Assembly (NCBI RefSeq): GCF_042100115.1
Contig: NC_091274.1
Location: 3,162,001 to 3,226,000 of the forward strand
Source: Alternaria dauci
Lineage: Eukaryota > Ascomycota > Dothideomycetes > Pleosporales > Pleosporaceae
DNA: 64,000 nucleotides
Direction: 5' to 3'
A program made the position numbers and the translations under genes. The notes beneath the pieces are model-generated. The model was not told the DNA's origin. It did no database searches and saw only the letters and a program-made list of their open reading frames with translations. How positions within the stretch are numbered: the first letter of the stretch is position 1; each line of letters opens with the position of its first letter. Below are positions 1 to 64,000 of this stretch, piece by piece.

Positions 1-1
1 C

Positions 2-2105
2 CAATCAGAACGGCCTGAAGGAACAGCTGTCCCCGACGTCCTGCAACACGACGACCAAGTGGTTAGACAATCTACATTACCGGCGCGCACCTCTTCTCCA
101 GCAGAATCTTCCCTTCTCTTCCAGAATATCGCGTATGCGAGTGCAGAAATACCTAGCCATACACCAGCATGTCCGCCTCCTACGCTTCCCATGGGAGACA
201 TGGGCCACGTGGACAACGACGGAGGTTTCTGGATAGATGATCACGATCTTTTCGGCTACCACGTAGCAAACTCCTTCTCCGATTTGGACTCGTTGCTCGA
301 TGACTGTGCCGGCCTCGGGTGGAGTGACTTGTTTGGCTCCACGATGAGCTTTTCAACACCTACCATCCACGACGAAACATATCATGATTCGATCGAAGTT
401 TTAGCCCATACTACTAGTCAGTCACATGGTTTCAACGATGGAGGTCAGATTCCACGGCATACAATCGAATCCGAACACCTTCTGGATATGCAAAGTATAG
501 CGATTTTGGCGGCAGCATCAAGCCCACAACCTCCCCCATACGTACAAATGGAATTAGATATTGCCGAAGTCCTAGAGGATGCAAAAGTGCTCTTGAAGCA
601 CTTTCGAGATGTTGTGGTCCCCCAGTTCGCTCCGCTGCCAATGGACTCGAAGTCGCCATGGGAACTCCTCAATTGGAGCAGTGCTGTGCGCACTCTTGCT
701 GACATAACCTACCTCCAGAGTTCCGATGTCAAGCAAGCAAATTTGGCTAATCTGTTCGCCATCCTTGGCTGCTCCGCACATATCATTACCAAAACGCAAA
801 GCTATCCTGACACTCTGTCGAACCAGAGGGGAGCCCAAATTCTGGATTATGCCTCACGCCATGCTAAGAGCCATATACAGGAGTCTTTGAGATTGGAAAC
901 AGCTGGTCCAAGAAAGGCCAAATACAAAGACCAGCTAATGGCCCTCTTCAGTCTCATTGCGCTTGCGGTATGCATCCCTCCCCTATCGTGGAAGCCATGC
1001 TGAATGCCAATAGACCTTAAGCGGCAACTCGAACGACGCTAGGTGTTACATCATTGACGCAGAGCGTCTGATGAGACTACGAGGACTGGCCAAGCGAGAA
1101 TTCTCTCGCAAAGCCCGATTGTTGCACCACGTGTATACCTGGCTCAGAATCATCGGCGAAAGCACTTTCACCCTGCATGACCACTCCAGTTTTGATTTTC
1201 AGGCGAAGATAGAAAGAACTACCCAGAATGGAATCGCAGTCTCTGGCGTTTCGTCGACCTCAGAGCAGAATGTAGCGTTGGCAGATGAGCACCCTGAGCT
1301 TGACGATTTCCTCCGAGTGGAAACACATGGCCCAGATAGCGACACAGAAGTTGGTACCTCGAAAGACCAAGAAGCTGGACTCCGAGACATCCATCTATCA
1401 GATCTACGCCGATGGCCAAAAACACTCTACATGGATATTTATGGGATTCCAGAGGATTGGCTCAGCCTTGTCTCGCAAACCACTAGAGTCGCCAACGTCA
1501 TCGAATTTCTTGAGAAAACGCCCTCACAAGCTCCACGAACTTTTACAGACTCTTTGCAAAAGAAGATAACGCGATTAGAGCACATGGTCTGTTCTTTTTC
1601 CGCTCAGCACAGCATGCCCGGAGCTCCTCTACCGCGAAATGACAACAATGAGGTTGCACCGAATCATTCGGTGTCCAGTCGAGCAATGTTGAGAGCTATG
1701 GGCTCAGCGTTGGTCATATTCTTCTATCGGAGGATCCGCAACGTCCATCCTCTAATTCTGCAGTCTCACGTCAATGACGTCGTCACAGCACTGCGGGAGT
1801 TTGATCTCGCGCAGGATCACACAGATATCAAAACACTTGGTACACCGTGGCCAGCTTTCATTGCAGGCTGTGAAGCGCTATCAACTTCTTTGCGGGAAAC
1901 CTTGATGGAGTGGATGAGGAAAGGTGCGAGCCAGTCCGCCTATAACGGCTTCACCGCCTCGCAAAAGGTCATGCAGGAGGTATGGGATCATCGCGATGCA
2001 ACCGGAGACTTACAAAATTCTGAGAATGGCGTGTCCAACAGAAGCAAGGTTTACTCCTGGGTTGATGTATCGCGAGATGATAAATTTTGGCTCATGCTAT
2101 ACTAG
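2..2105 (+). CDS. Fungal transcription factor, ARGRII/Fungal_trans_2-like, 5' end outside window
   Basis: The coding sequence is open from the left edge, so the N-terminus, where a Zn2Cys6 cluster would be expected, is not visible. Exons 2..967 and 1014..2105 are joined over a 46-nt intron (968-1013, GTATGC donor, CTGAAT branch, TAG acceptor, phase 0), leaving about 685 visible residues. The text matches the Fungal_trans_2 regulators typified by yeast arginine-metabolism regulator II: VLLKHFRDVVVPQFAPL, then DARCYIIDAERLMRLRGL across the splice, then IYGIPEDWLSLVSQTTRVAN, ending SWVDVSRDDKFWLMLY. The family acts in the nucleus as pathway regulators. The target genes cannot be read from sequence, and an arginine link is not implied. 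It is tail-to-tail with the oxidase gene, 41 bp away. Confidence 0.85.
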
Positions 2106-2146
2106 CTGGAATCACGATCAGATCCATTGACTGTATCGCGTCTACA

Positions 2147-3410
2147 TCAAAGCTTCGCAAGGATACCATTGCTCTCCAAAACGCTCAGATGGTTCGTCGT
2201 GATCTCCTTCACGGAGCGGCACCCGGCCAAAGCCATTGTTGATCTAAACTCCTCGTACAAGATGCGGATGCCCAGTTCTACGCCCGCTTGGCCCTTGTAC
2301 TTGTGCACAAGTTAGTGAGTGGACTGGTCTGAAGTCATAGTCACTTACAGCTAACCCCCAAATAGCCACCCGTCCGAGAAAGCAAAACTCTGCCCCAAGT
2401 GCGATAGCCTTGAAGATGTCTGAACCCCTTCTTATGCCACCGTCTACGGCAATTTTTATGCGTCCCTTAGCGACTGGAGCACAGGAGCGCAGCGCGTCTA
2501 GTGTCGCCGGCACACCGTCGAGCTGACGCCCGCCATGATTCGAGATGATCACACCATCGACGCCCGCTGTCACAGCTTGTTCAATGTCTTCAGGCGATAG
2601 CACACCTTTCAGCCATATCTGCATCTTTGTGTTATTCCGCAGCCATGGTATAACCTCCTCCCATTCCAGTGTATCGTCAAAAGCTGTGGGCCCATTGCGC
2701 TTGGTCTCGTCATCGCCAAAGTCGCCATCTCCGCTGGAAAGGATATTAGGGAAAGAAAGATTATTCGGCAGCGCAAAGTTTGTGCGCATTTCTCCTAGCC
2801 GTCGTCCTAGGACTGGTACGTCGACAGAGAGAAAGAGTGCTTTGTATCCGGCTTCTAGCAATCTGTTAGCCTGTGCTTGCAATGGTTCAGGTCACTCACT
2901 TTCTGCCCTTTCCAGCAACTGCAGGGTGCGGTTTCTGTCTCGCACAATGCACATCTGCATCATGTAAGGGTTGCCAGTTCCTTGCGCTTTGACGTCTTCC
3001 AATGCAACATTCGAGTATGAAGATAACGCCATTGGTATTCCTGCCTTAGCCGCCGCCTTTGATGTCGCTAGTTCTCCGTCTGGATGTGCTAGACAATGCA
3101 TCGCGGTCGGACTAATACCGCAAGGAAAAGTAGCCCTGTAACCGAAAATTTCTGTACTTGAGTCCAAGTTGGAGACGTTGCGAAGAATGAGAGGGCGGAT
3201 CTTGTATCGGTCATACGCCGAAACGTTGTCACGCAGCCTAGTCAGATCAGAGAGTGCCATGTGGAAGCGGTTGATTACGAACGTGATCATGTCCATTGCG
3301 CCACCGTTGTAGAAATCGCGATACCCTTCAGAAAGACATCTCGTGCCTTCTTTCTCGAGGTCTTGGATTGAGAAGATGAGGGGATCGAGGTTCGATGGGC
3401 GGTTTGCCAT
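2147..3410 (-). CDS. FMN-dependent (S)-2-hydroxy-acid oxidase/dehydrogenase
   Basis: Three exons, 3410-2900, 2854-2349 and 2299-2147, give 389 residues. Intron 1 is 45 nt (phase 1; CTAAC branch, acceptor TGCTAG) and intron 2 is 49 nt (phase 0; CTAAC branch). The ATG at 3410 has a good context. Family landmarks are FYNGGAMD (Y34), WLKG (K253), SNHGGRQLDG (H277, R280) and the phosphate-binding DGGIRRGSD (308-316). Known enzymes of this family (glycolate oxidase, lactate oxidase, cytochrome b2 core) oxidise L-2-hydroxy acids through FMN. No heme-b5 domain or mitochondrial presequence is seen, so a glycolate-oxidase-like enzyme is likelier than cytochrome b2. The usual active-site Tyr in the FFQLY strand is Cys (C154 in MMQMC), so the substrate is uncertain. 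It shares a 604-bp divergent promoter region with the aldolase gene. Confidence 0.9.
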
Positions 3411-4014
3411 AATTGTAACGGAGAAAACGATGTTGTGGGAAAGCAGTCTAACGCTGGGGTCTCGTCGCGATACCGACAGTCGTTTGCGTCTGGCAGAGTC
3501 TTCTTCACCTGTGTTGGCGAAGTCTCGACGACTTTGATACCAGGTCTAAGGAATCGCCTTTCCGTTATGCGCCGTTACTCATGGGTCGCCATCTGCTGCG
3601 ATCCGGCACTGAACAGCGAGATAAGGCTAGGCATTTACAAGAGGATGCGGATACCTTACTTCACGGGTTCACTGATAGAACAACTGGATCGATCTGGCGT
3701 TGTGCTCGCGGAACGACATACTGGATTGAGTTTCCAATCGGCACCTGAGCCCTCCAATCTGACCGATCAGCGTGGCCGGAAACAAGTCAACCAGACTAAC
3801 CACATCCGGAAGGTCACTCCTGTGAAAGATGCCCCGCAACACTCAGTCGGGTAGCCCTACACTTATGCGATTGCGAGGTTTTATAGAGCTTAGATTTGTG
3901 TATCTATTTCAGGTCGCCTTGTTATTGACATTCGAATCTTTCTCAACGTACAGCGTCTCGTTACATCCAATCTTCACGCACATCTCTTTGAACATAACAC
4001 CCGCCTCAACAACC
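3411..4014. other. Divergent intergenic region (shared promoter)
   Basis: These 604 bp separate the oxidase (minus) and the aldolase (plus) and should hold both promoters. A 139-codon frame at 3435-3854 has no recognisable domain and I do not call it a gene. AT-richer sequence just before the aldolase ATG probably forms its 5' leader. Confidence 0.6.
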
Positions 4015-4938
4015 ATGGCACCACGGAAGCTCAGCGGCATCCTAGTAGCCCTTATCACACCCTTCTCCGATGACGGAAAGACGGTACATGAGGGGAGGCT
4101 ACAGGCACACATTAACCGGATGATTGAGGCCGGAGTCCATGGTCTCGTTCCTGGAGGCACGACCGGCGAGTTCACGGCGATGACATCGGAGGAGAGAAAG
4201 AACGGACTGGAGCTTGTTATCAAGTACACGGCAGGAAGGGTTCCTGTGGTAGCTGGCATTGGCGCCTTGTCGACGTGGGAGTGTGTCGATCTAGCGACCC
4301 ATGCGGCTAAGGCTGGCGCTGACGCGCTAATGGTGGTCCCTCCATTCTATGACCCTGTCAATTATGAGCAGCTGCGAACTCTGATGAAGGAGGTTCATGA
4401 GGCATCGAATCTGCCCATCATGTTCTACAACATCCCTTCCGCTAGCGGCATCACGCTATCGCCCACAGAATTAGCATCTCTGTCGGAAGTGGGCGTACAA
4501 TACATGAAGGATACATCGGGAAACGCGCCGGCGTTGACCGAGCTGCTTTTCGAGCTCGACGACAGAATCACGGCATTCAATGGCTGGGACACACTCACCT
4601 TCTACGGCCTTGCCGCCGGGGCCAAGGGCTCTGTGTGGGGCGCCACTAACATCATACCCGAGCTCTCAGTGGAGCTGTGGAATAAACTGGCCGTTCAGGG
4701 CGATCTCGGAGGCGCGCGGGAGCTGTGGAGAAAAGTCTTCCCCATCTGCAAGTTCCTCGAGAGCCACAACTACCCTTCGGCGGTCAAGACGGGCATGGAG
4801 CTGCGAGGATGGGAGACAGGTGGCCTGCGAAGGCCGTTTGATCTACTTGCGAAGGAGCATGCCGAAGAGCTAGCGGGCTATCTGAGAGCATCAGGGTTGC
4901 AGACCACAGAGGGCAAAATGCTGTTAAAGAGTACTTAA
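4015..4938 (+). CDS. DHDPS/N-acetylneuraminate-lyase superfamily aldolase
   Basis: A single-exon gene of 307 residues. I place the start at the ATG at 4015 (AACCATGG context, MAPRKLSGIL) rather than an upstream in-frame ATG, because the extra 62 residues are unrelated to the family. It is a class I TIM-barrel aldolase: GGTTGEF (47-53), FYNIP with Y138, and the Schiff-base lysine K165 in YMKDTSGN. The DHDPS arginine that follows the YNxPS motif (Arg138 in E. coli) is Ala here (YNIPSASG), and fungi make lysine through alpha-aminoadipate, so this is not a lysine-pathway DHDPS. Family reactions include cleavage of 4-hydroxy-2-oxoglutarate, 2-keto-3-deoxy sugar acids or sialic acid to pyruvate plus an aldehyde. 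The substrate is unresolved. The neighbouring hydroxy-acid oxidase fits a glyoxylate or 2-hydroxy-acid product. Confidence 0.88.
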   Translation: MAPRKLSGILVALITPFSDDGKTVHEGRLQAHINRMIEAGVHGLVPGGTTGEFTAMTSEERKNGLELVIKYTAGRVPVVAGIGALSTWECVDLATHAAKAGADALMVVPPFYDPVNYEQLRTLMKEVHEASNLPIMFYNIPSASGITLSPTELASLSEVGVQYMKDTSGNAPALTELLFELDDRITAFNGWDTLTFYGLAAGAKGSVWGATNIIPELSVELWNKLAVQGDLGGARELWRKVFPICKFLESHNYPSAVKTGMELRGWETGGLRRPFDLLAKEHAEELAGYLRASGLQTTEGKMLLKST

Positions 4939-5169
4939 GGTTATATAACTAGATTATAGCTACATGTACGATCTAAGAGGTCGGCAATGAAATTATAAAT
5001 TGCACAGGTGGTTTATATCCGCGCATCCCTTGATAATCGCAATTGTGAGTTTGACCTTTAGGACTTAACCCACATGTAGTGCTTCATGCATTCTCGAGAA
5101 CAGCTAATACGTAACATTTTCTAACAACTAACCAAACTTTCTATAATGCACGCTGGGTATGCCAGTTTT

Positions 5170-6724
5170 TTAGTGTCCACCGCCTGCCGAATTGGAATTG
5201 TCATCACAAGACCAAGCACCAGACGTTCCGGAATTGTAATCGTCAACAATACTGACGATAGCACTGTACGAACCAGCGACCATGATGAATGTCCCAATAA
5301 GAATAACGAACGATGCCCAGGCAACACCAATCGCCCACGAAGTGCCCTTGTTTGGGCGCTTGAAGTTATCGTACAACCACATAGCTCCGAGCGGCTGCAT
5401 CGACATGAAAGTCGCAAGCAGCGCGCCAACGAGCGAGATGAGAGAACCGAAATTCGGTACGGCCGAGCAGATAACATAGGCTGCGAGTGTGACACCGAGA
5501 GTGCACGACAGCCATGTGAGCCAATGGGTCTTTGAGTTCGAGACGAGGTGCTTGGATCCCTTCATTATGCGGAGGAAGACGTACTTGGCCGGGTAGTGGG
5601 TAACGAGACAGGTCGAAGCGATGAGACCGGTGATGGCGAGACCGTAACAGACGCGCTTGAGAAGGGGGCCAGCAGAACCAAGAGCGGGAGATGCTACATA
5701 GGAGCCACAATAGTAATAGACGACGACACCAACAACAATATAGATGGCTGTCATCGTTCCCTGGCAGATGTACATGGCTTTGTTGTAGTCCTTGGGCTCG
5801 CGCATTTCCGACATGATGGCAAAGAAGGCAGGTGTGCCAGCGTAGGCGAAGACGAAAGTGTTGAGAGCGGACATTGCCTCGATGAATGTTGGGTCTCCAA
5901 TCAACTTGTAATCCGACACGAACGGTCCGTCTTGGGGTGCGGCTGCTGGACGGTCCTGGACACCAACGGCGATGGTCAAAGTGAGCAGCGCGACGATGAT
6001 GGATACCACGCCGGCCCATGCGAGCCATGAGATCTTTCCTAGAGTCCGAATCGAGCCTGTCAAGAAGCCTATTATGGCGGCCACGGCGACAAAAACGGCA
6101 GTGCATGTTCCGTGAAGGGAGAGTGCGTTTAGGGCGGTGGAGATACTCGAATAGCCGGCTGCAGCGACACAGATCCACCCTTTCAATAGTCAGTACCTCG
6201 TCTAAGATCGTGTCGGCGGAGAGCTTACAAAGCATGAAGGCAACGCTCATGAACTCTTTGCCAAATTTTCCACCCAATTTCTCACCCACGTCTACGATAC
6301 TGTAGACCTCGGGATGGTTGAGCCTGAATCTACCAACCACGTAGTTGCCCCAAGTGATTGTACCACCAATGCCAATCATACAGAGCACTCCAGGGATCAG
6401 ACCAAGCGCGTCAAATGCAGCTGGGATGGAAAGCACACCCAGCCCAATCTGCGTCTTGATCATGACGACAACGGATCCCATCCAACCAACCTATGAATGT
6501 AAGCCAATATGCGACATGTAAAGACGAGCGTGAGGACGTACATCGCGATAGTTGGGGCCTTTCTCCGTGATCTCGCCAAATACCTCATCTGTGATTGAGA
6601 ACCGGCGTCCACTTGTGCTGAATATACTGCCTCTGCGGTGTGTCTCTTGCGGTTCGAGATCATACTCGTTTTTCTTGTAGGACGACTGCGTCGGCTCGAG
6701 AACGTTGTTCGGCTCGTAAGACAT
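5170..6724 (-). CDS. AAAP-family amino-acid transporter (Aa_trans)
   Basis: Exons 6724-6542, 6490-6229 and 6179-5170 give 484 residues. The introns are 51 nt (phase 0) and 49 nt (phase 1, CTGAC branch). The start is ATG 6724 (CCACCATGTC). A hydrophilic N-tail of about 60 residues (ending GEITEKGPNYRD) is followed by the family's first helix, MIKTQIGLGVLSIPAAFDAL, and further hydrophobic segments with an alternating loop pattern. Later landmarks include NALSLHGTCTAVFVAVAA, NTFVFAYAGTPAFFAIMSEM and GALLATFMSMQPLGAMWLY. Fungal proteins of this type move neutral amino acids at the plasma or vacuolar membrane. The substrate cannot be deduced. It ends 231 bp from the aldolase stop, tail to tail. 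Confidence 0.88.
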
Positions 6725-8420
6725 GGTGGAACTAGAGTGGGACAACCGGGTGCATGGAAGCAGAAGACAAGATCGGAGCGGTACAGATGGGTGGATACCC
6801 GTGGACTCGCGTGATGAAGGTTCGGAATAGTTTGGATTAGGGTTGACCTGGGGAACGCTTCGTGTTTATGAACTAAAACTGGTTCCCTTCCGTAGTCCAT
6901 CTGGGGTACATATGCTGGTACGTAATTCACAAGGTCCCTCGAATCGCTCATCGCACTCTTGTCAAGACGACAGCGATCCCATCCACGCTAAGGTACGCAC
7001 AGGCCGGGTCTTCGTCCCAACACTCACGTGTTGTCCCCGGGAATCGTACCGGGCGCCGAATCGATACGCACCGGAATGAAACACCGGATCTGCGCTGGTG
7101 ACATCCTTCCCGATTCGTCTAATCCTGGTCAGAGCAAATGCCGCGTCGTACATTTCCCATAGCAAGCCGAGAGAACATCGGTTATGGGAGGCGTCAAGGT
7201 TAACGGGCCGTCCTATGCCCAGGCGCCTATTATTGCACTCTGAGGCGAGTTTACTGATCTCCCAGATAGCTCCAGTCGCTCTAGTAGGTCGTGACATCAG
7301 GCATTGACGAGCGCTGAGCGGGGTATCGCGCGTAACATTGTTCTCCAGAGGTTCTCGCGAACTGGACATACTAGCTGCGCTATCTAGCCGGGGATTTCGA
7401 AGCCCAAAGGTGACGCAACGCGTGGGACTGCGGCTCTAGTGCGTTATTTTCCTGGGGAAGAAGACGGCCGAGGGTCTTGTGCGGAGAAAGCGTCAGGCCA
7501 GTAAGGCTTAGCGCTGGACGATCATGACGCTAGTCTGGATAGAGGGGATTCTTTCCGAGCTAGCAGCATGACAGCCAACCGTGCATCGGACCGTCCTGTC
7601 TTCCTGGGCTGATAGCTGAATGGCTTGCGTTTTACGCTGAGATGTCATCATCGCCCTTGGGGCTCTCCAAGTGCAGAGCTGAGAGCGGCACATGATACCT
7701 AACAACGACATGCGATCTCACAGATAGTTCGCTAATCTTAAGCAGTTCACTTTTGCAGATTGTGTCGTCATTGCTGTTCCCCGAGAACGCTGGAATGTAG
7801 GGTGTGTCTAACCATTATCATGATCCTGGACCGGAGTGGATACTGTAGCATGTCGCGTCGTTGGAATGGTGTGGCGGCCTTGTTCCACATGGTTCGGAGC
7901 GAGGGGACGGTTACAATCTTTTGGATTCATCAGCACACCCAGTATCATGTTTACTATTTGCGCATTGTGGATACTGTATCGTCGAGAGAGGGTCTTCTAG
8001 ACGTACGCGAAGTGCTTCAGGGTTCGCGACGTCGCAGATTGATGCTACCAGTGGGTCACATCACGCCAGATACCAGGTGGTAATTCGGACTATCACATCA
8101 CGCCAGATACCAGGTGGTAATTCGGACTATCACAATCTTGACACCCGCAAACAAGCCGCGGTCTGACAAGCTAAGCACCATGTGCGCAGCGAATGTGTGC
8201 AGCACCCCACGGACTCTCGACCTTCCACAGTAGAACACCGCGATTGCTTATCAGCTGTCAATCTTGGTAGCAGTAGGTCCATACGAAGATCGCAATGAGC
8301 GAAGTGTATTGTGGGGCTGAGAGCGATATGGAAATATCCCTACTCCACCGCGACCGGATGTAGACGACGTGTTCGTTGCGCTACTGCAGTGACATCTCTT
8401 CAAGCGTGTTGCGATAGCAT
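6725..8420. other. Intergenic region without a convincing gene
   Basis: This 1.7-kb stretch upstream of the transporter has normal base composition and only short frames (the longest is 135 codons, minus strand near 6962-7369), with no family motif. Its one notable structure is the 37-bp tandem duplication at 8056-8129. The part next to 6725 should contain the transporter promoter. Confidence 0.5.
8056..8129. repeat. 37-bp tandem duplication
   Basis: Two identical 37-bp units lie head to tail (8056-8092 and 8093-8129), each containing CGCCAGATACCAGGTGG. A third copy begins but breaks after five bases. No difference is seen between the units, so the duplication is recent. It is shorter than the length normally recognised by RIP. 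Confidence 0.95.
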
Positions 8421-9153
8421 TCATGCTTCTCCACTCGTCGCCGCGTCGTTGTGCATCTTCTCACAGTACTTCTTCAAGTCCTCGCACCAGACACCAAGCT
8501 TGCTTTTCAGCGTGTCCTCGTACATCAACTTGACCACCCTTGAAAGCATGCCACTCATAATCTCCCAGGTCCTGACCTCGCACTCATTCTCGCCAGTGAC
8601 AATGACCTCATGGAACCTTTCCAGCTTCATGCCAAACGCGTACATGCCTCCGTTGCCCGTCCAGCTCACTCTGTACACCTTGCTGAGATCAGCCGTGAAC
8701 ACCGGATCCTGGAGCAGTTCCGGCGAGAGGTACGATGTCGGCGAGGAGGGAGTGCAGATGTCTACGACTTTCAGCGGTGTGAGAGTGACATTGTTCGGTT
8801 TGTCTGCGTTCATGACGACGGTGAAGCGCATCGTGCAGCCGATGGTCATACGGTCTTTGGCCTAAGGAGAGGTATGCGCAGTCAGCATCGGTCTCGCATG
8901 CGATTCGAACGGCATCGTCACTTGCATCTCCATCTTGCAGACCCTCGGGCGACGAGGGCTGTGTGAGAATCTCCGCGCAGGGGACCCAAGTATTCCATTT
9001 GGGATAGTCGGCGGCGCGCAGAATAGTGTCGAACACGAGCGGTGCCGGGGCGCGCACGACGGTGGAGTAGCCAATCTGGAGAATGGCACTCTCTCGCGGG
9101 ACGATCTTGGAGGTGAGGCCGTTAGCCGGCGGCCAGCTGGCGGCTTCCGACAT
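8421..9153 (-). CDS. SRPBCC (polyketide-cyclase/START-like) domain protein
   Basis: Two exons, 9153-8926 and 8861-8421, give 222 residues. The N-terminal half carries the SRPBCC opening strand and helix: STVVRAPAPLVFDTILRAADYPKWNTWVP. The C-terminal half has the strand pattern YRVSWTGNGGMYAFGMKLERFHEV and a final helix with LGVWCEDLKKYCE. These helix-grip folds bind hydrophobic ligands, and many fungal members are uncharacterised. No signal peptide is seen. The intron is unusual: the frames join cleanly only with a GC donor (GCAAGT at 8925) and an AG at 8862, a 64-nt GC-AG intron with a CTGAC branch. A GT one base downstream of that site would break the frame. Confidence 0.7.
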
Positions 9154-10568
9154 GGCGCAGTAGATGGTATGCGTGGATGCGCATTGTAAGGGAGCGACAC
9201 CAAGAGTGTCGTTGGATGCGGCTGACGACGCGGAAAGTTGCTGACCCGCGTTGGCGCGTCAAGGTGCCTTGCCTTATCGATAAGAGCCGTGGTACCTTCA
9301 CCCCCACCCCCTCATGTAGCGGCGCCCATTCGGCGACCCATCCGAAACACCGGTCGATGAACCCGAGAGCTATCGCACCCGGCACAAGCTGCCTATCGCA
9401 AGTGCTTTACCCAAAAATCTCATTCCCATTACCGTTCCACCTCTATCTTGGGCTTCACCACCCCTGACTTCTCCGCATTCTCAACTTAGTTTCGTCCGTC
9501 GCAATCGGCTCTCCAAAGCGATGCAATCGATGTGCATCACTGTGTTGAACATATAAGAGATCAGCGACCCTGTCATCCTTCATGATCCTGATCGATGGGG
9601 ATGTGGCATAAATGTTCAAATGTTCCAGGCGCTTCATACAGCTTCTGCTTCCGACACACCTGCTGCAAACCACCGCGCAAATTCTATGCGTGCAATGTAG
9701 CATTGCGACGCATGATTGTCTGGCCATGAGCACCTGACCAGTGGTAAATCGAAACCTCATATTAGCCGGTCGCTGCACCCAAAGTAAAAGCTCTCCAGCA
9801 TCGCGCTTTGTATTGGGAAACTGAAGCGCCCCAAGAGTTTCCGCCTTGCTGTGGCCTTGGACATGACGTCATCATACTGCATTTCTGTCGGCAATTGAAG
9901 CGGCCTCGGGATGCTCGCCGACCACCAAGTCCAAGTCATGCTAGGTCTCTTCCTCACAAGACCACGACTCACTGCACTCCATGTTGATGAGAGTACACCG
10001 ATCTGGCCGCCGCAGTCTGGAAATACGAACTTGCACTGTCGCATTCTCTGTGATGCGAAATCTTGAGCCTCAAAGCTTCGAGGAGCTTCTGCAACGTTGT
10101 GGTCTGCTCGGCACAAGGCTTGGTGTCGGCAAGCTTCAGGCAACTGCAGCGGCGTCTGTGCAGCTGCGCGGGTTACCACGTCCAGTAAGCCTTGGATCGC
10201 CCGACCATGGTCGCACAAGATTTTGCTTCGACTAGCAAGCTCAAAGAGTCGAAATCCTGAGAGATCCACACTACCATGCTCGCATCTGGAGACCTTCCCG
10301 CCTGCTAGCACTGCCGAGAGCCCGCAATCTCAACTCTTGGGGCCCCACGGGAGCCATGTCTCCACACCGTTTAACGACCACGCGCGCAGGCCACGATGTA
10401 ACCTGGTTGCGCTCGCAGCAGTATGCTATAAAGAGGTTCGGTCACCCGTGCGACGTCCGATGACGGCACTTTGCGCTTCAGAAAACTGGGAGGCATCGAT
10501 ACACTCTGTTTTGCGATCCTGCACACCTGAATTGCAGGCCCGACACCGCGCTACGCCATTCATCCATC
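9154..10568. other. Intergenic region, no supported gene
   Basis: These 1.4 kb lie between the divergently transcribed SRPBCC and sugar-transporter genes. The longest frame is 184 codons on the minus strand (9757-10311). It shows no domain, no intron-linked extension and no signal peptide, and I leave it uncalled. The sequence should include both promoters. Confidence 0.5.
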
Positions 10569-12225
10569 ATGGACAAGATATCAAAGTACAACGTCGTTCA
10601 TCGATATGAGAAGCGCAGCCTGCTTATCGCGTAGGTCTTCCCAACAGAACATTGTGGAGCTCACTAACAATGCTGCCAGGATCAATTGCATCGCCGGACT
10701 ATCGATCCTGTTCTTCGGTTACGACCAAGGAATGATGGGAGGTGTCAACACCGCGTATGACTATTACACACTCATGGGCTTCGGTCACAAAGGCGCGGAT
10801 GGTGGTCCAGTGGTGGACGATACGTTACTCCAAGGCGGCATCGTTTCGGTGTATTACCTTGGAACATTGGTGGGATGCTTGGTCGGAGGCTCCATTGGCG
10901 ATCGCTTCGGACGCATCAAGACCATCTTCGTGGGAGCTGCTGTCGCGACAGTCGGTGCTTGCTTGCAATGCTCAGCCATGAATCATGAGTGGATGATTTG
11001 TGCGCGTCTGGTCAACGGCTGGGGTACCGGCATTCTCAACTCGATCATCCCCGTCTGGGCCACAGAGACTGCGGAGCATACCTCACGTGGTCAGTTCATT
11101 GCCATCGAGTTTACCCTCAACATCCTCGGTGTTGTCATCGCATACTGGCTTGAGTACGCGTGTTCCTTCTACGGCGACGGCACTTCTTCCTTCATCTGGC
11201 GCTTTCCCATCGCATTTCAGATCCCTATGCTCATTATACTCATGGCTGCCGTCATGGTCTTCCCAGAGTCTCCGCGTTGGCTGGTCAAAGTTGGCCGCGA
11301 GGCTGAAGGACGGTACGTCCTGGGCAGGCTCAGAGGCGACGTCGGAGACGACAGGGACAGAGCGGAAACTGAGTTCCAGGAGATTGTGGCTTCTTGCGAG
11401 TTGGAGCGCTCCAACTTCCGCAAGCAGAGCTACTTTCACATGCTGTTTGGGATCGGCTCTGGCAAGCTGCACACTGGTCGTCGCGTTCAGCTTGTGGTTT
11501 GGCTCCAGATCATGCAAGAGTGGGTCGGTATTGCAGGTGTTACGATCTATGCGCCGACCATTTTCGGCATCGCAGGTATGAGCCCAGCGAAGCGACAATG
11601 GATCTCAGGCCTCAACAACATCTTCTACATGTTCGCAACACTCATCTGCGTCTTCACGCTGGACCGCATCGGCCGCCGTTGGACTTGCTACTGGGGTTCA
11701 GCAGGACAAGGTATCGCGATGGCGCTCGCTGGAGGTTTCTCTTATCTAGGCCAAGAAGCCACGAAGCGCGGCGATGCCAGTGCTGCGTCGTCATATGGCA
11801 ACGCAGCGGTATCCATGGTCTTTATCTTCACCGCAATCTTCGGCGCAACATGGCTTACGGTGCCGTGGCTGTATCCCGCAGAGATCTTCCCGCTCGAGGT
11901 ACGCGCAAAGGGTAACGCTTGGGGCGTCGTTGGGTGGTCCATAGGAAACGGCTGGCTCACCCTCCTCTGCCCGATCATGTTCGATTCCCTTGGGGAGAAG
12001 ACGCTGTACATCTTCGCCGCATGCAATGCGATCACTATCCCTATGGTTTGGGCGCTGTACCCCGAGACGAATCAGCGCACGCTTGAGGAGATTGACCTGC
12101 TGTTCGCGTCGAATAGTATCTGGAACTGGGAGGCAGAGAAGAATTTTGCGGCGCTGCAGGAGACGCTTCCTTTCGAAGCTACATCGCACGCAGCGAAGAA
12201 CGATATCGAGCGCGTGTCGCTGTAG
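10569..12225 (+). CDS. MFS sugar transporter (sugar porter family)
   Basis: Exons 10569-10630 and 10680-12225 give 535 residues. The 49-nt intron (GTAGGT donor, CACTAAC branch, phase 2) joins SLLIA to INCIAGLSILFFGYDQGMMG, the typical helix 1 of fungal sugar porters. Other signatures are GDRFGR (about 94-99), PESPRWL (216-222), DRIGRR, PAEIFPLEVRAKGN and PETNQRTLEEID (from about 482). Twelve membrane helices are expected. Such proteins import hexoses, pentoses or polyols by proton symport or facilitation at the plasma membrane. The sugar is not identifiable. The long charged central loop and the hydrophilic C-tail are normal for the family. The gene appears complete. Confidence 0.93.
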
Positions 12226-12442
12226 GCGTTATAGTACCCGGATTGTAGCACACGGCGAATAATGATATCGACTAACGCTACCTATCGGAAGGTATCGTTT
12301 GCATTTGATGTCACACGTCCAAGCACCGCGTCCTAGCTTTACTTGTCGTAATTCTTCTGCTTTGCTGGCTAAGACACCTTGTGCTGAATAAAGACGCCAA
12401 AAGCCGCCGAAACAGACACTGCGGTTGGCTCAAGGCTCAGCT
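12226..12442. other. Intergenic region 3' of the sugar transporter
   Basis: No gene is seen. It separates the transporter from the NACHT relic and carries the transporter's 3' untranslated sequence. Confidence 0.4.
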
Positions 12443-12595
12443 TTACTTGGTGCCATGCCTGCTCGAGCCGAAGTCAAGCCGCTTCGGCAGATCAGTGACG
12501 CACTCGTCCAGCGCGTCGACGATGAGGTACGCAGTAGTCAAGCTCGGGTCCCGTAGCACGTCCACAAAGATCTCCACTAGGGCAACGGACGGATC
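12443..12595 (-). pseudogene. Relic of a fungal NACHT (NLR-type) ATPase
   Basis: On the minus strand a 50-codon open stretch reads VALVEIFVDVLRDPSL followed by TTAYLIVDALDECVTDLPK and ends at TAA 12443. YLIVDALDEC is the Walker B signature of fungal NACHT proteins (HET-E/NWD2 type), and the flanking LRDPSL and TDLPK words fit the same region of that family. A stop lies just upstream (complement of 12596-12598), and neither the Walker A part nor a downstream repeat domain is found nearby. It is therefore a small fragment of a once larger NLR-like gene. Such proteins act in non-self recognition and cell-death signalling. Confidence 0.65.
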
Positions 12596-13057
12596 CTAGG
12601 CGAGTTCGAGAGTGGAAAGTCGCTTCTTCAGTCTCTAGGAGGCCTAATACATCGCGATAATTCAGGGGTTGAATCTTCAGAGAACAGTCAGTTATATAAC
12701 TGGCTCGGATCATGCACAGACACAGTATCAGCTCCCTTATCCGGGACCAGGGGTCTGGCTTCACCGCCAACACAGTACAGTAGTATCGGCCCAATCAAGG
12801 AATCTAGCGTCCCTCGCTGCGCAGTAGAAAGCCGATACATTACGGGCAGCCAATGAATGCGCAGAGTGAGGGTTTTCGCTATGCAGAGAGATATTGTACG
12901 TCATCGCTACACTATACACCAGGCGCGAGTACTGTAGAAGTCTTGACACGAATATGACGCCAAGACCATTGAGAATTTATAAAGTGATCGCCGCTTGCAT
13001 CTCTTCCGACGGCGATATCATTCCTTTACGAAATTGACAATCTCTACGAAACTGATC
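12596..13057. other. Intergenic region with promoter of the small secreted protein
   Basis: No gene is seen. The right end contains a TATA-like TTTATAAAG about 74 bp before the ATG at 13058 and a pyrimidine-rich leader. Confidence 0.5.
12976..12984 (+). promoter_or_regulatory. TATA-like element
   Basis: TTTATAAAG lies 74 bp upstream of the ATG of the small cysteine-rich secreted protein, a plausible distance for a fungal core promoter. It is a motif match only. Confidence 0.45.
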
Positions 13058-13314
13058 ATGAAGTTCCTCACACTCATCTCCGCACTTTGTGCTAGTTCTC
13101 GCGCACTCAATATCCCACGGGAGGACGGTACTATCCGCAAAATTGAAGATACCGAGCTCGTTCCCAGACAGCTCGAGCGCGAGCCCTGCTGCAATAGGGG
13201 CTTTATTCCGCCCTGTGCTTGTCCGCGTGGATGCTCAACCACATGCGTTGTAAGTTTGGAAGAAAAGTTAGAAACAAGAGGTCGGAAACCACTATACAGG
13301 AGACTTGCTGCTGA
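13058..13314 (+). CDS. Small cysteine-rich secreted protein (effector-like candidate)
   Basis: The predicted product has 68 residues from exons 13058-13249 and 13300-13314, split by a 50-nt intron (GTAAGT donor, TACAG acceptor, phase 0). Residues 1 to about 17 (MKFLTLISALCASSRAL) look like a signal peptide. A charged pro-like stretch follows, and then eight cysteines crowd the last 25 residues (44, 45, 53, 55, 59, 63, 67, 68), ending in a CC pair supplied by the second exon. No family is recognised. If the intron is not removed, the frame runs to 13402 with an unlikely basic tail. The size, signal and cysteine content match secreted effectors or antimicrobial-type peptides. The gene lies about 4 kb from the RIPed block. 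A function is not claimed. Confidence 0.6.
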
Positions 13315-14324
13315 TCTACTGTTACTGTCTACTGTCACACGGGGTTCGGCTATACTTCTTAAGGCTCGGTCCGTATTGAGGCGAGGTAGACCGAAGCGTT
13401 AGTCCGTGAGGATGTGTGGAGGTTGAGGTGGAAAAGAGGTATTGATGCTAGCCAACACGTCAAGACAGTCCGATTCTATAACGACAGAATACCTAGTTGA
13501 TAATCTGTGTAGGTGTTGAGATATCTAAGTTGACCGCAACGAGTGCCATAATGAAACGCACCCTTCCTTCATACCTGTTGCTTCAGGTCCTGTCCTCCAT
13601 GGCCTCCAGGAGACCCAGTCTTGGCGGGACGCCTTCTGATTACGTATCCTCCCTGCCTCCCGCGGTGATTACCAAACTTCTGACGAGACTGTAGTTGGTG
13701 TTCTACCACGTTACCCCTTGTTTCGCAGTTGTGACCGTGGCTCCCAACGCCTGGATCGTGCCAGGACACCCGAGGTCGCCCCGTTTTCGGCCGCGCCGCC
13801 ACCGTGCTAGCTCTTTCCAGACACGCACAGCCTTGATCTTCCGAGCGCATCCGTTGTTACGGCCCGTTTCGGTTCTGAGCACGCTCAGCCCGTCTCATCG
13901 GTAATTTGGAAGTAGGTACGACCCTATGAGACAACAAGGAGCAAAATCAAGCGCATCTTGGCAACGTCCATGCTGCATCTCAATCTTAAGACCTGCCCAG
14001 CTACCATTGCCCATATAAGTCCCCAACTCCCAATCTGGCCATCCGTCTTCATCAAGGTATACACTTCTCACCGAGGCTGTCTGTGTCGCCCATGTGTTTG
14101 ATTACCACCCTTATCACCGGGTGTAGTCATGTAGAATGCGCCAGGCCTAGAGTGACATCTTCTGATGCGGACCGCATTGGCGTCATGGCGCACTGGGTCG
14201 CTTCTGCCGAGCTCCATGGATATAGAACCTTGATCCCGTCGCGACAATAAGCTTATTCCTTTGTTCCGAGTTTTTGGGACTCTTGTCGCTCTTTATTCCG
14301 TTTCGTTTCACCGCACTGCTCACA
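13315..14324. other. Intergenic region upstream of the subtilase
   Basis: About 1 kb with no supported gene. Short frames at 13497-13904 lack any motif. The pyrimidine-rich TTTATTCCGTTTCGTTTC before the ATG at 14325 is a typical fungal promoter/leader composition. Confidence 0.5.
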
Positions 14325-17074
14325 ATGGTACATTGGAGCTGCTTCCTTCCCATTCTGGGGAGCGCATTCTCTCTCACGGCCGCTGTTTCTCCGCAGGAGT
14401 CCACTGGACAGCTAGTCCCAGGTGCTTACATCGTCGAGTTAGCAGACAGCTATGTGCGGACTAGATTTTCTACCGTTTGGCTAGCAACTAATTCGCGTAG
14501 GACTCCGCTTCCTTTTACAACGCACTCAGAGTCGACGAGGTGGGCGTAGAGCACCGCATGGATCTCAGCTACAAGCTATTCAATGGCATCTCGTTCCAGC
14601 TTCAAAATGTGTCCAATGCGGATAGTGCTGCGGCGAAGATTGCCAAAATGGATATAGTCAAGCAGATGTGGCCAGTAAGCACTCAACCTCGGCCTCGAGA
14701 CGAAGTTGTATGGAAAGGCCAGGATAAGAACTCGGCGCAAAGCGCGTTGCGGAAGCGACAAGAGGGCGGAAATACCAACGATGCATACTCGCCTCATGTC
14801 ATGACGCAAGTCGACAGACTCCGTGCTGAGGGATTCACTGGAAGGGGCACCAGGATTGCGGTCATCGACTCGGGGGCCGACTACCTGCATCCTGCACTGG
14901 GCGGTGGCTTTGGCGAAGGATTCTTGATTTCCTATGGAGCTGATTTGGTGGGAGATAACTACGACGGCACCAATACTCCTGTGCCTGACAATGATCCGTT
15001 GGACGAGTGTGAAGGCCACGGAACTCACATCGCTGGCATCGTCGCCGCTCAAGCCAACCCTATGGGCTTCACTGGCGCTGCTCCCGACGTCACTCTCGGT
15101 GTGTACAGAACCTACACATGTGGTACTGGTCAGATTTCCAATGATGTCCTAATCGGTGCATTCAATCAGGCGTTCGAAGCCGGCAGCGATATCATCACTT
15201 GTTCAATCGGTTACGATTCAGGATGGACGGAAGACCCTTGGGCTGTCGCAGTCTCACGCATCGTTGATCAGGGTGTACCATGTTTCATGTCCTCTGCTAA
15301 CGAAGGCGAGAGAGGCATGTTTTTTACCAGCGCGGCGTCGAATGGCAAGGGTGTAACGGCGGTCGCTGCCATCGATAACACTGAGACCCCTCAACTCTTG
15401 ATGAACGCGACATACACCACGGGCAACTCTTCGAGCACCTCGCCACCCGAATCCTTCGGTTGGACTTTTGGCTCCCCTTCGGACTGGGGTAATATTAGTC
15501 TTCCATTGTGGAACCTGAACAATGATCCGACTGACCCCGCAAACGGCTGTGATCCATATCCGGCTGATACTCCTAACCTGTCTAGATTCATCGTTCTGAT
15601 TCGCAGAGGAACCTGCGACTTTGCTGTCAAGGCCACTAATGCTGTGAATGCTGGAGCCAGATACATCATGCTATACAGCAATGTTGACACGTACGTATAC
15701 AGAGCATTTCAGCTCAAGCATCGCTCTAGTTGCTAATCTTTGAGCAGAGTAGTCGGCGTTTCTGTTGAAGAGGTTGATGGCGTTTCGGCCATAGGTATGG
15801 TACCCAGCGAGACCGGTGAAGCGTGGGTTGCTGATCTGGCGGCTGGGATCACCGTCACTGTCAACATCACCGATCCCGATGTTGCTCCGATGTTCATCAT
15901 CACAACACCCAATCCCGCCACCGGAGGATTCCTCAGCACCATGACACCATGGGGCCCGACATTCGAAGTCGACGTTAAGCCGCAGATTGCAGCACCAGGC
16001 GGTATAATCCTGTCCACTTGGCCGCGTGCTCTTGGTAGCTATGCTGTACTCTCTGGAACTTCTATGGCAACTCCACTTGCGGCCGCTATCACAGCGTTGA
16101 TTGCGGAGGTCCACGGTACGTTCAACCCGAAAGAGATCGAGAGCGTCCTCTCCGCGACTGCAAACCCAAATCTTTTCAATGATGGTACTACAACATTTCC
16201 TTATCTTGCCCCCGTCGCTCAGCAAGGCGCTGGCATCATTCAGACCTACGAAGCCGCATACACGAAGACCGTCTTGAGTGTGTCTAGTATGTCCTTCAAT
16301 GATACCGCCAACCGGGTCCAAACTACCAACTTCACCATTTCGAACACTGGTACCGAAGCTGTCACGTATAGCATTGCGAATGTGATTGCTGCGTCTGGCT
16401 ACACTCTCGGTGAAGGCAGCGTTTTTCCGATGACTTTCCCCAACGAGCTCGTGACCCAGGGTGCTGAACTCTCCTTCAGCGAGGAGCAAGTCACCGTCCC
16501 CGCCAGCAGCGAGATCGCCGTCAGAGTCAGCATTTCGCCGCCCGCGCTCGATGCGACCCGTCTCCCCGTGTTCAGCGGCTACATCACACTCAATGGCACT
16601 AACGGCGACTCCCTGAGCCTTCCCTACCTCGGCGTTGTTGGCAGCATGCGTGAAGCGACGGTTCTCGACGCCAACAGCACATACGTCACAAGGTCCGACG
16701 ACTTCGATTCTCTCCCCCAACCCGCCAACACCCTTTTCACGCTTCCCGCCACAGACAGTGCGCCCAACGCCAGCGCGGTGTTGCCGGAGGCTTACACCAA
16801 CTTCGCACTCGGAACTCCACTGCTCGACGTCCAGATCCTGCCCGAAGACAGCAACAACTCGTCCTCTCTGGGCAGCATGTTCGGCTTGCCTGCAACATAC
16901 GTGCCACGTGGGCAAGCTTGGTGGGACTGGAACGGGCAGCTTGCAGACGGCTCGTTTGCGCCGGCCGGGTCGTACAGGTTCCTCGTGAGAGCGCTGCACA
17001 TCTTTGGTGATGCGTCAAATGACAGCGATCACGATATTCATGAAACCACAAGCTTCAGAATTGAGTACGCATAG
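14325..17074 (+). CDS. Secreted subtilisin-like serine protease (S8) with I9, PA and Fn3-like regions
   Basis: Exons 14325-14453, 14501-15690 and 15748-17074 give 881 residues. The introns are 47 nt (phase 0, CTAAT branch) and 57 nt (phase 2, CTAAT branch). The order is: signal peptide (1 to about 20); I9-type propeptide (GAYIVELADSY..DLSYKLFNGISFQLQN); dibasic RKRQ near 127-130, a Kex2-like site; then the catalytic domain. The triad is complete: D166 (AVIDSGAD), H216 (EGHGTHIAG), S545 (SGTSMATP). An oxyanion Asn lies in SSANEG. A protease-associated domain (GCDPYPADTP..RRGTCDFAVKA) is inserted before the serine, and a long beta-rich C-terminal region follows. This is the layout of large fungal subtilases related to bacterial Vpr. 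It probably digests extracellular protein. It is the last intact gene before the AT-rich block. Confidence 0.93.
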
Positions 17075-17704
17075 AGGTACGCATTAAGCAACGATAGTTA
17101 TAGTGCCTTGTATTCTTCCAAATATAGCTATCTAGATACTTCTTACGTCACCGTGTCCGTGCACTAGATAAACACAGTCGCTAGACAAACGCCCCTACAA
17201 CCTATTCTCGCGATAAAAATAAGGTTATAGAGCTATAAAAACTATTATAAAATTATGTAAAGCTAAGGATATACTATATATAGGCTTCTAAAGTTTTAGC
17301 TTATTTAGATTTTTTTTAAGGTCTAGATTACTCTAATATAGTTTATATAATACTTATAGCCCCCCCTTTAGGCCTTAGGGATAGGGCCTATATATTAGAA
17401 CGTAGCCCTACACTACTACGCTATATAACTAAAAAGGTATATATAATTATTAAACTACTAATTATTGTATAGGATAGTATATATTATTAGCTAGGCCTAA
17501 TACTATAGTATTATCTTATATTACGTTACTAAGAAATTTTAAAACTAGGCCTAAACTATCCTAGTATATTTAGAAGTCTCTTTTTACCTATAATACCTCT
17601 CTATTTATACTTTATATTATACTTTATACTACTTTAATATCTTTATTATTATTATAACTACTACTAATACTACCTAGAGATTAAGCTCTATTATATTATA
17701 TTAC
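17075..17704. other. Boundary between normal DNA and the RIPed AT-rich block
   Basis: The subtilase 3' region continues with ordinary composition to about 17.21 kb. From there CpA and TpG become rare and TA-rich words take over. No gene is seen in 17.1-17.7 kb, and the 500 bp after the boundary is unassignable RIPed sequence. Confidence 0.7.
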
Positions 17705-17870
17705 TTATTGCGAAGCGAGCTTGCGAGCGAAGCAATATATATACAGTTTAAAAATTAAAACTGTGAATAGGGGTCCTTTATTTTATCTAGCGTACATTTC
17801 CCCTTTTAGTGTCCTAATGTTCTACTAAAAATTAATCTTTCTTTAGCCTGTGCACTAGGCTAATACTAAC
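17705..17870. repeat. Non-RIPed palindromic segment at the left end of the Helitron
   Basis: This short segment keeps CA/TG words (ACAG, CTGTG, GTACAT, TGTGCAC) in the middle of extreme RIP. It has two imperfect palindromes: one built on GCGAAGCGAGC / GCGAGCGAAGC (17709-17736) and one on ACAGTTT / AAACTGT (17741-17762). The first motif returns inverted near 26871, so it probably belongs to the element terminus. Confidence 0.6.
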
Positions 17871-17969
17871 TAATACCTACCTACCCCCTTTCTAGCCTAG
17901 TCGCTACGTTACCTTCTTACTCTAAACTATAACTATTTATATACCTATTTTACTTATTATACCTCCTAT

Positions 17970-20900
17970 AATACTACTACCTAAGTGCTATAAGTGTAGT
18001 AAAGTACTAAGCACTATAATAGACGCGTTTTAGTCTAGGAAATAGAAGTAAAACTATACTATTTACCTTCTACCTATATATATATACTAATATAATAATA
18101 TATACGTAACTTTAAAGTATTAGAGCCTTATAATATATACCTTAGCCTCTACCTCTATTCTACCCTTACTCCTAATAGTAAATCTAGAAATTATATTACC
18201 TACACCTATCTACTTAAACCCTCTATTATTATTACTTTATACCTAAACGCCTCTACCTATACCTCCTCTACTTTTATTTACTATAACTACGTCTATATCC
18301 TATCCTAATTTAATACTATAGCTTAATAGTATATTTAGAAGCGTAATATCTTTACTATTAGTTAACTCTATAGTAGCTAGTATAAGTAGTATAAGATATA
18401 CGCCTATACTATCTATACCTATAAGGTCTATACCTAGTAATATATACTAATCTTATAGTACTACTTCTATCTTTATATCTTAGCTAGATTAAGAAATATA
18501 AGAGTATAATAATAAGAGTAGTAGTAGTAAAGGTATTAAGTAAGGTATTAGTCTTACTAAACTTAAATTAGTAGAGCGCCTTATATATAATATACTTTTA
18601 ATACTACTAGTTATAAACTTAGAAGACCTAGTATTCCTAGAAACTAATACTCTAATAGACTTTAAGAAGGTCTTAGTTACTAAGTTTTATTATAAGATTA
18701 TAAAGATTTATCTTAAGATATATAATACTTATAACTATACGTAGTTTAGGATAGATATTTTTAACTATAAATATTTAGCCTATTTAGAAGATTATATAAA
18801 CTACTCTAGTATAGATAAGTTTATACTACTTTTTAGTTAACTTAATAATATTAATCCTAGGCCTATACTACCTAAGTTACCTACTCTAACTTACGTTAAG
18901 GAGATACTTCTTATACGTGTTTATATCTTTATAGAGGTCCGCTAGCATCGCGGTCTTTAATATAAGTACTATAGCTATATATATAACTTTATAGTTAATA
19001 CTATAAAGGTCTTTAATTAACTACCTCTTCTTTTATCTTATCTTAATATTATTATTCTAAAACCTCTACCTTTAGTAGAGGATAATCCTAATATAGTTAA
19101 TTAGTAATTCTAAAAAGACTATAAAGTCTAAAGAGTAGTTATTATATAGTAGATATACTTTCTAAAGGATAACTACCCTAGTTACTCTAATATTATTATT
19201 AATAAGTCTACGCTTAATACTCTCCTTATTAATAATTACGTTAATAACTAGCTTATAACTATTATCTAAGATCCTACTACTTAAGTTAACTAGACTACGT
19301 AATCTTCTTCTATATTACTAATAAGTAACTAATATAATATAATAGAAAGGTCTATATAAGAGTATAATTCTAGTCTTATAAGTAGCTATAGGGCCTCTAT
19401 ATAAGATAAGGTTAATAAGGATAGGGATCTTCTACCTAAGGTTATAGTAATTCCTAATATTATAGTTAATATTAGTAAGTTTAAAGCGCTACAAGAGTAA
19501 ATATAGTCTAATACTTAGGATATATTTTTATCTATAGGATTTATCTAATGTACACTAATATTAGAGTTTAATACTAGGGAAAAGTGTCTATCTCTTACCT
19601 TCCTATCCTTATACCTAACTAGGTAGGCGGACTTTATATAGCCTTAACTATAGGAGATTAGCTATACCTCGTACGTTAAGCTTATAATCTACTATTAGGA
19701 TAGAAGGTTTACTTACTACCTACGTTTCTAGTATACTATATTTAATACTTTAATGCGCTACTAGTTAAGGGATAAGATAGGCTTTTTTATAAAGCGTTAA
19801 GCTAGTAGCGACTAAATATTATTAGAGGATATCTAGGTAGCCTTTAATAGTAATAATAGAGGCTAGCGCCTTATAGACTTTATTATCTATTAGTTAGTAA
19901 TAGTTTATAGGACTAGAGCCTTCTAGAATACTAAAGGAAATAAATTAGAAGTAATAGTAAGTAACTAATACTAACTAATACTATTACTAATACGTACTAA
20001 TAGTATATAGGTCTACTAGTTAAAGGCTTTATATCTCTTTATTATACTCTTTACTATAGACTACTACTAGAATAACCTATTACGCTTTATACCCTAATAT
20101 AAGGAGTAGAAGATAGTAATATCTATAAGGTAAGCCTATCTAGCGTAGGACTATATATAAGATAATCCTTATATTATTACCTATTACTTTTATTAGTAGT
20201 TTAAGTTATTTAAGAAGTATATTATTATTCTTAAGTTTAAGGTTACTAACTCTTAGGATTACTATAAGTAGTAGGCCTATAGTAGCACCTATAGTTACGG
20301 CCTCTACTATTATAATAGTGTTCCTAACCTAAATAAAGAACTTAGTCTTAATAGTTCTATATTTAGTATTACCTATACTATAAGGTTCTAGGGGTACTAT
20401 ATTTTAGCTATATACCTAGACCCTAATCTATAGTCCTTACTTAATAAAGGGTTAGTCCTTACGCTGCTGTTTAAGGAAATAAAGTAGATATTTAGAGAGT
20501 TATTATCTATCCTTACCTACTACTATAAGCACTTTTACCTTACGTCGTACTATCTCTATAAAGATAAAACTACTAGTATAGAGGTCTACTACTTTAATGC
20601 GCCTTAGTCTATCCGCTTAGAGCCTACCTTTAAATAACTACTAACTAAATTATTTTTACGCTTCTATGCTATATATAATTATCCTTACCTTAACGCCTAT
20701 ATGCAACTATTACCCTTAGCTTAGTAGGCTAATACTAACGTCTAAGTTTATACGAGTACAGCTAGGGTTATATAGTATATAGGTGTTTACGCTGTAAAAG
20801 GCGAGGTCTAGTCTTAATCCTTTAAAGATATTACCCTCTAAGTCTTACCTTACATTAAGCTAAATTATTCTCTACTTTCCTTTATATTATATATTATAAA

Positions 20901-23175
20901 TAAGTTAATTAGCGAGCGGGATTATAGCGCTTAGGAGGTTATATATATACTATTTAGTTTACTATTAGTATATTACTCTCGTACTATTATTAATATTAAC
21001 TACTACCTAGAAGATACTTAGTTAACTTTATATACTATCTATAGGGGTAATATAGAGAATCTAGACCTAAACTTAAAGAATATACTAACTATTATATAAG
21101 GTATATCTCTTTATATAAAGTATAAAGGTTAGCTAAGCTATATAGAGGACGTATATTATCTAGATTTCTTACTATACTTTATATATATTAGTAAAGATTA
21201 TAAGCGCTAACTAAGAGCTAAGCCTTATATACTAAACTATATACTATAGTATAGCGCTATTATAGAGCTAGAAGAGTTTACTTAAGTAAAGTTAATATTA
21301 TATTATTTATTTTAACGTATCTAGGATATCTAGATCCTATATAGCTAGGTATTTAATTCTTATATAGCTGCTTACTAGGCTTACTAAGAAGAATATAAAT
21401 ATAAGGAAAAGGACTTATATACTAATCCTAATCTTAGGGTTAAGGAAGAAGACTTTAATTTAGAGCCTATATAACCCCTAAATAAGTCCTCTTTTAATAA
21501 GCTAGTAGGTAGGAGACTAGGCTTAGTAGGGGAATTAGTAGATAAGGATAGGATTAGTAAGTAACCTAGTAATAGGGTAAAGGACTAGGGTACTACTAAA
21601 TATATAGACTCTATTAGGCTTAATATATAGACCTATTAGCTAAATATAAAGAAGGACTACCTTATAGTAGAGCCTAATACTAGGCCTAATACTAGGCTTA
21701 ATACTAAACCTAATACTAGGCCTAATACTAGGCTTAATACTAAACCTAATACCTTAGCTAGTACCCTATAAGAGAAGTAGCGTATACTATATAATTTAGT
21801 TATTAATTACTTCTAGGCTACTCTTAATAGCCGCCTACTAGTATAGTTATTAGTCTAGTTAGATAAGTAAGGGGTACTAGGAAGATATACTTAATTAAGT
21901 ATATCTCTTATACCTTAGAGTACCTAGTATTATTAGCTAAGCTAGAGTCCCCTATTATGCGCTACGCTCCTACTAGTGTTACTACCTTCCTTATCTCTAG
22001 GTATACTATTAATGCGCTCTTCTAAATACCCGTTATATCTACGTATAGGTAGTTAGATCCGCTTAATACTACTAGGCGATAGTATATCTAGGTAGTATTT
22101 AAATATATTCGCTACCTTATTATTAATAAGAAGTTAATAGTTAGTCTACCTATACTTAACTTTATCTATAGCTATTATAGTTAGATTTAGCCTAGCTAGG
22201 CGTATATCCCCTTCGCTAGTCTTAACATTATTCTTTTAGGTAATTACTACTAGCTCCTACCTATAGGACGTTAGGCGCTATATAACTACTCCTTAAGGAA
22301 GGATCCTATTAAAGTTTATAGCTAATACCTATATTATACGTTTAAGAGGACTATTATCTTAGACGCTATTATACGTTAATAGGGTGTAGCGTAAGCCTAG
22401 TTTTATAATACTTTATAGTAACTTTAACTTAGCTATTCTACTTAGAATAATTAGGTGTTATTTATAATATAATGTAGGGTTAATCTCTTATATTCTAACT
22501 ATACCTTATTCTAGGACGCTATTTACTTATATAGCCGCCGCGTTAATATATCCTATATTAACTACGAAAGTATACGTAATTATAGTAGTCTAGTATTAGT
22601 TATTTTAGCCTAATATAACTAAGCTATATAGGCCTCTACGTTTATAGATAAAGCTAGTAATCTACTAAACTAACTCCCTTTATATATTAGTAGAAGAGTT
22701 ATATTAATAACTAATATCTAGACTAAATAAGGACTATTTAATAGTACTACTAGTATTATTAATAATATTCTAAAGGATACTAGTATAGCTAATCTATAAG
22801 AGGAGATACCTAAGGCTATTCTTATTACTCTACTAGAATATACTAGTCTAAGCCTTTATATACTCGCTAATAGTTAGGCTATTATACCTATCTTTCTTAT
22901 TTTACGTAAGTTTTATTAGAATAAGATATTTTATTCTTAGCTATAATTTCTATTATTACTTACTTAGGCTATTACTATTTATAAGTCTTAAGGTATAAGT
23001 CTTAGCTAGGTAGTAGTATAGTATAAAAAAGACTTTATCCTAGGTTTACTATATATTACTATTTCTTAGGTTAAAAGTTTAGAGGGTCTAGTATTTAAGG
23101 AGTTTATATCCTTTAATTATTTATGTAGAAAGGAGGGTAAGGTAGTATAGTAGTAGAAGAAGGATAAGGAGTAGT
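17970..23175 (+). pseudogene. Helitron Rep/PIF1-helicase gene, RIP-dead
   Basis: Reading through TAG/TAA codons, the plus strand gives Helitron protein in order. First comes a CxxC start (KCYKCSK, about 17985), then a DUF6570-like block (LLIRVYIFIEVR, then QYKYYSYIYNFIVNTIKVFNQLP after a nonsense codon, about 18.9-19.05 kb). The Helitron-like N domain follows (TFPSLYPT, YVKHIIYY.DRRFTYYLRFQ, about 19.6-19.75 kb), and then QEVIYILFSLLLVYYSRT (about 20.93 kb). The PIF1 helicase tail (AITIYKS.GISLSQVV, LLYITIS.VKSLEGLVF) lies at about 22.97-23.1 kb. Frame 1 is used to about 21.5 kb and frame 3 at the end, so an intron or indel lies between. Helitrons transpose by rolling-circle replication. Nonsense codons are far too many for function. 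Confidence 0.75.
21672..21753 (+). repeat. 12-bp coding minisatellite in the Helitron
   Basis: About seven units of CCTAATACTAGG, grouped as a 36-bp higher-order unit repeated twice, encode a PNTR/LNTK-type repeat in the old Helitron frame. It is probably a low-complexity linker. Confidence 0.8.
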
Positions 23176-25386
23176 AGGCTAAAGAAATTATTTCTTTATA
23201 AGAGATAAGCTTTTTTTAAGCTTATCCTCTATAGTAGGCCTAATACTAGCTATATTAATTATCTATTATATCCCCTACGTCTACTAACTTATTATAGTAG
23301 TTCTAAACACCCTATATTTAGTCTTCTCCCTCTCTATTAGAGTTATCCTTAGAGTTATCCTTAGATTCCTCTTAGAATTTATAGTCCCTAAAGTCAAGCT
23401 CTTCTTTAACTACGTTAATATCTAATTCCTCTAGAATCTTAGTTAGTTTAACCTAATATGTAGCTAATACTCTACTTACCTAGCTTATCTATAATTTATT
23501 ACTCTAGTGCGGTTACGTTATTTATATTAATTACTTCTTCTTCCTCTTCTAAGTTCTAGTTAGTATTAAGGCTAGACTTTACTCTAGCCTATAAATTATC
23601 TATCTTTTATTAGTAATTATTAGCCTATACCTTCTATATAAACTTACTAAGATTAGGTTTAGGCTTATCCTCTATTAGTACGTTATTATCCTTATTATCT
23701 ATTACTTATATATTAGTTTATAAGCTAATACTTAGCTAATACTACTATACCTAAGCTATATCCTAGCTTAAATTCTAGTCCTAGTTACTCTAACTTAAGC
23801 TAGTTATTTATATTCTTAGGTAGCCCCCCTTTAGGCTCTCTTAATTCTAGTAGTATATATTTAGCTTCCTTACTATTAATATACCTATATAGAAACTTCT
23901 TATTAGAGAATACCTATTTATTAAATAGTAGGGGTAGGTAGTATAGGCTATACTAAGTAGTAAGGTAAAGGTAGCTATTTTCCTAGAAGTATCCTTATAT
24001 CTATACAGTAATAACTATAGCTATAATAATCCTCTCCTAACGTTAGAAAAGTAGTGCGAATAGGGGGATTAGTAGGCTAGTATTATTATTAATTTTAATT
24101 AGGGGCTTATAGCGTTTAATATAGTTCTAGTAGGCTTCCTTAATAAGGTTAACCTAATGTTGTTAGCTTTAGCTAATACTAGACTAATACTAGTATATCT
24201 AACGTACCCTATTATAGTAGGTAGGCGGCTTAGTGTATAAAGAGCTTTCTAATAAATATAGGTAGGCCTAGGGAGTGTAAGTTAGTATAACCTATATTAT
24301 AGTAGGTAGTTATAAACGTACTTTAAACTTAGCGCCTATTATCTACTTAATATATACTCTAAAGTCTACGTTATATAGTATATTAATCTTAGCGGTAGTA
24401 TTCTTAGCTATTTCTATCTAGAAATCTTTAATATATAACTAGTACTTAAGGTTATAGTCCTCGTTATACTAGCTATTAATATAGTTAAGGTACGCTCTAG
24501 CCTTATACTTAGGTATAACTATCGCGTAGTATTAGTATAGGCTAATACCTACCTAATACTATACTTCTACTTAGCGTTATCTATGTCTCTTTCTATATCT
24601 AGTTCTTACTCTACTCCTATAAGGGTACTATTAGCTTCTATATAGACTACCCTTAATACTACGCGTATAATCTAATTAGGAGGTATTAGACTATCCTCTA
24701 GTTAGTAGATAGTTTCTTATTTTATAAAGTACTTATTCTTCTCTTTCTATATAGTAGTGTTTCTAGTTTACGCCCTACCCTCTTAGCTTAAGTACTTATT
24801 CTAACTAAACCTATAACCTCTTAGTAGGGCCTAATACCTACCTAATACTAATATACCTAATCTCTATAGTAATATTATTACTCTAGTAGTAGAAGTTATC
24901 TTTAAGATACTTTCTCTTAGTCTTATCTTTTTCTATATCTAGGGCGTTTTAGATAGTAGGCTTAAACTTTTTTAACTAGAATATTAATAAGGCCTAATTA
25001 ATATAAGCCTATATTAGTTAAGGTAGTAATATATACTTACCTTATTAGTAGTATTATTTAATAGGATCTTAATAAGCCTAATACTTATAGCCTTCTTACA
25101 TTACTCTCTATTCTTAATAGTATATAGGTTTATAGAGTATATAGCCTTAGATAGATCTACTATAGCGGGCGGTTACGGCGGTATTAGTTTAGCGTACCTA
25201 GTATTAGGCTCTATAGGTCTATAGGGCGTAAGTAGGGTATAAGAGGTAAGGAGGGAGTAGAGGAGACGTTATTAGTATAGGTAATATTAGCGTAGACTTA
25301 CTATATTTAAGGCTTACTTTTAATCTAGGATAAGTATTCCTAATTAGCTATAATCTTACTATTATCTACGCTAGTAGGATTAGTAG

Positions 25387-25416
25387 TAAAGGTAAAGGTA
25401 AAGGTAAAGGTAAAGT
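25387..25416 (+). repeat. GGTAAA hexanucleotide array (left arm)
   Basis: About five GGTAAA units in a row. The same hexamer recurs inverted about 180 bp to the right, so the two arrays could pair. Confidence 0.8.
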
Positions 25417-25594
25417 TTAAATATATATTTTTTCTTCTATACTTTAATCCTCTTCCTCTTCTATCCTCTTCCTCTTATATCTATCTATTATTACCTAATA
25501 CTATACTAATACTCTTATTAGTATATTATCTTACTTTCTACTTACTTATATACTATATAGTATTTATAATATCTATTAGCTTTAATATATTAAG

Positions 25595-25625
25595 TTTACC
25601 TTTACTTTTACCTTTACCTTTACCT
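25595..25625 (-). repeat. Inverted GGTAAA array (TTTACC on plus strand)
   Basis: Five TTTACC-type units, one imperfect, complementary to the array at 25387-25416. Confidence 0.8.
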
Positions 25626-26882
25626 TCTACTCTTACTTATTATTATAGTTACCTAAAAGCGTTTACTATTAATATAGTATTATTTACTCTTATAGTTAAC
25701 CTTTCTCTTACTTCTTACTTACCTCTTACACCTATAACCTAATAACCTTAATTACTACTACTATAATAATAATAATACTACTACTACTTCTCTTAATATA
25801 GTTAACTATACGTATTAGCTAGTATTAGCTAGTATTAGTCTATATCTTATACTTACTTAGGGTTTAGTACTACTTATCCTCTACCTAGTATAACTAACCC
25901 TAAGGGTACTTAAGGTTATCCTACTATCGCCTATAAACCCCCTCCCCTATTATCTTAATAATAAGCGCGTATATTCCTAACTACTACCTCTTACCTATTA
26001 ATCTAGGTACCCTACTTAGTTTACTTACTCTAAGTTCCTTAATAGTATAGCTACCTAGTATTACTCTAGATACTCTACCTACTACTACTCTTACTAGTAG
26101 TACTAGTAGTAGTAGTTAGGATCTAATTTATATAGTTATTAATAGCCGCGTCTATAAGAGTACTAGTAAGACTTTATATATATAGCCTAAAGTTAAGATC
26201 TAATATAACTATAAGGTAGAATAAGTTCTAGTCTTCTATAGTAATATAATAGGACCTAGGAAAATTACTTAATAGGGTTAGTCTAATACTACCTAATATT
26301 AACTAATACCTTACTTTACTAATAGTATTATATAGCCTATATAGTAGAGGAGATCTAGTACTACTAGTAATATTAGGGTTAGGTACTACTAAAGCTTATT
26401 ATCCTATACTATATTAAAGAGTTTATAGCTATAGAGGTTAAGGCTCTATTCCCTAACTACCTAAATTTACTTAATAGGATAAGTGCGTCTACCTTTACTA
26501 CTATTTATAAGGCTACTAAGGAAATATACCTTTAGCTCTAGGTTAGTATATATATAGTTATAGTATTAGCCTAGTATTAGACTAACTTTCTTAGCTATAA
26601 AGGTTATAGTTAATTATTAGGGTGCTATTATTACTACTCCTAAGGATATAGCTAATACCTTTAAGGTAGCTAGGTTACTAAGCGCCTACCTAAAGCTCTT
26701 AGAAAACTATATCTTCTAATATACTTAGGTTATTATAGGGCGTTATAAGTCCTTAGGTTTATAATATATAGTTCTTATAGGTGTCTATACTATCTACTTT
26801 TAGTCTTATAGTCTAGCTCTTAGTTAGTAATAAGAATAAAAAAGATATTTTATAGCTTTAAATAATCTAGCTCGCTTCGTAT

Positions 26883-27899
26883 TACTATTTTATTTTTTTT
26901 AAAATAGAAGGTTTATATTCTAAGAGTATAAGTAGTACTACTACTATTATAATTCCCTTTAAGTAGCTATAAAGCTTATATATTAGTAATACTATTACCT
27001 AAACTCCTCTATAACTACTACGTACCTAATAGGTCTTATTATACTATATTATAAGCTTCTTATATTATTATTATTATTATTAAATTAATTATCTACTACC
27101 TTATTAATACTTACCCTATATATATAAATATTAGCTATACTTACTTAATATAATTATAAGATAAGGATAAGCTAGCTAAGGACCTACTATAGCTATCTAT
27201 TATAGTCCTTACTTATAACTATTATAATATATACCTTTTACTTTATTATAAGTATACTTCTAGCTACTATTATATTACTTAGCTTCTTAATATAAATATT
27301 TTACTTTATAGTAATAAATAACCTTACTTCTATATTTATCCTAGTATTAGCTAGTAAAGTAATACTATTTAGGTAGATAAGAGTTATAGTAAATAAACTA
27401 TCTATATAAAAGAGAATTTTATATTAATCCTTAGTAGTATTATTTAATAAGTTAAGAGAAGAGAGGTAAGTTTCTAAGAAAGGGCTTAAGATACTATAAA
27501 GCTTAAGATTATTATAGTTTAAGCTAATTTAATCCTTAGTATACTAGTACTTTATATCTATATTAATATTAAGTATAATTTATATCTCTAGGAATAGTTA
27601 CTTAATACCCTTAATATAATTATATATTATAAGGCGTATAGTATAAAAAAAGGTATTTCTCTTTAGTAGTAAGCTTTAGTATAGAGTATTAAAGTAGAAG
27701 TTAAGAAATAAAAATTTAAAGAGCTAGTAGTTACTTAAATATTTCTATAGCCTTAAGTACTATAGTTATAAGCTTAGAGGTAAGCTATAAACTATAAGTA
27801 TTAACTAAAAAACTTCTTTTCTCTTTAATATTACTATAACTCTCTAGAACTACTTAAAGTTTAAGGCTTTAGTTTTAACTTATCTATTATTAAACTATA
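26883..27899. other. RIPed sequence between Helitron and element fragment
   Basis: About 1 kb of AT-rich sequence with no readable gene. It may include further degraded parts of the recombinase-helicase element, whose 3' portion becomes recognisable from about 27.9-28.0 kb. Confidence 0.4.
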
Positions 27900-29775
27900 T
27901 ATAGCTATATATAGTAAAAATAAGTATTTAGGAAATATACCTTTACTATAATTTATTATAGTATTTTTTAATAGTATTATACTTATATCTTTTACTAGTA
28001 CGTTTATTATCTAAATATAGTAATAATAAGAGAGATAAAATAATAGCTCTAGTACTAAGTAAAGTAATAAAAGTAGATATAAGTTTATCTATATTAGAAA
28101 TATATAATATTCTAATAGATTTTAATTTTAATAAATTATAAACTATATATAATAATAATAAAGAAGAATCTTTAAATAACTTATTAAATAACTAGGTTAT
28201 TAACCTTAAGATAATAATAAATATATAAACTTTCTCTACTTAATTTATTAACTATCTCTTTACTCTATATATAGAATAAAACCTTTACTTTAACTTTTTT
28301 CCTTTTTTTATATAATCTTATTTATAACATAACTACTATTACTTTCTTTTCTTTAAGAATAATAAGAAAAGAAAATACTACTTATTATTATATTATATAT
28401 CTAAGATATAATAGAGTAGAATATATACTTAGTTATATATTAACTATATTAGATAGTTAGAAACTATATAGTATATATAGAAAGTATTACTATTATTATA
28501 GTTAATAGTATATACGTAGAGATAAAAAGTAAGATTTATATATAAAGATATAAAAGTACTTTACTAAATTTTCTTCTATAGTAAGGAAGTATCTTATTAA
28601 GATAATATCTATATTAGATTCTATATATAAAAAGTTTTATAAAAAAGTATAAATTATATATAGCTAAGTATAAATAGTAATTAGAAAGTAAAAGAAAAAA
28701 GAAAAAAGAAAAATAAATTAAAATAAATTAAAATAAATTAAAATAAATTAAAATAAATTAAAATAAATTAAAATAAATTAAAATAAATTAAAATAAATTA
28801 AAATAAATTAAAATAAATTAAAATAAATTAAAATAAATTAAAATAAATTAAAATAAATTAAAATAAATTAAAATAAATTAAAATAAATTAAAATAAATTA
28901 AAATAAATTAAAATAAATTAAAATAAATTAAAATAAATTAAAATAAATTAAAATAAATTAAAATAAATTAAAATAAATTAAAATAAATTAAAATAAATTA
29001 AAATAAATTAAAAAATAAATTTAAAAAGAATAATAAGAGAAGGAAAAAAAGATATATTATTAAACTATATATTTAAGAACTTAAACTCCTTACTAAAACT
29101 ACTATCTTATAATATAAGATCTATAGCTAGTAAAGTTAGTATTATAGAAGATAAATTTAAATATAAAAACTATTTACTAGAGTAGTTACTTTTAAATACT
29201 AAAGGTAGAGAAGGGTTACTTTTAAATTTAAAAGGTAGAGAAGAGTAGTTCTCTTCTAATACTAGTAGACTTAGTTAAAAGTAACTCTATAGAAAATAAT
29301 AATAATAAAAAAAAATCTAAAGTAGATAAATAAAGTTCTCTAGCTTTAGGTAGAGAGAAGAATACTATAAAAGAAATAAGTAGTAAGAATAAGATAAGAG
29401 TAAGTATATAAATTTAAAAGGAATAAAAATAAGTAAATATATAAAGTAGAATAAGTAGAAAAGGTAAGAAGAGTGAAATAAGTACTATAAAATAATAATA
29501 AAAATTTAAAAGAAATAGTTCGAGGAGAGAAAATAGTAAGAGAAATAAAATAGGGTATATAAGTAAAAAAGATAAAAAAGAATAACTAAGAATATAAAGT
29601 AAAAGAAGAAGAAGAATAATAATAATAATAAAGAAAAGTGTAAAGAAGAGAAATTTAGTTATAAAAAAGAAATTAAAAGTAGTAGTTAGAAAGATATAAA
29701 GTAATAAAAGAAGATTAACGTAAAAAGGTATACTAATATAAACTTAAAAAGAAAAGTATAAGAAAGTATAAGAGA
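27900..29775 (+). mobile_element. 3' fragment of the recombinase-helicase element
   Basis: This parallels the 3' end and downstream region of the element at 36.7-44.3 kb: the last coding part (28020-28160 against about 42765-42900), the AT-rich 3' region, and a purine-rich tail. C/T differences in the first half, such as AATACATAATATCC in the complete copy against AATATATAATATTC here, are RIP-type. From 29382 to 29775 the two copies are identical base for base. The 30-unit decamer array at 28711 is unique to this copy. Confidence 0.75.
28711..29010. repeat. Perfect 30 x 10-bp tandem array
   Basis: AAATAAATTA is repeated exactly thirty times without a single mismatch. The equivalent site in the second copy of the element (near 43490) has only GAAAAATTAAAAAAAAG, so the array arose inside this copy. 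The unit has no C or G, so RIP cannot mark it. Perfect identity still argues for recent expansion. Confidence 0.97.
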
Positions 29776-31289
29776 AGATTACTATTAAAAGATAAGAAAA
29801 AAGAATTAAAAAAAAATATAGAAAGAAATAGAAAGAAAGAAAGAAATAAAAAGATAAGGGTAATAAAATATAAGAAAAGAGAAATATAAAGTAGTAGAAT
29901 AAAGGAGGAATAAAGAATAAAATAAGAAGTAAAGAATAAAAGAAAGTAAGTAGGAATAAAGAAAGAAAAGAAAAGTAGAAGAAAAGAAAGAGAAGATATA
30001 ACTAAAAAAGAAGAAAGAGATAATTTAAAGTAAAAGGATAAAAGAAAAATAAAAAAAATTAAATAATAATAAGAAGTAAGAAAGAAGAGATAGAAAGAAT
30101 TAAAAAAAATAAAAGTATAAGAAGTTATTTCTTACTAGGTATAGGAGGTACGTTTATAAGATTATATAACGTAGTAGAAACCTCTTTTACTTCTAAGAAA
30201 AGGTTAGTAAAAGATAAAAAACTCTGGATAACTACTATTCTATACCTTTTCTTAGTTCTTTAACTTTGTTAAGAAGTTCTAAAATAAGTAAATCTTTTTT
30301 AGATTCTACTTCCTCCCTAATAAAAAGTTAATAACTATAATAACTATAATAAAAAAAAAACTTACTTAATAAGTATTTTCCTAGGCCTTCCTCTTCCTCT
30401 TTTCTCTTTAGTAATAAAAGAAGAAGGTAGAGTAGTATAAGGTATATAAGTAGAGAGAGAAGAAGAAGACTTCTTAGGAATAATAATAGAGGGAGATATC
30501 TTTACTAATAAAAGAGTAGAGAGTAGAGAGTAGAGAGTAAAAAGTAGTAATAGTAGTAGTAGTAAACTCTTTAGAGTAGAGAGTAAAGAAGAATAAAGAA
30601 GAAAGAGAGTTTTAAGTATATATATCTGAACTTAAGAACTCTAGAGTACGTTCTAAAGAAAAGATTAATAATAAGATTATAAATACTATAAGGATAATTC
30701 TAAGTTAAGAAAGAGATAAGAAAAGCTAAGGAGCTAAAAAATTAGCTAAGAAGAGGGGTAGATAAGAAAGGAAAAGATAAGGAAAGCTAAGGAGCTAAAA
30801 GAGAAGCTAAGAAGAAGGGTAGATAAGAAAAGAAAAGATAGAGATAAGCTAAGAAAAGATAAAGATAAGCTAGTACGTAATATAAAGGTATTAGAAGTAG
30901 AGAATTAAGGTTTCTTCTCTATAATATAAAGGTAGTAGAAGTAAAGAATTATAGTTCCTTACTAAGAGGATTACCTTAGGGCTACTAGATCTAACTAAAT
31001 TCTAGTAAGATAATAAAAGCTAATAAGAAATTACTAGTAGCCCTAAGCTTTAAAAATTAAGTAGTCTTAAGATATATATTATTTACTTTATTAATATAAG
31101 AAAAAGAATATAAAGAAATAGTTTTATATAAATTTTTAGTATAATTTTAAATATATACTTAGTTTTATAGTAGTAACTTTAACTATTAAGTTATTTATAA
31201 AAATTACTTTAGGTTAAGTTTTAGTATTCTTTATATAATTTTAGCTAGTACTATAAGTTACCTTAGGATTTAAAGCTATTATAGCCTAA
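29776..31289. other. Purine-rich, then AT-rich, gene-free stretch
   Basis: From about 29.3 to 30.13 kb the plus strand is overwhelmingly A and G, a strong strand asymmetry that continues past the end of the duplicated segment. The rest is RIPed sequence of no recognisable coding content. A 74-bp segment at 30878-30951 recurs at 34481-34554. Confidence 0.5.
30878..30951 (+). repeat. 74-bp dispersed repeat, copy 1
   Basis: Begins TAATATAAAGGTATTAGAAG and matches 34481-34554 along its full length. The two copies are in the same orientation, 3.6 kb apart. Confidence 0.9.
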
Positions 31290-31705
31290 GAATTTTAGCC
31301 TACCCCTTAAGATTATAGCTTACCCCCTAGGATTTTAGCCTACCCCTTAGGATTTTAGCTAACTATTTAGAATTTTAGCCTACTACTTAGAATTTCAGCC
31401 TACTACGTAGAATTTTAGCTTACTACTTAGAATTTCAGCCTACTACGTAGAATTTTAGCTTACTACTTAGAATTTTAGTTTACTATATAGAATTTTAGTC
31501 TACTACTTAGAATTTTAGCTAGCTACTTAGAATTCTAGCTAGCTACTTAGAATTTTAGCCTACCCCTTAGGATTTTAGCTAACTATTTAGAATTTTAGCC
31601 TACTACTTAGAATTTCAGCCTACTACGTAGAATTTTAGCTTACTACTTAGAATTTTAGTTTACTATATAGAATTTTAGTCTACTACTTAGAATTTTAGCT
31701 AGCTA
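31290..31705. repeat. 20-bp minisatellite
   Basis: About 21 units of AATTTTAGCCTACTACTTAG with scattered substitutions. A longer block of units is itself repeated (from about 31341 and again from about 31581, period 240 bp). It directly precedes the RIPed copy of the element that starts near 31721. Confidence 0.9.
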
Positions 31706-31720
31706 TAATAGCCTTACCTC

Positions 31721-34480
31721 TATACTATAGAAGTAAATAGTATAACTAGTATAAGGTTAAAGGTAAGAGAGTAGCTATAGAGGTTTACCCCTAAGGGTAA
31801 GATAGTATTTATAAAGTACTACCCTTAGAGGTAAGATAGTAAGTATAAGTTACTACCCCTAAAGGTAAGATAGTAGGTATAAGTTATAGTAAGTTACTAC
31901 CTTTAGGGGTAAGATAGTAGGCGTATATATAGTACTAATATTACTATTATTATACTTAGTAAAATACTTTATCTATAGATCTAATAAGTAAAATTATACC
32001 TTTACTTATCTACTCTTTATAAATAGTATATATAGTAGTATCTAGATAGTAGAAATAAAGTACTATAAGTTACTACCCCTAAGGGTAAAATAGTAGCTAT
32101 AAATTACTATAAAGTACTACCCCTAGGGGTAAGCGTAATTAATACTAGCTACTAGACTTATAGTAGACTATCTAAGAATAGATAGCTCCTTACCTACTTA
32201 TAACTTATATAGTACTTTAGTATTACTTTCTTACCTTTACTTATCTCTTTTCTACTTACCTTAGTTTTTATATTCCTTCTAATAATATTATAATAAAGCG
32301 CCCTTTAGTAAATATCTTAACTAAAAATAGTAAATAGTAGTATATAAATAACCTAGAGATTAAAGAGATAACTCTAATTTAGGAATAAGCTACGCTATAC
32401 CTACTTACTATAGTAAGGTTTCTAATTAATAAGCTAAGTGTAGAATAGAGTTTTAGTATAAATAGATCTATTAATATAGTATACTAGCGCCGCCTCTATA
32501 GGATCTTTAATAAAACTAGTATTCTTTAATAAGACTTATATTATAAAGGAGTATTACTACTTAGAGGATACTAGGCCTAACTAGGCCTAGCTCCTCTCTT
32601 AGCTCTCTCTCCTCTTACTATATCTTCTTTCCTTCTCTCTTCCTCTCTTCTAGAGGTTATTTACTATTCTCTATTCTAAATATAAGTTACTTTTATAACT
32701 AGCTTACCCTTTTATATATAATATCTACCTTATATAATAGTAGACCTTATAAGCTAATAAGGCTTACTATAAGCTTCTAACTTAGATAAAAGTAAGTAGT
32801 CCTTACTTACTCTTAGTTATTATATAAAAGAGTAGTCTTAATAGCTAGCTCTTAGCTAAGTTTAGTACCTTTAGATAGTAAGAAACTAAGTTTCTTATTA
32901 CTACTATAGGTTTAGATTTAAGACCTTATCTCTAAGAGATAGCTTACTATAAGATAGCTTTTTACTAACTAATAGTTTAGAGTATATAACCTTTTACTAT
33001 ACTTACCTTAGAGTACCCTACTTAGAATCTTATATAAAAGAGTGTAAAACCTTAGATAAGACCTCCCTTCTAAAGAAGATAGTAGTTAAGAAGATTAATA
33101 TTATAATTCTTTAAACTTACTTTATACCTTACCTAAAACCTTATATAATAAAGTATAACCTTATAGATAAGAACTTAACTCTAAAGAAAATAGTAGTTAA
33201 GAGGACTAATATTATAATTTACTAAACTTAATTTAGGGACTAGTTTAGCTTATACCTAATAGCTAGTAACTAAGTTACTTAATAAGTAGTAAACTTTTAC
33301 TACTACTATATAGAAACTCTTTCTTACTATATAGTTATAAAATTCTATATACTAAAAATTTCTTCTCTTCTTCTTCTTACTATATATAATCTATTTACTT
33401 AACTTTACCTTTCCTCTAACTTAACTATACTAATAGTTAACTAAGATAATAAAAAGTTTAAGTAAAGATAAACTATAACTAAACTTAAGTTTAAGACCTC
33501 TTAACTACTTCCTTACTATCTTCTTATATACTTAGTTTTATATACCTTAGAAGCTATTAACTACTTAGTATTATACTTAACTAATATAAATAATAATATA
33601 TTTAACTTTATAGCTAAAGACTTTAACTATAATAGTATTATTACTTTATAAGAAGTATAACTAAGTTTTAGTATCTAATTTAGTAGTAGAAAGGTCTAGT
33701 AATATAATCTTAGAGCCTTACCTTTTATAATTAATAGTAGAAGCTAATTAGTAGTAGATAAGGTAGATAAAGCTAATATAACTATACTACTAGTAAAATA
33801 TAAACTTACTTTATTTACTTTAGCTAAACCTTTAGTAACCTTATAGATAAATAATAAGATAAAGATTTATTTAACTAAGTAATAGCTTTTTTAGACTATA
33901 GATAAGTAAAAATATATAATAATCTTAACCTTTTCTAGCTAAAGCTTAGTCTAGATAAATAAACTACTTTCTACTTCTTAGTTAAAAAGTTACTATCCTC
34001 TAGCTACCTTACTAGTTTTAAGGCCCTTAATAAAAAAGCCTTTAGTAATCTAGGTATAGCTATCTACTCTATATACTAATATAATTATAACTTATAAATT
34101 AGAGTATATAAGGAGTAGTAGAGGGTATAAATATATCTTAAAGATAAAATTATAAAGAATAAAGAGACTAAGAACCTCTAGTAAATACTAGAATAAGAGT
34201 ATATAGATTAGAATATATATACTAAGCTTATAGAGGAGTAGAGGTTATACTATACTAGCTATTAATAGTAGTTTACTAATATTTAAAATAAGCTATATAT
34301 AGCTTAGCGTAATACCCTTCTTTAAAAAAATTAAGTTTAGGATACCCTACTAAGCTTATATTAACTAGCTTACTAACTATCCCTAAACTAGCTTCCTTCT
34401 TTCCTTAACTATAATTAACCTTTATTAGTAAATAAGCTTAACTTATTTAGATACTAGTCCTATAACCTACTACTAGTATA
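31721..34480 (+). mobile_element. RIPed copy of the young element seen at the right edge
   Basis: 31721-32451 lines up with 62868-64000: the shared opening ACTAGTATA, a tandem-repeat section (shorter here), the unique stretch with TAGTATCTAGATAGTAG, and then the start of the gene. Nearly every CA/TG of the young copy is TA here. The right limit is not defined, because the partner runs out of the window. 34480 is the last base before the 74-bp repeat. Confidence 0.75.
32293..34470 (+). pseudogene. RIP-dead first gene of the same element
   Basis: The ATG of the young copy (63842) is ATA here (32293), and CAG/CAA/TGG codons became TAG/TAA, exactly the RIP pattern. About 53 codons can be compared with the young copy. 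Further right the frame is full of stops and I recognise no domain. Confidence 0.55.
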
Positions 34481-34554
34481 TAATATAAAGGTATTAGAAG
34501 TAGAGAATTAAGGTTTCTTCTCTATAATATAAAGGTAGTAGAAGTAAAGAATTA
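34481..34554 (+). repeat. 74-bp dispersed repeat, copy 2
   Basis: Partner of 30878-30951. It ends as the sequence turns into AATTAGGGTTT, just before the telomere-like repeats. Confidence 0.9.
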
Positions 34555-34620
34555 GGGTTTCTCTAGAAGTAAAGAATTTATTTAATATTATTTTAAAAAT
34601 TATAATAAAATAGATATAAC

Positions 34621-34895
34621 TTCTTAGTACTAGTATTAGCTAAGCTAAAAATAGCTTAGTTTATTAAATTAGGGTTAGGGTTTAACCCTAATTAGGGTTA
34701 AGAAATTATTATATACTAGAACTAAAGAATTTAGTACTAAAAATTATAATAGAATAGAAATAAGTTCTTAGTACTTATATTAGCTAAGCTAAAAATAGCT
34801 TAGTTTATTAAATTAGGGTTAAGGTTTTACCCTAATTAGGGTTAAGAAATTACTATATACTAGAAGTAAAGAATTTAGTACTAGAACTAGAGAAT
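34621..34895. repeat. 144-bp tandem repeat carrying TTAGGG motifs
   Basis: Two units (34621-34764 and from 34765) each contain a hairpin (AGCTAAGCTAAAAATAGCTT) and a telomere-like palindromic core, TTAGGGTTAGGG facing CCCTAATTAGGG in the first unit. TTAGGG is the usual fungal telomere repeat and has no CA/TG, so RIP cannot erode it. It lies about 350 bp left of the divergent gene of the recombinase-helicase element. Confidence 0.85.
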
Positions 34896-35241
34896 AATAA
34901 ACTAGAACTAAAGAATTATAAACTAGAACTAGTAAATAATAAACTAGAACTAAAGAATTATTATAATCCTTAGAAGTATATAGAATTTAAAATACTATTT
35001 TTATAATTATACTAGTATAGTAACCCCCTTTCTATTATAACTTAAGTATTTTATTCCTTAACTAATTATAATATTAATAATTAGTAGTATAAATAAGATT
35101 TAAAACTATTTAATTATTTTAAAAGCTAACTCTAGCTAATAATCCTATTAGTATAATATATATACTACTCTAAGTCCTCTTCTTTATTAAGATTTCTAAA
35201 GATCTATATTAGTATTTATTTATATTTATATTTTTCTAAAC

Positions 35242-35679
35242 TTACGTATTCTCTTCTAACTCTCTATTAATAAAGTTATAATATTCTACTTCTAACGCTA
35301 TAGTAGAAAGGAATTCTCTTTTTTCTATAATACTATTATCTACTATAGATACGTAGTAGAAGGTCTTAGTACTTTTATAATAAATAATTAGAAAATAACT
35401 CTTTATTTTAAAAGTCTTAGCTCTAGATATTAGGTACGTAGTTAAGCTATCTAGTTTAGTAATATCTACTAAGAAGCCTAGATAGCCTATAACTTTATTA
35501 CTAGGCTTATATCTTATATTATAAGCTTTCCTTCCTACTATAAATATAGAAATAAGATTATTATCTTTAAAAGTAGATTTTATAAACGTATTTACGTCTT
35601 TTAACTCTTTTTTATAAGAAAATAACTTAGTATTTCTCTTATTAAGATAAGAAAGGTTATTACTATTTTTAGAAAACAT
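35242..35679 (-). CDS. Uncharacterised 145-aa protein, divergent from the helicase gene
   Basis: An open frame of 145 codons with a genuine ATG at 35679, inside the extreme RIP block, where random frames of this length are rare. I do not recognise the protein. It is rich in Lys, Asn, Ile, Ser and Tyr. It reads MFSKNSNNLSYLNKRN at the start and has a beta-rich middle (LISIFIVGRKAYNIRY, GYLGFLVDI) and an acidic end. Like the large gene it contains no Trp and no Met after the start. It is transcribed away from the large gene, with about 1 kb between them. Confidence 0.5.
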   Translation of the reverse strand: MFSKNSNNLSYLNKRNTKLFSYKKELKDVNTFIKSTFKDNNLISIFIVGRKAYNIRYKPSNKVIGYLGFLVDITKLDSLTTYLISRAKTFKIKSYFLIIYYKSTKTFYYVSIVDNSIIEKREFLSTIALEVEYYNFINRELEENT

Positions 35680-36721
35680 TTTCTCTATATATATATTAGT
35701 ATAGGGGATATAGAAATAGAAGAAGAATAATATACTTAAAAAGGATTTTATTATTTATAATATAAGATAGTAGAATATATCCTTAATAGAATAGAGAGGA
35801 GAGGATAAGAAAGTAAAGATAAAGAGTTAGATATATCTTCTATTTATACTTAGAATACCTATACTTTTTTATTATTTACTAAGCTTAAAAGAGGATTATT
35901 TTTAATAATAAATACTAGTATTACTACGTCTTTACTCTAGACTCTTCTATTACCTCCTTTTTATAAATAAAAACCTAATTAGTATTATATTACTATAAAG
36001 AATATATAATATAAGTGTTAAAATAGTAATATTATTAATAAATAACTCTTTTAAGAAATAAAGTAACTATTTCTAAGAATTAAATAAAATACTAAACTTC
36101 TTTAGGATTTTTCTTTATTTTATAATTAGTAAGCTTTAGAGTCTAGACTCTTCTATTAGGAATAAAGAATAGATTTCTTATATTTATTAATTTAAAAGTA
36201 AAAGTAAGATTAGTAAGTAGCTTTAGAGAAGGAGTATATAAGTAGTAGGAATTCTTCTTTTTTACTTTATACCTTTACCTCCTATTTACTAGCTTTACTA
36301 TACGAATTAAGACTCTATATCTATTACTCTAAAGACTTTATACTTACCTTATACTCTATATTTCTATATATAAGTTTATAATATAAAGATTTATATTTTA
36401 AAGCTTATTTTATTAATAAAATCTTATAAAAAAAGTATTTTCCTTTTATTATTTAAGTACGTAATATAGACTCTATATTTTCTATATTCTAGAGTAACTT
36501 TATAACTATAGAAAATCTAAAACTATACTTTAAGTTTTTATATTTTTCGTTCTAAGAATACTATACTATTCTTCTTAGTATTAAAATTTAAGAATAAAGA
36601 AGAGAAAAAAAAAGATTAAAAAACTTATAGTTAAAAACCTAGTACGTATTAAATTAACTATTTATCTTTATTATATTCTTTACTAATTTATATTTTAGGA
36701 AATATTTTATTATATTTAAAT
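35680..36721. other. Divergent intergenic region of the element
   Basis: About 1 kb of AT-rich sequence without a gene lies between the two divergent frames, so it should hold both promoters. Nothing specific is recognised. Confidence 0.45.
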
Positions 36722-39700
36722 ATGTCTTTAGAACGCGAAGTACTAGGATTTAACCTAGTTTATTATTTAAAATATAAACTTATACTCTGTAACTCTAAAG
36801 AGTGTAGGTATATATTAAATAGTAATAAAGAGAATACTTTAGATAATATTAAAAAGCATCTTACTACGAAGCATAGCCTTAATAAATATAAGTTAACTTA
36901 TATATTAAGTAAATTAAAAGAGTATTCTTTTAATAACTTCGAAGATATAGTTATAGAAAATTATACTAGTTATTTCTTAGATCTAGAAGAGAAAGAAGCT
37001 TATTTATGCGTAGTTAATAATTGTAATTATTTAACTACTAGTTTTAAAATATTTAAACAGCATATTATAAGCTTAAAGCATAATATAATTATTAGAGCTA
37101 GAGATAAAGATATTTCTAAATACTATAGAATAGTAAAAGTACAAAGCTTACATTCTAATACTAAGTTAATAAAATACTTTATTACTTCGAACTTTTATAA
37201 AAGTATTTTAGATATAGATAATCCTAGTAATACTATAGAGAATAGTAATTCTAATACTAAAGATAGCTTTCTATTATATAAAGAAGCTTTAGTTTAAGAT
37301 AAAGATATTTTTACTTTAGATTATAGTAATTTAAGTACGAAAGAAATCCCTTCTTTATTAAGAAAGTTAGATTTTACTAAGTATTATAATAATAAAGAAC
37401 TTAATAAGTATTTTAATCTTCTAATAATACCTATTAAGAAGTATAATACTTTACTAGAACGTCTTTATTATATTATATTCTCTACTATCTCTAGTTATAG
37501 CTTAATAAGCTTAGAAGATAATATAAATATCTATAGTAAAAGAATACTACAACAGCTTAGAACCGAGCGATTAATTACTATAGATAATAAGAATTTATTT
37601 CCTTTTAAAGCTCTAGAGCCTAGTAGTAAGAGAATATACTATAGTACGTTAAGTTTATATTTTATTTATATAATAAGGCTTTATAAATTAAAGTTAGAAA
37701 ACTCTATAGCTAAAGACGAGCAGCCCTATCTATCTACTAAAGTAGAAAGTTATATTTCTACTTTATTAGAAGATATTAAACTAAGTATAACTAAAGAAGA
37801 TAAGTATAATAAATTATTAGAAGAAGAGTATTTAAAAGAAGGTAGTAATAATACTACCTTAATAGAAGATATTAAAAATAAGTTAATAAGTATTATAGGT
37901 AAAAGAAATAAAGTAATTACTTTATTTATAGTTAATACTATAAAAGAACTATTAGAAGAGCGTTTAGGACAAGCTAGCTTTTCGAATTATAGTATTTTTA
38001 ATAGTAGTTTAATTACTTTCCTAGCGTTAAGAGCTATTAAAACTCCGAATAAACTAGCTAAAGAAGCTAGTAGTATAGCGCAGGATTGTTCGTATTTAAT
38101 ATATACTATACGATTAGTATTTTTAGAAATTATTAAAAAGATTTATAAAGAAGATTTAGAAAATTATAATAATAAAAGAATTACGACTCTCCCTATCGTA
38201 GAGGATATATTTAATAATTATTATCGAAAATATATTAGCTATACTAGTAATAATAGCTTCGAAGAGCTAACTAGAATAAGATTATACTGTCTTAATATAG
38301 CTAAAAACACAGTTAGTAAAACTAGAATTTTCGAATTCGATATTAATACTATTATAGTAGATAGTAAAGAAGTTAAGATAGATAATATAAAGATATTATA
38401 TAAAACTATAGAAGATAAACTAGAAGAAATACTATTTAAAGATTTATTATATCTAAATTATAAAGATTTAGATATAGATATTAATAGTATAAAAGATAAT
38501 TATAATAATAATAAAGAAGATTTTTATTTCCTAAAAGAAAATACTAATACTATAAACTTAAACCTAGAGAAGAAAAGTAATAGTTTATTAGAAAGTATAT
38601 TTAAAGAAAACTCTATCTTAAATTCTATATTTATTAAAGAGAATAAAACTAAAGATAAAGATTATATATATAATAGAGAAAATATAAGAAATAACTTAGC
38701 TACTAGGCTAGAGTTTATAAAACTACTTAGTGTAGCTTTATATTTACTAGCTGCGTGCCCTATTAGGGGTACAGAAATAGAGAATTTAAAATATATTAAT
38801 AGTAGTAAGTTAGGGGAGAGAAATCTCTTTATAGATAATTATACTAAGTTAATAAGAGTAGAAACTACGTATAGTAAAAGTAATAATATTACGAATAAAG
38901 ATAATAATATAGTAAGGTATTTTAGTCCTAAGCTTTCTAATATTATTAAAGTATATCTTAGCTTTTATATACCTATTTATAAGTTTTTATATTTTATAGA
39001 ATATAATAAAGTAAATACTAGCCCTTATATTCTAGAAGATAAAGAAATACCTATAAGTAGTAGTACTATTAGTAATAAACTAGGTATACTAACCGAAACG
39101 TATTTATTTACTAGAATAACAATTAGTAGTTATAGACAATTAATTAAATATATACTTAATTCTAGATTAAATATAGATATAGAGATAAGTAAAGAAGAAG
39201 AAGAAGAAGATAATATAAAAGATTTATTATTTAATCACTCTACTAAAGTAGCTAATTTAAACTACGGCCGAGATTATAATATATTTAGAACTAAGAATTC
39301 GAGTTTAGAACAAAAATCTAGAGATTTAACTACGAAGGTATTTAACTATTTTAATTTATTAGAGAGAGATATAAGCTTATCTACTATCTTTATAAGGAAT
39401 AATAATATAAATAATAATACTTTAGAAGAAATAAGCTCTTCTAGCTCTAGTAGTTCGAGTATTAAAAGTAATATAAATACTTCTACTTTTTATAATAATA
39501 CTTTAGAGAAAATAAACTCTAGAAGTTCTAGTATAGAGGGTAATAGTACTACTATAGATAATAATATTACTTTAGAGAATATAAGTATAAGTAGCTCTAG
39601 TATAAAAAGTAATATAGATATAAATACTTTTAATACTATTTCTTTAGATAAAATAAACTCTAGAAGTACTAGTATAGAAAGTAATAATAATAACTTAGAG

Positions 39701-42700
39701 AATAATATTACTTTAGAAGATATAACCTCTAGAAGTACTAGTAGTAAGAGTAATATAAGTATTATTAAAAGTAAACCTCTAGGTATTTTAAAAAAGATAA
39801 ATAGAAGTAGTACTAATAAAAAAGAGTATAGTACTTCTAGTAGCTCTAGTAGCTCTAGTAGTAGTAGTAGTAAAAGAAAAAAAATAAATACTATATTAAA
39901 AAGACCTAGAACTAGTAATTCTAGTTCTATACTAAATAGTATTAAGAATAAAAAAAGTAAACTTAAGTCTAGTAGTTTATTATCTAGCTCTTCTACTAGT
40001 AATAATAGTTTTATAGATATAGATACTATAGATATTTCTAGTCCTAATAAACTAGCTACTAAAATAGATACGTTAGACTTAACTACTATTAATTCTAGTT
40101 TAGAAAGTATAGTTAAGAATACTAATAGTATTTCTAAGGATAAAAACTATAAAAGTAGTATTTATAAAAGTCCTAAAGTTATTATACCTAGTAAGAAAAA
40201 AGATAATAATATTATTACTATTTCTAGCTCTAGTTCTAGTTCTAGTACTAGTATTAATACTACTACTAGTAATAAAGAAGATAATACTAAGAATAATAAT
40301 ATCTCTAATTTTATTACTTATAGAATAAAGAATAGAAACTCTAAAGTAAGAGTAAATAAAAATATAGTTAATAATAATAAATATTCTAGTAGCTCTTCTA
40401 GTTCTAGTTCTATAAGTAATAGTAGTATTAAGTTAAACTCTAGTAAAGATAAAAGTAAAAAAAACTTCTTAAAAGTTAATAATATTATTAAACCTAGTTC
40501 TACGTTTAAGAATAATAAAAGTAGTAAAGGAAAAGAAAAAGCTATAGATTTAGAGTATAATAGCTCCTCTAGTAATAATATATTACTAGAAGATAGTAGT
40601 AAAATAAATAAAGACCTAATTAATAAGCTAAAAGAGAAAGTAAATCTAGGTTTAGATATAGAATTCGAGTTTAATACTTTATTAACAGAAGTAGAACAAA
40701 ATCTATTACTAAAAGAAATAAGTATAATTAGTAGTAATAATAATTCTCTATTAAATAATAAAGTAGGAGAGTCTTCTACTAGTAATATTAGTAAAATTAA
40801 AGATAAATCTTTAATAACTAAAGAAAAACCTCTATATTCTAGCTTTACGCATAAAAGAGAAGCTAGTAAAATACTAGAAAATACTACTAAACTAAGTAAA
40901 ATATCTATAAACCCTACTAAAGATATTAGTTTAGTTACTTCTACTATTAATACCTCTAAGAATCTTAATAGAATTAATAAAGATAATATATTAAGAGCTT
41001 TACCTATAGAAGATAGAAAGAAACTAGTAAAACAACGTATTATAAATAAGAAAATAGAAAGAGAATTATTATCTAAACCTAAGAAAAGCTTAGAAGAATA
41101 CGTAGAAGAATTATATAAAATAATTAATAAAGATATTAAAAGTTTTAAATCTTTAAAACAAAAAGAAGCTATTAATTCTATTATAGAATTAGTACCTTTT
41201 CTTACTTATATTACGAAAACAGGAGGAGGTAAAAGCTTATTATTCTTTTTACCTCCTTTTATTTATCCTAATAGAAGATATATAGTAATAGTACCTAGAA
41301 TAAGCTTAATAGAAGATTTATATAAAAGAGCTAAAGAATTTAACCTTAATACTTCTATATTTAACGAAGATACTATAGATTTAGAAAGTAATTTAATATT
41401 TATAAGCTTAGAAGCTAGTTATAATCCTATATTTCGTAATTATATATATAGTTTAAAATCTTTAAACGTTAATATAACGATATACTTAGAAGAAGCGCAT
41501 TTATTATTACTAGAAGATAATTTTAGAAATATTATTTCTAGATTAAAAAGTATTTTAAATCTAGAAATACAATTAGTATTTCTAACCGCTACGTTACCTA
41601 GTATACTAGAAGACTTATTAGAAGAATACTTTCTACTAGATAATAACGTAGTAATAAGAGATTCTACGTCTAGAGAAAATATAGAATATAATATAATTAC
41701 TACTAAAGAGCCTTTAGTATTTTTAAAAGAAAGTATACGTAAAGAAATAAATATAAAGGAAGAAGATAAATATATAGTATTTACTAATACTAAAGAAGAA
41801 GCTCTAAAGTATAGTAAACTATTAGATATACCTTATTACTTTAGCGAAATAGAAGAAGAAAAGAAGAAAGAAAATTCTTTAAAATTAAAAACCTTTTTAA
41901 ATCCTACCTCTTCTATTAAAGGGATTATAGCTACTATAGCGTTAATAGTAGGCTTAGACTATCCTAATATAAAAGTAGTTTATTTTCTACCTACTATATC
42001 TAGTTTAATTAATACTATACAAGGTATAGGTAGAATAAGAGAGAAAGGAAAAGCGTTTATTATAATATCTAATAATAATATAACGTTACCTATATTAGAT
42101 AAAAGTATTCTAGATAATACTAAAGAAAATATAAGTATAGAAGAATTTAAAGCTTTAGATAATTATAAAGCTAAAGAATTAATAACTTCTAAAACGTGCT
42201 ATAGAGCTATAATAGAAAATTACTTAGATAATTCGAATATAGAAAAGTGTAATACAAATACTATAAAGTGTAGTATTTGTATTTCTAAAGACGAGAGCTA
42301 TAGTACTCTAAGTAATAAACTTAATACTTTAGAGTTAAATAAATCTTTATTAAAAGAAAAATTAGAATTAAAATTAGATTTTATATATAATAGCTTTTGT
42401 ATTAATTGCTTTATTAGGAAAAAAGTAAATAAAGCTTTTTTGCATAATATTAGTAGCTGTACCGAATATAAAGACTTTAAAGAAAAGCATATTAAGAGTA
42501 TAGCTAATTTTACTAGGAATAATAAGTTAAATCTAAGTAAATCTAGCTTATTACCTTTAAATATAGTAGATTTTAAGTGTATTCTACCTAGATATATATG
42601 TACTTCGAATAGCTGTAAATATAAAGATATTATATTTACTTTTGTTTATTTATTACAAGAAGTAATAGAAGATACTACGTTTTCTAAATACTTATATTTA

Positions 42701-42910
42701 TTTCCTAAGGTATTATCTCTAAAAGAAGAATATAATAAAGAACCTAATCTATATAGTAATAATAAGAAAGATAAAATAATAGCTTTAGTACTAAGTAAAG
42801 TAATAAAAGTAGATATAAGCTTATCTATATTAGAAATACATAATATCCTAATAGATTTTAATTTTAATAAATTACAAACTATATTCGAAGATGAAAGAGT
42901 AGAATCTTAA
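36722..42910 (+). pseudogene. Giant ZnF / tyrosine-recombinase-like / RecQ-like helicase frame, one internal stop
   Basis: From ATG 36722 to TAA 42910 the same frame runs 2,062 codons with a single stop, TAA 37295-37297 (codon 192, possibly a former CAA). In order: two C2H2 fingers resembling OrsD/DUF3505 (C23, C28, H46, H51; C96, C101, H114, H120); a tyrosine-recombinase-like domain with R682 (CPIRGTE), R805 (SSYRQL), H839 (NHSTKVA) and Y848 (NYGRD); a Ser/Asn-rich linker; and a RecQ-like helicase with K1504 (TGGGKSLLF), EEAH 1590-1593, TATLP 1622-1626 and QGIGRIR from 1767. A Cys-rich C-terminus follows. After the ATG there is no Met, Trp, CTG or GTG codon and one TTG. It resembles telomere-linked RecQ helicases. 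It could be broken by the stop, or read in two parts. Confidence 0.8.
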
Positions 42911-44372
42911 AATAACTTATTTAATAACTAGGTTATAAAAATTAAGATTATAATAAATATATAAACTTTCTTTACTTAATTTATAAACTATCTCTTTACT
43001 CTATATATAGAATAAAAGCTTTATTTTAACTATTTTTCTTTTTTTATAAGATCTTATTTATAATATAACTACTATTACTTTCTTTTCTTTAAGAATATAT
43101 GTATATTTATATTTATTATAGTATATTATACTTTAAAGAATAATAATAATAAGAAAGGAAAATACTACTTATTATTATATAGTATATCTAGGATATAAAA
43201 GAGTAAAATATATACTTAGTTATATATTAACTATATTAGATAGTTAGATTCTATATAGTATATATAGAAAGTATTACTATTATTATAGTTAATACTATAT
43301 ACGTAGAGATAAAAAGTAAGAGTTTTATATAAAGATATAAAAGTACTTAGTTAATTTTTCTTCTATAGTAAAGAAGTATCTTATTAAGATAATATCTATA
43401 TTAGATTCTATATATAAAAGGTTTTATAAAGAAGTATAAATCATATATAGCTAAGTATAAATAGTAATTAGAAAGTAAAAGAAAAAAGAAAAATTAAAAA
43501 AAAGATTTTAAAAAGAATAATAAGAGAAGGAAAAAAAGATATATTATTAAACTACGTATTAAAGAACTCGAACTCCTCACTAAAACTACTATCTAATAAA
43601 GTAGGATCTATAGCTAGTAAAGTTAGTATTATAGAAGATAAATTTAACTATAAAAACTACTTACTAGAGTTATTACTTTCGAATTCAAAAGGTAGAGAAG
43701 AGTAATACTCTTCTAATACTAATAGACTTAGTTAAACGTAACTCTATAGAAAATAATAATAATAAGAAAAAAAAACTAAAAGAGATAAATAACGTTCTAT
43801 AGCTTTAGGTAGAGAGAAGAATACTATAAAAGAAATAAGTAGTATATAAAAAATTATAAAAAGTAAGAATAAGATAAGAGTAAGTATATAAATTTAAAAG
43901 GAATAAAAATAAGTAAATATATAAAGTAGAATAAGTAGAAAAGGTAAGAAGAGTGAAATAAGTACTATAAAATAATAATAAAAATTTAAAAGAAATAGTT
44001 CGAGGAGAGAAAATAGTAAGAGAAATAAAATAGGGTATATAAGTAAAAAAGATAAAAAAGAATAACTAAGAATATAAAGTAAAAGAAGAAGAAGAATAAT
44101 AATAATAATAAAGAAAAGTGTAAAGAAGAGAAATTTAGTTATAAAAAAGAAATTAAAAGTAGTAGTTAGAAAGATATAAAGTAATAAAAGAAGATTAACG
44201 TAAAAAGGTATACTAATATAAACTTAAAAAGAAAAGTATAAGAAAGTATAAGAGAGAATTATTATTAACTATATAAGGTTATAGGATGTAGGGTCTATAT
44301 CCTTAAAGAACTAGTCTGTGCGTAAGAAAATTAGCTAGATATCCTAGCTATATATCCTCTATTTAGTCCTAG
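42911..44372. other. 3' region of the element, purine-rich tail
   Basis: No gene is seen. 43862-44255 is identical to 29382-29775. After 44255 the homology stops abruptly, which marks the right end of the duplicated sequence. AT-rich, then normal-looking sequence follows up to the 21-bp array. Confidence 0.6.
43862..44255 (+). repeat. 394-bp segment identical to 29382-29775
   Basis: Aligning line by line at an offset of 14,480 bp, I find no mismatch. Flanking parts of the two copies differ at many sites, so this stretch is much younger in divergence than its surroundings, or has been homogenised. Confidence 0.92.
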
Positions 44373-44862
44373 TGTCTTTTAGAGTAAGGATATTTAGTCT
44401 AATAGCGAGGATATTTAGTCTAACAGCGAGGATATTTAGTCTAACAGCGAGGATATTTAGTCTAACAGCGAGGATACTTAGTCTAACAGCGGGGATATTT
44501 AGTCTAACAGCGAGGATATTTAGTCTAACAGCGAGGATACTTAGTCTGATAGCGAGGATACTTAGTCTAACAGCGAGGATATTTAGTCTAATAGTAAGGA
44601 TATTTAGTCTAACAGCGAGGATATTTAGTCTAATAGCGAGGATACTTAGTCTAATAGTGAGGATATTTAGTCTAATAGCGAGGATACTTAGCCTAACAGC
44701 GAGGATATTTAGTCTAATAGCGAGGATACTTAGTCTAATAGCGAGGATACTTAATCTAACAGCGAGGATACTTAGTCTGACAGTAAGGATACTTAATCTA
44801 ACAGCGAGGATACTTAGTCCGACAGCGAGGATACTTAGTCTGATAGTAAGGATACTTAGTTA
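44373..44862. repeat. 21-bp minisatellite, about 23 units
   Basis: Units of GCGAGGATATTTAGTCTAACA vary at a few positions, mostly C/T and G/A. Since 21 is a multiple of three, the array gives a 163-codon frame (ARIFSLT repeats), but this has no ATG and no other support, so I treat it as a repeat. Confidence 0.92.
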
Positions 44863-44949
44863 GGTAGTAAGCTTATAAGATTATTTTAGTCCTAAAGCGA
44901 GGTTAAAATAACGTACTAGTGTAAAGGAGTAAAGATTATATACTATAGG

Positions 44950-44987
44950 TGGGGGTAAATAGAAAACCTTTCTAAGTACCCCTATTA
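44950..44987. repeat. Palindromic GGGGT-GAAA-TTTC-ACCCC element 1
   Basis: Left arm GGGGGTAAATAGAAAAC, right arm CTTTCTAAGTACCCCTATT. Member of the dispersed family, located just 3' of the minus-strand relic gene. Confidence 0.8.
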
Positions 44988-45089
44988 GTAAGTAACTAAA
45001 CATTTTCACGCCCTCGCAATTTTCTTATTAAATATAAGCCTATAAAGCATGTAATAGTTTTCTACTAACCCCTTTAACTACTAATACAC

Positions 45090-46560
45090 CTAAGTATCTA
45101 GTACAGTAGAATCTTCCTCCCTAAAATTACTTTCGCTTACAACCTCTCTATTGTTATCTTCTTCCCTAGAGACACTCTCGCCTATAATCTCCCCTCTTTC
45201 TATCTGCGTATTATTAAGCTGACAGAGAGCAGCTAGCGGATAGTAGGTTTTAATCTCCTTATTAGTTATTCCCTCTAAGGCCAACGGCGCTAGTGGCGCG
45301 TAATCTAATATACAAGTAACGTAAAATAGCTTAATTACCCTAGCCGCTTTAAAAACGTTCGCGTTACATAATACTAGCATCTCTACCTATTGCGTAAAAC
45401 GTGTAACTGTTAAGCCTAACTCCATGTACGCGTTCCTAATTAACTTTTATAGTAGAAGTGCGAACACCCTAATACCAAACTTAGCTTTTATAATTCCCTA
45501 TCTTTTCCTAGCGTCTAGTTACTTACTAAACTCTTTCTAGTCTACTAGGCTATCCTCTTTTGTAGCTAGAGACCTATCTACGCGTTAGAAGGATCGGCTA
45601 AAGAGGAACTCCTTTACTACTATTACATATCTACGACTACGCCCTCTAGTAAACACTTGTCTTTACTAGACGAGACTTTCTAATCGTTTATACTTAGTAG
45701 TCAGAGTAGCTATAATCCACCTATGTCGCATCTCTAAGGTAATACCTAGAGCCTAACTTATCTTCGCTGTTACGACTAGGTTCTTAAACCGACTTGTATT
45801 GTTCGCTGTAAGCCTAGATTCGTGTAGTATTACTAATACTGCTTGCGAAAGCACTAGACGCCTATCCGATAATGTAGTAATATAGTTATTGTGTTTAGCT
45901 GATCTGAAAAGGTCTAACTCGTTGTGCTGTAGTAGCTTTAGTATATCGTCTTTAAATAACCGCTTGCCCTAGGAGTGCTGAGAGCGCTAAAATCAAAGAA
46001 GCGTTTTCTAATCTTGAATGCACTCTACTGTACTTATCGCAGCTGCCTTCGATATTATATTTCCTACTACCTGAATGCCTGCGCTAGGTAGGTGTTGAGT
46101 AAACTTCCTGTATCGCTGCTCTTTAGGAGCTATAGTAACGTTGTTGGTAGCTGCCCTAATAAGGTCCTGCGTACTCGCTACTATTCGCACTATAGCCTCC
46201 TTAAGTTGTTCTTTTAGCTTCTGATTAACCTATTTCGTTCTGCTCTCACTGCTATTTCGCTTTCTCTTAACCCCTAGCGTCTGCTCTTCCCCCTCGTTTT
46301 ACTCTTCTTCTAAATCTAGAATCTTATCTACTAGTGTATCGTATACTTGATTCATAAATTGTAGGATTATCTTCTTATTTACTTAACGATATATCTAGCG
46401 CAACGCTGCATTAGGCGATAATGCGATAAACACCTTACTACCCTAAGTGTTGACGTCAAACGATATATATAATAGTGCTTCTCCCTACCTTGCCTAGCTT
46501 GCCTCTCTTACTGTTATAACAGCGTCCTTATCACCCTGTATTGCTATTAGTGTTAGTCGG
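45090..46560 (-). pseudogene. RIP-damaged minus-strand gene, paralogue of 59760-60240
   Basis: Reading through TAG/TAA, the minus strand gives a continuous protein: KEFSK.LDARKR, KAKFGIRVFALLL, then MELGLTVTRFTQ.VEMLVL and VTCILDYAPLAPLALEGI near the C-terminus (stop 45090). The same words, with changes, occur at 59.76-60.24 kb, so it is a repeated element gene. I do not recognise the family. Its position, divergent from the dead recombinase-helicase gene at 46766, mirrors the 35242 / 36722 pair, although the two small proteins do not look alike. Confidence 0.55.
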
Positions 46561-46765
46561 AGTGAAGTTATTGTTATATTGTATTGATGTAGATAATAAG
46601 TAAGCTTGTTGAGCGGGAATTAGGTAGATCGCTTAGAATAGGTTTATCCGCGCCGGTCTAAGGGTTCTGGTTTTAGCTATAATCTTGGGCTAAAATCCCC
46701 GCACCTTTATTCTACTTATCACTAACTATCTATCACCCCTAATTATTACTATATACGCTCCTTTT

Positions 46766-49700
46766 ATGTCTCTTCCTAACTATATTGTAGCCGATTATAC
46801 TAATAAGATTATAACGTGCGCGCTGCACTTGTATGCTATCCTTCTAAGTAAAGTACTCTCGTATTTTAACGAAGAGTATTAGGAAGAGACTACCCTAGGG
46901 GAGCGCCGCTATATTTAAGAGGCTGTTAATACTCTTGTTTCTAGCAGTGACTATTATATAAAGTATATAGACTTTATTATACCTAATACACCTGTAGAGG
47001 CCTTTATTAGCCTTAAACTATATAAAGGATCTTACTAGTGCCGTCTTTGCACTAAGATTATTACTAGTATATCTGCCTGCTATAATATGCACAGCTATCT
47101 CCGCGAATATAGATTGAATAGTCCCTAGAATACTAGTTCTTATGGGAGAGAGGAGTAGTATAATACACGAGTGCGGATTGTTACATTGTAACAACTATTT
47201 AAGTCTGTTCTACTAGAGTATCGATCCTTAGGGTTAACATAAAAGTTTCTAGTCTACCCCTATAGAGAGTTACCCTACCGAGCTGTTAATAATAAAGAAC
47301 TGAACCTCGAGCACGGTGCCCTGTAATCTCTAACGCTAGTGTCTGCACTTAGCGATAGAACACCTAAATAAAGTAATAAGGAGACTTATATAGCTGAGGA
47401 CAGCGAAGAAGATAACGCTGTATTGCGCGAACAATTAGGTCTAGTATTACGCTAGGCAGAGGAAGCGTAAGTAGAATAATTCGCCTCTTTCCTAGGGGCT
47501 CCCTCTATCTAGACTAACCCTTAGATCGCTACCTGTAGGATTGTAGGCACGTTTAAGGACTTCTAGATATAGGTAGAGGCTCTAGCCTACGTCTTAGTTC
47601 CCTCCTCTAATATAGAACTAAAGCTGTTCTTCCTCTACACTACTATTAAGGGTATAGTGCGCACCTAGTAGAATGTTAGTCTATAGACTTCTCGCTACGC
47701 CTGTATCCGTGTAATGCAAGAGACATGCACCGACATACCTACCTTTCCTTTTAAACCCTACTAGTCTTATAACCTATACTACGCGCTGTTACTACAGAAG
47801 ATCTTTGTATTCTTCTACTGTGTACTAGTTAAGAAATAGAGGTAACTATCTACACTAGTACTACAGATGCATTAATAAAAAGCCTAGGATAAGATCGTAG
47901 AGTATCTTAACACCCTTATAGCTAACTTTCCTGTAGTAAACGAACGATATAGCGAAACGTCACTAGGCGCACTTGAAGCCCTCTGCTATTAGTTCTAGAT
48001 CAGCCTTATTAAGCAGACGGCCTGCTAACGTGACACTAAACTTGCCCTCGCTACTCTAGTTGCTTTCCTTGCACTATCGCCGTCACGCACTAGATTCTTA
48101 GAGGCGTACAACTTTGCGACACATATATTAGCTATTAAGAAGATGTATAGATTTGCCGCACTACAGAAACTAAGAGATAAGTTTCAGCCTCCTGTTAATA
48201 CTCTGGCACCGCCTAATACGTATATGTAAGAGGAGACTTCTTAAGCTACTATAGTATAAGAGGTTAAAAGTCTACTAGAAGAATAAGAGTCTGCAGGGGA
48301 AAGTCCTCCTGTAGTAGAGGATCGCAATTGTGTAATCGTAAACAACTTTAGATTATAGGTTTATAATTACCTTACTATAGAATACCCTACCTCTATAAAT
48401 TAGCTTATTAAACGGGGGCGCCTTCTAAGCTAATTTTAATATAGAGAAAATCTTGATGCATTTGTCTACTAGAATAGAGAAGACGTTACTATCCGCGGGC
48501 TACGTATAAATTTAACTAAATACACCTAGATAGTATTCAAAGAGTATAATAAGGCCTCTAGTATTCTGTATAAGCTCGTATACGTTTCTAGTCGATTAGG
48601 TCTTCCTACTATACTATAGGACTCTCTTGTTAATAACCTAAAGAACGCTGCACTAGGATACAGCGTCTTCAACCTAGGTAACCTAGAACTTTAGCACGGA
48701 AAAGATTTCATTTTCTAATAACTTATTAGAGGAGTTAACTGTAAGGCTTTTAAATCTAGCCTTATTACTAATCTTTAAGACTTTACTTAAGTACAACAAT
48801 ACTGCAACCTTATATAGAAGTTCCTAGCGCATCTTCTCTGTCTTATTTATCTAATAAGCGGACAACCTGCCTAAGGAACTAAGCTCCTTAGTGTGCAGCT
48901 GGAGAATGGTCTTATTATAGGAATGCGAAACATCTACCTCTATAATAAGCTTATTACTATTATTCCCCGTTACTATAAGGGTTATAACAGAGATAAGTCT
49001 GTAAAGACTATCTATTGTTTCCTGCTAAGAGAGATTAGGTCTCTTCTTATGTGGTACACCTAGCTTGTACGACCCTTCTACCTTACAGTCTAGTTACAGC
49101 TTAAGTTATCCCTATAGAACTACTACTACGAGTAAGTAAAAAGTGTACTACTCTAGCTAGATAATAGTAGGAAATAACGTATAATATCTTAATTACTTAG
49201 CTAAGTTCTTCGTCGAGCATTAGAGCGTTGGCTTAGTAAAGAGATTAACATTAGTATAATAAGATATCTGATTATTGCCTTTAGACGTAAGATTAGTAGT
49301 ATGGATAGGTTACTACATAAGTTAACTAAGGAAGATGTAGAGGATATTGTTAATGAGGCTGAGGCTAAATCTTAAGAGATGTAAGCAGGTTATTCTGCGG
49401 AGGTTATAACTGTAGTGTACGCTCTTAACATCGCTAAGATGTTTATACGTAGGTTCGACTAACTAGATGCCCACTTTAAGATATCTACTTGATAGTATCG
49501 TACCCTTACGTTTAGTCCTGTTCTAGAGGACTTTACACCCCTACTAGAGAGTGTTATACTAGTTGCTCTTGTAAAGTAAGCAGAAAGAGACTTAGTGAAC
49601 TACTCTAGGTTACTCTAGGCTAATTTCGGTAATAACGTGCACTTTAGAGGAGAATAGAAGGCTGTTATTACAGCTATTATAGTAGGTGAACTAATAGTTG

Positions 49701-52300
49701 TGTATATTATAGGTACGGGAGCTAGTAAAAGCCTTACCTTCCTACTGCCTGTATACTTCTATAGTTACGGTTAGACAATTATTATTGTCCCTCTTACAGC
49801 GCTTAGGACTAATCTCCTAGAGCGATATTAAGCACTTAGAATCTAAGCTACTATCTAGTAGCACGGTGCCTATAACGAGACTGCATCTATTGTTCTTGCT
49901 ACACTAGAGAGCATTTTATATAAGAACTTCTCTACCTTTGTCTACTAGTAAGCTGCACTTAGTGTACTAGAGAGGATAGTTATAGATAAGTTTTACTACG
50001 TTATCCTTAAGGACGTGTCCTACCGTTATTATCTACTGTAGCTCTATAATATTACGCGGTACTTTACACGTATAACACTTCTGTCTACTACTATACCTGT
50101 TAGTTATTAGGAAGACGCATTTCGACTGCTAGGACTACTAAGCGATATAATGCTATTCTAAGAGCCTACTACGCGACTGAATATTAGCTATACTATGCGT
50201 TATATTAGTAGCACTAGTATCTAGAGCGTTGACAAGATAGGAGAATATATTATAAAAGAGATTAGACTTAAGAGGAAAATAATAGTATATATTAAGTTTG
50301 CTACAACAGCTTTAGAGTTAGTAACAAAGCTTACTAGTTTTGTTTACTATAGTAAGATAGTTAAGAAAGACAAGGCAGTAAATATCTAAGCTTTTAGGGC
50401 TGTAAAGTCTAGATGTATAGTAATAACTAGTGCGTTAACTAAGGGGATACACTTCGACGACGTCGATACTATTATCCGCATTAGGCTACTAGTATCGCTA
50501 ATATCTTACAACTAAGAGACTAGAAGAGGAGGACGTAACGGGCGTAGGTGTAAAGCTATTCTAATCACCTCTAACAGTATTAAGAACACGTATTTTACAA
50601 AGGTAAGTAAGGCTATACAGTTAAAGATATAGGTATATATATAGTATAGGTCTAGTATACAACAGTGCCGCCGTCGTGTTCTTAATAAATACTTTAACAG
50701 TAATGCTAAACGCACTATATACCTGCTAGCAGAAGCCTAGTGCGATATTTATAAAGAGCGATTATATCGTCCCTTAGGAATTAGATATATTAAACAAGTT
50801 AAAGGCGGCGGACATTAAGATAGTATAGGTTCTAACCACTGCACTATTCCTACAACACCTGCTAAACGTAGTAGTCTAGTAGCGCCTACAACGCCTTACA
50901 CCTCTAACACTAGCACTATAATATCTCTTTCGCCCTACGTATTGTCGACTACAGGGCTATATACTAAGTCCTCCCCTCTAATATAGGTAAAGGCCTCTAA
51001 CTATAACACAACGCCTAGTCGAGTACTAACCTTACTAAACACAGCGAACGTTACATTAGAGTCCCCTTTTAATAACTTAATATATAAGCGCAACTACAGT
51101 TAGGGTAAGTATAGGTGATCCGAACAGTTACGTACCTAGATAATATCTAATATATAAGTAGTGTAAAGCTCTAGTCTAAGCCGCGATAACTCCTAAATAA
51201 GCTCTATAACGACTTATAAATAAGTAAGATAAGAGCAAGAACTTAAGTTTAACACTTACCCTAGTCTAGATACTGCGAAGAAAAGGGCGAACGTATTCGA
51301 GTACGAGATACTAGAAACGTATACGTTCTAGTCTTTACATTACCTAGTATACTATGTTGCTAGGGACGACTTTAATCACCTAAAGAGCTAATGTGGAAGC
51401 CTTGTTAATGCTACTATAAAAGAGTACCGTATCCGCATGAATAAAAAATAGGGATAGGGGTAGTACTAGTAGTACCTTCTTCTAACTAACTGCTATCTAG
51501 AGTGGCAAATAAACGGCACTACACGAATAAACAATAAGCTACAGAGAAGGAATCTATGCAAAGACAAATTCGTGATCTAAGATACTTAGGCCTACCTCTA
51601 GGTAAAATCTAACCTTGTTCGCAACTAGTAGATAGCAAATATACGCGAAGAAGAAGGGGACAAGTGGGACCCTAACTAGGACGATGACTTCCGTTAACAT
51701 TTTCATAGTGTAGTGAATTTTAGAGAAGACTATAAAGCTAGTTAGATTATCTTAGGTCTTAACCGCATTATATATAAGATGTTTATAGACATAGAAGAAA
51801 CCTAAGCGATGCCGCTAGTTTTGATAGCTAGCGGTAGGCTACTAAATAGGTGAAGGGTAAGGTGCTATTAATATAGTATATTAGCTTAGGCGTATATAGA
51901 AAACCTGTCTTCTGACCCCTATAGGCGCCTTATTCTCCCGTACCAATACGGTTGTGGCGTAAAAGATACTAACTGCGATATAGACAGAGAAACCGGCATT
52001 TAAGTAAGGTCTACGAGCATATTATTATAGTTTACTAAATACTACGTAGATATGACACTATAGCGACCTAGTAAGAACCCGCTCTCTAATTTTATTAATG
52101 AAGGAGAATATTACTATATAATATAAGAGTTAGACTTACCTAAAAGAATGGACTAACTAATAGGGTATATAAAATAGTAAGGTATAGTGAATACAGGGCA
52201 CTAGAGCGGAATAGCTGTCTAGGGTTAGGCTAGGCGCTACTACACTGGGATCTAACATATGAGTACTATAGGGTATCGCCTTTAGGGTATACAGGAAAGT
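46766..52300 (+). pseudogene. RIP-dead tyrosine-recombinase-like / RecQ-like helicase gene
   Basis: From ATG 46766 (MSLPNYIVADYTNK) one frame runs without a frameshift to about 51.1 kb and stays readable to about 52.3 kb, broken only by TAG/TAA (rarely TGA) where Gln, Trp or Arg is expected. Domains follow the order of the gene at 36722: finger region (CRLC.., MHSYLREY), recombinase-like part (LISGQPA.GTKLL; AGYSAEVITVVYALNIAKM, with the expected His now Tyr), and RecQ helicase (FRGE.KAVITAII; GTGASKSLTFLLP at about 49.71 kb; TRLNISYTMR; VITSALTKGIHFDD; GGRNGRRCKAILIT). The part after 51.1 kb is unrecognised. This copy is clearly non-functional. Confidence 0.8.
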
Positions 52301-53480
52301 TGCGAAACGCGGGCGCTTAGACCTGTTGACTTGACTCTTACTCTCTACATCTATCGAACTTAGTTAACAACACTAACTAATAACGCTAAATCCACCGCTA
52401 AATCTAAAGAAACAGCGACCGTAACAGTAGCTATAACGCGTAAGAGTGCGTATAATCCTTGTAAAAGCTGTTAGAAATAATTATTAATTGCTTGTAGGCG
52501 CTTTTACAGCGACGCACTACTAATCTAAGTGATAGAAGGTGAGTCTACTCTAAAAACAGCTGAACTAGCGACCCCGCTAATTACTAAGTTTCCTATATAC
52601 CCTTATAATAGGATAATATACCTAGCTAAGTTTCCTGTATACCCCTAATAGGGGTATATAGAGCAGGAAGCTATAGTTACTAACACTTCTACGTACAGAG
52701 AATATACTATTAATAATTAAAAGGCTTAACTGTAACTTAGTACACTATATAGGACTCTAGTCTAATAGAGGATGTTAACCTATCTCCTCCTAAGACTCCT
52801 AACTAGCCCGTCTGGCCCCCGAAGCGTCCTCCGTAAGGTTTCCCACTTCACCCCTATAGGGGTATATTAAAAACTTTGCTAACCACCCCTATTATTAGAG
52901 TGTCCCCGCTATCTAATAAAGACGATAACGAAGACGCGGTCGATGTCGATGTCCATATTAAAGATCTAGAAATTAAAGAAGATGTTATGCCTGTCGGCGT
53001 TAAGGATAGTGTAGATAAGTAAAATAACGAGTCTTCTTCCGCCCGCTGCATTATAGCAAACATTAAAGCCTAAACTCTTAACGGAGAGAAGTTCGGCCGT
53101 TAGACTATAAACGTTAGCGCCTTCTATTCTAAGATTCTCTATATCACCCCTATACAGCTTACTAACACTATCCTAGATAACCCTACTATCTACAAGGCCT
53201 ACGAAATACTGTCTAAGCACGTTATACTTAATAAGCGCTCCTGTAGTATTAAGCGTGTCGCTAACATCCTTAGCGAGAATAGGGAAACTCTCTTCTTAAC
53301 TACGACTTTATCCGATTACACAGACTAGAGTGAGGAGTTTTACTAGGCACGATTTATAATAATCCTTTAGTCTATCTTCGCTAATCCTTACTATAGTGTG
53401 TTTGATGTTGCTAAAATCTAGGAGGGTGTTGTCTTGACTTGTTGTCTTTAGGTCCTCTTAAAGATTATCGTTACGATCTT
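52272..53480 (+). repeat. 1.2-kb dispersed repeat, copy A (start of SNF2-type gene unit)
   Basis: Corresponds over its whole length to 61626-62867, starting at GGTATCGCCT and including GCTAAATCCACCGCTAAATC and AAATAATTATTAATTGCTTG. The two copies differ at many C/T and G/A sites, and copy A continues into the complete SNF2-type relic. Confidence 0.85.
52850..52894. repeat. Palindromic element 2
   Basis: CCCCTATAGGGGTATATTAA facing CTTTGCTAACCACCCCTATT, inside an apparent intron (GTAAGG..ATTATTAG) of the SNF2-type relic. The same site in copy B (62237-62280) also carries it. Confidence 0.85.
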
Positions 53481-54540
53481 GCGCCCTAAGCGTCGGCGTG
53501 ACTTAGTCTCTTATTGTAAGGTACAGTAAAAGGCAGCCGCTATTTAAGCGCTGCAGTAATCGATTAAGAACGTAACGCTTAACGCTGTACTAGAGTAAGT
53601 AGAGGCCGGCGCCTGACAGACTGTCTAGAACTTAAGGAAGAAGGGCGGTCGTCTGCCGAAGAAGGCTAAAGTGTAACTACTCTTAGATGAGTTCATTAGC
53701 GAAATCGACGACCTAGATGACGCCCCGTCTCCTAACGGTGCTTCTACTGCCCCTCGTGAAGTTAGCGACATTGCCGGCTACTCCGTCGAAGAGGTTATCA
53801 AGATGTACATGGAGGACATGGATACTTCCACCGCTAAACTAGCCCTCGAAGCCGAGTAAATTGAGCGTAAGAAGCGGGATGCTAGGTCTTGCGTTGATTA
53901 AGTCTAGGACCTCTAGTAGCGCCCCTAAGCGCATAAGTGCTACGCTTAAAACTTGGCTCTTCTCTATAATGCTGCTCTTAAGCATATAAGACAGATTGTT
54001 ACGGCCCTAATGAAGAACAAGCGCAAGAAGCCTATCCTAGATGCGATAAAGTTAGAGTATGAGCGCAATAAGGAGGTAGCGACGCTTATTACTAAGGCTG
54101 CAGAAGTCGATGTTAACACTGCACTAGACCCGGTCGCCGCTCTCGCTGCTGAGGTAGACGAGGATATTCGACGGTGCGCTGAGAGTAGGATTGAAGTGGG
54201 CTCCGAAGACGACGTTCTCTCTGCTATGGTGGACATTCCGAAAGAGCTGAAAGATAACCTAACTAAGAAACTCTTTGAATAAGCGAAGAATAGTGCGGCG
54301 TATAGCCTACAGTACCTCTTCGAGGCCTGTATCGAGGCCTACATCCGAAATATAAAAGATAAGGTAATTCTAGGCACTAGCTTCGCGCTGCGATAGTAGT
54401 AGGTGATAGGAACTAAGTAGGTCACAGATCTTGCTACCTATCTTGTAGCGATGTGGATTAACGGCGGGATCGTTGCTGACTATATTAGTTTAGGAAAGAC
54501 CTTTATTACTAGAGGAACTATCGTAAAGGTAAGATTTCCC

Positions 54541-54583
54541 TAAAGGGGGTTGTTAAAAAACTTCCTTATATACCCCCTATAGA
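54541..54583. repeat. Palindromic element 3
   Basis: AGGGGGTTGTTAAAAAAC facing CTTCCTTATATACCCCCTAT, inside the 153-nt intron 54539-54691. Confidence 0.8.
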
Positions 54584-54590
54584 CATATTC

Positions 54591-54626
54591 CTTAGGATAC
54601 CTTAGAAAGTTTCTTTAGAACCCCTA
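54591..54626. repeat. Palindromic element 4 (second in the same intron)
   Basis: CTTAGAAAG facing TTTCTTTAGAACCCCTAT; the left GGGG arm is degraded. Confidence 0.6.
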
Positions 54627-55481
54627 TCGCACCCCCTATTGTATAAAACTAACGTGACTCCTAGACGCGACTAAATTAGCTTACTTAGCAGGACCCTAAT
54701 AACGCTACCCTTATTACCGAGCAACGACTAGAGGCAATTAAGGCCGGAAAGACCCCCCCTACTATGCTCGAGAGTCGACCGTCCCTCTATATTACCTTAT
54801 CTAGTCTCTGTTACTAGACCGCGCTTAAGCTGAACAAGTTTAGTTAATATTTCTAGGTTACCTACATCGGCGGCGACAAGCGCATTACTAAGAACTAATA
54901 TTAAGTGGCTAACGACTTCCTAAAGCCTAATTATCCTATGTAGGACAAGGACTATAAGCTCGGTACCTAGTCTATCTACGTAGTCTCGTATCAGCTCCTC
55001 TCCCGTTACTATAGGCCTTAGAATTACTAGAAGATAGCTAGGATGAACTAGTAACTCTATTATGATAACCGCAATATCCCCCTTAGTTCTTTCGACCTAA
55101 CTAAGTAGTAAGCCGATCTAGCGAATCTTCTAGAGTTCTTAGAAGATAACCCCCGCCTAATCCTTAACTCGCTAGCATATCTCTTCGGCTACGTCTTCGC
55201 TAATAAGTGCTACGACAGTCTTTGAAATTAGTCTTCCTAGTGGCGCACACTACGATAGCTACGTCCAAAGTCTTACATTCTCTTAAGCGGCTATCTAGCA
55301 CCCTAAGGTATAGAAGACTTTAGGAGCTATATCTGTTTAATAGAGAAACCTAAGCTTATTACAGAGGAGTAACGTACATTAGCTGTATACAAAGACGCTA
55401 TCGCGTGTAGCGGCGAAGTCCCTACCTACTACCCTAGTTATAGTAATCCGTACGAACTAAGCCCACAGGATCCTAAGTAAG

Positions 55482-55495
55482 CCCCCCCCCCCCCC
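55482..55495 (+). repeat. Run of 14 C
   Basis: An uninterrupted homopolymer of 14 cytosines directly after a GTAAG donor-like site, in otherwise AT-leaning sequence. It could be an assembly-sensitive site. Confidence 0.9.
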
Positions 55496-55514
55496 GCCTT
55501 CTATCGCCACTCTG

Positions 55515-55558
55515 CCCTATAGGGGTACTTAGGAAACCTTTCTTCGTATCCCTATATA
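55515..55558. repeat. Palindromic element 5
   Basis: CCCTATAGGGGTACTTAGGAAA facing CCTTTCTTCGTATCCCTATA, in an apparent intron that ends after a TACTAAC branch point near 55600. Confidence 0.8.
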
Positions 55559-56760
55559 TATCTCTATATCTAGTGGCTAGGTGCCTAATGCTATACTAAC
55601 GTCTTATAGTTTTAAGTATTGTTTCGTGTACAAGAACTAGCTTAAGTTTATTACTCCTACTACTAGCCCCTCCTATAAGCAGTGCATCTCCTAGGGTATA
55701 ACTACGTAGACCGCCCTCTAATAAATTGTAATACGTTAAGACTTTAGGAGCGCCCTCCCTGTTAACTCCAAGAACACTATTAGTAGGTCTATGCCTAGAA
55801 AGCATGTCTACTCTATAGAGCGCCTCTTCGCCCCTGATAATTAGTAGATGTACACTAACTAACTTACCCGCTAGCGTAATTAGATGTTTACTACACATAT
55901 CTTAGTCTCTTTAGGGACTAACATTCCCGCCGCTAACTCTCGCACGACCCGCGCTCTACAGATCATTAACTTCCTACCCTTAACAGGTTTTCTGCATTAT
56001 AAAGTCCTATACGAGAAGCGTCCTGTCGATTATTCGCTAGGAGACGACGACGACAACCTAGATAAGAAGTATAATCGCGATAGGGAATCTTAGTTCTACA
56101 ACAAGTCCGACCTTTTTAAGGCCTACGATGCTCTGCCTAGGATAAAGCCTAGCAGCCGCAGAGAGCGTATTCGCTAGCTCCTTAAGACCGCGCGGTCTAT
56201 AGGGTGTGACGCCCTAGGCCCTGAGCTCGACTTTACGTCTATGCCTAACGCCGATCTCGCTTAACTCTTCCTTAAGCACTCACCTAAGATACAGGCCATT
56301 ATCAGTCTATATAATAACTAGTGCCTTTTAGCTGACGAGAAGCTTATATATTAGTTTAATACACCTATTATCCAGGAGCTTACCTAAACCGTTATAGAAC
56401 TGCTCTGTATAGCCGTCTACAGCGTCTACTCTAGTAATAATAACAGGGAGTGAGTACGCGTCGCAGAGGATTAGAATAACCTAAAGATTTAAGCGAGGGC
56501 TATATTTGCATCAGCTGCCGTCTTCAGCACTAGATACAATCTTCAGAACGACTGCCGCGCAGCTTGTATGGTCGACACTCTAGATAACGACAACCAAGAA
56601 TAGTAAGTTTAGGGCCGGACCTACTAAGGAGGCCAGCTCCTAGACTGTCACTTTTTCCGCCTAATTATGCGTAGCTCTTACGCAGAGCAGCTCCTTTCGT
56701 AAGTTACGCGATTATTAATTTAGCGATATCAACAACTACGATTATTCCTCCTAGCCGCCT

Positions 56761-56804
56761 CCCCTTAGGGGTTCCTAGAAAACCTTTCTAGCCACCCCTA
56801 AGAG
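56761..56804. repeat. Palindromic element 6
   Basis: CCTTAGGGGTTCCTAGAAAA facing CCTTTCTAGCCACCCCTAAG, followed by a CTTACTAAT branch and CACAG acceptor-like site. Confidence 0.85.
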
Positions 56805-57890
56805 AGGGCGCTACTGTCTGCCTTAACGTTCGGACCTTACTAATATCTTCACAGTAATAATCTAATCGCGTCCCTAGCTTCTGCGTCAGCTTTCATCAAC
56901 TACCGTGCTCCTAAATCCCGCCACCTTATCCTAGAGAACGCCCCAGCCAAAATCGTCGAGCGCGTAACTGCGAATTTCCTTAATAGGTTTATTCGTACCC
57001 CAGCCGTCTCATCCCCCCGCGATGATACTAATTACTATTACTACCACATCTTCTCTAAAAAGGGCTAAGAGCTAGTTCGACTGATGCGCGAAGCCGAAGG
57101 TATAGATAACGACTAGTGGCTGGACCTTTTGCCTTTTACTATCGCCCTAGCTAGCATTACTACTACTTCTGAATCTTCCCGTGTACGCCGAATCGCCGGT
57201 TTCCCAGACGCCTACAAAGACGAGATTATTAACCTGACTGCAGATGAGATGATAGCTCGCAAGGAGAAGCGCACCCTAGAAGCTAGTAGTGTTGACCTAG
57301 ACGACAAATATTACACTACGAAGACGCCTAAGAAGCTAAAAGCTAATAAGGATATATCTTAGCTAGAAGACTACGCGCCTACTATTAGTAGCATTAAGTT
57401 TCCTATAGACGCCGACTTTGGTACAGACATGTACGAGGGATATGTGGAAGAGGAGCTACTCCCGCCGCCAACCCCAGCCGCTATAACTATCAAAGACGAG
57501 GACGAGTTCAAGAAGGAAGCAGTAGCTGACCTCCTCGCCAAGAGTAAGAAAGAGGCCAAGGCCGCACGTGTAGCTGCAGGTGGTCCTGATTTTAGCGATG
57601 CCTTGCCCACGTTCGCTTAGATGTTGTAGGCTTTGAAGGACTACCCCCTATAGACACCTAACGCTGCTAACTACGCTCACTTTACTAGCAGCGAGAAGCG
57701 TTAGCTTACTAATTACATTCGTAAGGGTTAGGGTGATAAAGGATTTACGGGTTTTACTACGAAGAAGTCTAAGACTAAGACTAAACCTAAACCTAGGGAC
57801 AGGTCTTACGATAAGCGTACGCGTAAGGGTAAGGCCGCCTCTTCTAAGTAGGCTTAAAAGACATTCTATAGGACTATTAAGAGGCAAATG

Positions 57891-58451
57891 TCAGCTACTA
57901 GTATACTAAGCGAGGGGAGTTTATAGTAGATACCTATGTCTACAGCGAAGCTTTTCGTGAGGCTACTAGTATAGTCGGGTTAGGCCTAAGCAATATAACG
58001 ATTAGGGGGTCAATAGAAACCTTCTCTTACCCCCCTCTCCCTTACCTAGTCTTTCTTCTTATCCTACCTACCTTTATAAGTAGTGTAGCTTATAAAGCCT
58101 ATACGCTTTATAACGTTAGTATAGTAAGGTATACGTCCCTTCTAGTGCCGTAGGAGTAAGCGGTAGGGGGTGGTTTAAAAACTTCTCCTAATCGAAATAA
58201 ACTATTCGAAGTGAACGAAGATATATAATAGTACTAACGATATAGGGTTAGAGTTCCTTGTATACTATTAATAAGGTTGTAAGGATATAGCGTTTATCTC
58301 TTACGTGATAGGGGTCTCGCTAGTGCTAGTCTATCTATATAGAGTTCCCCTAATAATATAACTAACCTTCCTTCTCTCTACTCCGTACCGTCTACTCTCT
58401 CCTTATATCCTCAAACCAACTATACTGCTCCACTAAACACAAACTGCTACT
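57891..58451. other. Intergenic sequence between SNF2-type relic and next relic gene
   Basis: No gene is seen. It contains palindromic element 7 and a half element at 58163-58190 (GTAGGGGGTGGTTTAAAAAC). Confidence 0.5.
58002..58036. repeat. Palindromic element 7
   Basis: TAGGGGGTCAATAGAAAC facing CTTCTCTTACCCCCCT, in the 3' region of the SNF2-type relic. Confidence 0.8.
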
Positions 58452-59438
58452 ATGCCTATTAACGAGAACAAAGAGCAGGCCGCATAGGTACTTAATGACT
58501 TCGCCTATAGTATTCCCCTAGAGGTACTCTACACTATAATTGACGCTACTATCCCCTAGGACTCTTTAGAGTTTATTATCCTTAGTAATCTTTCTACGCC
58601 CGTATATAATTAGCTAGCGATTAAAATAGTTAAACTCCTGTGGTTGCTCGTTACTAGCTAAGTAAAAGGCTATTTTCTTAATCGCCTTAAGCACGCTCTT
58701 TAAGAACGCCCTCTTATCCTACGCACTAGCTTCGCCTACGATTACACTCTGCTTGGGCTAACCGTCGTGCACGTAGACTATAATACGCCTTTACTTGCGC
58801 GCCTTCCGTACAACCTGCCCAAGAAGCCTGTTAGACGACTCTTCTACTAGGTGCGCACTTGGCTTAGAACCTTTGTTAGTTTTCTTGCGGAGATCAACTC
58901 TCTTGTAGAAGCTGCGACAACGCTAGAGTTACTGTTTCTCTACGTCTCTAAGAGCGTTCCTTCTAAAGTAGAAGACCTTAGTCTTAATTTCGTCCAGTAG
59001 TTGCAGAGCGAAATAGTGGTTTATTCTATTAGCCTTAGTGTCCCACCCCGCTGGGGCCCAGAGTATCAAGGAATCATAGAAAGACTCCTCCTCGAGACTA
59101 CCACCCGCTTTACCGCACAGAAGGACTTATACATCGAGCTTATCTTCCCACACATACTTCACATACCTAGAAATATAATAATTAGTCTTACAAGGGATAT
59201 CCTTCTAGTGAACAAGTACAGCACTCTTAATATCGCGGTGGAGGTCGAAGTTCCTCTTAAGTCCTATCACGCCTTCTAAAATTAGTTCGAGGCCACTTGG
59301 GGCGACAATATCGCGTGGTCACTTAGCACCCTGTGCGGCACGACTCCTCTACCTTCGCCTTTAGAGGGCTAGGATGAGTGGGAGTTCGAGTAGCGCTAAC
59401 CTATTAACTTTTGTCTACATAAAGGGATATATACACTT
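58452..59438 (+). pseudogene. Unrecognised gene relic (possible F-box-type protein)
   Basis: From ATG 58452 (MPINENKEQAA) a frame is readable to about 59.44 kb through roughly a dozen TAG/TAA codons. Its longest intact part is 59001-59279. The early words IPLEVLYTIID and LEFIILSNLSTPVYN recall the start of fungal F-box proteins, but that is weak evidence. No frameshift is needed for the reading. The damage is of RIP type. Confidence 0.4.
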
Positions 59439-59474
59439 TAAACACCCGCACTATAGCTAGCACTAAACTGTAGG

Positions 59475-59516
59475 TGAATAGAGGTATATAGGAAACTTTT
59501 AATATAACCCCCCTAG
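59475..59516. repeat. Palindromic element 8
   Basis: ATAGAGGTATATAGGAAAC facing TTTTAATATAACCCCCCTAG. A half element (AAGTTTTCTCTACACCCCTA) follows at about 59593-59612. Confidence 0.75.
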
Positions 59517-59759
59517 TTTATTTATAGTGCTGCACACTAGTAGTAGCTAGTTACTAAATACATTTTATATGCTACTCCCCGTAAACTCTCCTAAGTTTTC
59601 TCTACACCCCTATTATAGTGACAAATCACCCCCTTCTAGCAAGGCGGGTATCTCTACCTTTACCTTGCGGGTATAAACATATATACTCTTCTCCTATCTC
59701 TTAATTAGGGTACGTGCTTAGGATACTAAACTTACTGCCTACAAACTCTTCCGTTTCTA

Positions 59760-60240
59760 CCCTAAGGTCTTTAGTTTCTATAATACCCCCCCTTATAATT
59801 CTACTGTTGCCTTAGGCACAAAATGCTAGCTGTGTATTGCAACTGTCTACTTCGTCCTTATCTAACGTCTCTAGTACGAGCGGATCTAGCGGTGGTTATT
59901 CTAATATCTACGCTATATAGAGTGCCTCTACTGTGACGGATGTATCGTGTACACCGTCGTTGCATTTTACGATTATTTCTACCTACTACGCGAACCGTGT
60001 TACAGTTAAGCCTGTTTCGATATACGCATTGCTTACTAGTTTTTGTGGAAACAACGTAAATACTCTAATTCTAAACCGAGCCTTTAACTAGCACTACCTC
60101 TATCCTGCATCTAAGTCGCGTCCGAATTCCTTCTAGTCTTCTACGCTCGTTTCCTTTGTTGCTGGCTCTCCGCTTAGTCCCTGATATGATCTAGCGAATA
60201 AGTGCTCTTTTGCAATAGTTGTATATCCGCGGCCTCTGCC
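59760..60240 (-). pseudogene. Paralogue of the minus-strand relic gene at 45090-46560
   Basis: Minus-strand reading gives KEFGRDLDAGQR, KARFRIRVFTLFPQKLV, IETGLTVTRFA and ILE.PPLDPLVLETL, the same order as in the relic at 45.1-45.6 kb. It is broken by TAG/TAA. No family is recognised. Confidence 0.5.
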
Positions 60241-60257
60241 CCCCCGTGAACGTCCGT

Positions 60258-60299
60258 CTTAGGGTTAGCTAGAAACTTTCTTGCTAACCCCTACCCTAG
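60258..60299. repeat. Palindromic element 9
   Basis: CTTAGGGTTAGCTAGAAAC facing TTTCTTGCTAACCCCTACCC, followed by GTGACATGTCAC, itself a perfect palindrome. Confidence 0.85.
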
Positions 60300-61290
60300 T
60301 GACATGTCACTAGATATGTAGTACTTCTTCTTTATATTGTTAAGCTAAGTTGTCTAGGTAAGAGATAGAATAATTTAGTTAGGGTTTATACTAAGTAGGT
60401 TATAATAGAATAAAAGGATTATATGTGTAAATAGGTTGTTATATTATCTATCTGTGAAGTGTGTGATGCCTCTTAACATGTATGTAATACCTATTGTAAG
60501 GAACTAACTGTTCTTCCTCCTATGTTAGGACTAGTGCGCACATCTCACTGTTAGGCGTAGGATTTTAAGATAAAGCGCTCTCTAATAGGTATTATAGAGT
60601 TTCTAGTGTCGCTATTAATGCGAGCCGCGGTGCGTAGAATTCCTAGTCCGACGTATCTCTAGTAGCTTAAGTAATGTTTATTGCGGGACATATAATTAGG
60701 CACGGACAGAGTAGGGATATGCTAGATATAGTTACGCTTACTATCGATAGTCTTAATAATAATGGTAATAGTATACTCTCCTAGGTACACGGCACTGTCC
60801 GTAGTGATGCTTATTATGAAGAGGGCTAAGTTATAGATAATGCCCGGCTTATAGAGTAAAGTGTTGCCTATATTAATAGTGATAACTATGGTCTCAGCCT
60901 CGTAGACGTACTTAATGAGTCGCTTTAGGAAGGCCCTGCCTTGAGGCTCGTACTCGGGGTCGACCTCTGTATAGATATCGAAGTAACTCGCTATGTAAGT
61001 AGTGTCGATATTCTAGCTGTTAGCACGGATAGGAGCACTAAAGTTTGTATAAGAGTGGTAGTCGTTAGTAGTAAGACTAAAGTTTACCTAAAAGCGGTTG
61101 TTATGGGCATTCTTATCCTTATTGATGTAATTGAACTAGGCTAGATACTAGTACTCGGCGCGCAGGATAAGGCTAATAACGGTGGTGACCCTAAGCAGAA
61201 TAGTACTAAGACTACTGTGCGCGTAGAGCTTGACGGCGATAATAGGAGAGACAGAGGACTATTTGGTGTGAGGTTAGTAAGATGTTAGTA
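60300..61290 (+). other. RIP-damaged region with an unrecognised plus-strand frame
   Basis: Between about 60.6 and 61.27 kb a plus-strand frame (intact part 60941-61144, LVLGVDLCIDIEVTRYVSS) can be read through several TAG/TAA codons, with VTLTIDSLNNNGNSIL before and TTVRVELDGDNRRDRGLFG after. It looks like former coding sequence. I cannot assign a family. Confidence 0.4.
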
Positions 61291-61291
61291 T

Positions 61292-61333
61292 AATAGGGGC
61301 CTATAGGAAAGTTTGCTAGGGACCCCCTATAGG
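61292..61333. repeat. Palindromic element 10
   Basis: AATAGGGGCCTATAGGAAAG facing TTTGCTAGGGACCCCCTATAGG. Confidence 0.85.
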
Positions 61334-61625
61334 AGTAGGGGATACGTATACGTAGTGTTAATAGAACAACCTTATAGGTAGCCTCGTTATTAGTGTAGTA
61401 AGGTAGGGGTTAGAATTGATCGGTAGCTATCTTTGATGCGAGGTAGGAGTCGCGTTGAGGTTTGTTAGTTGTAATAGTACGGCTAGTAAAGGGCAGTAGA
61501 GACTGAGTAGGATGTAAGAGGAAGGGAGTAACTAACGCTAGGATTATAAGATAGTTAACCCCTACTAAGGCTAGTACTAATGCGCTCGCCAAGAGATTAT
61601 AGTGTACTACTATTATTTTAGCCTA
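61334..61625. other. Short gene-free spacer
   Basis: Moderately RIPed sequence. A 60-codon minus-strand frame at 61410-61592 has no support. Confidence 0.4.
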
Positions 61626-62236
61626 GGTATCGCCTATAGGGTATATAGGAAACCGAGGGAAGGGAGGCGCTTAGACCTGTTGACTTAACTCTCACTTTCT
61701 ACGTTTATCGAACTTAGTCCACAACACTAACTAACAACGCTAAATCCACCGCTAAATCTAAAGAAATAGCGACTGTAATAGTAGCTACAACGTGTAAGAG
61801 TGCGTATAATCCTTGTAAAAGCTATTAGAAATAATTATTAATTACTTGCAGGCGCTTTTATAGCAACGCACTACTAATCTAAGTAATAGAAGGTGAGTCC
61901 ACTCTAAAAAACAACTAAACTAGTAACCCCGCCTATCGCCGAGTTTCCTATCTACCCCTATAGTAGGATACTATAACCCGCCATGTTAGCTGTAAACCCC
62001 CACCTAGGGGTATTCCCTACTCGCCTAGGATAACTTACTCGCTAGTAGGAAGACGCAGGTGCTAACACCTCCGTATAGGGCGAAAATACCATCGACGCTC
62101 TTACTACAACTCTCTATAACCGAGCTAACTATACAGGACTTAGGTGTAATAGAGGGTGTTAACCTAACTCCTACTAAGTTACCCGACTAGTACAACTCGC
62201 CCGCAAGGCGTCCTAAGTAAGATCTCCTACGTAACC

Positions 62237-62280
62237 ACTATAGGGGGGTCTATTAGAAAGTTTTCTAACTACCCCCTTTA
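62237..62280. repeat. Palindromic element 11
   Basis: ACTATAGGGGGGTCTATTAG facing TTTTCTAACTACCCCCTTTA. Occupies the same place as element 2 in copy A, so it predates the duplication. Confidence 0.85.
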
Positions 62281-62867
62281 TTAGACGCTCTACTACTCTA
62301 GAAGACGAAGACGATAATAATATAGGCGTAGAGGGTCTTAATAGTGATGTTAAGGATTTAGATATAGAGGACGGCGTTATACCTATCGGCGTTAAAGAGG
62401 GTGTAGACGACTACGGGGCTAAGGATGTTTATGTCCGCGTTATCACAGCTAATATAGCAACCTAGACTCTCGACGGTAAAAAACTAGCGTATTAGGTCTT
62501 TCACGTCAACCACTTTACCACTAGAATCCTCTATATCACTCCTAGCTAGCTCTATAAGATTATACTAGACAGCAAGTCTATCAGTAAGGCGTACAATATA
62601 CTATTAGGACACGTCGAACTACGTAAACGCTCATACGGTGTGCAGCTCGTCGACGAGGCTATAGGACAGAACTACTAGATTAGTTTCCAGACCGCGACAG
62701 CATCCGACTTCCAGCACTAGAGTAAGGCTAACCACTAGGCTCGATTCCTTATTATCCTTCGATCTGTCTTTGCAGATCGTGTCGACAGTGTGTTCCAGGC
62801 CACTAAGATTCCAGAAGGGGTAGTCTCGACTTATTATCTTTAGGTATTAGCAAAGATAGTGACTAGG
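62281..62867 (+). pseudogene. 5' fragment of the SNF2-type gene, interrupted
   Basis: The text follows copy A closely: VIPIGVKEGVDDYGAKDVYV against VMPVGVKDSVDK, RILYITPS against KILYITPI, and SKAYNILLGHVELRKRSYG against YKAYEILSKHVILNKRSCS. TAG/TAA interrupt it. The frame ends at the insertion point of the young element. Confidence 0.6.
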
Positions 62868-62954
62868 ATACTATAGAGGTAAACAGTATAACTAGTATAG
62901 GGTTAGAGGTAGGATAGTAGCTATAGGGGTCTACCCCTAGGGGTAAGATAGTAT

Positions 62955-63680
62955 CTATAGAGTACTACCCTTAGGGGCGAGATAGTAGCCGTAGAGTGCT
63001 ACCCCCGGGGGCGAGATAGTAGCCGTAGAGTGCTGCCCCCAGGGGCGAGATAGTAGGCGCGGGTTGCGGCAAGTTACTGTAAGTTACTACCCCCGGGGGC
63101 GAGATAGTAGCCGTAGAGTGCTGCCCCCAGGGGCGAGATAGTAGGCGCGGGTTGCGGCAAGTTGCTGTAAGTTACTGCCCCTAGGGGCGAGATAGTAGGC
63201 GTACACGTAGCGCTAATGTTACTGTCGTTATGCTTGGTGAAATGCTGTGTCTGTAGATCTAATGAGTGAAATTGCACCTCCGCCTGTCTACTCTTCGTAG
63301 ATGGTGCGTATAGTAGTATCTAGATAGTAGATGTAGAGTGCTGTAAGTTGCTGCCCCCAGGGGCGAGATAGTAGGCGTAGAGTGCTGCCCCCGGGGCGAG
63401 ATAGTAGGCATAGAGTGCTGCCCCCGGGGGCGAGATAGTAGCCGTAGAGTGCTACCCCCGGGGGCGAGATAGTAGCCGTAGAGTGCTGCCCCCAGGGGCG
63501 AGATAGTAGCCGTAGAGTGCTGCCCCCGGGGGCGAGATAGTAGCCGTAGAGTGCTGCCCCCGGGGGCGAGATAGTAGCCGTAGAGTGCTGCCCCCGGGGG
63601 CGAGATAGTAGGCGTAGAGTGCTGCCCCCAGGGGCGAGATAGTAGCCGCGGATTGCCGTAAGGTGCTGCCCTTGGGGGCG
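62955..63680. repeat. 34-bp GC-rich tandem repeat with palindromic core
   Basis: Many units of GTAGAGTGCTGCCCCCGGGG + GCGAGATAGTAGCC, each holding the palindrome GCCCCCGGGGGC or a variant. It is interrupted by a unique stretch around 63190-63330. The frames that run through it on the minus strand (LAPGGSTLRLLSRP repeats) are by-products. The position just inside the element end suggests subterminal binding-site repeats. Confidence 0.9.
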
Positions 63681-63841
63681 AGAGTGACTAACACTCACCG
63701 CTAGACTTACAGCGGCCTATGCAAGAATAGACGGCTTCTCGCCTACTTATACCTTGTGTAGTACCTCTCTATTGCTTTCTTACCTTCTCTTATCTCTTTT
63801 CCACTTACCTTAGTTTCTGTGTTCTTTCTAACAACGTTGCA

Positions 63842-64000
63842 ATGAAGCGCCCTCTAGCAAACGTTTTAACCAAAAACAGCAAACGGCAGCGTACGAATGA
63901 TCCAGAGATTGAAGAGACAACTCCTATCCACGAACAAGCTGCGCCATACCTACTCGCTATAGCGAAGTTTCCAATCGATGCGCTTAGCGCAGAATGGAGT
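63842..64000 (+). CDS. N-terminus of the young element's first gene, cut by the window edge
   Basis: ATG 63842 opens a frame that stays open to the edge (53 codons), beginning MKRPLANVLTKNSKRQRTND and continuing through TTPIHEQAAPYLLAIAKFPI. The basic KNSKRQR looks like a nuclear localisation signal. The family is not recognised. The RIPed copy at 32293 has ATA in place of the ATG but keeps the following words in altered form, which supports this start. Confidence 0.6.
   Translation, partial: MKRPLANVLTKNSKRQRTNDPEIEETTPIHEQAAPYLLAIAKFPIDALSAEWS

Follow-up and report, generated by a model that had tools for sequence, protein, structure and literature searches.

The window, by which we mean the whole 64,000-nucleotide stretch of Alternaria dauci DNA analysed, contains a giant open frame set in a unit that recurs near several chromosome ends. 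The parts of the frame and of its unit, together with related decayed sequences, are as follows.

27335-29796, + strand: older decayed relative of the unit's 3' end, 68-69% to 41911-44277, the frame interrupted by stops
34594-34883, + strand: direct repeat of 144 bp that carries telomere-like motifs and lies at the shared unit's 5' edge
35242-35679, - strand: divergent frame of 145 codons, its sole CpA/TpG being its own start codon
36722-42910, + strand: giant frame, 2,062 codons and a final stop, GC about 21%, one internal stop
36755-37069, + strand: OrsD-like region, codons 12-116 (E 7e-5, 23.7 bits)
37295-37297, + strand: internal TAA, codon 192
38315-39406, + strand: predicted tyrosine-recombinase catalytic domain, from alignments, a structure model and fold comparison
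39445-40950 (limits approximate), + strand: Ser/Asn/Thr-rich low-complexity linker with in-frame tandem repeats
41159-42037, + strand: predicted RecQ-like helicase core (DEAD and Helicase_C), followed by Cys-rich stretches
49205-51118, + strand: decayed copy of a normal-composition telomere-linked helicase (TLH), used as an in-window control, 27-28 stops in about 638 codons

Across the 2,063 codons of 36722-42910, terminal stop included, the only stops are the TAA at codon 192 and the terminal one, as a preliminary description of this DNA had claimed, whereas the other two forward frames contain 298 and 462 stops and the three reverse frames 215, 58 and 330. The stop-to-stop runs of the giant frame are 214 and 1,870 codons. 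The longest open run elsewhere in the 17.5-36.65 kb interval is 170 codons, and in order-1 Markov simulations of 6.2 kb (n=200, six frames) the longest open run averaged 64 codons with a maximum of 118. The stop counts in the other frames and the simulations rule out that the frame is open by chance. Past its first codon the frame contains neither ATG nor CTG nor GTG, and a single TTG, at codon 1907, and thus the earlier statement that the frame has no start codons is correct for the first three but not for TTG. The frame also lacks Trp and its one Met is the start, again as described.

The product is predicted to comprise an OrsD-like zinc-finger start, a tyrosine recombinase and a RecQ-like helicase, and hence to derive from a TLH-type gene. 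In the window copy the first of these, at 23.7 bits, falls below the curated cut-off of 26.6 for OrsD (PF12013); a precomputed OrsD domain is present in 4 of 10 database relatives (P0004, P0005, P0007 and P0008). Pfam searches with the giant frame returned weak zinc-finger matches before the internal stop and, after it, only DEAD (2.3e-11) and Helicase_C (3e-7); the helicase core matches a BLM profile at E 3e-27. Within the recombinase domain R490, K527 and R613 (numbered in the post-stop frame) are invariant among relatives, Y656 is at least nearly so and H647 is present in 6 of 10; we take these five residues to be the catalytic R...K...R...H...Y of tyrosine recombinases. The best fold matches of the modelled domain are XerH, XerA and Cre. 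Foldseek alone found nothing at E<=0.001 with either the recombinase model (best 0.032, XerA and Cre) or a 720-residue model, for which VIA ranked XerA and Cre top. Fold and catalytic residues together place the modelled product in the tyrosine recombinase superfamily, with predicted activity.

There are three copies of the giant frame in the assembly, one in the window and truncated ones on C4 and C6, and none of the best candidates was a complete, stop-free copy. The C6 copy lies about 26-28 kb from a contig start capped with CCCTAA, while about 55 kb separate the C4 copy from a contig end whose last 10 kb are without telomere repeats. The window copy lies about 121 kb before an inner TTAGGG array of C3, and the contig ends 240 kb beyond it. 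Partial units occur 27 kb and 39 kb from the ends of C1 and C2, and the upstream part of the unit is present in five copies, one of them short. The 145-codon frame is also open in the C4 and C6 copies; on C2 it has ATA in place of its start and one TAA, and on C1 only its last third is left. Pfam and PDB searches with this frame returned only FAM101 at E 0.23-0.3. Other self-matches of the AT-rich block, mostly 56-60% among the matches listed, were taken as composition noise. To judge from its sequence, the giant frame is of TLH type by virtue of its RecQ-type helicase core, the location of its copies at chromosome ends and their presence at several ends.

The preliminary description placed the frame inside an extreme RIP block, which is what we find. 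Across the 26 one-kb bins of 18001-44000 the ratio (CA+TG)/(AC+GT) lies between 0.00 and 0.26 (<=0.12 in 24 of them), compared with 0.98-1.42 in the 17 one-kb bins of 1-17000, and the block around the frame displays the CpA/TpG depletion and TpA excess of RIP-affected DNA. Only 57 CpA/TpG are left in the giant frame, and 44 of these are in codons for His (11), Gln (16) and Cys (17), the residues to which their survival had been ascribed. When all 57 were mutated in silico the result was 16 stops, 39 missense and only 2 silent codons; silent targets are thus almost exhausted, while those that encode amino acids persist. It could be argued that the gene originated in an AT-rich, RIP-free organism or plasmid and that its composition is plain AT bias, in keeping with its low GC and with relatives of similar amino-acid bias. 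AT bias alone, however, is not expected to remove Met (ATG) or NCA codons, or to make CpA/TpG scarcest at silent phases, as is the case here. The flank and neighbours of the frame, moreover, show an equal loss of CpA/TpG and a decayed relative of the gene's 3' end lies close by, and we regard such an origin as very unlikely.

The genome's own TLH of normal composition, at C5:31665-36086, serves as a control. It matches the giant-frame family in the recombinase and helicase parts, in the same order and with about 23-32% identity in the matched pieces; its zinc-finger-like start was assessed by visual inspection, and the control itself carries 3 in-frame stops. Full RIP mutation of this gene in silico generated about 58 stops per 1,000 codons, and seven decayed copies of the normal-composition TLH contain 22-39 stops per approximately 637 codons (RIP indices cover two of the seven). 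These numbers bear on the proposal that an ordinary TLH gene recently went through just one or two rounds of RIP and escaped with one stop by luck: RIP products do dominate the block and the stop at codon 192 is of RIP type, but the control and its decayed copies would lead one to expect many more stops, and the unusual composition is common to relatives, leaving this proposal scarcely credible.

Indeed, 11 database protein relatives are equally poor in Trp and Met, and the Cys, His and Gln residues of the giant frame are better conserved among relatives than its other residues. A wider alignment-based protein search gave four matches, which included a new relative, P0011, and a bacterial RecQ, P0012, excluded from every relative count; a search limited to the recombinase domain returned four matches, all already known, and none of 11 pattern matches in viral contigs was confirmed as a relative. 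Because the 11 relatives share this scarcity of Trp and Met, target shedding looks old, with codon-level depletion in the relatives read from their protein composition. It should be emphasized that this shared composition could be convergent, and that a database made up of open frames is weighted towards survivors and so biases the relative set.

Codon 192 is TAA in the window and C4 copies and Gln in the C6 copy, a difference of RIP type; the variation at this codon that had been suggested earlier does exist, between copies. The intron also suggested there is unlikely, as neither GTRWGT nor GTANG, the two common donors tried, occurs within 160 bases upstream, and by eye the residues of relatives P0002 and P0006 are continuous across the stretch. 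These observations argue equally against the view that the gene in the window still works, codon 192 being bypassed by an intron, readthrough or editing and the whole protein being made. That 2,063 codons hold just one internal stop would be consistent with such a gene; the sense codon in C6, the lack of those donors, the uninterrupted relatives and near-neutral differences between copies make it improbable.

Comparison of the window with its truncated sisters revealed that 8 of 26 (C4) and 5 of 20 (C6) differences are silent, against a neutral expectation of 19-27%. As the silent share between these young copies is at or slightly above that expectation, there is no sign of current selection. 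A dN/dS near 1 had been named as evidence against selection keeping the frame open, and on the youngest time scale, judged by the silent share of differences, this is the situation encountered. Three of the 20 C6 differences fall at the break, in codons 772-773, and could be artefacts of the edge. Three more in-frame differences confined to the window were flagged as RIP-type and then dropped from the count of eight, since that flag considered only the window's neighbouring base and the sisters differ there too. The 5' flank differs between copies at 74 positions in 1,911 bp and 97 in 2,055 bp, compared with 26 and 20 differences in the frame. Purifying selection as the reason why the frame is more alike than the flank was dropped: the lower divergence holds at silent sites too, and in 42 of 55 flank columns it is the window that departs from the other copies. 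The low divergence of the frame therefore probably reflects recombination between chromosome ends. Three of the 55 flank columns were flagged as RIP-type, a count that is uncertain as the neighbouring base was taken from the window alone. The sense codon in C6, which differs from the stop in RIP fashion, and the absence of a silent excess indicate that the window copy has probably died only recently.

We therefore consider, with a probability of roughly 80%, that the giant frame is a subtelomeric TLH-type gene long adapted to RIP and caught just after breaking. A lineage combining zinc finger, tyrosine recombinase and RecQ-like helicase would have lived long as a repeat in a RIP-active fungus, with each duplication exposing it to RIP and to the conversion of CpA/TpG to TpA. 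Copies hit by stops or the loss of key residues would have died, while those with only silent or tolerated hits survived. Over many rounds nearly all silent CpA/TpG may have been removed and Trp and internal Met replaced, leaving almost no targets except those needed to encode His, Gln, Cys and a few other residues or to keep the start codon. The outcome would be a gene nearly immune to more RIP, with near-identical copies at several chromosome ends. After the latest spread leftover targets would still have been hit, giving the stop common to the window and C4 copies, and other copies may have been cut through subtelomeric rearrangement. Of the two alternatives originally offered, long adaptation by target shedding is favoured by the exhausted silent targets, the conserved Cys, His and Gln and the Trp/Met-poor relatives; selection keeping the frame open is compatible with its past but shows no trace at present. 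More tentatively, the frame may be part of a selfish subtelomeric unit with two or more genes, among them the recombinase-helicase and the 145-codon frame, that is RIP-proof by sequence, a state inherited and common to relatives. Such a genome parasite would escape through rewritten codons and amino acids, not by evading homology recognition.

RIP is regarded as a very effective repeat killer. Here target loss is nearly complete across 2,062 codons and has shaped the protein's own composition, which suggests that RIP can become almost powerless against a repeated gene. The giant frame makes such escape by sequence directly testable, and its kept targets point to residues that the protein could not give up. 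It is also a warning that genes of this kind can be concealed by gene finders and RIP masks. Among the titles and abstracts of the openly licensed papers searched we found no description of a gene stripped of CpA/TpG by RIP, which is not proof of absence.

Cryptons and Starship captains are fungal tyrosine recombinases. In contrast with these, the recombinase here is joined to a RecQ-like helicase, and DUF3435, presumably the Starship captain profile, is absent among Pfam matches of the giant frame at E<=1, the Pfam profile being the basis of the captain comparison. Similar to the fungal TLH genes mentioned in PMC11893274 and PMC12857005, and once in passing in the part of PMC8381367 consulted, the giant frame is subtelomeric, multi-copy and predicted to encode a RecQ-like helicase; unlike the genome's own TLH, it is extremely AT-rich and has almost no RIP targets. 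In Mycosphaerella graminicola, likewise a RIP fungus, a subtelomeric low-GC RecQ family of 13 copies, 7 of full length, offers a similar large frame tied to telomeres (PMC4522978), but its GC content is 34.7% and the sections of that report consulted draw no link to the loss of RIP targets. In Microbotryum, transposable element variants that evade RIP-like hypermutation by shedding target sites have been suggested, the target being TpCpG, in the portion of PMC5381629 consulted. The giant frame differs from that suggestion in its near-complete loss of CpA/TpG within one large gene.

The AT-rich block at ~17-44.3 kb of the window has a GC content of 11-31% per kb and is nearly devoid of CpA and TpG, the dinucleotides that RIP mutates to TpA; to its left lies ordinary DNA (50-58% GC) and to its right a milder RIP zone. 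Two frames in this block are considered here:

36722-42910, plus strand: the TLH (telomere-linked helicase) type frame; 2,063 codons, among them a premature TAA (codon 192) and the terminal stop.
35242-35679, minus strand: a small divergent frame; 145 codons, no CpA and a single TpG, which is the start codon.

The long open frame of the preliminary description was borne out, as codon 192 is its sole internal stop while the other two forward frames contain 298 and 462. The longest open run elsewhere in 17.5-36.65 kb is at most 170 codons, and in 200 simulated sequences with the frame's own composition open runs never exceeded 118. The proposal that the frame lacks start codons holds for ATG, CTG and GTG, which are absent after the initial ATG, but not for TTG, which occurs once (codon 1907). 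Antisense open runs of 218 and 295 codons (39490-40146 and 40318-41205, minus strand) are probably a by-product of the frame's codon usage.

A TLH of normal composition, and copies of its helicase segment (637 codons), served as controls (C1-C10 are contigs of this assembly; the window lies on C3):

C5:31665-36086: TLH, 1,474 codons stop to stop, 48% GC, 26 Met, 18 Trp.
C2, C8, C9 and C10, in each case 35-40 kb in from the contig start: helicase-segment copies.
88 kb from the C8 end; C10:1944600; window 49205-51118: helicase-segment copies.

The recombinase and helicase parts of the C5 TLH show 23-32% match to family proteins, and the gene itself has three in-frame stops. Its seven long helicase-segment copies carry 22, 25, 27, 35, 36, 37 and 39 stops per ~637 codons, of which TGA accounts for at most one, and indices were RIP-like at the two copies measured (window and right end of C8). 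When a script mutated every CpA/TpG, the C5 TLH acquired 85 stop, 369 missense and 140 silent codons, against 16, 39 and 2, respectively, in the window frame.

Target density is 9.2 per kb in the frame versus 144 in the C5 TLH. CpA reaches 0.43 of expectation at codon positions 1-2 and, for the remaining two phases, 0.05 and 0.016; the corresponding TpG values are 0.28, 0.05 and 0.02. Three adjoining stretches show 0.00-0.08 in every phase. As had been proposed, the survivors lie mainly (44/57) in codons for His, Gln or Cys; among the codons for Thr, Ser, Ala and Pro, NCA occurs 6 times versus 252 for NCT. Mean agreement among relatives is 63% at 30 alignable Cys/His/Gln positions versus 34% at 1,284 others. 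Thus, the remaining targets are mostly those that the protein needs.

Ten database relatives show 23-57% identity in the full alignment, five exceeding 1,600 residues. Together with P0011 they amount to 16,291 residues, of which just 25 are Met (1-7 per protein) and five Trp (0-1 per protein), although as entries in a database of open frames they are biased towards survivors. Since the relatives share this scarcity, target loss looks older than the copies in this genome, unless it arose in parallel; judged from protein sequences, the relatives would be depleted of targets at the codon level.

Two further copies of the frame, both truncated, occur in the genome:

C4 copy: interrupted at window position 41197, with the match continuing from 44255.
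C6 copy: breaks at 39043, adjoining GC-rich 34-bp repeats, ~26-28 kb from the telomere-capped contig start.

The stop at codon 192 is common to the window and C4 but is Gln in C6, so this codon varies within the genome. RIP-type changes at CpA/TpG account for 8 of the 20 variable in-frame columns, all eight altering an amino acid or creating the stop; in six, C6 keeps the target where the window and C4 have TpA, and in two C4 alone has changed, at H51 and H114, whose spacing suggests zinc ligands. In the flank, the script flagged 3/55 variable columns as RIP-type. Several copy differences, at 37068-37069 and in the small frame, are double CG/TA changes (ACG versus ATA), which suggests two steps, CpG to TpG to TpA.

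It was also proposed, as one of two alternatives, that selection keeps the frame open. The needed targets are in keeping with past selection, but current selection is not evident, as silent shares of copy differences (8/26 and 5/20) are at or slightly above the neutral expectation of 0.19-0.27. Divergence is higher in the flank than in the frame, owing largely to the window, which is the copy that stands apart in 42/55 flank columns; this suggests recombination between chromosome ends. No complete stop-free copy was found among the best-scoring candidates in the assembly. Together these observations indicate that the window copy is probably newly broken.

The unit shared between chromosome ends comprises the frame, its flanks and the small frame. 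Its 3' end is whole in the window only; an old, decayed copy of it lies at 27335-29796, within which a 10-bp sequence is repeated perfectly 30 times (28710-29013). The 5' edge (34669-34850) has repeated head-to-head telomere-like motifs, which the C4 and C6 copies share. Pieces of the 5' end near the ends of C2 and C1 adjoin the same GC-rich 34-bp repeats as C6, as if subtelomeres had been cut and rejoined there; tandem repeats of this kind lie at window 62904-63648, and similar ones directly at the C1, C2 and C6 break points. A TTAGGG array at C3:3325556 to at least 3325681, ~120 kb inside the contig, is either an interstitial telomere or an assembly join, and the last 10 kb of C4 has no telomere repeat.

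The small frame is possibly a second hardened frame. Because the surrounding DNA is equally free of targets, the case is confined to how long the frame is and to its staying open in C4 and C6; in C2 the start codon is ATA and one TAA was found by tblastn, and Pfam and PDB gave no credible match. If both genes were hardened alike, this would suit a selfish unit, but against it stands the 3' end of the unit, whole nowhere but in the window.

Related cases are known. Published work describes a low-GC (34.7%) subtelomeric RecQ family in Mycosphaerella graminicola (PMC4522978), suggests selection for transposable element variants that have shed RIP targets (PMC5381629), and mentions both TLH genes and RIP for the telomeres of Fusarium (PMC12857005; RIP background in PMC12543289 and PMC10787394). 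Among the titles and abstracts listed in a search of openly licensed papers, none described RIP targets being stripped from a gene.
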